From a virus, in the IMG/VR virus record IMGVR_UViG_3300025732_001515, positions 1 through 33,600 of that record: a DNA stretch of 33,600 nucleotides; one strand, 5' to 3'. Below the pieces are notes generated by a model that ran no database searches, was not told the origin of the DNA, and saw only the letters and a list, made by a program, of their open reading frames with translations. The translations under genes were made by a program, and so were the position numbers. Positions 1 to 33,600 of the stretch are shown piece by piece (the first letter of the stretch is position 1; every line of letters starts with the position of its first letter).

Positions 1-851
1 ATAGACAGGTTCAGGTTCCTAATCCAGACTTTATCGGTCGTGAAAAGATTTTGAAAGTTCATTGCCGCAAGGTTCCGATTGGACCTGATGTTGATCTAAG
101 AGTTGTATCAAGAGGCACACCTGGTTTCTCTGGTGCTGATCTTGCTAATCTTGTCAATGAAGCAGCACTACTAGCAGCCCGACGTTCCAAGCGTATCGTT
201 ACATCTCAGGAGTTTGAGGATTCCCGTGATAAGATTCTAATGGGTTCGGAGCATAGAACACTATTGATGACCGATGCTGAAAAGAAGATGACAGCATATC
301 ATGAAGGTGGACATGCTCTCGTATCTCTAAAGATGCCTGGTTCTGTTCCTATCCACAAGGCAACAATCATTCCCCGTGGTCGTGCCCTTGGTATGGTCCA
401 GTCTCTACCAGAGCGTGATCAAATCTCACAGTCATATGAAGAGATGATTGCTCAACTGGCCATGGCCATGGGTGGTCGTGTAGCAGAAGAACTGGTGTTT
501 GGTGAAAAGAACATTACCTCTGGTGCTTCTGGTGATATTCAGCAAGCAACTAAACTAGCAAGAGCAATGGTTACACAGTTAGGATTCTCTCCTATTCTTG
601 GTAGAATGGCCTACGATGAACCAAATGCTGACATGTTCCGCACACCAAAGATTGCAGAGGAAACACAGAAGATTGTGGATGCTGAAATCAAAAGATTGGT
701 TGAGGATGGATATCATACAGCAAGGAAAATTCTTACAGATTATAGAAAAGAACTTGACACACTAGCAGAAGGCCTGTTAGAATATGAAACTCTGTCAGGT
801 ACCGAAATCAAGGACTTGTTAGAAGGAAAGAAACCAACTAGAGAGTTTTAA
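1..851 (+). CDS. ftsH: FtsH-type ATP-dependent zinc metalloprotease, 5' end cut by window
   Basis: This is the C-terminal part of an FtsH/HflB protease, normally a membrane-anchored hexamer that unfolds and degrades membrane and cytosolic proteins. The frame is open from base 3, so the true start lies upstream and the TTG at 51 is not a start. Seen here: the end of the AAA+ domain ([12 protein letters not shown], then [18 protein letters not shown]), the zinc motif HEGGH at nt 300-314, and the third-ligand region [17 protein letters not shown]. The HEGGH variant, with [14 protein letters not shown] after it, is what I recall from alphaproteobacterial FtsH (E. coli has HEAGH), which suggests acquisition from such a host. 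It overlaps gp46 by one base (TAATG). The Walker motifs and membrane anchor are outside the window, so completeness cannot be judged. Confidence 0.93.
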
Positions 852-2575
852 TGATAACTTTTCATAATGTTAGATGGCGCAACTTTCTGTCTGCTGGTAA
901 TCAGTGGACAGAAATTTCTTTAGATACACATAAGAACACATTGATTATGGGACATAATGGTGCGGGCAAGTCTACCTTTCTAGATGCTCTCACCTTTTGT
1001 TTGTTCGGTAAACCTTTTCGTAAGGTAAACAAAGGGAATGTCGTCAACTCCATAAACAACAAGAACTGTGTTGTGGAGATTGAGTTTACTCATTCCAATA
1101 GAAAGTATAAGGTTGTTCGTGGTGCTAAACCAAACATCTTTGAAATCTATTGTGAAGGTAAGATGATAAATCAAGATGCTGCGACCAAAGACTATCAAGA
1201 ACATCTTGAGAAGCATATCCTTAGAATGAACTATAAGTCATTCACACAGGTTGTTATTCTCGGTTCAGCATCGTTTGTTCCTTTTATGCAGTTGTCGGCT
1301 AATGATCGTCGTGCTGTTATCGAGGATCTTTTGGATATTCAAATCTTTACTGCTATGTCTAATATAGTAAAGAATAGACTACAAATGAACAAAGAAGGGT
1401 TGGAGAAGAACCGTGTTCTTTTAACTAGCAAAAGCGAGAATAAGTCTTACATTGAAAGAACACTCGCTTCCCTTCGTGCTAACAATGAAGAAAAATTGAT
1501 TGAACTTGAAGCAAAAAAGGATGAACTTACGCAAGAGTCCATTAAGCAAGAATGTGTTGTTGAAAATCTTAAAATTGATTTTGAGAAAGCGACCGATCAA
1601 GACCTTGATCTATCACCACTAAAGTCAAAGCACTCTAAGTTGGTTGGTTTCAAGGCCAAGATGGAAGGCAATAGAGAAAGGGTGTTGAAAGAAAACTTTT
1701 TCTATCGTGATAATGATACATGTCCGACGTGTAAGCAGGATATCAGTCATGATCATAAGTTCAATGCAGTTACAACCAATGATAAGAAGATTGTTGAATA
1801 TGATGAAGCACTAAATAAGATTGAGGAACAAATAAACTCAGTTCTATCTGAAATCGAGCATATAGATGAAGTCTTACAGAACATCAACAAGATTAAGTTG
1901 GATCTTTCATCTGCTAAGGCTACCTATAACAATACCGCAAATAATCTTCGCCAAATTGTGGAGCAAATTGAATCCTTTTCTACCTCAGACAAAACTACCC
2001 AAGAGTCAGAACGACAACTCCAAATCGTTCAACATGATATTTCCACCCTCGAAGAAGAGAAGAAGGTCCTTTTAGATGATAGACAGTATGTTGACCTGGC
2101 GACGACTTTACTTAAAGACGGCGGAATCAAAACTAGAATCATTAAACAATATCTACCTATCATCAATAAGCATATCAACAAATACTTGGCTAAACTGGGT
2201 TTCTTTGTTAACTTCAACATCAACGAATCCTTTGAAGAAATCATCAAGTCAAGACATAGAGACGAGTTCTCGTATAACAATTTCTCAGAAGGAGAAAAAC
2301 TCCGAATCGATCTGGCCATCCTCTTAACATGGCGTCAGATCGCAAAGATGAAAAACTCAGTCAATGTTAATATTCTTGTCTTTGATGAAATCCTTGATCG
2401 TGCTATGGACGCTACTGGTATTGACGAGTTTATAAAGATCATGTGGGATATGGGTGACAAAGGCACCAACATCTTTGTTATTTCTCATAAAGACACTATG
2501 ATTGATAGGTTCCAAAGAACACTCCGCTTTGAAAAGGTAAAGAATTTTTCGGTCTTGACAAACGACAAAGAATGA
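851..2575 (+). CDS. 46: gp46-like recombination endonuclease subunit (SbcC/Rad50 family)
   Basis: The 574-residue protein matches the T4 gp46 type in length (T4 about 560) and layout. In T4, gp46 is the ATPase partner of gp47 and resects DNA ends for recombination-dependent replication. Visible motifs: Walker A GHNGAGKST at residues 34-42, long coiled-coil arms, a zinc hook CPTC at 291-294, the ABC signature FSEGEK near 480, and a Walker B/D-loop stretch ILVFDEILDRAMD before the C-terminus. The start ATG overlaps the upstream stop as TAATG, which implies translational coupling. The gp47 nuclease is not in the window. A consensus promoter for the next gene is embedded in its last codons and just beyond. 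Confidence 0.95.
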   Translation: MITFHNVRWRNFLSAGNQWTEISLDTHKNTLIMGHNGAGKSTFLDALTFCLFGKPFRKVNKGNVVNSINNKNCVVEIEFTHSNRKYKVVRGAKPNIFEIYCEGKMINQDAATKDYQEHLEKHILRMNYKSFTQVVILGSASFVPFMQLSANDRRAVIEDLLDIQIFTAMSNIVKNRLQMNKEGLEKNRVLLTSKSENKSYIERTLASLRANNEEKLIELEAKKDELTQESIKQECVVENLKIDFEKATDQDLDLSPLKSKHSKLVGFKAKMEGNRERVLKENFFYRDNDTCPTCKQDISHDHKFNAVTTNDKKIVEYDEALNKIEEQINSVLSEIEHIDEVLQNINKIKLDLSSAKATYNNTANNLRQIVEQIESFSTSDKTTQESERQLQIVQHDISTLEEEKKVLLDDRQYVDLATTLLKDGGIKTRIIKQYLPIINKHINKYLAKLGFFVNFNINESFEEIIKSRHRDEFSYNNFSEGEKLRIDLAILLTWRQIAKMKNSVNVNILVFDEILDRAMDATGIDEFIKIMWDMGDKGTNIFVISHKDTMIDRFQRTLRFEKVKNFSVLTNDKE

Positions 2576-2583
2576 TATATGAT
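2555..2583 (+). promoter_or_regulatory. sigma70-type promoter inside the gp46 3' end
   Basis: TTGACA (2555-2560), 17-base spacer, TATGAT (2578-2583). Same boxes and spacing as the promoter at 7245. It would start RNA near 2590, just before the Shine-Dalgarno AAAGGA (2597-2602) of the gene starting at 2609. Confidence 0.7.
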
Positions 2584-2608
2584 ACCAGTCTAACTGAAAG
2601 GAATGAAT

Positions 2609-2929
2609 ATGTTAGACAAAGATATTATCCGTGCAATGGCTGAAGCGGAACGCCTTATGGATGCAGGTAAACTTCCATGGGTGTGGGCGCCTGGTCCACA
2701 AGGCATATCGGAAAGAATGGCAGTCTCAGAAGAGGTTATGGAAGATTTGAACCTGGTGACAGGACAAAACGTTAACACTATGATCCGTGATGCTATCCTT
2801 GTCTCCAATCTAGAAAATCTCGGTAAGAAACTTGGTAAGATTGCACAAGAGATAGAAGACAAAAAACTAAAAGAGAACTTTGATTTCCGCACCATGATGG
2901 GAGACAATGATGTACCTGATAGTCTATGA
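2609..2929 (+). CDS. hypothetical phage protein, 106 aa
   Basis: A small soluble protein I do not recognise. It has a helical N-terminus (LDKDIIRAMAEAERLMDAG), a PWVWAPGPQG segment, and a second helical region rich in Lys/Glu. The ATG at 2609 is preferred over the in-frame ATG at 2603, because the Shine-Dalgarno AAAGGA at 2597-2602 abuts 2603 but lies six bases before 2609. A promoter (2555-2583) sits just upstream, so this is probably the first gene of a short transcription unit of tiny genes. The helical ends could mediate binding to a host protein, but nothing identifies a partner. Confidence 0.75.
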   Translation: MLDKDIIRAMAEAERLMDAGKLPWVWAPGPQGISERMAVSEEVMEDLNLVTGQNVNTMIRDAILVSNLENLGKKLGKIAQEIEDKKLKENFDFRTMMGDNDVPDSL

Positions 2930-3002
2930 TATAAAATACGGTTATCAGACTTACAACATTGATAGTCTATGGACAGGTCTCTCACAAATGGGTTGGGAAT
3001 GA
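2910..3002 (+). CDS. very small ORF, 30 aa
   Basis: Thirty codons, Tyr/Ile rich, ending in GLSQMGWE. Support is contextual: a good Shine-Dalgarno GGGAGA at 2899-2904 five bases before the ATG, overlap with the end of the upstream gene in another frame, and an ATGA overlap (2999-3002) with the start of the next gene. It fills what would otherwise be a 70-base gap in a region where genes are otherwise chained by stop/start overlaps. Function unknown. It may serve mainly to couple translation. Confidence 0.5.
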   Translation: MYLIVYDIKYGYQTYNIDSLWTGLSQMGWE

Positions 3003-3232
3003 AATTTGACAGTGAGTTTTTTATAGAATGGACATCAACAGCCCTGGTTATTATCGGGGCTGTTTTAACTGCATGGAACATATATCCACTAAACCTAGCG
3101 GTGCAATTCGTTGGTAACGTTGGTTGGTTCATTGTTGGATATATGTGGCGCAAATGGTCGCTTATGACCATTCAAACAATCATCAGTATAATCTACCTAG
3201 TAGGTTTCTTAACGAAGGGACAATTCGTATGA
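2999..3232 (+). CDS. small membrane protein, 77 aa
   Basis: Starts MKFDSEFFIEWTST and contains about three hydrophobic segments: roughly residues 9-24, 28-45 (NLAVQFVGNVGWFIVGYMW) and 51-70, with basic WRKW between the last two. The pattern of an IYPLN turn followed by GN-GW and WRKWSL resembles small membrane proteins I recall from marine T4-like phages. No function is known to me. The ATG at 2999 is chosen because it makes an ATGA overlap with the small ORF ending at 3002; an in-frame ATG at 2969 is less likely. It ends by ATGA overlap with the next gene. Confidence 0.7.
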   Translation: MKFDSEFFIEWTSTALVIIGAVLTAWNIYPLNLAVQFVGNVGWFIVGYMWRKWSLMTIQTIISIIYLVGFLTKGQFV

Positions 3233-3336
3233 GATACAATCATTGGTTCTGGAATAGTTGGTTTATAGATAAGGTGGTTTCAATCGTAGTCTACCTAAAC
3301 AACTATCTCTGGAGTAAGCAATATGGAAAAAACTGA
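3229..3336 (+). CDS. mini protein, 35 aa
   Basis: Thirty-five aromatic-rich residues beginning MRYNHWFWNSWF. A hydrophobic stretch (residues 12-22) may touch the membrane. The start is set by the ATGA overlap with the upstream membrane-protein gene, and the end overlaps the next gene by 14 bases. Unknown function. Called because of its place in the overlap chain. Confidence 0.5.
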   Translation: MRYNHWFWNSWFIDKVVSIVVYLNNYLWSKQYGKN

Positions 3337-3502
3337 TCCACACAAGACCCATTCATATTCGCATGATTATATGCTAATGACGGCCTTTGATTTTGAGTTG
3401 CGTAATCATATTGCCGTAAACTGTGAAAGAACAAATGAGATGGCGATCATTGAAACATATCTACAAGATCGTTTAAAGGAAATAAAGGAACGTTGGAAAT
3501 GA
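3323..3502 (+). CDS. hypothetical protein, 59 aa
   Basis: A soluble, His- and charge-rich protein beginning MEKTDPHKTHSYSHDYMLM and ending in the helical segment DRLKEIKERWK. The Shine-Dalgarno GGAG (3311-3314) is eight bases before the ATG and the stop forms ATGA with the next gene. It covers 180 bases that contain no other plausible gene. Not recognised. Confidence 0.65.
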   Translation: MEKTDPHKTHSYSHDYMLMTAFDFELRNHIAVNCERTNEMAIIETYLQDRLKEIKERWK

Positions 3503-3714
3503 GAACAAACTTTTCACCCTTTAAGAAAGGTGATGTTGTTCGTCTAAAACCTGATTTTCCATATATCAATAGAGAATTGTTAGTGGATGAAATCTATACC
3601 ATAGATCAAATGTTTCCAGATGCTGGTATAGTGAGTTTAATCGGTCAAGATAAAAACCGCACCTTTCCAGAAGGTGCCTTTGTTCTCGTGAGGAGTGATG
3701 ACACTATTCAATGA
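3499..3714 (+). CDS. hypothetical protein, 71 aa, small beta-barrel-like
   Basis: Begins MRTNFSPFKKGDVVRLK. The FKKGDVVRLKPD opening, followed by a short beta-rich stretch, is reminiscent of small SH3/KOW-like barrels, but this is only a resemblance. ATG 3499 is preferred over TTG 3493 because it gives the ATGA overlap with the upstream stop and a nine-base spacing from AAGGA (3485-3489). It overlaps the next gene by 17 bases. Confidence 0.7.
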   Translation: MRTNFSPFKKGDVVRLKPDFPYINRELLVDEIYTIDQMFPDAGIVSLIGQDKNRTFPEGAFVLVRSDDTIQ

Positions 3715-4504
3715 TACAGCAGAAGACTATCTAAAAATTATTGGTAATTGGATTGACCCTAATCCTACTCCAGTTGTAACAGAACATGAAGGATATCACG
3801 TTGTCCGTGATGACCTTCTTGCTGTTGGCAGCAAAGCGAGAGCAGGTGATTATATAATCGGTCATGCACCCGAATATAAGAATATAGAAGAATGGGTTTA
3901 TGGTTCTTCACCTGCTACAGGATACGCACAGATTTCGTTACCATTTATTTGTAATCGTTATGATAAGAAAGCCGTTATCTTTATGGCAGACCGTGCCATG
4001 GATAAACTGCATCCATATCAGCGGCAAGGCCTCTCCTTAGGAGCAATTTATCATTGGGTGCCTAATGGTATGCTACCTGTAACACAGAAACGAGCCAAAG
4101 ATTATGTGGCAGAAGCACCCAACAAAAGAGCATTACTTCCAATTGGTCTTGAACATCCTACATCTATTGCTTGTTTGATTAGAGTTGCTAGGTCTTTATC
4201 TATAACACCTAAAGAAGTATGGTCAGTAGGATCAAGCGGCACTCTCACAAGAGCATTGCAATTGGCTTGGCCTGATGCCGAGGTTCATGTTGTGTCTGTC
4301 GGTCATACTATGAAAGAAAGAGAAATCGGCAGAGCAATTTATCATAAGTCTCCTTATAAGTTTGACAAGCCTGTGAAGAAAGAAGACGCACCGCCTTATC
4401 CCTCGGCGCCTACATATGATAGTAAGGTGTGGCGACCTATGATTGATTATCATAAACTTGTCCCACGTCAAGAACCTTGTTTAGTATGGAATGTGGCCGG
4501 ATGA
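3698..4504 (+). CDS. PLP-dependent enzyme-fold protein (tryptophan synthase beta / ACC deaminase superfamily)
   Basis: The 268-residue protein has the landmarks of fold-type II pyridoxal-phosphate enzymes such as ACC deaminase and D-cysteine desulfhydrase. VRDDLLAVGSKAR (residues 36-48) is like the RDD...NKxRK segment, with K46 the candidate Schiff-base lysine. SSPATGYAQ (70-78) corresponds to the substrate-binding S-N-H loop, here without the usual Asn-His, and VGSSGTL (177-183) is like the phosphate-binding GSGGT loop. It is shorter than typical members (about 330 residues), and the reaction cannot be predicted. The start is ATG 3698 (GTG 3695 also possible) with AGGAG directly before it. 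It lies between small genes and a glycosyltransferase/methyltransferase pair and overlaps the former by 17 bases. Confidence 0.62.
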   Translation: MTLFNDTAEDYLKIIGNWIDPNPTPVVTEHEGYHVVRDDLLAVGSKARAGDYIIGHAPEYKNIEEWVYGSSPATGYAQISLPFICNRYDKKAVIFMADRAMDKLHPYQRQGLSLGAIYHWVPNGMLPVTQKRAKDYVAEAPNKRALLPIGLEHPTSIACLIRVARSLSITPKEVWSVGSSGTLTRALQLAWPDAEVHVVSVGHTMKEREIGRAIYHKSPYKFDKPVKKEDAPPYPSAPTYDSKVWRPMIDYHKLVPRQEPCLVWNVAG

Positions 4505-5481
4505 AAATTTGTATTTGTAGATTAAGAAGCGGTGCTAACTATGTTACACCGCTACACCATATTATGGACTCTTTCTTTCATTTGCTTAGATCATATGTTG
4601 TGAGACATAAAGAGCATGAATGGTATTATTACAATTTTGGTTTTAGTATGAAACCACATAGAAATGTGGATGCCATCAAAAATGCTGACATTATAATTAT
4701 ACCTAGTGAGGCAGAATTTACATATTGGATACCGGGCGCAATTCATACTCTCGATTTGAAAAGATCAAATGAACATTTAGAACAAATCAAACCTTTCTTT
4801 GAAGGCAAAAGAGTAATCATTCTAAGGTCAGACCGAAGAGATGATGAAGAATTATACAGAACTAAAGTCTTTCCTGGTATCAACATTGATTACAAAACAA
4901 TAGATGAAACAGACTTTGGTAATGTTCATGGTATGAAGTATCATTTCATCAAAGCAGAAACAAGATTGTTTGAAACAGAACGGTTTGTTGATTTCATCTA
5001 TTGGGGATCCGATAAACGCAAGACCATTGATGGCAAACCATCTGGTGACGTTAGGCATACTATTCTTAAGCAGATATACAAGAGTGATCTAAACTCTGTA
5101 TTTGTGGGTAGATTCAATAGTTTCAAACGTGACATGAAATGGTGTAAGATGATTGACCTGGTTCCATACCTATTGTCGTCAAAGTCAACACTATGTTTTA
5201 ACTGGATGGATAGCAAGGCAACAACCTCTAGATATGTTGAAGCCGTTGCTTGTGGTGTGATACCGTTTGTTTGGGACAACTACGACGAAGAAAATCTATT
5301 CGTAGCATCCGATTGGCAGCGTGTTCATTCCTATGAAGAATATCGTGACAGATACAAAGATTTGGAGTATCATTATGATTATCACTTTAAAGAGATACAG
5401 AACAAGTTACTTGTTAATCTCAAATCTCCTAAAGCATACTACGAACAGTTTGAAGGATTATTGAATGAATTGGTTTTATGA
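4501..5481 (+). CDS. glycosyltransferase-like protein (GT-B type)
   Basis: A 326-residue soluble protein. The C-terminal half has a nucleotide-sugar-binding layout typical of GT-B enzymes: SRYVEAVACGVIPFVWDN (about residues 245-262) resembles the E-A-x-A-x-G-x-x-P-F segment of GT1/GT4 families. The N-terminus MKICICRLRSGANYV with alternating beta strands (DIIIIPSEAEF, KRVIILRSDRR) fits two Rossmann domains. Donor and acceptor are unknown. The ATG at 4501 forms ATGA with the upstream PLP-fold gene, so the two are likely co-translated, and it overlaps the downstream methyltransferase by 17 bases. A role in modifying DNA or a surface glycan cannot be told apart. Confidence 0.6.
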   Translation: MKICICRLRSGANYVTPLHHIMDSFFHLLRSYVVRHKEHEWYYYNFGFSMKPHRNVDAIKNADIIIIPSEAEFTYWIPGAIHTLDLKRSNEHLEQIKPFFEGKRVIILRSDRRDDEELYRTKVFPGINIDYKTIDETDFGNVHGMKYHFIKAETRLFETERFVDFIYWGSDKRKTIDGKPSGDVRHTILKQIYKSDLNSVFVGRFNSFKRDMKWCKMIDLVPYLLSSKSTLCFNWMDSKATTSRYVEAVACGVIPFVWDNYDEENLFVASDWQRVHSYEEYRDRYKDLEYHYDYHFKEIQNKLLVNLKSPKAYYEQFEGLLNELVL

Positions 5482-7084
5482 ACGAAATGATGAACTGCTA
5501 AACTCTCCTGTTAATAAAAAGTTTGAAGAACTGTTGTGGATGTCCGATGACGAGTTTCGGCAATGGGTTATTGATATGCGTAAAGAGGTCGTGCGCCTAT
5601 GGGATGAAGAAGGCATTCCTCCTCGTGTAGGTTTCAACAAAGACGGTATCATTGATAACTTTCAAAAGATGGTTTCGTTTCCTGTTCATGAGTTTGAGAC
5701 AGTTGACTTACGCACAGGTGAGAAAGATGTTATTAGAAATACATCTGTAGTAGGTAATGCTGTTAATCAGTGGTTCCCCACCATGATGAAGACCGGCATT
5801 TCATATACAACAAAAGGAAAGGCTAAGTCAATCTATGACTACTTTGCTGATGATGCTTATCTTGACACCTTCGTTACTTACGCCAGCCGACACTTCAAGC
5901 GTGACTCCTTTTACCATTATAGCAATCCTATTAGCATTGATGACACAGGACGTATAAACGGTGCACCATATAAGGTTGAGTCTGCTGAACAGTTTATTGC
6001 TTTTATGGATGGTAAAGAAGGATGGGACTATTGGCTTTGTCCTGTAAAAGAAGATAAACAATATACAGGATACAGTTCTACACTAGGTAAGAAACAGAAT
6101 GTAATTGTTGATGCTGACTTTGCTGATAAGGTTCCTGATAGATGTCGCACGAATGTTAATCGTGAAAAGACCAATGCATACACTATTCGTCTTTATAAGT
6201 ATGGACAGAAAATTTTTCCTCTAGGACTCAAATCATTCAGAGTGTCCTTCTGTCAATATGCGGTTAATTTTCCACCACTAACGGCTCGTTATCTCTATGA
6301 GAAATATACAGCACATATCAAAGATCAAGATAAGATTATCATTTGGGATCCATCATCTGGTTGGGCAGGTCGTATCGTAGGAGCAATGGCAGTAGATGAC
6401 AAGAGGACTATTCATTACGTGGGTACTGACCCTAATACTGATCATAATACTGGGCCAGGTCGCACCAAATACCATGAAGTGGCTGACTTTTTCAATGAGC
6501 ATGTCAGAGAATCAGGAAGCCTGTTCCCCAAGTCTCATACCTACGAAATATTTCAGTGTGGATCTGAGGTAGCACAGTTTCAGCCTGGATTTAAAAAGTA
6601 TAAAGGCAAACTTGATATGGTCTTTACATCACCTCCTTATTTCTCTAAAGAGGTATATTCAGATGATCCAGAACAATCTTGCCACAAGTTTTCACAGTAT
6701 GATGATTGGGTTGAGGGATTTCTTAGACCTACATTAGAAACTGCGGTAGAATACCTACGCAAAGACCGTTACCTACTATGGAATATTGCTGACGCCGCTT
6801 TTGATGGGAAACTATTGACATTGGAGGAAGACTCCTGTAGAATACTAAAAGAGTTGGGAATGGAATATGTCACCACACTAAAGATGGCTCTCGCACAAAT
6901 GCCTGGCGGTAATCGTATGATAGAGACAGGCGAGACTATTGTTACCGTTAATCCTCTGACAGGCGAAGAAACTTCTGAAACTGTCCTTGAAGGTAAGATG
7001 AAAAATTTTTGTCAGATAGAAAACAACGGTAAAAAGATTATGCTAAAGTATGAACCAATTTTCGTTTTTAAAAAGGTAAAGTAA
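5465..7084 (+). CDS. large DNA methyltransferase (adenine-N6 / cytosine-N4 type)
   Basis: A 539-residue protein whose C-terminal half is a SAM-dependent amino-methyltransferase. DPSSGWAGR at residues 295-303 is the SAM-binding motif I equivalent, followed by GTDPN. TSPPYF at 388-393 is the catalytic (D/N/S)PPY motif of N6A/N4C methylases. Motif I precedes motif IV. The first roughly 280 residues have no motif I recognise and could hold target recognition or another activity. The ATG at 5465 has AAGGA (5453-5457) seven bases upstream. No matching restriction enzyme is seen, so it is probably a solitary phage methylase protecting or marking phage DNA. It joins the next gene by TAATG. Confidence 0.85.
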   Translation: MNWFYERNDELLNSPVNKKFEELLWMSDDEFRQWVIDMRKEVVRLWDEEGIPPRVGFNKDGIIDNFQKMVSFPVHEFETVDLRTGEKDVIRNTSVVGNAVNQWFPTMMKTGISYTTKGKAKSIYDYFADDAYLDTFVTYASRHFKRDSFYHYSNPISIDDTGRINGAPYKVESAEQFIAFMDGKEGWDYWLCPVKEDKQYTGYSSTLGKKQNVIVDADFADKVPDRCRTNVNREKTNAYTIRLYKYGQKIFPLGLKSFRVSFCQYAVNFPPLTARYLYEKYTAHIKDQDKIIIWDPSSGWAGRIVGAMAVDDKRTIHYVGTDPNTDHNTGPGRTKYHEVADFFNEHVRESGSLFPKSHTYEIFQCGSEVAQFQPGFKKYKGKLDMVFTSPPYFSKEVYSDDPEQSCHKFSQYDDWVEGFLRPTLETAVEYLRKDRYLLWNIADAAFDGKLLTLEEDSCRILKELGMEYVTTLKMALAQMPGGNRMIETGETIVTVNPLTGEETSETVLEGKMKNFCQIENNGKKIMLKYEPIFVFKKVK

Positions 7085-7224
7085 TGTCATTCACGTTTAC
7101 TCCATGGGCACGATATTTTGATTTCTATTATCTCCAATATGGACTGGAAAAGACTGTTCACTGGATTCTTTTTCCGTTCCTCTGTTACGGTGTTTACAAA
7201 CTACTGAAAGCCATGACCCGCTAA
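7084..7224 (+). CDS. mini membrane protein, 46 aa
   Basis: Begins MSFTFTPWARYFDFYY and carries one hydrophobic segment (WILFPFLCYGVY, about residues 27-38) before a basic end KLLKAMTR. The start overlaps the methyltransferase stop as TAATG. Single-pass inner-membrane protein by appearance. Function unknown. Confidence 0.6.
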   Translation: MSFTFTPWARYFDFYYLQYGLEKTVHWILFPFLCYGVYKLLKAMTR

Positions 7225-7244
7225 GTCATTGATTTCATTATGAC

Positions 7245-7273
7245 TTGACAAATGCTGCCAGATTTGCTATGAT
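7245..7273 (+). promoter_or_regulatory. strong sigma70-type promoter of the cobT-like gene
   Basis: TTGACA (7245-7250), 17-base spacer, TATGAT (7268-7273). An inverted repeat AAGTCAT/ATGACTT (7223-7229, 7240-7246) ends in the -35 box and starts at the stop of the previous gene. It could be a weak terminator or an operator. The leader then carries GTGAAAGGAA before the ATG at 7298. Confidence 0.85.
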
Positions 7274-7297
7274 ATTGAAAATCGTGAAAGGAAACAC

Positions 7298-9487
7298 ATG
7301 TCGGTTATTTCTACCTCTTCCAATTCGCTTCTAGCAAAACTTCTTGCTACGGAAAATCTTACGGTTCAGCACCAGTCAGGTATTAAGACTGCCATGTTTG
7401 ACCTTAAGAACCGTGTTCTTATGCTGCCTGTGTGGCAAGATATTTCCACTGACCTTGAGCATTTGCTTATCGGTCATGAAACGTCCCATGCTATTGATAC
7501 GCCTGGTGCAGAAGAATATCGCAATGCATATGAAAGCATTGCCAAGCGTGTGTTTGGTGATGAACTGGATAATCGTTTGACAAAGACTGTTTCCGGTTTC
7601 TTGAATGTCATTGAAGATGCTCGCATTGACAAGCGCCAGAAGCGCCGTTATCCCGGTCTTCGTAAGAACTATCTGCTCGGTTACAAAGAACTTATGGAAC
7701 GTGACTTCTTTGGCACCCGTGGTCGTGATATCAATGGCATGAACTTTATCGACCGCTTGAATATCTATTTCAAGGGTGGTAATGTCAATCTTAATATTGA
7801 GTTTACACCCGAAGAAAAGGCTTTGTTGAAGCGTGTTGAGAATGCTGAAACTTTTGCTGAGGTTGTTGAACTAACCGAAGAAGTCTATCGCTTTTGTAAG
7901 GGTCAGATTGAAAATCAGCATGATGATATCCAGATCAACATCGGCAAGCCTGGTGATGGCGAAGAAGGAGATGAATATGACATTAACGATTATGCTGACC
8001 GTTGGGATAACGGTGATGGTGAAGGCGATGACGCCGACGAGAATACCGAAGAGGGTAAAAATCAAGGTACCGGTGAAGGTGATATAGCACCTACTGGGTC
8101 TGGTTCTCCTTCTCGTGGTGCTGGTTCTGATGGTATTGTTGATGGTAAGGCTCCCGAGTCTGTTACAGATAGCACTTGGGAACAGAAGCGTGAGGAACTG
8201 GTACGTGATGCTAACACAGACTATGTTTATCTTTCGCTTCCGCAAATCAATTACGACCAGTGCATTGACGATTACAAAACCGTTCTAAACGACTGGCGTA
8301 ATGAAATGAAGGCTAATCGTGGTTGGCCTGGATTTGATACGGATCGCCTTGCCGATTATCGTCGTGAGTTTATGGAATGGCGTTCAAAAGAAAAAGATAC
8401 CATTTCGTTTCTTGTGAAAGAGTTTGAACAGCGCAAGAGTGCCGAGATTTATTCTCGTATCTCTATTGCTAAGACTGGTATGATCGATACCAACAAACTC
8501 CATTCTTACAAGTATAACGATGATATCTTCCGTCGTTTGTCTGTCATTCCTGAAGGTAAGAACCACGGTTTCGTTATGTTTCTTGACTGGTCTGGTTCTA
8601 TGCAGTTCGGTCTTCAACATACGATGAAACAGTTGTTCACTCTGGTTATGTTCTGTAAACAAATCCAGGTGCCTTTTGAGGTCTATGCAATCAAAGATGC
8701 TCATGCTAAAACACCGTTTGCCTATAATGGTGATAACATTCTGCATCTGAATAATGTATGCCTTCGTCAGTTCCTGTCTTCCAAGATGAATACTGCTGAA
8801 CTGAATGAAGCAATGACCTTTATGTGGGCTATGGGTCAGGGTGCTAATCTTTACTGCGAAGGTATGGGTGGCACACCGTTGAATGATGCCCTTATCGTTG
8901 CACCAAAGATCATAAACGATTTTCGTGTAAAGTATAAACTTGAAATCGTGAATACCATCGTTCTTACAGACGGTGAGGCTAACGGGTTCAATGGTGTATA
9001 TAACGAAACGGGTTCTCGGTTCAGTGCTTTTCGGCGTAAGAAAGTGTATCTTTACACCGATAAGAATACTGGTAAGACTCACGAGGTTTGTCCTTATGGA
9101 CACAATGATAACACTAACGTGTTTCTGCGTGTTCTGAAAGAACAGACTGGTTGCAACCTTATCGGTTTCTTCCTCTTTACGGAGTCTTGGGCAAAGTTTT
9201 CGTATCGGTTTATGTCCCATGATACATACGAACATAGAACTAAGGCTCAAAAGTTCTGGAAAGATAACAAGTTCTATCCTGTCAAGAGTGCCGGTTACGA
9301 TGACTATTATGTTATTGATGCTAAGGCTCTCAAAGAAGATGACACGGAACTTCAAATCGACAATAGTAAGTCCACGAAAGTTATGGCTAAGGCATTCTCC
9401 AAGTTTGCCGCTAAGAAGGCTGTAAATCGTGTCCTTCTTCGGAACTTTATTGACCACGTTACCGGTCGTGCCAAGAAGGCTGCGTAA
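7298..9487 (+). CDS. cobT: CobT-like protein: zincin-like N-terminus, acidic linker, VWA domain
   Basis: 729 residues in three parts. Residues 1-200 hold GHETSHAID (HExxH-type at 60-64) and later NVIEDARIDK, a pairing seen in metallopeptidase-like domains. Residues about 215-285 are a low-complexity Asp/Glu/Gly linker. The C-terminal half is a von Willebrand A domain with the MIDAS motif DWSGSM (430-435) and a TDGE motif (D558). The layout is that of CobT, the VWA subunit of aerobic cobaltochelatase. Paired with the adjacent CobS-like AAA+ protein it could equally be a MoxR/VWA-type chaperone acting on another target. No CobN or cobalamin gene is present here, so a literal role in B12 synthesis is not shown. 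It has its own promoter and the Shine-Dalgarno AAAGGAAA. Confidence 0.85.
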   Translation: MSVISTSSNSLLAKLLATENLTVQHQSGIKTAMFDLKNRVLMLPVWQDISTDLEHLLIGHETSHAIDTPGAEEYRNAYESIAKRVFGDELDNRLTKTVSGFLNVIEDARIDKRQKRRYPGLRKNYLLGYKELMERDFFGTRGRDINGMNFIDRLNIYFKGGNVNLNIEFTPEEKALLKRVENAETFAEVVELTEEVYRFCKGQIENQHDDIQINIGKPGDGEEGDEYDINDYADRWDNGDGEGDDADENTEEGKNQGTGEGDIAPTGSGSPSRGAGSDGIVDGKAPESVTDSTWEQKREELVRDANTDYVYLSLPQINYDQCIDDYKTVLNDWRNEMKANRGWPGFDTDRLADYRREFMEWRSKEKDTISFLVKEFEQRKSAEIYSRISIAKTGMIDTNKLHSYKYNDDIFRRLSVIPEGKNHGFVMFLDWSGSMQFGLQHTMKQLFTLVMFCKQIQVPFEVYAIKDAHAKTPFAYNGDNILHLNNVCLRQFLSSKMNTAELNEAMTFMWAMGQGANLYCEGMGGTPLNDALIVAPKIINDFRVKYKLEIVNTIVLTDGEANGFNGVYNETGSRFSAFRRKKVYLYTDKNTGKTHEVCPYGHNDNTNVFLRVLKEQTGCNLIGFFLFTESWAKFSYRFMSHDTYEHRTKAQKFWKDNKFYPVKSAGYDDYYVIDAKALKEDDTELQIDNSKSTKVMAKAFSKFAAKKAVNRVLLRNFIDHVTGRAKKAA

Positions 9488-9499
9488 AATCAATGACTT

Positions 9500-9526
9500 A
9501 GGAGGGGGTTGACAAGACCCCTTCCT
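9500..9526 (+). terminator. GC-rich hairpin whose loop contains the next promoter's -35 box
   Basis: Stem AGGAGGGGGT (9500-9509) with ACCCCTTCCT (9517-9526), ten pairs with one G-U, and a seven-base loop. It ends the cobT-like transcription unit but lacks a U-run. TTGACA of the following promoter begins at the last stem base and fills the loop. Confidence 0.6.
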
Positions 9527-9537
9527 TGTGATATAAT
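9509..9537 (+). promoter_or_regulatory. consensus sigma70 promoter of the cobS-like gene
   Basis: TTGACA (9509-9514), 17-base spacer, TATAAT (9532-9537): a perfect consensus at optimal spacing. RNA would start near 9544, which supports a translation start at 9574 rather than the near-leaderless ATG at 9547. Confidence 0.9.
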
Positions 9538-9573
9538 GCATATATAATGAGAAATGTGAAAGGAAAGTATCTC

Positions 9574-10806
9574 ATGGCTAAAGTTTCTGCTGACCGTACC
9601 GAGTTTTTTGACAAGGTTCGTTTTGAGTATGGTGCGATTCGTGAAATCAACCGTGGTCAGATTAAAGCACTTACTGAAAAGTATAATCTGTCCTGGCCTC
9701 ACTGGTTTCTTAATGATGCTAGCCGCCGTGTAGGTCGTGGTCTTTATGCTCTTCCCGAACACGGTCCCGCCGTTTCTGCACCTGCTCCTGTTGTCAAAGC
9801 AACTCGTAAGATCGTCAATAAGACTGCTAAGATCCAGTCTGTTGTTCCTGTGACCGATACCATGGTCGCTATGGCACCGACTGTTTCTATGTCTGGTCCT
9901 TCTACTAGCACTAGTGCCGAAATCTCTCTTGTTCCTGAGAAGGCATCTGGTTACGTGCCGTTCGGTAACTTTACCGACGTTCGTGCTATTATCAAGTCCA
10001 AAAAGTTTTATCCTGCCTATATTACTGGTCTTTCTGGTAACGGTAAGACTATGATGGTTGAACAGGTTTGCGCTCAGGAAAAGCGTGAATGTGTCCGTGT
10101 CAATATCACCATTGAAACAGACGAAGATGACCTTATCGGTGGCTTCCGACTTGTTGATGGTCAGACTGTATGGCAGGACGGTCCTGTTATCGTGGCCATG
10201 ACTCGTGGTGCTGTTCTTCTTCTAGACGAAGTGGATCTTGGTTCTAATAAACTGATGTGTCTCCAGCCTGTGCTTGAAGGCAAGTCTGTCTTCCTCAAGA
10301 AGATTAATCGCCTTGTTCATCCTGAAAAGGGTTTCAATGTGATTGCTACAGCAAACACCAAGGGTAAGGGTTCTGACGATGGTCGCTTTATCGGCACCAA
10401 CGTTATGAACGAAGCGTTCCTTGAGCGTTTCTCTATCACGATGGAACAGGAATATCCTGCTCAGAAAACCGAGACTAAGATCCTCAACAATGTTCTTGGT
10501 GCTTCTGGTATTGAAGCAAAGGAGTTTGTTGATAAACTGGTGACTTGGGCTGATGTTATTCGCAAGTCCTTCTATGAAGGTGCTTTGTCTGAAATCATCT
10601 CCACTCGCCGTCTCGTTCATATCTGCGAGGCTTATTCTATCTTTGGACAGAACCGTGTGAAGGCACTTGAACTGTGTCTGAACCGCTTTGATGTGGATAC
10701 TAAGAATGCGTTTATGGAACTCTATAAGAAAGTCGATGAAACTGTTGATCCGCAGCCTGTTTCTGAATCGGAAACAGCCAATGTGGGTGAAGAGGTTGCT
10801 TTCTAA
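9574..10806 (+). CDS. cobS: CobS/MoxR-like AAA+ ATPase with N-terminal helix-turn-helix-like domain
   Basis: 410 residues. An N-terminal region of about 65 residues (FDKVRFEYGAIREINRGQIK...WPHWFLND...GRGLYALP) looks like a small DNA- or protein-binding winged-helix domain. A Pro/Ala/Ser/Thr linker follows. The AAA+ core has Walker A GLSGNGKT, Walker B VLLLDEVD, sensor 1 NVIATAN and an ERF arginine-finger segment. CobS-type ATPases are widespread in T4-like cyanophages; partnering with a VWA protein is the family norm. The ATG at 9574 is chosen because AAAGGAAAG (9559-9567) and the promoter fit it. The role is uncertain: cobaltochelatase motor or MoxR-like remodelling factor. Confidence 0.88.
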   Translation: MAKVSADRTEFFDKVRFEYGAIREINRGQIKALTEKYNLSWPHWFLNDASRRVGRGLYALPEHGPAVSAPAPVVKATRKIVNKTAKIQSVVPVTDTMVAMAPTVSMSGPSTSTSAEISLVPEKASGYVPFGNFTDVRAIIKSKKFYPAYITGLSGNGKTMMVEQVCAQEKRECVRVNITIETDEDDLIGGFRLVDGQTVWQDGPVIVAMTRGAVLLLDEVDLGSNKLMCLQPVLEGKSVFLKKINRLVHPEKGFNVIATANTKGKGSDDGRFIGTNVMNEAFLERFSITMEQEYPAQKTETKILNNVLGASGIEAKEFVDKLVTWADVIRKSFYEGALSEIISTRRLVHICEAYSIFGQNRVKALELCLNRFDVDTKNAFMELYKKVDETVDPQPVSESETANVGEEVAF

Positions 10807-10821
10807 CCCATAACAAGAATA

Positions 10822-10888
10822 CCCGTGTGTAATATAGTGATGCTGGTGGTTATACACGGGTCCTTTCCTTTCACGACCACCAGCATCA
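10822..10888 (+). ncRNA. structured intergenic RNA: terminator-like hairpin plus overlapping 13-bp helix (possible pseudoknot)
   Basis: Stem 1: CCCGTGTGTAA (10822-10832) with TTATACACGGG (10850-10860), 11 pairs with one G-U, followed by pyrimidine-rich TCCTTTCCTTT. Stem 2: TGATGCTGGTGGT (10838-10850), lying in the loop of stem 1, is a perfect complement of ACCACCAGCATCA (10876-10888). The two helices share only base 10850, so they can form an H-type pseudoknot or alternate as terminator/antiterminator. The connecting stretch 10861-10875 contains a sequence complementary to the cobS-like and cobT-like ribosome-binding leaders. It lies between the cobS-like gene and the gene at 10915. Confidence 0.6.
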
Positions 10889-10914
10889 ACAACCTTGAAA
10901 TGGAGAAATATATA

Positions 10915-11136
10915 ATGGCTACTGCTCGTAAGACTCAGATTGAAAAGATTGAAAACGTCCTTCGCAAGTATAACACTGGACCTGGTGTTACATCTGCTAA
11001 GGTTGCTTCACTGGCCCGTGTGCCCCGTGAGACAGTTGGTAAGCGTGTTTACGATCTTCGTGAGTTTTATAACATCTACACCAACTACCGCTATGTGAAT
11101 GGTAAGCGCACCGCTTTCTATCGCTTTGCTGGTTGA
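10915..11136 (+). CDS. small HTH-like protein, 73 aa
   Basis: A basic protein beginning MATARKTQIEKIENVLRKYN. The middle (TSAKVASLARVPRETVGKRVYDLR) reads like a helix-turn-helix with a recognition helix, and the end (YRYVNGKRTAFYRF) like a winged-helix hairpin. It would therefore be a small DNA-binding regulator, by appearance only. The ATG at 10915 has GGAG (10902-10905) upstream. It follows the structured 10822-10888 element, and with no clear promoter of its own it is probably reached by read-through from the cobS-like gene. It may regulate the neighbouring promoters, but nothing shows its target. Confidence 0.7.
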   Translation: MATARKTQIEKIENVLRKYNTGPGVTSAKVASLARVPRETVGKRVYDLREFYNIYTNYRYVNGKRTAFYRFAG

Positions 11137-11160
11137 TAACAAATAAATTAACTATATAAT
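11133..11160 (+). promoter_or_regulatory. probable sigma70-type promoter
   Basis: TTGATA (11133-11138), 16-base spacer, TATAAT (11155-11160), upstream of the glycosyltransferase at 11208. The -35 box overlaps the stop codon of the HTH-like gene. Confidence 0.55.
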
Positions 11161-11190
11161 AGCGTAGGGGTGTTCTGCCCCTGCGCTATT
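11158..11190 (+). terminator. 13-bp hairpin between the HTH-like gene and the glycosyltransferase
   Basis: AATAGCGTAGGGG (11158-11170) pairs with CCCCTGCGCTATT (11178-11190), with one G-U and a seven-base loop. There is no U-run. It could terminate the HTH-like unit or, because it overlaps the -10 box of a candidate promoter, act as a 5' hairpin on a new transcript. Confidence 0.55.
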
Positions 11191-11207
11191 CGTGTATGGA
11201 GAATATA

Positions 11208-12014
11208 ATGGAAATCAAAATTTCTAGTGAAGAATTGAGACAGAAGAAGTTATTTGTTGCTACACCATGTTATGGTGGTCAGTGTTTCGGTCTTTATACA
11301 AAAGCCTGCCTAGACCTTCAAGCAACATGCATTCAGTATGGTATTGAATGTCGCTTTTCTTTTATCTTTAATGAGTCACTAATCACAAGAGCAAGAAACT
11401 ATTTGGTTGATGAATTTCTTCGCTCTGGCTGCACCCATCTACTATTCATCGACTCCGACATTCAATACAATCCTCAGGACATTCTAGCACTCTTGGCACT
11501 TGATCGTGATATCATTGGCGGCCCATATCCTAAAAAGACTATTAATTGGGCTAACATTGTCAATGCTGTTAAGCGCAATCTTAAGAACGACAAATTCAAT
11601 CCTAGTGAACTTGATGGTGTTACCGGCGACTTTGTGTTCAACCCAGTTCCTGGAACTACATCATTCAAGATTACTGAACCTGTTGAGGTCATGGAGATTG
11701 GTACAGGTTTTATGATGGTCAAGAAAGAAGTCTTTGACAAGTATGCAGAAGAGTTTCCTCATCTTCATTATAAGCCAGACCACATTGGTCAGGCAAATTT
11801 TGACGGTTCAAGATACATTCATGCTTACTTTGATACTGTGATTGATCCTAAGTCTCACCGTTATCTATCAGAGGATTATATGTTCTGTCAGAATGCAAGA
11901 GCAATTGGTATGAAAGTTTGGCTATGTCCATGGATGAAGACAACGCACGTTGGAACTTATGGCTTTCAAGGTGATCTTCCTGCCGTTGCAGCACTCTCAG
12001 GAAATCTAAGATGA
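11208..12014 (+). CDS. GT-A fold glycosyltransferase
   Basis: 268 residues. N-terminal KKLFVATPCYGGQC opens a GT-A fold. FIDSDIQY (DSD at 82-84) is the metal- and nucleotide-sugar-binding DxD motif, and GTGFMMVKKEVFD then LSEDYMFC fit the acceptor side of GT2-like enzymes. C-terminal MKTTHVGTYGF is typical of the end of such domains. Donor and acceptor unknown. The ATG at 11208 is preferred over 11196 because the second contains the Shine-Dalgarno: GGAG at 11198-11201 is six bases before 11208. It overlaps the dNMP kinase by ATGA. Confidence 0.8.
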   Translation: MEIKISSEELRQKKLFVATPCYGGQCFGLYTKACLDLQATCIQYGIECRFSFIFNESLITRARNYLVDEFLRSGCTHLLFIDSDIQYNPQDILALLALDRDIIGGPYPKKTINWANIVNAVKRNLKNDKFNPSELDGVTGDFVFNPVPGTTSFKITEPVEVMEIGTGFMMVKKEVFDKYAEEFPHLHYKPDHIGQANFDGSRYIHAYFDTVIDPKSHRYLSEDYMFCQNARAIGMKVWLCPWMKTTHVGTYGFQGDLPAVAALSGNLR

Positions 12015-12646
12015 TCATAGGTCTTGTTGGCTTTATTGGAGCCGGCAAGGGAACAGTCCGTGATATTCTTGTCAGAGAACATGGGTATCACGGATTTGCT
12101 TTTGCTGATGCTTTGAAAGATGCTGTGTCCATAATCTTTACGTGGCCACGAGGTCTTCTAGAAGGTGATAGTAATGCTTCACGAGCCTTTCGTGAGCGTG
12201 TTGATCCATGGTGGTCGCATAAACTTGGTTACGAGGTCACTCCACGCCTCATTCTACAAAGAATGGGTACTGAAGCCTGTCGTAACGGAATTGCGGATAA
12301 CATCTGGGTTGCAGCATTAGAGAAACGCATTCACGGATATCAAGATGTGGTTATCTCAGATTGTCGTTTTCCAAACGAAGTCAATTTTATTCGGAGTGTC
12401 GGCGGTAAGGTTATTCGTGTCAAAAGAGGTGAAGATCCTATCTGGTACAATGATGCTCTTTCCACCAACTTAGTAGGCATCAATATCATGGAAGATTATA
12501 ATGTTCATGAAAGTGAATGGGCATGGATAGGGCAAAAGATTGATGCTCAAATTGACAATGAAGGAACTCTTGACGATTTAAAGAGTAATGTAAAATTGAC
12601 CTTGACAACTCTCACTAAAGAGAGTAAACTGTTACATACATTATAA
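12011..12646 (+). CDS. 1: deoxynucleoside monophosphate kinase
   Basis: 211 residues with a P-loop GFIGAGKGT (7-15) and the T4 gp1-like body (FAFADALKDAV, LLQRMGTE-type segment LILQRMGTEACR, DVVISDCRFPNE). In T4, gp1 phosphorylates dTMP, dGMP and hydroxymethyl-dCMP to diphosphates for phage DNA synthesis. ATGA overlap with the upstream glycosyltransferase gives the start. Its 3' end contains a candidate promoter for the clamp gene. Confidence 0.85.
   Translation: MIIGLVGFIGAGKGTVRDILVREHGYHGFAFADALKDAVSIIFTWPRGLLEGDSNASRAFRERVDPWWSHKLGYEVTPRLILQRMGTEACRNGIADNIWVAALEKRIHGYQDVVISDCRFPNEVNFIRSVGGKVIRVKRGEDPIWYNDALSTNLVGINIMEDYNVHESEWAWIGQKIDAQIDNEGTLDDLKSNVKLTLTTLTKESKLLHTL
12602..12630 (+). 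promoter_or_regulatory. possible promoter for the replisome block
   Basis: TTGACA (12602-12607), 17-base spacer, TAAACT (12625-12630; four of six bases match). The spacer contains a 6-bp inverted repeat ACTCTC/GAGAGT. It lies in the last codons of the dNMP kinase, about 30 bases before the clamp gene. Confidence 0.42.
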
Positions 12647-12659
12647 CAAGGAGTATATA

Positions 12660-13313
12660 ATGAAACTAAGTGATAACGCTCTTACCGTTCTAAAGAACTT
12701 TGCCTCCATTAATAGCGGTGTGGTTCTAAATGCAGGTAAGGTACAGAAGACTATCTCACCTGAAAAGTCCATTCTTGTTGAAGCAACATTGGAAGATGAT
12801 GTTCCTAGCAAGTTCGGCATCTATGACCTTAACCAGTTTATAGGTAATGTCACAACCCTTCGTAATCCAGAACTAACATTCAAGAATGAGTCCGTTGTTC
12901 TAGATGACGGTGAACTAGCCTTTGATTATATGGCATGTTCACCAAATCTTATCATCACCCCTCCAGATAAGGAACTTGTTTTGAAGACCGTTGATGTAAA
13001 GTTTTCTCTACCAAATGCTATGTTTCAAAAGTTGCTCAAGATGGCAACAATGAACTCTTTGCCAAATCTTTCCGTTGAAGGTAAAGACGGTTCACTAAAT
13101 CTTCTCATTCACGAAAAGGCAAATGATACATCCAATCGTGGTGCTATCAAGATTGGTGACTATGCTGGCAAGGACTTCATTGCTACATTCAAGACAGAAA
13201 ATCTCAAGTTGGTTCCCGATGATTATGATGTTGAGGTTCAGACTGGTGCCTTTGCCAAGTTTGAGAACAAGGCAGGCAATCTGAAATACTTTATTGCTTT
13301 GGAGACCAAGTAA
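12660..13313 (+). CDS. 45: sliding clamp, DNA polymerase processivity factor (gp45-like)
   Basis: 217 residues (T4 gp45 is 228). Begins MKLSDNALTVLKNFASINSG, then AGKVQKTISPEKSILVEA and FGIYDLNQFIG: the N-terminal clamp domain pattern shared by T4-like phages. The family forms a trimeric ring around DNA that tethers the polymerase and, in T4, activates late transcription. Good Shine-Dalgarno AAGGAG. Its position just before the clamp-loader genes matches T4 gene content, though here small genes are interposed. Confidence 0.93.
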   Translation: MKLSDNALTVLKNFASINSGVVLNAGKVQKTISPEKSILVEATLEDDVPSKFGIYDLNQFIGNVTTLRNPELTFKNESVVLDDGELAFDYMACSPNLIITPPDKELVLKTVDVKFSLPNAMFQKLLKMATMNSLPNLSVEGKDGSLNLLIHEKANDTSNRGAIKIGDYAGKDFIATFKTENLKLVPDDYDVEVQTGAFAKFENKAGNLKYFIALETK

Positions 13314-13480
13314 TGTATGTATGGCGTCTCTATTTCGGATGTTTGTTTCTGTTGTTTCTGGCGATTGGACTTATCATCTATCAGGAATATACAGATAACA
13401 AGAAATGTGAAGATGCTGGCGGCGTCTATGGTGGCCACGGCATGTGTGTAAATCCAGCAGCAGTTATTGAGGTGGACTAA
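13313..13480 (+). CDS. small membrane-anchored protein with a two-cysteine tail, 55 aa
   Basis: Starts by TAATG overlap with the clamp gene. Residues about 5-22 (RLYFGCLFLLFLAIGLIIY) form one membrane helix. The rest has CEDAGGVYGGHGMCV, two cysteines able to form a disulphide if the tail is outside the cytoplasm, and ends NPAAVIEVD. Similar short anchored C-GGV-C proteins occur in T4-like phages as far as I recall. Function unknown. Confidence 0.65.
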   Translation: MYVWRLYFGCLFLLFLAIGLIIYQEYTDNKKCEDAGGVYGGHGMCVNPAAVIEVD

Positions 13481-13776
13481 TGAGCATGATGGGACATAAT
13501 CAGCAACAGCGTTCGGTTCAGGGACTAACCGAGGAAGAACGCAAAACATTTCGTAAGGCTATTATGGAGTTGAATGACTCCATGACTCGTGTTGGTGCCG
13601 AGCGAGAACTACAGAAAGAGACTATTGATGAACTAAGTGGTAAACTGGACATTGATAAGAAACTCATTCGCCGTATGGCTCGCACATACTTCAAGGCAAA
13701 CTTCAACTCTGAGATTCAGGAAAACACAGATTTTGAAGAGTTTTATACCACTGTGATGGAGAAGACACAACTATGA
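13480..13776 (+). CDS. dsbA: DsbA-like double-stranded DNA-binding / late transcription protein
   Basis: 98 residues, helical. The C-terminal half (DELSGKLDIDKKLIRRMARTYFKANF...FEEFYTTV) aligns by eye with T4 DsbA (ELGVDGKMFNRLLALYHKDNRDVF...ELYDTVF). T4 DsbA binds double-stranded DNA near late promoters. A basic LIRRMAR helix could contact DNA. Starts by TAATG with the preceding gene and ends by ATGA. Identity is by eye only. Confidence 0.6.
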   Translation: MSMMGHNQQQRSVQGLTEEERKTFRKAIMELNDSMTRVGAERELQKETIDELSGKLDIDKKLIRRMARTYFKANFNSEIQENTDFEEFYTTVMEKTQL

Positions 13777-13931
13777 TGGCGCTTATCTTTGAGTTGCTAA
13801 GTGTAATAAACTTTATATCTGCGTCTTACTTTTGGATTAAGGATCACGATGATACAAATCGTTGGTTGTTTTTCCTACTAACATCTATTATAATGCAACT
13901 TAGCGCATCTCGTTATGAGGAAACTGAATGA
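13773..13931 (+). CDS. small membrane protein, 52 aa
   Basis: Two hydrophobic stretches (about residues 3-21 and 31-44) separated by a charged turn KDHDDTNRW. Both ends are ATGA overlaps, with the DsbA-like gene before and the clamp loader after, which strongly supports translation. A second ATG at 13776 is an alternative start. Unknown function, wedged between replisome genes. Confidence 0.6.
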   Translation: MMALIFELLSVINFISASYFWIKDHDDTNRWLFFLLTSIIMQLSASRYEETE

Positions 13932-14866
13932 GTGAAGAATTTCTATGGGTTGAGAAGTATCGTCCTCACCAGATTGAGGACTGTGTGCTTCCTGACCGTA
14001 TCAAGAAATCATTTCAAGAATATGTGACCAAGGGGGAGATTCCAAATCTCCTTCTTTCTGGACCCGCTGGCTGTGGTAAGACTACCGCAGCCATGGCTAT
14101 GTGTGATGAAATCGGTTGTAACTATCTTTTCATCAACTCTTCAGAAGAAAGAGGCATTGATGTTCTAAGAACAAAGGTTGTGGGTTATGCGTCAACCGTA
14201 TCGCTTACTGGTGGGCGTAAGGTTATCATTCTAGACGAAGCCGACGGTCTTACACCAGATACGCAAGATGCTCTTAGAGGTGTGATTGAAAAGTTTGCTG
14301 AAAACTGTTCTTTCATCTTCACATGTAACTTCAAGGCAAAGATCAAGGACGCTATTCATTCTAGATGTGCCGTTGTTGACTTTACCTTGAAGTCTAGTGA
14401 AAAGCCTCTTATGGCTTCTAAGATGTTCAAGAGAGTTAATGAGATTCTAAAGATAGAAGGTGTTGAATATGACAAGCAGGTTCTCATCAAGATTGTTGAA
14501 AAGTATTTCCCAGACTATCGGCGTCTTCTTAATGAACTCCAACGCCATGCTGTGTCTGGAAACATTGACGCTGGTGTTGTTAGTCAACTTGATGGTATTA
14601 AATCTTTATCTGAACTAATCAAAGCACTAAAAGATAAAGACTTTGGTGCCATGCGTAAGTGGATCGTTCTAAACTCTGACATTGATCCGTCTCTCATTTA
14701 TCGCACTGTGTATGATGGACTGAATGAGTATCTAAAGCCAGAGTCCATTCCTGCTGCCGTGGTGACACTGGCTAAGTATCAGTATCAGGCAGCATTCGTG
14801 GCTGACCAAGAACTAAATCTTGTGGCATGTCTGACGGAAATCATGGTGGAATGTGATATAAAATGA
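13928..14866 (+). CDS. 44: clamp loader large subunit, AAA+ ATPase (gp44-like)
   Basis: 312 residues (T4 gp44 is 319). Walker A GPAGCGKT at 45-52, Walker B ILDEAD at 101-106 and the SRC motif at 145-147, which carries the arginine finger in clamp loaders. Begins with the typical WVEKYRP box. With gp62 it loads the gp45 clamp at primer ends using ATP. ATGA overlaps on both sides tie it to its neighbours. Confidence 0.96.
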   Translation: MSEEFLWVEKYRPHQIEDCVLPDRIKKSFQEYVTKGEIPNLLLSGPAGCGKTTAAMAMCDEIGCNYLFINSSEERGIDVLRTKVVGYASTVSLTGGRKVIILDEADGLTPDTQDALRGVIEKFAENCSFIFTCNFKAKIKDAIHSRCAVVDFTLKSSEKPLMASKMFKRVNEILKIEGVEYDKQVLIKIVEKYFPDYRRLLNELQRHAVSGNIDAGVVSQLDGIKSLSELIKALKDKDFGAMRKWIVLNSDIDPSLIYRTVYDGLNEYLKPESIPAAVVTLAKYQYQAAFVADQELNLVACLTEIMVECDIK

Positions 14867-15279
14867 GTGACTTATTCAGAGATATCATACCATCCATTCT
14901 ACAGACCAAGAAGAATGTTCTAGAGAACGAAAAGGACTATAATGCTTTCGTAGTGAATCGTGCCATCTCGTTTCACTACGATTGCGTTATGCAGGCTAAT
15001 GAGATGAACAAGTATCCACATCTACCTGCTAATCTTCAATACCATTTTTTGCTAAATAGCATAAGAGGCTATAAACGCCCTTTTCGTAAATGGGAGAAGC
15101 GTGAGACCATTGACAACTTAGATGCCGTAAAGGAGTATTATAACTATTCCAATGAAAAGGCCAAAGAAGCATTGGTTTTGCTAAACGCTACTCAGTTAGA
15201 AAAAATAAAAAAAGAACTAAACAAAGGTGGCATAAATGACAGCAAACCTAGAAGACTTCGTGGAAGTAAGGCTTCCTGA
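14863..15279 (+). CDS. 62: clamp loader small subunit (gp62-like)
   Basis: 138 residues, shorter than T4 gp62 (187). Recognisable mostly by position, between gp44 and RegA as in T4, and by segments LQYHFLLNSIRGYKRPFRKW and VKEYYNYSNEKAKEALVLL that resemble small gp62 forms in cyanophage-type viruses. It is the non-ATPase clamp-loader arm. ATGA overlap with gp44. Its last 44 bases overlap the start of regA in another frame. Confidence 0.85.
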   Translation: MSDLFRDIIPSILQTKKNVLENEKDYNAFVVNRAISFHYDCVMQANEMNKYPHLPANLQYHFLLNSIRGYKRPFRKWEKRETIDNLDAVKEYYNYSNEKAKEALVLLNATQLEKIKKELNKGGINDSKPRRLRGSKAS

Positions 15280-15649
15280 TCCACAGGCCTTTCTAAAAGT
15301 GAAAGAGACATTGACTCGTATTGGAGTGGCGTCTAAGAAAGACAAAACACTCTATCAGTCATGTCACATCCTACATAAGCAAGGTCGTTATTATTTGGTG
15401 CATTTCAAAGAAATGTTCATGTTAGATGGTAAGTCTACTGACTTCTCAGAAGAGGATCGTGGTAGAAGAAATACCATTGCCAATCTATTGGCAGAATGGG
15501 AACTTGTAACTCTTGTTGATCCTGACAAGAGTAAAGAACCTCTAACACCACTAAACAGAATCAAGATCATATCATATATGGAAAAGCCAGAGTGGAACTT
15601 GGTCGCTAAGTATTCACTGGGTAGGAAACGTCACAACGAAGACGAATAG
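15236..15649 (+). CDS. regA: RegA translational repressor
   Basis: 137 residues (T4 RegA 122). The stretch PQAFLKVKETLTRIGVA, then DKTLYQSCHILHKQGRYY and VHFKEMFMLDG, follows T4 RegA almost residue for residue. RegA binds start regions of early phage mRNAs, including replication genes, and blocks ribosome binding. The ATG at 15236 with AAAGGTGG upstream lies inside the 3' end of gene 62. In T4, DNA polymerase gene 43 follows regA; here dUTPase follows. Confidence 0.96.
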   Translation: MTANLEDFVEVRLPDPQAFLKVKETLTRIGVASKKDKTLYQSCHILHKQGRYYLVHFKEMFMLDGKSTDFSEEDRGRRNTIANLLAEWELVTLVDPDKSKEPLTPLNRIKIISYMEKPEWNLVAKYSLGRKRHNEDE

Positions 15650-15663
15650 AAAGCGAGTTTGTT

Positions 15664-16281
15664 ATGGAAACATTGAAGATTTGGAAAACACACCCCTCAA
15701 ATCAGACTCCTAAAAAGCAGACAGCAGGTTCTGCCTGCTTTGATTTGCAGTTTCAAGGACATGGTAAGAAAGAGTATAAGGGTTTCACTAGAAACAATAA
15801 AGCCTTTACTCGTCCCATGAATAATCTGGTTACAATACAGCCAGGTGACCGTGTTATGGTTCCTACAGGTCTTATTCTAGATATTCCAACAGGACACTCG
15901 GTTCGTGTTCATGCACGGTCAGGACTATCACTAAAGCAGGGATTGGTTCTTGCAAATGCCGAGGGTGTTATTGACTCTGATTACGTAGAAGAACTAATGG
16001 TTCTGGTGTGGAATATTTCTGACAATCAAATCAACATCACTACAGGTGATCGTATTGCACAGGCAGAACTAATCAGGGATGCTGAGTATTCTATTGTAGA
16101 AACTGCTGCTAGACCTGGTGTAAAGACAACCCGTGTTGGTGGGATGGGATCAACAGGTGTAAAAGATGAAGGTGGTGAAATCACGCTAAATATCTCTGAA
16201 CCAAAAATCCCCGATTTTGTAAAGCCAGAACCTCCTAAGAGAGGTAGAGGAAGACCAAAGAAAAATGTTTCCGTTATTTAG
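15664..16281 (+). CDS. dut: dUTPase with long C-terminal tail carrying an AT-hook-like motif
   Basis: 205 residues with all five trimeric dUTPase motifs: I AGSACFDLQ (21-29), II ARSGLSLK (84-91), III GVIDSDYVEEL (101-111), IV GDRIAQ (128-133), V GGMGSTG (159-165). It removes dUTP, making dUMP for dTTP synthesis and preventing uracil in DNA. Two oddities stand out: an insert after motif I (residues 31-55), and an extra 40-residue tail ending KRGRGRPKK (192-200), whose RGRP core matches an AT-hook. The first could be family variation; the second might bring the enzyme to DNA. The end overlaps the next gene by 17 bases. Confidence 0.92.
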   Translation: METLKIWKTHPSNQTPKKQTAGSACFDLQFQGHGKKEYKGFTRNNKAFTRPMNNLVTIQPGDRVMVPTGLILDIPTGHSVRVHARSGLSLKQGLVLANAEGVIDSDYVEELMVLVWNISDNQINITTGDRIAQAELIRDAEYSIVETAARPGVKTTRVGGMGSTGVKDEGGEITLNISEPKIPDFVKPEPPKRGRGRPKKNVSVI

Positions 16282-16951
16282 ATTTCTTGATCCTAGAATG
16301 TGTGGTGCTATTACACAATCGTTAGGATTAAACACGAAGGTTTTTTCTGATAATATACTTGCGTCTGTTCAAGGTGACACAGATACACATAGCAACTTAG
16401 GCGCATTACAGGCTAATAATCCTAAAGTGTTTATCCAGGGTCAGCCTGCTATTGCTGCTCTAAAAGATACAGCAGCACCAGATATTATAGGTACGATTAT
16501 ACATCAAACCGGTTTGCCTATACCTGCAAAAGGTTCTCAGAAAGTATTTATTGGCAATGGTAATAATGGAGCGGGTGCATTAGGTCTTGGTATGTTATCG
16601 GGTAATATGCAGCCTGGTGAACTACTAAAAGTAGGTCAGCAACTTATAGGTCAAGTGTCTAGTATCGCCAATTTAGGTGGTGGTGGCGGTTCTATGCAAA
16701 TGAATAATATGCAAGGACAGCCACCACAAACAGGACAAACCGCTGTCGGACAAAATACTGGTGCTACATTTACTTTCACAGCATACATTGACAGTAGGCA
16801 TCTATATCCTCCTACGGCTAATACATATGCGTATCCATCGGTATCATCAGTGACCGATGCAATACTTTCAGATAATGGTGACTATATAGTAGTAGATTCG
16901 TTTTTTGATTTTCCATCACAAAATCTTACAGCATCATTGGTGACACTATGA
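16265..16951 (+). CDS. PAAR-like phage structural protein
   Basis: 228 residues. The N-terminal ~90 residues (DTDTHSN..., PKVFIQGQPAIAALKDT, PIPAKGSQKVFIGN) follow the PAAR pattern in which repeated V-x-I-x-G-x-P-A strands form the cone at the tip of a contractile tail spike. The middle is Gly/Gln/Asn rich, and the C-terminus (TFTAYIDSRHLYPP..., FFDFPSQNLTASL) is beta-rich and unfamiliar. T4 has such a protein (gp5.4) on its baseplate spike. It is followed by a tail-fibre-like protein via ATGA, supporting a virion role. A CTAAATA motif 79 bases upstream may be a late promoter. Confidence 0.5.
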   Translation: MFPLFRFLDPRMCGAITQSLGLNTKVFSDNILASVQGDTDTHSNLGALQANNPKVFIQGQPAIAALKDTAAPDIIGTIIHQTGLPIPAKGSQKVFIGNGNNGAGALGLGMLSGNMQPGELLKVGQQLIGQVSSIANLGGGGGSMQMNNMQGQPPQTGQTAVGQNTGATFTFTAYIDSRHLYPPTANTYAYPSVSSVTDAILSDNGDYIVVDSFFDFPSQNLTASLVTL

Positions 16952-17328
16952 CAGTAGCAATTTCAAATGTATCAGCAATATGGATTGACGCAAATGCCAA
17001 GATAGGTCTTGGTTTCAATGCAGTTGATATTGGTCAGAACACCTCTTCACGATTAATCAGATTACAAGCAAACTCAAACACAGTGTTTGATGTTAGCACC
17101 TCAGGTGTTGTAAATGCCAATGCATATTTTGCGAATACTGTAACATCTAATATATTCAAAACAGTTGTATATACCGTATCAAATCTTCCTGATCCAGCAG
17201 TAATTGGCACCGGATCAAGATCATTTGTGTCTGATAGTAATGTCAATACGTTTGGTGCAAGAGTTTTCACAGGCGGTACCAACAATGTTCCTGTGTTCAG
17301 TAACGGGATATATTGGCTGGTAGGATAA
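16948..17328 (+). CDS. tail fibre-like structural protein
   Basis: 126 residues, poor in charge, rich in Asn, Thr, Ser and Val, with the repetitive beta pattern of tail fibres. The C-terminal third (GTGSRSFVSDSNVNTFGARV, then NVPVFSNGIYWLVG) is the widely repeated phage fibre/baseplate ending of the type RAFVTD...F...GGG..VPV..DG..W. Starts by ATGA with the PAAR-like gene. No receptor-binding domain is obvious, so it is probably a short structural component. Confidence 0.6.
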   Translation: MTVAISNVSAIWIDANAKIGLGFNAVDIGQNTSSRLIRLQANSNTVFDVSTSGVVNANAYFANTVTSNIFKTVVYTVSNLPDPAVIGTGSRSFVSDSNVNTFGARVFTGGTNNVPVFSNGIYWLVG

Positions 17329-17336
17329 AATTTTTC

Positions 17337-17366
17337 TTGACAAACATACAAAGTTTACTATATAAT
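17337..17366 (+). promoter_or_regulatory. sigma70-type promoter of hsp20
   Basis: TTGACA (17337-17342), 18-base spacer, TATAAT (17361-17366). Directly downstream of the fibre-like gene and about 63 bases before the hsp20 ATG. Confidence 0.85.
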
Positions 17367-17370
17367 ACTA

Positions 17371-17422
17371 CGAGAATGGTGTCACGAAGGCATCATTCCT
17401 TACTTCTCGCTAACTATAGGAG
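17371..17422 (+). promoter_or_regulatory. structured hsp20 leader, possible RNA thermometer
   Basis: CGAGAA (17371-17376) pairs with TTCTCG (17404-17409), and TGGTG/CATCA segments extend an inner helix (17377-17381 with 17391-17395). In an alternative fold TTCCT (17396-17400) can pair with the Shine-Dalgarno AGGAG (17418-17422). Hsp20 leaders of alphaproteobacteria often hide the ribosome site this way (ROSE family), but no ROSE consensus was confirmed here. Confidence 0.4.
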
Positions 17423-17428
17423 AAACAA

Positions 17429-17992
17429 ATGGGAAATAACAATCGCTCAACAGACCGTATCTGGTTTGATCCTTTCACATTCGCTAATGACATATCAAAG
17501 GGCGCTATCGGCTTTGATCAAGTGCTGCAACGGATCGCAGAAGCACAAGAATACCTACCTAAGATTCCAGCATATCCACCATACAATGTCAAAAAGATTG
17601 ACGATGAACATTACACCATTGAAATGGCTGTAGCAGGATTCGGCAAGCATAATCTTGACATTGAACTGAAAGATGGTGTGTTAACGATTACAGGCAATAC
17701 TGAAACCGAAGAAGGCGACTACCTTCACAAGGGTATTGCTAATCGTGCTTTTACTAGAAAGTTTACCATCGCAGATTCAGTGGAGGTCAAGAATGCGGAA
17801 CTTGCTAACGGTATGCTCAAAATCTTTCTTGAACGCTTTATTCCAGAGGAGAAGAAGCCAAAGAAGATCGACATCATGGATCCGTTCGGCATCCAGGAGA
17901 CGACAAAGCAACTTCTCACCGAGAGCGGCAAGGTCTGGGCTGAAAGCCTACAGAAAGTCGCAGATGTGATGACTCCCAAGGATACTAAATAA
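17429..17992 (+). CDS. hsp20: small heat shock protein, IbpA/Hsp20 type
   Basis: 187 residues with the alpha-crystallin domain (about 48-150). PAYPPYNVKKIDD, then MAVAGFGKHNLDIELKDGVL, EEGDYLHKGIANRAF and the ANGMLKIFLER strand match bacterial IbpA closely. KKIDIMD supplies the I-x-I tail motif that docks on neighbouring subunits. The C-terminal 35 residues beyond it are an extension. Hsp20 holds unfolding proteins for refolding; copies are common in T4-like cyanophages. It is transcribed from its own promoter with a structured leader and ends with a terminator. Confidence 0.95.
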   Translation: MGNNNRSTDRIWFDPFTFANDISKGAIGFDQVLQRIAEAQEYLPKIPAYPPYNVKKIDDEHYTIEMAVAGFGKHNLDIELKDGVLTITGNTETEEGDYLHKGIANRAFTRKFTIADSVEVKNAELANGMLKIFLERFIPEEKKPKKIDIMDPFGIQETTKQLLTESGKVWAESLQKVADVMTPKDTK

Positions 17993-18001
17993 GAATGACA
18001 C

Positions 18002-18043
18002 GGTCGGGGCCTCTGCCGCAAGGTACGCCTCGGCCTTCTCTTT
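18002..18043 (+). terminator. terminator after hsp20
   Basis: GGTCGGGGC (18002-18010) pairs with GCCTCGGCC (18027-18035) using two G-U pairs, with a 16-base loop, followed by TTCTCTTT (18036-18043). Confidence 0.6.
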
Positions 18044-18056
18044 ATGAGGACATATT

Positions 18057-18797
18057 ATGAATCTAGTGATTGAAAAACCCGTAACAGTTATTACTCCTAC
18101 AATCGGTTCTGAAAAACTCCTTGATGCTATCATGTCTGTTAAGAAGCAGACTTATAGTTGTAAGCATTTGCTTGTGGTCGATGGTCCTGAGTATTGGGAT
18201 CGAGTTGTCAATATGTGTGGATCTGATGGTTGTGAGATTGTGCAAACACCAGAGAACACAGGTAAGACCGGTGGTGAGTTCTATGGGCATCGTATCTATG
18301 CCGCTTATCCACATCTAATCAATTCACACTATATTCTATTTCTTGACGAAGACAACTGGTATGAACCTGACCATGTTGCTTCACTAATTGAAACAATTGA
18401 AAAGAAGAATTTGGATTTCTCCTACTCACTTCGCAAGATTTTCTCACCTGATAAAAAGTACCTTTGTGATGATAACTGTGAAAGTCTTGGGAAGTGGGAA
18501 ATCTTTATGTCTCGTCATTCACCCCATGGCAAGCATTATCTGATTGATACATCTTCTTTCTGCTTCAAAAGAGAGTTCATTCAAAAGACTTGTCATTTCT
18601 GGCACACAGGTTGGGGTGGTGATAGAGCATTCTTTTATGCTGTAAAAGAACATGCCAAGTATGATACAAATGGTAAGCACACACTTTGCTATCGTCTAGA
18701 CGGTAATCCTAATTCAGTTACGAAAGATTTTTTTGTTGAAGGTAATGCCACACAAGAGGCATATTACGGAGGTAGGTTTCCATGGCTAAAGACGTGA
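18057..18797 (+). CDS. family 2-type glycosyltransferase
   Basis: 246 residues with a GT-A fold. The opening VTVITPTIGSEKLLDAIMSV and the VDGPEYWDRV segment are the nucleotide-binding start of GT2 enzymes, and LFLDEDNWYEPDH (DED at 97-99) is the metal-binding motif. The remainder ends with a WHTGWGGDRAFFYAV acceptor-side segment. First gene of a continuous sugar cluster of about 9 kb. The ATG at 18057 has GAGGA six bases upstream; it overlaps the next gene by 16 bases. Substrates unknown. Confidence 0.82.
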   Translation: MNLVIEKPVTVITPTIGSEKLLDAIMSVKKQTYSCKHLLVVDGPEYWDRVVNMCGSDGCEIVQTPENTGKTGGEFYGHRIYAAYPHLINSHYILFLDEDNWYEPDHVASLIETIEKKNLDFSYSLRKIFSPDKKYLCDDNCESLGKWEIFMSRHSPHGKHYLIDTSSFCFKREFIQKTCHFWHTGWGGDRAFFYAVKEHAKYDTNGKHTLCYRLDGNPNSVTKDFFVEGNATQEAYYGGRFPWLKT

Positions 18798-19690
18798 TTA
18801 TAGGCGTCGTAGATAATTACGATTGGGATAAGATTAAGTATTGGGCCAACTCTATTGAAAAGTCGGGCTTTGATGGATACAAGGCTCTTATCGTATATAA
18901 TATGAATAAAGAAACAGTTGAACTTCTCACACAAAAACAGTTTATGTTGATTGGTGTCGGTCCTAGTGATGACAAAAATGGGTTTGTGTATGAAGGTAAT
19001 AGCAACATTATGGTTGACCGTTTTCTGCATATACATCATTTTCTCAATATGTTAAACGATCCTGAAATGGTAGATCGTGTTATTATTACTGACGTTAGGG
19101 ATGTTGTGTTTCAAAGTAATCCTACAGAATGGTTAGATGAATATTTTCTAAATGGTTATAATCTTCTGGTTGGATCAGAGAACATGACATATGGTAACGA
19201 ACCGTGGGGAAGTAACAACCTTGCTAAATCATTTGGTGAATACTTTCTTGATCGTAAGAAAGATGATCCTATCTTTTGTGCTGGTGTGATTGCCGGACAG
19301 TTAGACACTATAAAAGATTTCTGTCTAAATCTTTGGCTAATATGTCGTGGCTTAAATCCTTGGATAGAAGGTGGCGGCGGCCCGGATCAGGCTGCGATGA
19401 ATATCATGCTTGATTTTGAAACATATCATTTCTCCACATTATTAACGATGCCTTCTAATGGTTGGGTACTACATGCCGGCACGTCAATGCCTGCAATCGA
19501 GGCGGGCTCTGGTGGTATAGGCGAAGCATATGTAATCAATCCTAATATGAAGATTGACTTTTTAGAAGAATTGAACTATACTATTAAAGATAATAGTGTT
19601 CATGTAAATGGTGAGAAGGTAACAGTTTTGCATCAATGGGATCGTGTACCTGATTGGAATAAAATGATACAGAATGTGTATGGAGACTAA
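18782..19690 (+). CDS. putative GT-A glycosyltransferase
   Basis: 302 residues. VIGVVDNYDWDKIKYWANS, then LIVYNMN, and ITDVRDVVFQSNP (D104 and D107 as a D-x-x-D variant of the donor motif) look like GT8-like or related GT-A enzymes; GGGGPDQAAMNIML is the usual downstream D-Q-x-x-x-N helix. The last 60 residues (TIKDNSVHVNGEKVTVLHQWDRV) are beta-rich. Shine-Dalgarno GGAGG (18768-18772) nine bases before the ATG. The exact family cannot be fixed by eye. Confidence 0.65.
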   Translation: MAKDVIIGVVDNYDWDKIKYWANSIEKSGFDGYKALIVYNMNKETVELLTQKQFMLIGVGPSDDKNGFVYEGNSNIMVDRFLHIHHFLNMLNDPEMVDRVIITDVRDVVFQSNPTEWLDEYFLNGYNLLVGSENMTYGNEPWGSNNLAKSFGEYFLDRKKDDPIFCAGVIAGQLDTIKDFCLNLWLICRGLNPWIEGGGGPDQAAMNIMLDFETYHFSTLLTMPSNGWVLHAGTSMPAIEAGSGGIGEAYVINPNMKIDFLEELNYTIKDNSVHVNGEKVTVLHQWDRVPDWNKMIQNVYGD

Positions 19691-19691
19691 T

Positions 19692-20309
19692 ATGGCAATT
19701 GAATTGACTGAAACAGATTTTATGACGGTAGACGAACTTAAGAGTGCTAGTAAATGGCCTATTGAATGGACTTCTACTAAAGGTCTTGTTCCTTACATAA
19801 AGAGACAAGGTGACAATCTTGTGGGACTTGAAATTGGAACTTGTCGTGCGGAAAGCACATATGATATTCTTAGTCGTTGTGATAATGTTCTAAAACTTTA
19901 CACAATCGATCCATATAAAGCATATGAAGACTGGGCTGGTGAACTTAATCAAGAGGTCATAGATAAGTTTCTAATGATTGCCGAAGAGAACCTAAAGTCG
20001 TTCGGTGAACGTGTTCAAATGATCCGTGAAACATCATTAGATGCAGCCTCTAAGATCAAGACAATTCTAAATTCACAAGATGATACACCATTTGACTTTA
20101 TCTTTGTTGATGGCGATCATTCATATGAAGCAACATTAGCAGATTGTGAAGCATACTATCCTTTACTAAAGAAGGGTGGTATATTTTGCGGCCATGATTA
20201 CTCTGCATTGGAATCTGTTCATCGTGCCGTAGACGATTTCAGAGAAAAGAATAAGATTACCGCACCAATCAATCTAACAACTAACAGTTCATTTTTTTGG
20301 TATAAGTAA
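19692..20309 (+). CDS. class I SAM-dependent methyltransferase
   Basis: 205 residues. LVGLEIGTCRAEST (about 43-56) is motif I, and FDFIFVDGDHSYEATLADCE with LLKKGGIFCGHDY matches the Methyltransf_24/macrocin-O-methyltransferase-like group. In a glycan cluster it most likely methylates a sugar hydroxyl. The ATG at 19692 is preferred over 19674 because GGAG (19682-19685) lies six bases before it. The stop forms TAATG with the fucosyltransferase start. Confidence 0.8.
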   Translation: MAIELTETDFMTVDELKSASKWPIEWTSTKGLVPYIKRQGDNLVGLEIGTCRAESTYDILSRCDNVLKLYTIDPYKAYEDWAGELNQEVIDKFLMIAEENLKSFGERVQMIRETSLDAASKIKTILNSQDDTPFDFIFVDGDHSYEATLADCEAYYPLLKKGGIFCGHDYSALESVHRAVDDFREKNKITAPINLTTNSSFFWYK

Positions 20310-21199
20310 TGAGTAAGCCGCCTCTTCTCCTCGGTTTCTCTGATACCTTTGCGACCGCAGAACTGTTTTTTACAACGGTTCTAAGTGAATACTACGATGT
20401 TACTATTGATAATCAAAACCCAAAGTATGTTATCTTTGGTGATAGTAACTTTGGTAAAGCACATAACAAGTTCAATGGACGTGCTAAGAAAATCTTTTAT
20501 ACAGGAGAAAATGTTCGTCCAGACTATCTAACATACAATCATGCCATAACATTTGATCCAGAGAATAGTCCCAGACATTACCGATTACCACTATATGTTT
20601 TAGATATGTGGAGTGCTGTTCATTTTGAGCATTGGACGGATGATTACTTACAGTTGTGTAATCGTGACTTGGGTGATCCTGAGAAAAATTGGAACAGAAA
20701 GTTTTGTTCTTTTGTTCAGTCCAATCCTAAATCTTCTGTTCGTAACACTTTCTTTCCTATGATTTGTGCATACAAGCAGGTTGATTCGGCAGGGCCACAT
20801 CTGAACAATACAGGTTTCATTTTGCCTAGAGATAAACTAGAACATAAGATTAATTTCTTGAATAAGTATAAATTCAATATAGCATTTGAAAATCAAACTT
20901 ATCCTGGATATGTGACCGAAAAGATTTTGAATGCGTTTCAGGCTAATACTGTACCTATCTATTGGGGCGCAAACAATACAGTTCACCGAGACTTTAACAA
21001 GAAAGCATTTATCAATAGTCATGACTTTGGCACTTTTGATAGAGTCATTGATTATACCAAGCATCTTGACTCACCAGAAGGTAAAAACGAATACCTAGAT
21101 ATGTTATATCAGCCTCCATTTGTTGATAACAGACCTAACTGTTACACTGATTTACATCAGTTTTATCTTTGGTGGCATATGTTTGTTTATGAGGGATAA
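20309..21199 (+). CDS. GT10 family fucosyltransferase
   Basis: 296 residues. The conserved alpha-1,3-fucosyltransferase block is clear: FNIAFENQ (E194), then GYVTEKILNAF and TVPIYWGA, matching FENs-x-x-x-YvTEK-x-x-x-A of GT10. The first half (IFGDSNFGKAHNKF, KIFYTGENVRPD) matches the N-terminal GT-B domain. It transfers fucose or a related GDP-deoxysugar to a glycan acceptor. The next gene is GDP-mannose 4,6-dehydratase, the first committed step to GDP-fucose, so donor supply and transfer are encoded side by side. TAATG overlap with the methyltransferase. Confidence 0.9.
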   Translation: MSKPPLLLGFSDTFATAELFFTTVLSEYYDVTIDNQNPKYVIFGDSNFGKAHNKFNGRAKKIFYTGENVRPDYLTYNHAITFDPENSPRHYRLPLYVLDMWSAVHFEHWTDDYLQLCNRDLGDPEKNWNRKFCSFVQSNPKSSVRNTFFPMICAYKQVDSAGPHLNNTGFILPRDKLEHKINFLNKYKFNIAFENQTYPGYVTEKILNAFQANTVPIYWGANNTVHRDFNKKAFINSHDFGTFDRVIDYTKHLDSPEGKNEYLDMLYQPPFVDNRPNCYTDLHQFYLWWHMFVYEG

Positions 21200-21200
21200 T

Positions 21201-22217
21201 ATGAAGAAAGCGATTGTTACTGGAATCACCGGGCAAGACGGATCATATCTTGCTGAACTTCTATTAGATAAAGGATATGAGGTCTACGGTTTTGTCCGTA
21301 GATCATCCACACCCAATTATTCTAATATAGAATCCATAAGAAATCATAAAAATCTAAATCTTATCTATTGTGATCTAACATCACCATCGGCTGTTATAGA
21401 TAACATTCTAGAAATTAAGCCTGACGAAACATATAACATCGCAGCACAATCAGATGTTAGAGTTTCGTTTGATATTCCTGAATACACGATGCAATGTATT
21501 GCTGTTGGCACCACAGGTATTCTAGAAGGCCTTCGCAAACTAAAAGTTGCTGGACACAATCCAAAGTTTTATCAGGCATCAACATCTGAAATGTTTGGAC
21601 TCGTTCAAGAAACTCCACAGAGAGAAACAACACCATTCTATCCCCGTTCGCCATATGGTTGTGCTAAATTGGCCGCACATTGGATGTCGGTAAACTATCG
21701 TGAGTCATATGGTATGTTTAACTGTAATGGCATTCTATTCAATCACGAAAGCCCTCGTCGTGGTACAAACTTTGTTACTCGCAAGGTCATTCATGGTCTG
21801 AAACGAGTAGCACTCGGTAAGCAAGAATTTGTTACTATGGGTAATATTGATGCCCAAAGAGATTGGGGCCATGCTAAAGATTATGTTGAGGTGATGCATA
21901 AGATGTTGCAGCACCATACTCCTGATGATTATGTGGTTGCTACAGGCAAACTACATACTGTCAGAGAGTTTATTGAGGTTGCTGCCAAATATTTTGATAT
22001 GGATATTGAATGGCGTGGTAAGGCAGAGAATGAAGTTGGTATTGATAGAAAGACTGATAAGATTGTTATCAATATCAATCCATATTTTTATCGTCCGGCA
22101 GAGGTTCAATTACTGCTAGGTGATCCTACCAAAGCACGATTCACATTAGATTGGACTCCAAAGTATGATTTTAAGGCACTTGTTGAAGATATGTGTCTGC
22201 TTGAAAAGGGTGAGTAA
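21201..22217 (+). CDS. gmd: GDP-mannose 4,6-dehydratase
   Basis: 338 residues, close to the family length. Cofactor loop TGITGQDGSYL at the N-terminus, STSEMFG catalytic Ser/Thr segment, and YPRSPYGCAKLAAHW with the YxxxK pair, followed by NHESPRRG, a GMD signature. It converts GDP-D-mannose to GDP-4-keto-6-deoxymannose, the precursor of GDP-L-fucose, GDP-rhamnose and GDP-perosamine-type sugars. The ATG at 21201 is preferred over 21189 because GAGG lies at 21191-21194. Directly follows the GT10 gene. Confidence 0.96.
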   Translation: MKKAIVTGITGQDGSYLAELLLDKGYEVYGFVRRSSTPNYSNIESIRNHKNLNLIYCDLTSPSAVIDNILEIKPDETYNIAAQSDVRVSFDIPEYTMQCIAVGTTGILEGLRKLKVAGHNPKFYQASTSEMFGLVQETPQRETTPFYPRSPYGCAKLAAHWMSVNYRESYGMFNCNGILFNHESPRRGTNFVTRKVIHGLKRVALGKQEFVTMGNIDAQRDWGHAKDYVEVMHKMLQHHTPDDYVVATGKLHTVREFIEVAAKYFDMDIEWRGKAENEVGIDRKTDKIVININPYFYRPAEVQLLLGDPTKARFTLDWTPKYDFKALVEDMCLLEKGE

Positions 22218-23191
22218 TGTCTAAAATTTTATTTGCTGTTCATCGCTACTATCCTTTTCCGGGCGGTAGCGAATATAATGTTCGCAACATGGCAGAAGAA
22301 TTGGTTCGCCGTGGTCATGATGTTCATGTTCTCGCCGATATACAAAAGGGTGATATCAATGGTGTGAAGGTTGCTACAGAATATAAGTGGCTGCCAAGAG
22401 ATTGGGATTTGATACTTGTTCATGGTGCAGATTGTTCCACACAAAACGTTGTCCATGAAAATGCACAAAGACTAAGATCGCCGGTTGTTCATATGATTAT
22501 TAAACCTAGCGACTCTTATCTTTCTGTTTTTGGTATGAATCATCATCGTTTTGTTTCTTATGCTACAACTATGGATTTGCAGCATATACATAAGTATAGA
22601 TTGTTGAAAAAGGCTAGACGTATTAGATACGGATTGATACCACAAGAAACCATTGCAACAGCAAACAAGACCACTAATAAAACAATTTATGTTTCTGCCG
22701 GTGGTTTCTATCCACATAAAGCAATGACTCCTCTTGCACAGGCATTTGAAAGTGCAAACATTCCTAATGCTGAGTTACATCTTTACGGATACGGTGAAGA
22801 ACATTTAGCCCCACCACAATCTAAAAAGGTAAAAGTATTTTACGGACTTCCTAAATCTGAGGTAATGCAGGCAATGGCAAATGCTGATGCCTATATTATG
22901 AACTCATATGAGGAAGGATATGGTCTTGTTCTTTTGGAAGCAATGATGAATAAAACACCTTGGTTCGCAAGAGATATTGCAGCCGCTCATGATTTGTGCT
23001 ATCATGGCAATGTTTATAATGATGAAGCGGAACTAATGAAATTGCTCAGGAACTATAAACGTGACGAAGAAAAGATTACCCGTGCTTACAACTATGTTAT
23101 GGCGAATCATACCGTAGAACAAACGGCTAATGACATTGAAGATATATTATTGGAGACACAGAGTTATGAATACTGCGGATTCAACCCCTAA
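22217..23191 (+). CDS. GT4-type glycosyltransferase
   Basis: 324 residues, GT-B fold. The opening FAVHRYYPFPGGSEYNVRNM, followed by AEELVRRGHDVHVL, is the usual GT4 N-terminal strand and helix with the GG loop. C-terminal YVSAGGFYPHKAM..., HLYGYGEEH and YEEGYGLVLLEAMM give the E-x7-E motif of donor binding. TAATG with GMD; the last 26 bases overlap the next gene. Donor unknown. Confidence 0.85.
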   Translation: MSKILFAVHRYYPFPGGSEYNVRNMAEELVRRGHDVHVLADIQKGDINGVKVATEYKWLPRDWDLILVHGADCSTQNVVHENAQRLRSPVVHMIIKPSDSYLSVFGMNHHRFVSYATTMDLQHIHKYRLLKKARRIRYGLIPQETIATANKTTNKTIYVSAGGFYPHKAMTPLAQAFESANIPNAELHLYGYGEEHLAPPQSKKVKVFYGLPKSEVMQAMANADAYIMNSYEEGYGLVLLEAMMNKTPWFARDIAAAHDLCYHGNVYNDEAELMKLLRNYKRDEEKITRAYNYVMANHTVEQTANDIEDILLETQSYEYCGFNP

Positions 23192-24431
23192 AAAAGTTAC
23201 AGTTATTGGAGCGGGAGGTCACGTTGGCCTTCCGTTTTCTCTTGTCGTTGCGGATGCAGGACATAAAGTTTGTGGTGTAGATTTGAATGAAGAACTTATT
23301 CTTGAGTTAGAAGAAGGTAATGTTCCTTATGTTGAACATGGTGCCGCAGAACTTTTAGCAAAGCATTTGAAGACTGAAAACATATTTTTCACAACCAATC
23401 CATCTTTCATCAAAGAAAGTGATATTGTATGCATTATGCTTGGCACACCTGTTGATGAAGAAAACAATCCACGACTAGATGATTTGTTCAACTTTGTTGA
23501 TAACACTCTTATACCTTATATGAAGAAAGATACTTTGGTGATGCTAAGATCAACAGTATCACCGGGCACAACAGAAATTCTTCGTGATCGTATTGAAGAA
23601 AAGACTAAATGGGTAGAAGGTGTAGATTTTTATCTGACGTTTGTTCCTGAAAGAGTTCTACAGACAAAAGGTATTGAAGAGACTGCCACTCTACCAGCAC
23701 TAGTTGGTGCCTGTTCTATAATGTCTTTTTATAAGGCTAGAGACTTTTTACAAACATTCGTCAAGGCTGAAATCATTCGTCTAAAAGCAAGAGAGGCAGA
23801 GATTGCCAAACTCATGACGAATATGTATAGGTATGTTACCTTTGCTCTTGCCAATGAGTTTTGGATGATTGGTGAAAAGCAAGGTGTAGATATGCATAAT
23901 GTCATCAAGGCAGCAAATCTTGGTTATGAAAGAAATGCTATTCCTTTACCAGGTCCGAATGTCGGCGGCCCATGTCTATTCAAAGACGGTCGATTTCTTC
24001 TATCAGACATTCCGTTTGCCGATCTTATTCAGACTTCGTTTCATATCAATGAAGGTATGCCAGACTACATCTTCAATCGTATCAAGGAGATGAATCCTAA
24101 GATAAGATGTGTTTTGATTCTTGGTGCGACCTTCAAGAAGGACTGCGACGATACAAGAAACAGTCTATCATATAAGATGAAGAAGGTATGTAGAAAGAAT
24201 GGAGCCGAGGTGTATATGTGGGATGACTATGTTCCGTGGCCAAAGGACAAAGGTTTTCCATACAGAGAACATTTTGATGCTGTTATTGTAATGACACCAC
24301 ATACAGGCACAGAAAAGAAATGGCCACTAAATGATTTTAATGATGATTGTATTATGGCAGATATCTGGAAGATGTATCCAGAAAGTAAACTAAGTAATTC
24401 AGGCATTTATAGAGTTGGAGATATACGATGA
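23166..24431 (+). CDS. nucleotide-sugar 6-dehydrogenase (UDP-glucose/UDP-ManNAc dehydrogenase family)
   Basis: 421 residues. VTVIGAGGHVGLPFS is the NAD-binding loop, TPVDEENNPRLDDL and RSTVSPGTTEIL are family blocks, and GGPCLFKDGRFL has the catalytic cysteine C270. The C-terminal UDP-binding domain (LGATFKKDCDDTRNSLSYK) is typical. It oxidises the C6 hydroxyl of a UDP-sugar to a uronic acid using two NAD+. The first residues before VTVIG are a short extra leader. GPC replaces the more common GxC-LPKD spelling (here LFKD). The ATG at 23166 is 10 bases after GGAG (23152-23155). Confidence 0.9.
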   Translation: MNTADSTPKKVTVIGAGGHVGLPFSLVVADAGHKVCGVDLNEELILELEEGNVPYVEHGAAELLAKHLKTENIFFTTNPSFIKESDIVCIMLGTPVDEENNPRLDDLFNFVDNTLIPYMKKDTLVMLRSTVSPGTTEILRDRIEEKTKWVEGVDFYLTFVPERVLQTKGIEETATLPALVGACSIMSFYKARDFLQTFVKAEIIRLKAREAEIAKLMTNMYRYVTFALANEFWMIGEKQGVDMHNVIKAANLGYERNAIPLPGPNVGGPCLFKDGRFLLSDIPFADLIQTSFHINEGMPDYIFNRIKEMNPKIRCVLILGATFKKDCDDTRNSLSYKMKKVCRKNGAEVYMWDDYVPWPKDKGFPYREHFDAVIVMTPHTGTEKKWPLNDFNDDCIMADIWKMYPESKLSNSGIYRVGDIR

Positions 24432-25420
24432 GGATTTTGGTTACAGGTAGTGAAGGTTCACTAATGCAGGCGGTCATTCCGCTACTATTAAACAAAGGAC
24501 ATGTTGTCTATGGTGTAGACAATCTAGCACGATATGGTGAACGTCTAGGACATGCCGGCACAGATTATACATTTATCAAGTGTGATCTTACAGACCGATT
24601 AAATGTTGATAAGTTGGTAGAGCAAGTGAAGCCTGACTATATTATTCAGGCTGCTGCTACCATCTATGGTGTAGGCGGATTCAACAAGTATTGTGGTGAG
24701 ATGTATAAGGATATTACACTACACGATAACGTCCTTCGTGCTGCTGTTGCTCATGAAGTGAAAAAGGTAGTTTATATTTCATCTTCTATGGTATATGAGA
24801 ACTGTCCACAAGACATCGCTTATCCTGTTCCAGAGGATATTGTTGACAGCAATCCTGCTCCTTATACAGACTATGGTCTATCAAAGTTTGTTGGTGAAAG
24901 AGTGTCAAAAGCATATCTAAAGCAGCATGGTCTAAAGTATACCATCTGGCGTCCATTCAACATCATTACACCATATGAAAGAAGCGAGTCAGAAGAAGTT
25001 GGCATCTCACATGTCTTTGCTGACTATATCAAGAATATTGTGGTTGATAAGAAGAAGCCTCTGCCTATTCTTGGTGATGGTTATCAGATTCGGTGCTTTA
25101 CATGGATTGATGAGGTTGCTGCTGCCATTGCTGACTATTCATTCTCTGAAAAGACAGATAATGAGACTTACAATCTAGGTAATCCAGAACCAATCTCTAT
25201 GCGTGTTCTTGCTGAGAAGATTAAAGACATTGCAGCAAAAGAATTTATGCTTCTAGAAGATTACTTCCTACTATATGAATCAATAGGTGATTATGAGAAC
25301 GATGTTCGTGTTCGTATTCCTGATTGTGAGAAGGCCAAGAGAGACCTTGGATGGGAAGCAAAGATGAAAGTTGATGATTCAATTCGTATGTGTCTCAAGC
25401 ATGTTGTGGAGGTGAAATGA
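24428..25420 (+). CDS. NAD-dependent nucleotide-sugar epimerase/dehydratase (extended SDR)
   Basis: 330 residues. ILVTGSEGSLMQAVIPLLL gives the dinucleotide loop with a Glu-Gly-Ser variant (TGxxGxxG altered to TGSEGSLM). SSSMVYEN supplies the catalytic Ser, YTDYGLSKF the Tyr-x-x-x-Lys, and RPFNIITPYE matches the usual RPFNxYGP. The segment AAATIYGVGGFNKYC has some likeness to GDP-fucose synthase, so completing GDP-fucose from the GMD product is a possible role, but a UDP-sugar epimerase is at least as likely. ATGA at both ends. Confidence 0.8.
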   Translation: MRILVTGSEGSLMQAVIPLLLNKGHVVYGVDNLARYGERLGHAGTDYTFIKCDLTDRLNVDKLVEQVKPDYIIQAAATIYGVGGFNKYCGEMYKDITLHDNVLRAAVAHEVKKVVYISSSMVYENCPQDIAYPVPEDIVDSNPAPYTDYGLSKFVGERVSKAYLKQHGLKYTIWRPFNIITPYERSESEEVGISHVFADYIKNIVVDKKKPLPILGDGYQIRCFTWIDEVAAAIADYSFSEKTDNETYNLGNPEPISMRVLAEKIKDIAAKEFMLLEDYFLLYESIGDYENDVRVRIPDCEKAKRDLGWEAKMKVDDSIRMCLKHVVEVK

Positions 25421-25977
25421 ATAAGCCAGTGATTATTGATATTGGTTCTGGCCCACATCCTAAGCCCGATGCAACATACAAGATGGATTTGCACCAGTGG
25501 GCAGGTGTAACTCACGTTCACGATCTTAGACATGTGCCATATCCTTTTGAAGCAGACTTTGCCGACAAAGTTTATTTTGGTGATGTGATTGAACATCTAA
25601 CAAAGTTTGATGCACCTAAGGTTCTAAAAGAAATCAAGCGCATTATGAAGACGGGTGCTACACTAGAAATTACTTGTCCCGATGTTCTATGGATTATGGA
25701 ACGCATCGTTCATAAAGATTGGGATGAAAAGGCCAATGTGTCTTGGCTTCGTATGCATCCTGATCCATTTGAGAATGCCATGGACTATTTGTTTGGTGGT
25801 TGGCGTCATCCTGACGAACACAAGATTCCTGGTATGGGACATATCAATGGATTTTGTGAAGAGTCTTTGACCAAACTACTCTATGAATGTGGTTTCACCA
25901 GAGTTTATAGAGTAGAAGATGATCGTAATCCTGCGCCTGCTCGTTGGGCCGTATTAAAGGTGAATGCTATAAAATGA
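25417..25977 (+). CDS. class I SAM methyltransferase (type 11-like)
   Basis: 186 residues, opening VIIDIGSGPHPKPDATYKMD (motif I). DVIEHLTKFDAPKVLKEIKR and TLEITCPDVLW are the conserved following strands. The middle WIMERIVHKDWDE and GHINGFCEESLTKLL match phage- and LPS-cluster methyltransferases. Likely sugar methylation. Shine-Dalgarno GGAGGTG before the ATG, which overlaps the upstream stop as ATGA. Confidence 0.83.
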   Translation: MNKPVIIDIGSGPHPKPDATYKMDLHQWAGVTHVHDLRHVPYPFEADFADKVYFGDVIEHLTKFDAPKVLKEIKRIMKTGATLEITCPDVLWIMERIVHKDWDEKANVSWLRMHPDPFENAMDYLFGGWRHPDEHKIPGMGHINGFCEESLTKLLYECGFTRVYRVEDDRNPAPARWAVLKVNAIK

Positions 25978-26921
25978 GAACATTTGTTGTAACAGGTTGT
26001 AATGGATATATTGGCAGTCATATGTGCCATGAACTTGGTGCATTATATAATGACTGTCACATTATAGGTATCGATAGAGTTCAAAAGAAGCATCTCAAGC
26101 ATTTGTATGACGAGTTCATTCAGGTAGACTTGGCTCTTGATCCTATCGTTCTATCAAATGGAAAGAAACGGCACATTGATGCCGTTTTTCATTTTGCTGC
26201 TGAGATATCTGTTGAAGAAGGTGAGTCAGATCCATGGAAGTATTACTTTAACAATGTGACAGGCACGCTTCGTATGATGAAAGAAGCAAAGCAATATGGC
26301 ATAAAGAACTTTATCTTTTCATCTACGGCTGCTGTATATGGTAAGTCAGAGAGTTCAACGTTTGGTCATCTATTTGAGACATGTCCGATCAATCCTTATT
26401 CTGTATATGGTAAGAGTAAAGCCATGATTGAGAATGTTCTACTAGATGAAAAAGAAATGAACTGTGCCATTCTTCGGTACTTTAATGTTGCTGGTAGAAA
26501 TCGAAGAGCAAATCTATACGAGGAACATGATCCTGAAACACATTTGATTCCTTTGCTTGTCAGAGGAGAAGATCCTGTAATCTACGGAACAGATTATTGG
26601 ACAAAAGACGGAACATGTGTCAGAGACTTTATTGATGTTAGGGATGTTTGCCGGGCTCATACACTAGCGTATAGATATATGGAAGAAAAGAATGAAAGTC
26701 TCCTTCTAAATATAGGAAGTGGTAAAGGATATTCCGTAAAAGAAGTTGTTGACAAAGTGAACGAAATCATTCATAATGGCAAGATGAATGTTAGATATGA
26801 GGAAAGGAGACCTGGTGATGTTTCCTATCTTGTGGCCGATACTACAAAGATAAAAGAACTATTGGATTTCCAACCACAATATTCACTGGAAGATATTATA
26901 GAAAGTATGAAAGATGTATGA
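25974..26921 (+). CDS. galE: UDP-glucose 4-epimerase (GalE)
   Basis: 315 residues (typical GalE 325-340). TGCNGYIGSHMCHEL is the NAD-binding loop, HFAAEISVEEGESDP a family block, SSTAAVYG with YSVYGKSK the catalytic Ser and YxxxK, and LRYFNVAGRNR then TCVRDFIDVRDVCRAH complete the GalE pattern. It interconverts UDP-glucose and UDP-galactose, or the N-acetyl forms. ATGA with the methyltransferase. Last gene of the contiguous sugar cluster. Confidence 0.93.
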   Translation: MRTFVVTGCNGYIGSHMCHELGALYNDCHIIGIDRVQKKHLKHLYDEFIQVDLALDPIVLSNGKKRHIDAVFHFAAEISVEEGESDPWKYYFNNVTGTLRMMKEAKQYGIKNFIFSSTAAVYGKSESSTFGHLFETCPINPYSVYGKSKAMIENVLLDEKEMNCAILRYFNVAGRNRRANLYEEHDPETHLIPLLVRGEDPVIYGTDYWTKDGTCVRDFIDVRDVCRAHTLAYRYMEEKNESLLLNIGSGKGYSVKEVVDKVNEIIHNGKMNVRYEERRPGDVSYLVADTTKIKELLDFQPQYSLEDIIESMKDV

Positions 26922-27231
26922 ATATATAGCAAAAGTTGTGAGAATTGTTGATGGTGATACCGTAGATGTTTTAGTCGATCTTGGATTTCATATCTCAATT
27001 GAAATAAAACTTAGATTGTATGGACTCAATGCACCAGAACTAAAAGAAGAAGCAGGTAAGACTACAAGGGATTATCTATTCTCTCGATTATATAATAAGA
27101 CTGTAACAATCAAAACAGTAAAAGATCGACAAGAAAAATATGGTCGATATCTAGCCACCATCATCCTCGATGGTGAAAACATTAACGAAGACCTTTTGAA
27201 TAAAGGTTATGCAGTAAAGTATATGGTGTAA
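26914..27231 (+). CDS. staphylococcal nuclease-like (SNase) protein
   Basis: 105 residues with the three catalytic positions of thermonuclease: IVDGDTVDV (11-19), RLYGLNAPE (R34, E42) and KYGRYLA (R78), equivalent to R35, E43 and R87. There is no signal peptide, so it acts inside the cell, unlike secreted staphylococcal nuclease. It is a Ca2+-dependent DNA/RNA hydrolase by family. The start ATG overlaps the galE end by eight bases. Confidence 0.9.
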   Translation: MYEYIAKVVRIVDGDTVDVLVDLGFHISIEIKLRLYGLNAPELKEEAGKTTRDYLFSRLYNKTVTIKTVKDRQEKYGRYLATIILDGENINEDLLNKGYAVKYMV

Positions 27232-27232
27232 C

Positions 27233-27451
27233 ATGGACAAATGGGAAAAACTAAAACACTACATCAATGCCGACATTTCACATGCGGTTCATTACTCACA
27301 CGATAAGTTGTTTGAACACAATGTTTCGCTACGGTATAAGAAATACATGGAAGACTTAGAGAAAGAGGAGCAGGAGTATCTTGCTGCTAAAATAGAAAAA
27401 GCAAAAGAAATTCATAAAGAAATGATGAACGACTTACAGGGGCTATCATGA
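27233..27451 (+). CDS. hypothetical protein, 72 aa, helical
   Basis: A soluble, strongly charged protein; residues 33-66 (YKKYMEDLEKEEQEYLAAKI...) should form a long helix or coiled coil. One base after the SNase stop, and ATGA with the acyl-CoA dehydrogenase gene, so all three are likely co-translated. Not recognised. Confidence 0.75.
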   Translation: MDKWEKLKHYINADISHAVHYSHDKLFEHNVSLRYKKYMEDLEKEEQEYLAAKIEKAKEIHKEMMNDLQGLS

Positions 27452-29160
27452 AATATACAGCACCATTAGCATCAACACTATTTCTTCTCCGTGATGTTCT
27501 AGGTTTCAATAATGAGAATACTGAGGCAATCTTAACAGAAGCAGCAAAACTATGTGAGGATGTTATTGCACCTACTAATCAGAAAGGGGATGAAATCGGA
27601 GCAAGGAGACTTTCAACTGGCGATGTTGAAGTTCCATTTTGTTTTCATGAACCTTGGAAGCAGTTCACAGAAGGAGGATGGCTTGGTTTATCAGTTCCTG
27701 AAACCTATGGCGGACAGGGTATGCCGTTTACACTTGCGGTGGCGTTCAACGAGTTTGTATCCTCTTCTAATATGGCTTGGTCTCTATATCCTGGCATTAC
27801 TCGTGGAGCTATCAAGACCCTGCTAGTGTCTGGTTCAGCACCACAGAAAGAACATTTCATTCCTCCAATGGTTCGTGGTGAATGGACAGGAACAATGTGT
27901 TTAACAGAACCGCATTGCGGCACTGATCTTGGTTTGCTAAAGACTAAAGCAGTAGACAAGCACAATGGTTCATTTGAAATCACAGGTCAGAAAATTTTTA
28001 TCTCTGGTGGTGATCATGATCTAACAAAGAACATTCTTCATCTTGTTCTAGCAAGAGTTGAAGGTGATCCAGAAGGCGTCAAGGGTATCAGTCTATTTGC
28101 TGTGCCTAAGTTTTTGGTTAATCTATCACACAACAATGTATCTGCTGGTGCTATTGAAGAAAAGATGGGTATTCATGGTTCACCAACTTGTGTTATGAAC
28201 TTTGATGGTGCTACAGGTTTTCTTATTGGAGAACGCTGTAAGGGTCTTCAAGGTATGTTTGTTATGATGAACGAATTAAGGTTAGGTTGTGCTATTCACG
28301 GTCTATCACAATCGGAGTTGGCTTATCAAAATGGAGTGCAATATGCTAAAGAGCGTAAGCAAGGTTATTCTCTGGTTTCTCGTGATTCTGGTACTGTATC
28401 TATTGTGGATCATCCTGACGTTCGCCGTATGCTCCTTGATGTTAGGTCTATCAACGAGGCTGCTAGGTTTCTAATACTAGAAGCAGCAACATTGGTTGAT
28501 GTTGTAAATGCTGATGGATCTACAACAGACATGGCAGTAGAAGCAGATATCAAGAGACAGAAGGAAGATGCCGAAGATCGCCTTGGTCTAATGACTCCAG
28601 TTCTCAAAGGTGTTATTACCGATTATGGTGTTGAGAATGCTATCAAGATGCAGCAAGTATGGGGCGGTCATGGATATGTTCGTGACAATGGTATGGAACA
28701 GATTGTCCGTGATGCTCGTATTGCTATGATCTATGAAGGTGCGAATGGTATTCAGGCACTTGATCTTGTTGGTCGTAAGTTGCCTAAGAACATGGGTCGT
28801 GCTATTACTAAGTTCTTCAAGGACAGTGAAAGTTTCTTGACGAATGCTTATGAAAAAGATATAAATCCAATCGTGCAACCAATGACAAGAGCATTGAATG
28901 AACTAAAGCAAGCAACGGAATGGTTGATGCATAATGCTATCAAGAATCCAAACAATGCTGGTTCTGCTTCTTACGACTATATGAAGATGATGGGACTTGT
29001 TATGCTTGGTATGGCACACATCAAGATTTGTCTAAAGACGAATGATAAGACTCGCCATGACAATGCCACATACTTCATGCAGCGTATTCTACCGGAGACA
29101 AGTTTTCTGTTGCAGCGTATTAGAGAAGGTTCTGACACTATGATGGGAGCGGAGTTTTGA
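27448..29160 (+). CDS. acyl-CoA dehydrogenase, DmdC-like
   Basis: 570 residues, intact. Long-form acyl-CoA dehydrogenase: FAEGGW-like TEGGWLGLSVPETYGGQG, then MAWSLYPGITRGAI, the FAD segment EWTGTMCLTEPHCGTDLG, GQKIFISGGDHDL, KMGIHGSPTCVMNF, and IYEGANGIQALDLVGRK, where E430 is the catalytic base position. These blocks follow, almost word for word, the alphaproteobacterial 3-methylmercaptopropionyl-CoA dehydrogenase (DmdC) and its fatty-acyl relatives. DmdC oxidises MMPA-CoA to methylthioacryloyl-CoA in DMSP breakdown. Substrate cannot be told from sequence by eye. Base use resembles neighbours. It would be an auxiliary metabolic gene. The last 33 bases recur at 29457. Confidence 0.93.
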   Translation: MKYTAPLASTLFLLRDVLGFNNENTEAILTEAAKLCEDVIAPTNQKGDEIGARRLSTGDVEVPFCFHEPWKQFTEGGWLGLSVPETYGGQGMPFTLAVAFNEFVSSSNMAWSLYPGITRGAIKTLLVSGSAPQKEHFIPPMVRGEWTGTMCLTEPHCGTDLGLLKTKAVDKHNGSFEITGQKIFISGGDHDLTKNILHLVLARVEGDPEGVKGISLFAVPKFLVNLSHNNVSAGAIEEKMGIHGSPTCVMNFDGATGFLIGERCKGLQGMFVMMNELRLGCAIHGLSQSELAYQNGVQYAKERKQGYSLVSRDSGTVSIVDHPDVRRMLLDVRSINEAARFLILEAATLVDVVNADGSTTDMAVEADIKRQKEDAEDRLGLMTPVLKGVITDYGVENAIKMQQVWGGHGYVRDNGMEQIVRDARIAMIYEGANGIQALDLVGRKLPKNMGRAITKFFKDSESFLTNAYEKDINPIVQPMTRALNELKQATEWLMHNAIKNPNNAGSASYDYMKMMGLVMLGMAHIKICLKTNDKTRHDNATYFMQRILPETSFLLQRIREGSDTMMGAEF

Positions 29161-29161
29161 T
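29128..29161 (+). repeat. 34-bp imperfect direct repeat, copy 1
   Basis: This covers the last 11 codons of the acyl-CoA dehydrogenase plus the TTG start of the next gene, and differs from copy 2 (29457-29490) at two positions (C/T at the 10th base and G/C at the 26th). It carries the GGGAG ribosome site used by the downstream gene. Confidence 0.85.
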
Positions 29162-29318
29162 AAAACTTACCGATACCTGTTATGTAACAGATGATGAAAT
29201 GGAAGCGATTGTTTGTTGTGAAAATGGACAATGGGTAAGAATAAACAAAGAATCAAAAATACTTGAACTACTATCAAAAGAAAAAGTTGATGAAATTGTA
29301 AAAAAGAGGAATAAATGA
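29157..29318 (+). CDS. hypothetical protein, 53 aa (TTG start)
   Basis: Begins TTG-ATA-AAA (MIKLTDTCYVTDDEMEAIVC); an acidic and Lys-rich helical protein ending VDEIVKKRNK. The TTG overlaps the upstream TGA (TTGA) and has GGGAG (29145-29149) seven bases before it. The stop makes ATGA with the next gene. Function unknown. It is the first gene in the repeat-flanked mini-cassette. Confidence 0.5.
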   Translation: MIKLTDTCYVTDDEMEAIVCCENGQWVRINKESKILELLSKEKVDEIVKKRNK

Positions 29319-29464
29319 TGAAACGATTCCATTGGAACGGTAGTAAAGAAGTAAAACGCAAGTATTGGCGTTACGGTAAGTTTCGTCAGCGTTTGATTTG
29401 GGGTGCGGATTGGTATCATTATTTATTACAAGATGTGCATAATCGTCGCCCTGTTGGGTTCTGA
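29315..29464 (+). CDS. hypothetical basic protein, 49 aa
   Basis: Begins MMKRFHWNGSKEVKRKYWRY; very basic and aromatic (net positive), which could suit nucleic-acid binding. Starts by ATGA (ATG 29315; ATG 29318 also possible), and its last codons run into the second repeat copy. Unknown function. Confidence 0.55.
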   Translation: MMKRFHWNGSKEVKRKYWRYGKFRQRLIWGADWYHYLLQDVHNRRPVGF

Positions 29465-29490
29465 TACTATGATGGGAGCGCAGTTTTGAT
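29457..29490 (+). repeat. 34-bp imperfect direct repeat, copy 2
   Basis: 32 of 34 bases match 29128-29161. It includes the end of the 49-residue gene, a GGGAG ribosome site (29474-29478) and the TTG start of the gene at 29486, so both copies place the same initiation signal before a gene. Confidence 0.85.
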
Positions 29491-29689
29491 TTTTGATTAC
29501 AAAGAAGATGTTTGTAAGTATGTTGTCCATTCCAAGAAGAATGGAAATGAGTTTGCTATTTCGTTTCCCTCCATGGATCAGGTTGCTGACTATGTAGAAA
29601 CAGAAAAGAATGTAACAGGTGTGTGGAAAGTAGTATCACAGAAGATTCCACCAGAAGTATATACGAGAAGAGTGAAGGATGTGGATTAG
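29486..29689 (+). CDS. hypothetical protein, 67 aa (TTG start)
   Basis: Reads MIFDYKEDVCKYVVHSKKNG, then FAISFPSMDQVADYVETEKN. A mixed alpha/beta protein whose pattern (F-x-F-x-S-x-x-x-V/A-x-x-Y-V) looks like a small regulator fold, but I do not recognise it. The TTG start has GGGAG seven bases upstream inside the repeat, an arrangement identical to the gene at 29157. Overlaps the next gene by 11 bases. Confidence 0.65.
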   Translation: MIFDYKEDVCKYVVHSKKNGNEFAISFPSMDQVADYVETEKNVTGVWKVVSQKIPPEVYTRRVKDVD

Positions 29690-29828
29690 TATTCATCAAG
29701 ATAGTATCATTGTTTGTCGTCGATGCAGTAGATACAAATGGCTAAGACCATATGATGAGTTTCTTTGTAGCACATGGTCTAGGCATATCAGAATGACCAA
29801 TAGAAGAATGAGGAAAAAGTATGTATGA
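29679..29828 (+). CDS. small cysteine-containing basic protein, 49 aa
   Basis: Reads MWISIHQDSIIVCRRCSRYK, with a C-x-x-C and a third cysteine (FLCSTW) near residue 30, and an Arg-rich end. It may bind zinc, though a fourth ligand is not obvious (a nearby His is possible). ATGA overlap with the next gene supports it. The start ATG 29679 lies inside the end of the preceding gene. Function unknown. Confidence 0.55.
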   Translation: MWISIHQDSIIVCRRCSRYKWLRPYDEFLCSTWSRHIRMTNRRMRKKYV

Positions 29829-30061
29829 CGAAATATTTGATGATAATCTCAATGGTGGTATTCCCCACGGTTACTAATGCTCAACTAGCAATGACAACGG
29901 ACAATCATTCATTGACAAGAGCAACACCTAACGCACCACAAACATCACCAACATATTCTTGGCAACCAAACACAAGTGAAGGTGCTACACAAGGATGGCA
30001 ATCAACTGTTCGTGCAGGCGGTGCAAGGGTAATGATGCCAGAATGGGAAGAGATAGAATAA
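29825..30061 (+). CDS. small exported protein, 78 aa
   Basis: The N-terminus MTKYLMIISMVVFPTVTNAQ is a signal peptide with a likely cleavage after T-N-A (residues 17-19). The mature part is Thr/Ser/Pro/Asn rich (TPNAPQTSPTYSW) and low in charge until the acidic end. An exported or periplasmic protein of unknown role. Starts by ATGA. Confidence 0.65.
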   Translation: MTKYLMIISMVVFPTVTNAQLAMTTDNHSLTRATPNAPQTSPTYSWQPNTSEGATQGWQSTVRAGGARVMMPEWEEIE

Positions 30062-30070
30062 ATGTCAACG

Positions 30071-30093
30071 GGGTGCGACACTTTGTCGCACCC
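30071..30093 (+). terminator. perfect 10-bp hairpin ending the upstream unit
   Basis: GGGTGCGACA (30071-30080) and TGTCGCACCC (30084-30093) with a three-base loop. It is followed by ACTCCTATTG rather than a U-run, and by a promoter eight bases later, much like the 9500 arrangement. Confidence 0.65.
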
Positions 30094-30100
30094 ACTCCTA

Positions 30101-30129
30101 TTGACAATACCTTCGGTTTTTGCTATAAT
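30101..30129 (+). promoter_or_regulatory. consensus sigma70 promoter
   Basis: TTGACA (30101-30106), 17-base spacer, TATAAT (30124-30129). Drives the gene at 30151, whose Shine-Dalgarno GGAGG is at 30141-30145. Confidence 0.9.
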
Positions 30130-30150
30130 GCTTGAAATATCGGAGGTGTC

Positions 30151-30558
30151 ATGGCTCTTTTACCCGTCTATTATACTACCACCAATCTTCGTAAACGCAA
30201 GCCTAAAAAGACTAATACTGCCGAACATATCAAGTGGCTTGAGTCCATGGGTCTTACACCCAAGCAAATCAAAGCAAAGAAAACCAAGAACACTTCCTGG
30301 AAGTCCGAGTATAAAGACTCCTTGCAGGTTGATCGTTCTACCAAGCATCATGAAAAGTCTATTCAAGAGGTGTGTAATGCACCTGCTAACGCCACGGCCA
30401 ATCGGTCTATGATGGCTAATCTACATAAAGAAAACGAAGAAACTCGTAAGGCCATTCTTGACAAGGCCAAGCGGGTGATGCCGCTCTATAACAAAGGTGG
30501 TCTTCAGGTTCTATCCGAGTCTGATGATCTTAAATACTTGAATAAGGTAGCACGATAA
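30151..30558 (+). CDS. conserved basic phage protein, 135 aa
   Basis: Begins MALLPVYYTTTNLRKRKPKK, followed by a Lys/Thr-rich basic central region and a helical part, and ends PLYNKGGLQVLSESDDLKYL. The MALLPVYYTTT opening and NKGG ending strike me as a conserved phage protein of unknown function in marine T4-like phages. Highly basic (net charge strongly positive), so DNA or RNA binding is plausible. It has its own consensus promoter and a GGAGG ribosome site, so it is probably expressed early and strongly. Confidence 0.8.
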   Translation: MALLPVYYTTTNLRKRKPKKTNTAEHIKWLESMGLTPKQIKAKKTKNTSWKSEYKDSLQVDRSTKHHEKSIQEVCNAPANATANRSMMANLHKENEETRKAILDKAKRVMPLYNKGGLQVLSESDDLKYLNKVAR

Positions 30559-30791
30559 TGAGCAAGAAAGCAAGACGTAGACCTTCATGGAAAAAGTATA
30601 TCGGTCCAAGACCGTTTTATATCGATCTAATCAATGATGAAACAGGAGAACTATTTGAGAGGGTCATGGTTAAAGATGGCACCTTTCTTCGTAATATGCT
30701 AAGGAGAGATGGACCTGATATCTTAGAAGAAAAACTAAGACAAGGATTCATCGACCTTGCCGAGAGAACTATTTCAGAGAGAACTAAATAA
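30558..30791 (+). CDS. hypothetical protein, 77 aa
   Basis: Begins MSKKARRRPSWKKYIGPRPF, basic, then YIDLINDETGELFERVMV and a helical end. TAATG with the upstream gene and with the next gene. Not recognised. The repeated coupling suggests a fixed stoichiometry with its neighbours. Confidence 0.75.
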   Translation: MSKKARRRPSWKKYIGPRPFYIDLINDETGELFERVMVKDGTFLRNMLRRDGPDILEEKLRQGFIDLAERTISERTK

Positions 30792-30913
30792 TGAATGAAT
30801 ATGAATCACTAGGTGAACTAGCACTCAACTGGTTGTTCTGGTTTGTTGTAGGCACATTTGTTGCCTACACTATTTTTAGTCTATTGGAGTATCTACGTGG
30901 AAGAGAAGACTAA
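30791..30913 (+). CDS. single-pass membrane protein, 40 aa
   Basis: MNEYESLGELALNW then a hydrophobic helix LFWFVVGTFVAYTIFSLL and LRGRED. The start overlaps the upstream stop (TAATG), and the end overlaps the next gene. Unknown function. Confidence 0.6.
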   Translation: MNEYESLGELALNWLFWFVVGTFVAYTIFSLLEYLRGRED

Positions 30914-31070
30914 AGAAGAAAAAGATAAACAGTTTAGATTGGAGATGGCAAATGAAGTATGGCGAAAAGTCAAAGGTATTGATATTCCCGCAGACTACTC
31001 GGAAGAGGATCGTCTGTCAATATACGAGCGTTACTACCACCGTGCCGTCTCCATGTCTCAAGGAGAGTAA
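30897..31070 (+). CDS. hypothetical protein, 57 aa (GTG start)
   Basis: Starts at GTG 30897 (MEEKTKEEKDKQFRLEM) with GGAG (30886-30889) seven bases upstream; the frame stays open further upstream without a better site. Charged and helical, with ADYSEEDRLSIYERYYHR. Not recognised. Confidence 0.6.
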   Translation: MEEKTKEEKDKQFRLEMANEVWRKVKGIDIPADYSEEDRLSIYERYYHRAVSMSQGE

Positions 31071-31140
31071 CAGTTATTGGCCTACATTGTTAGGCGCATT
31101 CATTGGACTGTTATACATTTCCATTCTATTTGTATTGTAA
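31042..31140 (+). CDS. possible mini membrane protein, about 32 aa
   Basis: Open frame ending in a clear hydrophobic helix (TLLGAFIGLLYISILFVL) that fills the gap before the next gene. The start is uncertain: GTG 31042 lacks a good ribosome site, and the AAGGAG at 31060-31065 has no start codon at the right distance in this frame. May be real or a chance ORF. Confidence 0.35.
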   Translation: MPSPCLKESNSYWPTLLGAFIGLLYISILFVL

Positions 31141-31149
31141 GGAAGAGTT

Positions 31150-31329
31150 ATGGATCAAGATACTATTGTAGGCATTCAGAAGATGCGAGAACATAAACCT
31201 ACAACTGTCTATGATATTATGGACGAAAGAGATGCCTATAAACAGGCATTGCAGGATATCACAAAAGCAGCCACATTAGATGAAATTCTCGATATTGCCC
31301 ATCATGTATTGTCGGAGAATAAATCATGA
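31150..31329 (+). CDS. hypothetical protein, 59 aa
   Basis: Begins MDQDTIVGIQKMREHKPTTV; mostly helical and acidic. GGAAGAG upstream of the ATG is a fair ribosome site. Ends by ATGA with the next gene. No recognised family. Confidence 0.65.
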   Translation: MDQDTIVGIQKMREHKPTTVYDIMDERDAYKQALQDITKAATLDEILDIAHHVLSENKS

Positions 31330-31490
31330 AAGAGTTAGTGTTTGCTGTCATTAGCATTTGCCTACAGACAGGTGAATGTGAGACACATCAAGTAAAGATT
31401 GAACCTCGTGTATGTCAGTTGAAAACTGTTAAGGCGCAGGTCCCAGTTATGGGTGAATGGAAAGATGCCACGGTAAGATTTAAATGTTAA
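31326..31490 (+). CDS. small cysteine-containing protein, 54 aa
   Basis: Begins MKELVFAVISICLQTGECET, with a short hydrophobic N-terminus that may be an export signal, and four cysteines (CLQTGEC, RVC and a C-terminal FKC). Disulphide pairing outside the cytoplasm is possible. Starts by ATGA. Function unknown. Confidence 0.6.
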   Translation: MKELVFAVISICLQTGECETHQVKIEPRVCQLKTVKAQVPVMGEWKDATVRFKC

Positions 31491-31502
31491 AAGGAGAACT
31501 AC

Positions 31503-31697
31503 ATGCACGTTGGAGATAAGGTAAGTTACGATGCTGTTAGTGAGGCATATTGCTTACTAACCTCTTATATTCGTGAAGAGGGCAAGATTGCCGCAGAATA
31601 TAACAAAGACAAGTTACAGGAACTGGTTGTTTTTCTTGCGGACATTATGAAACATCCCGACAACTTTAATAAGGATGTTGAACAGAAAGGTGAATAG
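31503..31697 (+). CDS. hypothetical protein, 64 aa
   Basis: Begins MHVGDKVSYDAVSEAYCLLT; helical, soluble, moderately acidic. Good Shine-Dalgarno AAGGAG (31491-31496) six bases before the ATG. It ends one base before the start of the next gene. Not recognised. Confidence 0.7.
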   Translation: MHVGDKVSYDAVSEAYCLLTSYIREEGKIAAEYNKDKLQELVVFLADIMKHPDNFNKDVEQKGE

Positions 31698-31698
31698 T

Positions 31699-31935
31699 AT
31701 GAATAAGTTTTTTATTGCTACCGCTATTGTTGTTGCTCTAACAGGATCCGCACTAGCACATAAGCGACCAACAACTTCAACAAACGGCACGGGTGCATTG
31801 GTAACTGAAAAGGGTGTGACAGTTAAGGCACCAGTCGGTTCTAATGTTGAAGTCGATGTTGATGGCCGTGATGTTGATGTAACTGTTGATGGTCCGGATC
31901 GTGGTCTTCTAGGTCTAGGAGTTCTAGGACTATGA
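31699..31935 (+). CDS. small exported protein, 78 aa
   Basis: Signal peptide MNKFFIATAIVVALTGSALA with cleavage expected after A-L-A, then a HKRPTTSTNGTG linker. Most of the rest is a strand-forming repeat-like region with VEVDVDGRDVDVTVDG, and it ends in the Leu/Gly-rich RGLLGLGVLGL. The ATG at 31699 sits right after the previous stop. Forms ATGA with the next exported protein, so the two may act together outside the cytoplasm. Confidence 0.7.
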   Translation: MNKFFIATAIVVALTGSALAHKRPTTSTNGTGALVTEKGVTVKAPVGSNVEVDVDGRDVDVTVDGPDRGLLGLGVLGL

Positions 31936-32168
31936 GAAAGATTTTAGTTATTGCTGCTCTAATGTTTAGCACCGCTGCCTTTGCAGCACCATATGGCACT
32001 TATTATAATCCAGTTCAGGATCCACCATTTACTGGTGACTGGTCTGTTCCAGTTCATCGTGGCATGTATTGTGTTCAGGGAACTTGGCATAGTGGTTGGC
32101 TACGTCCATGGGAGGGAACTGTTGTAATCAAGCCATCTTGTGGCACAGCGGTTTATCAAATTCAGTAA
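31932..32168 (+). CDS. small exported protein with two cysteines, 78 aa
   Basis: Signal peptide MRKILVIAALMFSTAAFA, then APYGTYYNPVQDPP and a compact Trp/Gly/Pro-rich region with two cysteines (MYCVQGTW and PSCGTAV), likely a disulphide-stabilised domain. ATGA with its partner. Unknown function; an envelope-acting protein by location. Confidence 0.72.
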   Translation: MRKILVIAALMFSTAAFAAPYGTYYNPVQDPPFTGDWSVPVHRGMYCVQGTWHSGWLRPWEGTVVIKPSCGTAVYQIQ

Positions 32169-32179
32169 ATCTCTAAATA

Positions 32180-32204
32180 GAAAGGAACCTTCGGGTTCTC
32201 TTTC
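32180..32204 (+). terminator. UUCG-tetraloop hairpin before the holin-like gene
   Basis: GAAAGGAACC (32180-32189), loop TTCG, GGTTCTCTTTC (32194-32204), ten pairs with one bulged T. It lies just upstream of the Shine-Dalgarno of the gene at 32219 and just after a CTAAATA motif (32173-32179). Could be a terminator of the exported-protein unit or a 5' stabilising hairpin. Confidence 0.5.
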
Positions 32205-32218
32205 GAAAGGAGATTATC

Positions 32219-32446
32219 ATGTTCAAGAATATTACCGCTAACTGGAAGACCACTGTTGCTGCACTTATTCCTGTTGTAGCATATGGTCTAAAGTATGCCG
32301 GTGTTTGGCCAGAGTCAATGCCACTTCCTCCACTTGATGAAGTATGGCCATTTGTTCTAGCACTACTTGGTGTTGGTGTTGCCGCTAAGGACAACAATGT
32401 TACCAACTCAACAAACACAGTCGAGTCACACAAGGTTGATCTATAA
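32219..32446 (+). CDS. holin-like membrane protein, 75 aa
   Basis: Begins MFKNITANWKTTVAALIPVV. Two hydrophobic stretches (about 11-28 and 42-55, WPFVLALLGVGVAAKD) separated by a Pro-rich loop, with a polar C-terminus. The NWKTTVAALI...AKDNNVTN pattern resembles small phage membrane proteins often annotated as holins. The neighbouring spanin pair on the opposite strand supports a lysis role. No endolysin is in this window. Good Shine-Dalgarno AAAGGAG. Confidence 0.5.
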   Translation: MFKNITANWKTTVAALIPVVAYGLKYAGVWPESMPLPPLDEVWPFVLALLGVGVAAKDNNVTNSTNTVESHKVDL

Positions 32447-32454
32447 TTTGAACT

Positions 32455-32477
32455 GGGCGGATTTAATCCGCCCTTTT
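32455..32477 (+). terminator. intrinsic terminator between convergent genes
   Basis: GGGCGGAT (32455-32462), loop TTA, ATCCGCCC (32466-32473), then TTTT (32474-32477). The loop is also the stop codon of the o-spanin gene on the minus strand. Confidence 0.85.
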
Positions 32478-32744
32478 CACTATCTGGTCTGCTTCATTTA
32501 GAAACTTACGAATAGACTCAATGGAACTTTTGCATGTCAAATTGTTCTTATGTAACTGAACAACCAACTTCGCCACCTGACTATCCGTCAGAGTCTTCCA
32601 GTTTGGAAACTCCTTCACAACAGGACAATAATACATTGCCTCGTCAGGATGAACAACCATATGACGATAAGTTGTCACCACCTGAGTCTGGTCATTACAA
32701 GAAGCCAGTAAGACTACGGCTAACAATAGAATAATCTTTTTCAT
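32463..32744 (-). CDS. outer-membrane spanin lipoprotein (Rz1-like)
   Basis: 93 residues. MKKIILLLAVVLLASCND carries a signal peptide with a lipobox LLAS-C16, so the mature protein is a lipoprotein. The rest (VVTTYRHMVVHPDEAMYY...) has no membrane helix. It begins by ATGA overlap with the upstream inner-membrane coiled-coil protein on the same strand. Such pairs are spanins, which join inner and outer membranes in the last step of lysis of a Gram-negative host. Larger than lambda Rz1 but within the range of separate o-spanins. Confidence 0.78.
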   Translation of the reverse strand: MKKIILLLAVVLLASCNDQTQVVTTYRHMVVHPDEAMYYCPVVKEFPNWKTLTDSQVAKLVVQLHKNNLTCKSSIESIRKFLNEADQIVKRAD

Positions 32745-33124
32745 TTCATTTGCTCCAAAGACTTGATTGTGTCTTTAAGTATTTGCGACGACTCTCTATC
32801 ATGTCCAGCACCAACATGTTTATCAATCTCTGTGACAACAGAATCTAATTTGTTTTCCAGTTCTCTATTCTTCTGTGCAAGATTGTTGATTGCTTCGGAC
32901 CTTGCTCTGGCGACATTTTCTATTTCTTTTATATAAGCATCTCGGTCTTTTATAGTCTGTTCCAACTGTTTGATGTTGTATTGCTGGAGTGCTATTTGCT
33001 TTTCGTTATTGACAATCTCACGGTGTTTCATGTATAATCCACCTGCCAGCCCTGCTACAATTCCAAGAATGGAAAGCCACTTTATGGAACCTGAGGTAAT
33101 GAGAGATAAAATAAATGTTGGCAT
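32741..33124 (-). CDS. inner-membrane spanin (Rz-like)
   Basis: 127 residues. A short N-terminal segment and one membrane helix (about 13-31, IKWLSILGIVAGLAGGLYM) followed by a long charged coiled-coil (about 35-105, NEKQIALQQYNIKQLEQTI...). This is the i-spanin layout. The stop overlaps the o-spanin start (ATGA). Shine-Dalgarno GGAGGTG is strong on this strand. It is transcribed against its neighbours, and no good minus-strand promoter is visible upstream. Confidence 0.75.
   Translation of the reverse strand: MPTFILSLITSGSIKWLSILGIVAGLAGGLYMKHREIVNNEKQIALQQYNIKQLEQTIKDRDAYIKEIENVARARSEAINNLAQKNRELENKLDSVVTEIDKHVGAGHDRESSQILKDTIKSLEQMK
33009..33038 (+). promoter_or_regulatory. consensus-like promoter antisense to the i-spanin gene
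   Basis: TTGACA (33009-33014), 18-base spacer, TATAAT (33033-33038) on the plus strand, inside the minus-strand spanin. It could be chance from coding, or supply antisense RNA and the gene at 33179. Confidence 0.4.
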
Positions 33125-33125
33125 C

Positions 33126-33153
33126 TTGACACCTCCGCACAGTATGCTATACT
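33126..33153 (+). promoter_or_regulatory. sigma70-type promoter of the Bfd-like gene
   Basis: TTGACA (33126-33131), 16-base spacer, TATACT (33148-33153). It begins two bases from the spanin start codon of the opposite strand. The -10 region contains the inverted repeat AGTAT/ATACT (33141-33145, 33149-33153). Confidence 0.7.
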
Positions 33154-33178
33154 ATATATCTATGTGAGAGGAAAGGTA

Positions 33179-33373
33179 ATGATTTTATGTTCCTGTAACA
33201 GTTTATCTTCCAATACCGTAAAGCAAATCATAGACGACCATTCTTTTGATGCTGTTCCTTCCGTCCAAGAGATTATGGAGAAGCATGGTTGTTCTGTTGT
33301 TTGTGCTACTTGCGCCCACAATATCAAGATTGAAATAAGGAGACATTATGCGAATAAAAATCGGACCATATAA
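33179..33373 (+). CDS. bfd: Bfd-like [2Fe-2S]-binding protein
   Basis: 64 residues. C4-x-C6 near the N-terminus (MILCSCN) and C42-x-x-C45 (VCATC) give the CxC...CxxC cluster pattern of bacterioferritin-associated ferredoxin, with an extra C38. Bfd binds a [2Fe-2S] cluster and helps release iron from bacterioferritin; a phage copy might do this or act as a small redox/DNA-binding partner, as in other Bfd-like domains. ATG 33179 is preferred over GTG 33164. It has its own promoter. Confidence 0.75.
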   Translation: MILCSCNSLSSNTVKQIIDDHSFDAVPSVQEIMEKHGCSVVCATCAHNIKIEIRRHYANKNRTI

Positions 33374-33600
33374 GAATTGGTATGGACCCTGGCAGATTGC
33401 TGAATGGGTTCCGTTTCTAAATGAAGACCAGAAGGATAGACTTGGTCATTGGATTAGTCATACTTGGATTGCTAATATCTGCGACTGGATTTATAAAATT
33501 CGTGGTGAACGCACCATCAAAGTTCGTATTGATCCATATGATACTTGGTCTATGGACAATACTCTCGCTCATATCATTCTACCAATGCTAAAGCAGCTAA
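33348..33600 (+). CDS. conserved phage protein, 3' end cut by window
   Basis: 84 residues visible, frame open to the end. Begins MRIKIGPYKNWYGPWQIAE; the later KVRIDPYDTWSMDNTLAHII and LPMLKQL blocks resemble a conserved hypothetical protein I recall from T4-like phages (KIGPYKTW...DTWSMD...LPMLKQL). Shine-Dalgarno AAGGAGA. It overlaps the Bfd-like gene by 26 bases. Function unknown. Confidence 0.82.
   Translation, partial: MRIKIGPYKNWYGPWQIAEWVPFLNEDQKDRLGHWISHTWIANICDWIYKIRGERTIKVRIDPYDTWSMDNTLAHIILPMLKQL

Follow-up and report, generated by a model that had tools for sequence, protein, structure and literature searches.

The AAA+ protein and the VWA-domain protein encoded side by side in the replication cluster of T4-like phages are best explained as an early MoxR-VWA remodelling machine, probably proteolytic, which would act at the stage of phage DNA replication; this reading as a whole is given a probability of roughly one half. 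Its parts differ in strength. The identity of the pair as a MoxR-VWA machine, as opposed to a chelatase, is well supported, and a role in DNA replication or recombination is moderately supported, being favoured because a neighbourhood of such genes recurs in unrelated elements. The gene pair itself is not new. It corresponds to PHROG 459 and PHROG 249 of T4-like cyanophages and also occurs in pelagiphages, and since it has already been described (PMC3037559; PMC8651126; PMC7824862), it is no discovery here and the issue is which reading holds. Cyanophage surveys list phage cobS, the AAA+ gene, as a vitamin B12 gene (e.g. PMC9983427; PMC10665884), and the gene also serves as a core marker for marine myoviruses. 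Liu et al. (2021; PMC8651126) reported that cobST is widespread in tailed viruses, regarded the cyanophage "peptidase" as a misannotated cobT and proposed hijacking of CobN.

The window, or the whole stretch of DNA analysed, spans 33,600 bases and is a single virus record of IMG/VR; judging from its genes it is a fragment of a T4-like phage, because it holds matches to gp46, gp45, gp44, gp62 and RegA. The genes placed below, the two promoters of the pair and the hairpin lie on the plus strand. The upstream flank of the conserved cluster is formed by the T4 gp46/SbcC-like subunit (851-2575; PHROG 77, 1.3e-162), and the downstream flank by the gp45 sliding clamp (12660-13313; PHROG 223) and the gp44 clamp loader (13928-14866; PHROG 168). 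Between them, the VWA gene precedes the AAA+ gene, since their ORFs occupy 7298-9487 (729 aa) and 9547-10806 (419 aa), respectively, with 59 bases separating the end of the former from the start of the latter. The VWA protein gives a full-length profile match to PHROG 459, annotated "peptidase" (5.7e-187), and the AAA+ protein matches PHROG 249, annotated "porphyrin biosynthesis" (phage cobS), across aa 100-408 (7.2e-120). The initial annotation took the interval 7223-11136 for a gene pair; both ORFs are indeed there, but the final part of this interval is a separate gene of 73 aa (10915-11136), HTH-like by sequence, which many relatives also have immediately after the pair. The 5′ leader of this small gene carries a conserved and covarying hairpin (10838-10888; arms 10838-10850 and 10876-10888), and a search of 10700-11300, hairpin included, gave no Rfam match. 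The idea that the small gene is a stand-alone copy of the N-domain of the AAA+ protein was rejected, because comparison of the two gave 0.3%, or no similarity. The HExxH motif of the VWA protein (aa 60-64) and the fixed place of the pair in the replication cluster had both been overlooked at the time of the initial annotation.

Each gene has its own near-perfect promoter of the sigma-70 type, as had been noticed at the outset: TTGACA-17-TATGAT at 7245-7273 for the VWA gene and TTGACA-17-TATAAT at 9509-9537 for the AAA+ gene, the latter agreeing with the consensus at 12/12 positions and both having TG before the -10 element. The pattern TTGACA-N16-18-TATRAT has six matches in the window, where 0.08 would be expected, and none of 100 shuffles reached six. 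The four further matches lie at 2555, 17337, 30101 and 33009, and near-perfect promoters are thus not peculiar to the pair. Relatives have both promoters as well, in front of the corresponding genes and far over background: at a threshold of at least 11/12 consensus positions, one was found upstream of the VWA gene in 18 of 21 relatives of at least 50% identity and upstream of the AAA+ gene in 40 of 83 relatives, whereas random windows drawn from these loci reached it in 3.7% of cases.

The VWA protein is composed of an N-terminal zincin-like domain, an acidic linker (about aa 210-285) and a C-terminal VWA domain. Its HExxH motif, HETSH at aa 60-64, is present in 83/83 relatives that have letters at this site in an alignment of 85 sequences. 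N103, E106, D107 and R109 (N..ED.R) are invariant in 85/85, so that E106 and D107 provide the further conserved acidic residue that accompanies HExxH in zincin sequences. The AlphaFold2 model places HExxH on a helix of residues 51-67 and N..ED.R on another of residues 92-117. Among ten distant relatives from phages and plasmids, HExxH is kept in nine, namely those of Rhizobium, Vibrio and Gordonia phages, an E. coli phage, a Phyllobacterium contig, Klebsiella and Acinetobacter phage-plasmids, a Pseudomonas megaplasmid and an IncC plasmid; the motif is lost in Pseudomonas phage nickie, where the gene pair is still kept. These residues indicate that the N-terminal domain is a probable metallopeptidase of the zincin type, the activity of which we infer. 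The VWA domain has a full MIDAS, D430WSGS (DxSxS) with T526 and D558, invariant among relatives, and its model resembles the MDN1 MIDAS domain (Z 16.1; 220 residues at rmsd 3.7) and the VWA domain of NorD (Z about 14). Fold-search matches of the whole VWA model, the list of which was taken up by the VWA domain, included no solved zincin, and a PDB sequence search with the VWA profile yielded chance matches only, none of them to CobT or NorD.

The AAA+ protein starts with a winged-HTH-like domain (aa 15-70), followed by a flexible linker (76-137) and the AAA+ core. The core carries Walker A (G161LSGNGKT, aa 161-168) and Walker B (VLLLDE), both invariant among relatives, together with sensor and arginine motifs, and matches the AAA_5 profile at 8.6e-18; with the VWA-MIDAS gene next to it, this AAA_5/MoxR core with both Walker motifs has the features of a MoxR-type protein. 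AlphaFold2 predicts the core confidently; over the whole AAA+ and VWA models, mean pLDDT is near 70 each. Among solved structures, the AAA+ model scores best against NorQ bound to the VWA domain of NorD (Z 16.1; the rmsd of 14.9 over 218 residues is high because the lid is placed differently), and CbbQ (Z 15.0, rmsd 2.5 over 131 residues) and RavA are also among the matches. An HTH-like region at the N-terminus had been pointed out earlier and stands as a conserved module: W53, R64, G65 and Y67 do not vary among the aligned close relatives, and residues 15-68 have the winged-helix order helix-strand-helix-helix-strand-strand in the AlphaFold2 model (H15-28, E33-35, H36-45, H52-55, E61-63 and E66-68; pLDDT about 85-90). 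No Pfam HTH model matches the AAA+ protein. The predicted model is that of a winged HTH, and the module could instead be a protein-binding domain.

Taken as a machine, the pair would be a complex of a MoxR-type AAA+ motor with a VWA partner dedicated to it; if it works like NorQ-NorD, the ring of the motor would engage the VWA domain through its MIDAS. In the reported NorQD mechanism, a finger of the VWA domain enters the AAA+ pore and the linker of the VWA protein is twisted (PMC13036017); ATP hydrolysis by the phage motor may likewise twist or pull the VWA partner, upon which the putative peptidase domain or a bound client would be remodelled or cut. The winged-HTH-like N-terminus might place the ring on DNA or on a DNA-bound protein. 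Synthesis from promoters resembling those read by host sigma-70 would presumably be early, and the machine would then work during phage DNA replication or recombination.

The genomic setting of the pair is conserved to a high degree. The VWA and AAA+ genes are adjacent in 148 loci, with a median gap of about 65 bp, and the 12 loci with one gene of the pair are all cut off near a contig end. Of the 63 loci that reach 16 kb or more in length, 61 have the order gp46-VWA-AAA+-(small HTH gene)-gp45-gp44, and 41 have the small HTH gene between AAA+ and gp45; the order gp46-VWA-AAA+-gp45-gp44 is also annotated in HTVC008M, Mosig, S-PM2, P-SSM4 and syn9. In a tblastn search of 50,697 phage records, the VWA protein was detected in 463 and the AAA+ protein in 555, with counts by record name that are equal for the two (Synechococcus 365, Cyanophage 61 and Prochlorococcus 24). 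cobS has been described as a core gene of T4-like cyanophages (PMC3037559); some marine T4-like cyanophages, those of cluster C, are without it (PMC10665884), and the function of the pair is therefore dispensable in some lineages. Outside the T4-like clade, the pair lies near uvsX/gp41 in phage DLP_6, near DnaE in RHph_Y2_11, nickie and an Acinetobacter phage-plasmid, near primase/polymerase in MJW, and near SSB/Bet on an IncC plasmid, while the pair of a Gordonia phage lacks an obvious replication neighbour. Replication or recombination genes thus adjoin the pair in most of the unrelated phages and plasmids examined. The complex was initially proposed to be phage-specific, which is not supported, since phage-plasmids, an IncC plasmid and a megaplasmid carry related pairs. 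That the genes sit in the replication cluster may in part reflect shared timing of expression, which is a simpler explanation.

Iyer et al. (2021; PMC7824862) described, in jumbo phages of group 2.2, a MoxR-vWA pair, the vWA partner of which has an N-terminal metallopeptidase, and proposed a part in virion assembly. The domain architecture found here equals that description, and a MoxR-vWA pair is reported to be necessary for tail assembly of an archaeal virus (work cited in PMC7824862), and both points speak for an assembly chaperone combined with a processing peptidase. Against it, the genes reside in a replication cluster away from the structural genes and behind host-sigma-70-like promoters, and related pairs are carried by conjugative IncC plasmids, which form no virions; a role in the virion only is disfavoured by the latter. 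Virion assembly is regarded as unlikely.

The pair might otherwise be a chaperone that, like NorQD, inserts metal into a metalloenzyme of the phage or its host, with HExxH as a metal-handling site and not a protease. The nearest solved complex, NorQ-NorD, does insert non-haem iron, but the extended N..ED.R beside HExxH resembles a peptidase site, and the neighbours of the pair share no single conserved metalloenzyme gene across the elements seen; the chance of this function appears rather small. Slightly less probable again is a machine for host takeover or counter-defence that strips host proteins from DNA. Early-type promoters, the wHTH-like domain of the predicted model and the occurrence in unrelated phages and plasmids, which face a common problem of host defence, would all suit such a machine, whereas the PADLOC defence library gave no match and the pair is near-universal in the T4-like clade examined, in contrast to the patchy occurrence of typical counter-defence genes.

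The usual annotation of the pair as an auxiliary metabolic gene set of cyanophages, in which viral CobS and CobT would join host CobN to form cobaltochelatase and raise B12 output (PMC8651126), draws on real homology: the AAA+ protein is homologous to CobS (PDB CobS, 1.8e-32; TIGR01650, 3.4e-28), the VWA protein has both the VWA domain with MIDAS and the acidic linker of CobT, and cyanobacterial hosts such as Synechococcus elongatus have CobN. The curated models are missed all the same. The AAA+ protein scores 98.8 bits for the CobS equivalog model TIGR01650 against a cut-off of 558.55, CobS_N (PF12556) has no match in the window nor in the AAA+ protein at E 1, and the VWA protein is unmatched by the CobT and CobT_C models (PF06213 and PF11775) at E 1 and, for PF06213, even at E 10. 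In the AAA+ tree, the T4-like group (99/99) is not within cellular CobS, which stands apart (100/97); joins deeper than these groups are uncertain because of long branches. Cellular comparators were centred on the one locus given by a profile scan of genome contigs. A PF08406 search, aimed at NorQ/CbbQ sequences for the tree, returned two loci, one in a genome also holding the phage-type pair and the other being CobS by its place in the tree. CobN (PF02514) is absent from 22/22 phage genomes examined, a count that covers phage genomes only. Its match is also missing in 20 of 41 alphaproteobacterial genomes with CobT, which may be incomplete as sampled. In Caulobacter, one of the control genomes, CobS_N and CobT were matched and CobN was unmatched. 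HTVC008M and Mosig, pelagiphages infecting SAR11, carry the pair although SAR11 is auxotrophic for B12 (PMC9296465) and has neither MetH nor MetE (PMC12478193). To these points is added the HExxH motif, invariant in the phage proteins, absent from cellular CobT and of no known use in chelation, and a viral cobaltochelatase is very improbable. The proposal of a remodelling complex outside B12 synthesis, made in the initial annotation, is supported by the missed CobS and CobT models, by CobN in 0/22 phage genomes and by an N-terminus which is HTH-like and not the CobS_N of ordinary CobS.

Cellular CobT seems to share an origin with the phage VWA protein. Direct profile comparison of the two proteins is weak (27.6%, E 6.5e-4) and gives 6.9% for the N-domains, and the relation therefore rests on intermediates. 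The phage N-domain matches that of a Rhizobium-type relative with 95.9% probability (E 5e-9), with HExxH and N..ED aligned, and a Rhizobium-type member in turn matches Pfam CobT (PF06213) at 95 bits over a stretch that includes its HEVAH. Cellular CobT of Alphaproteobacteria has HExxH at the aligned site in 0/20. Because of this chain of homology from phage through the Rhizobium type to Pfam CobT, the N-domain of cellular CobT is probably a zincin that lost its site, a supported inference and not a demonstration.

A wider claim is put forward tentatively, as one that may well prove wrong: that T4-like phages, phage-plasmids and conjugative plasmids use an energy-dependent metalloprotease, targeted by a wHTH, for DNA replication or recombination, that CobST shares its ancestry and lost the protease site, and that "B12 auxiliary metabolic gene", a label in wide use for ocean viruses, is a misnomer. 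If the pair is a replication-tied proteolytic remodelling machine, ecological inferences about B12 drawn from these genes would be wrong, and three key residues, E61 and D430 in the VWA protein and E228 in Walker B of the AAA+ protein, would offer a direct test of what one of the most conserved unexplained gene pairs in marine phages does.

Among known systems, the cobaltochelatase motor CobS/CobT (9ujv, 9uka) is similar in its homologous AAA+ and VWA/MIDAS proteins, acidic linker and adjacent genes, but the phage pair is without CobN, falls below the curated models and forms a separate clade, keeps the HExxH that cellular CobT is without, and has a wHTH-like domain where CobS has CobS_N. NorQ-NorD and the CbbQ-type MoxR proteins share the AAA+ fold (Z 16.1 and 15.0) and the VWA fold (Z about 14) but have another gene context, and HExxH is not claimed for them. 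The jumbo-phage pair of Iyer et al. (2021), compared by its description, likewise has a MoxR AAA+ gene beside a metallopeptidase-vWA gene; it differs in its source, which is jumbo phages, and in the function given to it, which is virion assembly. The CobST-like pairs carried by phage-plasmids and IncC plasmids also have a MoxR gene next to or near an HExxH-VWA gene, with replication or recombination genes close by, but are distant in sequence, and their placement in the tree is unsure owing to long branches. Closest are PHROG 459 and 249 of cyanophages, which share the gene order and the place between gp46 and gp45 with the window, at about 33% identity for the VWA protein and 50-68% for the AAA+ core, and differ in that the N-terminal wHTH-like domain is kept more clearly in the AAA+ protein of the window.

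The small HTH-like gene downstream of the VWA/AAA+ pair has a hairpin in its leader (10838-10888), and the pairing of this hairpin is conserved across an alignment of 16 sequences: 99% of the alignment cells are paired, 5 of the 13 pairs show compensatory changes, and the covariation score is 0.287 as against 0.136 after shuffling. A second inverted repeat, which includes a -10-like TATAAT, overlaps this hairpin, and Rfam returned no match to it. The hairpin is possibly an RNA switch or an operator.

An FtsH-type M41 peptidase is represented by its C-terminal part (51-851) at the contig end, and 18 of the long related loci have an ftsH-like ORF upstream of gp46, the upstream flank gene of the conserved replication cluster. 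The stretch 18057-26921, downstream of the replication genes, is filled with many successive ORFs of sugar-nucleotide and glycosyltransferase-like type; judged from their translations only, they would encode epimerases, a dehydrogenase and glycosyltransferases. A complete acyl-CoA dehydrogenase gene lies at 27448-29160; it has four Pfam domains and no PHROG match, and such a gene is unusual for a T4-like phage.

CobST-like pairs bearing the zincin-type HExxH motif also occur on Klebsiella and Acinetobacter phage-plasmids, on a Pseudomonas megaplasmid, and on an IncC plasmid, where SSB and Bet stand between the AAA+ and VWA genes. Cellular genomes, too, commonly have CobST but no CobN: 20 of the 41 CobT-matching genomes among the sampled alphaproteobacteria gave no CobN match, and neither did the Caulobacter control. 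CobST may thus do something other than insert cobalt.

Follow-up and report, generated by a model that had tools for sequence, protein, structure and literature searches.

A complete acyl-CoA dehydrogenase gene (fadE) in T4-like phages, probably acquired from a methanotroph related to Methylocystis

The fadE locus

The DNA considered in this study (hereafter, the window) is an entire IMG/VR record of 33.6 kb and is therefore a genome fragment. The genes and features that matter to what follows are these:

51–851, plus strand: FtsH-type M41 protease, C-terminal part, truncated at the contig start
851–2575, plus strand: SbcC-like (T4 gp46-type) recombination protein, part of the phage backbone
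17429–17992, plus strand: HSP20-family protein, typical also of pmoC-phages (PMC7674155)
23130–24431, plus strand: UDP-glucose/GDP-mannose dehydrogenase, a syntenic upstream gene
24428–25420, plus strand: nucleotide-sugar epimerase/dehydratase, a syntenic upstream gene
25944–26921, plus strand: nucleotide-sugar epimerase, an upstream neighbour syntenic in the relative L009
26914–27231, plus strand: SNase-type nuclease by profile match, upstream in the same gene run as fadE
27233–27451, plus strand: open reading frame of 72 aa without a Pfam match, its stop overlapping the fadE start, kept beside fadE in relatives
27448–29160, plus strand: phage fadE, acyl-CoA dehydrogenase of 570 aa with catalytic Glu430, by reading frame, Pfam, fold and alignment
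29162–29456, no strand: 295-bp insertion after fadE, found by alignment in the window and L002 only
29457–29490, plus strand: 34 bp that duplicate the 3' end of fadE (32 of 34 positions by alignment), the trace of an insertion

The reading frame at 27448–29160 (plus strand) starts with ATG and runs for 570 residues with no internal stops, and its product exceeds the curated cut-offs of all four Pfam domains of the family (PF02771, PF02770, PF00441 and PF12806). The AlphaFold model (mean pLDDT 82.8) matches the fold of 6ijc with a TM score of 0.89–0.91 and those of FadE1 and FadE2 of Pseudomonas aeruginosa with scores of 0.88–0.92. Glu430 aligns with Glu441, the catalytic residue of FadE1 (PMC11890623), and is kept in all 14 phage copies examined. 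A sequence-only reading of this DNA had described the gene as intact, with an acyl-CoA dehydrogenase of 570 residues as its product and Glu430 as the catalytic residue, and that description holds. The same reading proposed that the gene is translationally coupled to the frame at 27233–27451, a fair and probable interpretation of the sequence given the overlap of start and stop (ATGA) and the AGGGG just upstream.

The best match amongst solved structures is 6ijc, DmdC (47% identity, E 9.4e-151). The protein found no family in a search of PHROGs, and every one of its NCBIfam matches fell far below the cut-off. Methylsuccinyl-CoA dehydrogenase was considered as an identity for the protein, since the ethylmalonyl-CoA pathway operates in type II methanotrophs; it was rejected, as 6es9, which I take to be that enzyme, gave an E value of 3.5e-21 as compared to 9.4e-151 for 6ijc. 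An AidB-like role was rejected on both score and fold (3djl, E 1.2e-16, TM 0.71).

Upstream of fadE, window 18057–25977 is occupied by an extended series of nucleotide-sugar genes and genes that resemble those of glycosyltransferases and methyltransferases. The content of this series differs among relatives, and it probably serves the modification of surface or DNA with sugars. The gene for an FtsH-type M41 protease is present also in L008 (9060–10856) and occurs together with that for HSP20 on these phages.

The 3' end of fadE is a site of repeated insertion. In L008 (4106–5833), L010, L011 (11570–13300), L012, L015, L016 and L019 it is occupied by an HNH homing-endonuclease cassette that brings its own version of the last ~40 codons of fadE, so that the frame is not interrupted; the 40 codons that first ended the gene persist downstream. 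The cassette of L008 is 100% identical over 1608 bp to those of L011, L015 and L016; the bodies of the fadE genes differ by up to 7%. In L014 this site has received an insertion of another kind (11663–12140), which leaves a 53-aa reading frame as a remnant of the C-terminus of fadE. The 295-bp insert and 34-bp repeat in the window (29128–29490) resemble, on a small scale, the scars at sites of the homing cassette.

The carrier and its relatives

Several genes of the window, amongst them the SbcC/gp46-type gene and one that is CobS-like, place it with the T4-like phages, and the features expected of pmoC-phages as myoviruses, HSP20 and T4-like replication genes, are present, the DNA polymerase being taken from the relative L009, where it is about 50% identical to the polymerases of cyanophages. 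Two scans found homologues of fadE, 57–99% identical, on about 40 T4-like phage contigs of up to 174 kb. The carrier is a real phage. No close homologue was found among isolate phages: the best, at 43%, come from records labelled 'Acinetobacter phage MD-2021a', which look like pieces of bacterial chromosome because each carries several acyl-CoA dehydrogenases.

The gene could in principle have been joined to phage DNA by faulty assembly, or be host DNA from the edge of a prophage, and some matches in IMG/VR are likely to be of that kind (L124–L126, which group with Pseudomonas FadE outside the phage clade). For the window this is hardly credible. A contig from another metagenome, L002, is 99.8% identical to it from 17448 to 33600, the ~16 kb surrounding fadE; synteny on both flanks is kept in L009, L003 and L011, of which L009 (172 kb) and L011 (174 kb) are long phage contigs with the same sugar-nucleotide genes upstream and the same genes downstream; and the GC content of fadE is phage-like. 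The independent contig and the flanking synteny exclude the host-phage chimera about which the sequence-only reading had advised caution.

One may ask whether the gene still matters to the phage. Pairwise dN/dS ratios among the phage copies lie between 0.10 and 0.26, indicating purifying selection; none of 16 copies tested has an internal stop; and all the phage copies retain the same 90 of the 120 residues that do not vary across the cellular and reference sequences. That fadE is a passenger, an old host gene retained by linkage and of no further use, would accord with its patchy presence relative to pmoC (considered below), with the frameshifted copy in L020 and with the hotspot of insertion at its 3' end. 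I consider it improbable nonetheless, in view of purifying selection over divergent copies with the catalytic residue intact, and of homing elements that leave the reading frame open. The exceptional copy (L020 10001–11770) shows 23 gap openings relative to the window and is spread over several frames, a pattern that may reflect either sequencing error or decay.

Ancestry and substrate of the enzyme

The sequence-only reading had called the enzyme DmdC-like, with a possible role in the use of DMSP-derived carbon. The comparison underlying that label is to the methylmercaptopropionyl-CoA (MMPA-CoA) dehydrogenase of Roseovarius nubinhibens, 6ijc, which the phage protein does resemble (47% identity, TM 0.9) and which is its best solved match. 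This resemblance is real, yet it is common to the whole FadE/PF12806 family.

Ancestry was assessed by a maximum-likelihood tree of 50 rows, in which the DmdC side consists of one authenticated sequence (6ijc) and two relatives 77–80% identical to it. The phage proteins form a single phage-only clade (bootstrap 100, SH-aLRT 100) nested in the FadE proteins of Hyphomicrobiales, within a clade (95/88) that holds the Methylocystis-type FadE. The 6ijc group lies in a different and fully supported region of the tree, alongside the FadEs of Pseudomonas. Forcing the phages together with it yields a tree worse by 52.9 log units, and the grouping is rejected (p-AU 0.028). Making a clade of the phages and Methylocystis alone costs only 0.5 log units, and the test decides neither for nor against it (p-AU 0.417).

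Pairwise identities and gene neighborhoods follow the tree. In samples of genomes from Pseudomonadota and from the Methylocystis family, chosen without any pattern and so backing up a scan of the collection for bacterial fadE loci by two short patterns, the best cellular proteins, those of Methylocystis included, are 57–59% identical to phage FadE, as against 47–50% for the 6ijc clade. The nearest clade includes the FadEs of Methylocystis rosea L057 and Methylocystis sp. L064, which share 57–59% identity over their full length, the same four Pfam domains and the same catalytic Glu. In M. rosea, fadE is followed by genes for thiolase and FadB, a fadE-fadA-fadB operon, and both partners stand beside fadE in 60 of the 65 cellular relatives with 5-kb flanks among the matches listed in the scan. 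The two genomes closest to 6ijc (77–80%) also have fadE with fadA and fadB, hence membership in the family is not diagnostic of the use of DMSP. The phage copy differs from those of Methylocystis in being about 25 residues shorter, in standing without fadA and fadB, in residues of the substrate tunnel and a nearby loop, and in being AT-rich: its GC content is 41.5%, as compared to 63.8% for Methylocystis fadE, from which it follows that the acquisition is old. Judged from ancestry and composition, the phage gene appears to be a FadE that goes back to a single, ancient acquisition from a Methylocystis-like host.

It is accordingly very doubtful that the phage enzyme oxidizes methylmercaptopropionyl-CoA and so opens DMSP-derived carbon to the phage. 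The tree excludes it from the 6ijc clade, identity is higher to Hyphomicrobiales FadE (57–59%) than to 6ijc (47%), the closest relatives of 6ijc themselves lie in fadE-fadA-fadB loci, and the host is probably a methanotroph of the Methylocystis type, no user of DMSP. In the 19 phage contigs searched, no member of the enoyl-CoA hydratase family (as DmdD would be) was found, and phage FadE has no apparent DMSP context there. A literature search did not find dmdC as an auxiliary metabolic gene. A side activity is possible, as judged from two tunnel residues tested in FadE1 that are alike (Gly and Ala) in the 6ijc clade and in most FadEs. The label of DmdC is not supported. Of the suggestion that the gene redirects host carbon during infection, the part concerning fatty acids is plausible, and the part concerning DMSP is not borne out by the phylogeny or by the likely host.

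Among fatty-acid enzymes of solved structure, the phage protein can be compared with FadE1 and FadE2 of P. aeruginosa (PA0506 and PA0508; 8pns and 8png), which have the same family and fold as the phage protein and 43–44% identity to it. (The row for FadE2 in the alignment is that of a mutant chain, M130G/E296A/Q303A, and its tunnel residues were taken instead from PMC11890623.) The filter residue of FadE1, Gly129, is kept as phage Gly116. Two other tunnel positions differ: Ala295 of FadE1 is replaced by Leu277 in six of 14 phage copies and Gln302 by His284 in five of 14, the window copy being included in both cases, and Ala and Gln are kept at these positions in the L101 and L105 types. A loop at about 305–321 is altered in the subclade of the window, at several positions that are invariant in the cellular set. 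Since the mutation A295E in FadE1 moves its preference toward shorter chains (PMC11890623), the window enzyme is predicted to prefer chains that may be shorter than those used by Methylocystis FadE. One might go further and suppose that a fatty-acid enzyme has been retuned, its chain length narrowed or shifted (by Leu277, His284 and the loop at 305–321) for the remodelling of membrane lipids or for a specific acyl-CoA pool of the host. The substitutions at otherwise invariant sites and the effect of mutating Ala295 speak for this supposition; I regard it as unlikely, as the Leu and His changes are limited to part of the phage clade.

pmoC and the methanotroph host

The AmoC/PmoC domain (PF04896) is encoded on 20 of 42 fadE contigs, usually 0.6–5.3 kb downstream of fadE and on the same strand. 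Conversely, all or part of fadE lies no more than 10 kb from 23 of 56 loci of Methylocystis-type pmoC (defined as at least 85% identity to the protein of L009) and from none of 24 loci with divergent PmoC (58–66%), the loci in both counts being non-independent. The window encodes no PmoC within its 33.6 kb. It has instead an empty slot:

30052–30055, no strand: empty pmoC slot by alignment with L009, which carries a 926-bp stretch with pmoC between its matches to 30051 and 30056
30101–30129, plus strand: putative sigma-70-type promoter by pattern match only (12 of 12, extended -10), just after the pmoC slot

Window 29807–30051 corresponds to L009 12558–12802 and window 30056–30534 to L009 13729–14210; only in L009 does pmoC lie between the two matching stretches. 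Amongst contigs longer than 100 kb are some with fadE and no pmoC (G019, G024, G032, G037 and G041) and others with pmoC and no fadE: the two genes assort independently. Right after the slot (window 30060–30129) come a perfect hairpin, GGGTGCGACA-CTT-TGTCGCACCC, and the putative promoter. The arrangement marks a likely boundary between transcription units directly after the slot, and the promoter match suggests that a new unit begins there.

The empty slot and the pmoC of its relatives tie the window phage to the pmoC-phages described by Chen et al. (2020; PMC7674155), which were assigned to Methylocystis and other methanotrophs. By their published description, those phages are of myovirus type, infect freshwater methanotrophs and carry HSP20 and a pmoC of the Methylocystis type; in three of them, from Lake Mendota, part of an acyl-CoA dehydrogenase similar to that of Methylocystis lies near a partial pmoC. 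That part may be a 3' remnant such as is seen in L202. In contrast, the phage fadE described here is complete, is found on about 40 contigs, and occurs also without pmoC, as in the window. pmoC was not found in isolate phages. By gene ancestry and the published hosts of pmoC-phages, the phage (of lake type) most likely infects Methylocystis-like alphaproteobacterial methanotrophs.

Acyl-CoA dehydrogenase is already on record among viral auxiliary genes, as a transcribed fatty-acid dehydrogenase on viral contigs from soil (PMC8390657). With this and the partial gene of the pmoC-phages in view, the sequence-only reading went too far in doubting that such a gene is usual in phage metabolism. In the papers searched there was no description of a clade of complete and conserved fadE genes from methanotroph phages, of its linkage to pmoC, or of its descent from FadE rather than DmdC. 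The phage gene has the properties of an auxiliary metabolic gene: host-derived, in a genuine phage genome, intact and under selection.

The explanation I prefer, and judge to be probable, is that of a fadE of beta-oxidation derived from relatives of Methylocystis and kept by a T4-like clade, often beside pmoC. An ancestor of that clade would have captured the gene once from an alphaproteobacterial methanotroph, and purifying selection would have retained it, often next to pmoC. FadE, made during infection, would oxidize host fatty acyl-CoA, for example from the turnover of membrane lipids, to enoyl-CoA. Electrons would pass by way of host electron-transfer flavoprotein (ETF) and ETF-quinone oxidoreductase (ETF-QO) to ubiquinone, the host FadB and FadA would receive the carbon and complete the cycle, and the quinol would feed respiration and possibly pMMO. 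ETF-QO is found in Methylocystis. The 19 phage contigs searched contain neither ETF nor enoyl-CoA hydratase, so the enzyme must use partners supplied by the host.

Ubiquinol is the favoured donor to pMMO in type II methanotrophs (PMC7144005), and for this reason FadE and PmoC could act together. A specific version of the idea, which I offer as conjecture with the odds clearly against it, is a two-gene energy module in which FadE draws quinol from host membrane lipid through host ETF and ETF-QO and PmoC keeps pMMO running on it. Were it true, infection would burn host lipid to prime methane oxidation.

For the annotation of viral PF12806 dehydrogenases, best match alone is a poor ground for the label 'dmdC', considering that relatives of 6ijc are themselves found in beta-oxidation operons. 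For the biology of these phages, those with pmoC have been proposed to alter methane oxidation in lakes, and a phage-specific FadE clade, often encoded a few kb from pmoC, suggests that they also draw on the fatty acids of the host. In type II methanotrophs pMMO is proposed to take its electrons from quinol, and for that reason the pair of fadE and pmoC would provide a direct and testable link of lipid breakdown to methane oxidation during infection.
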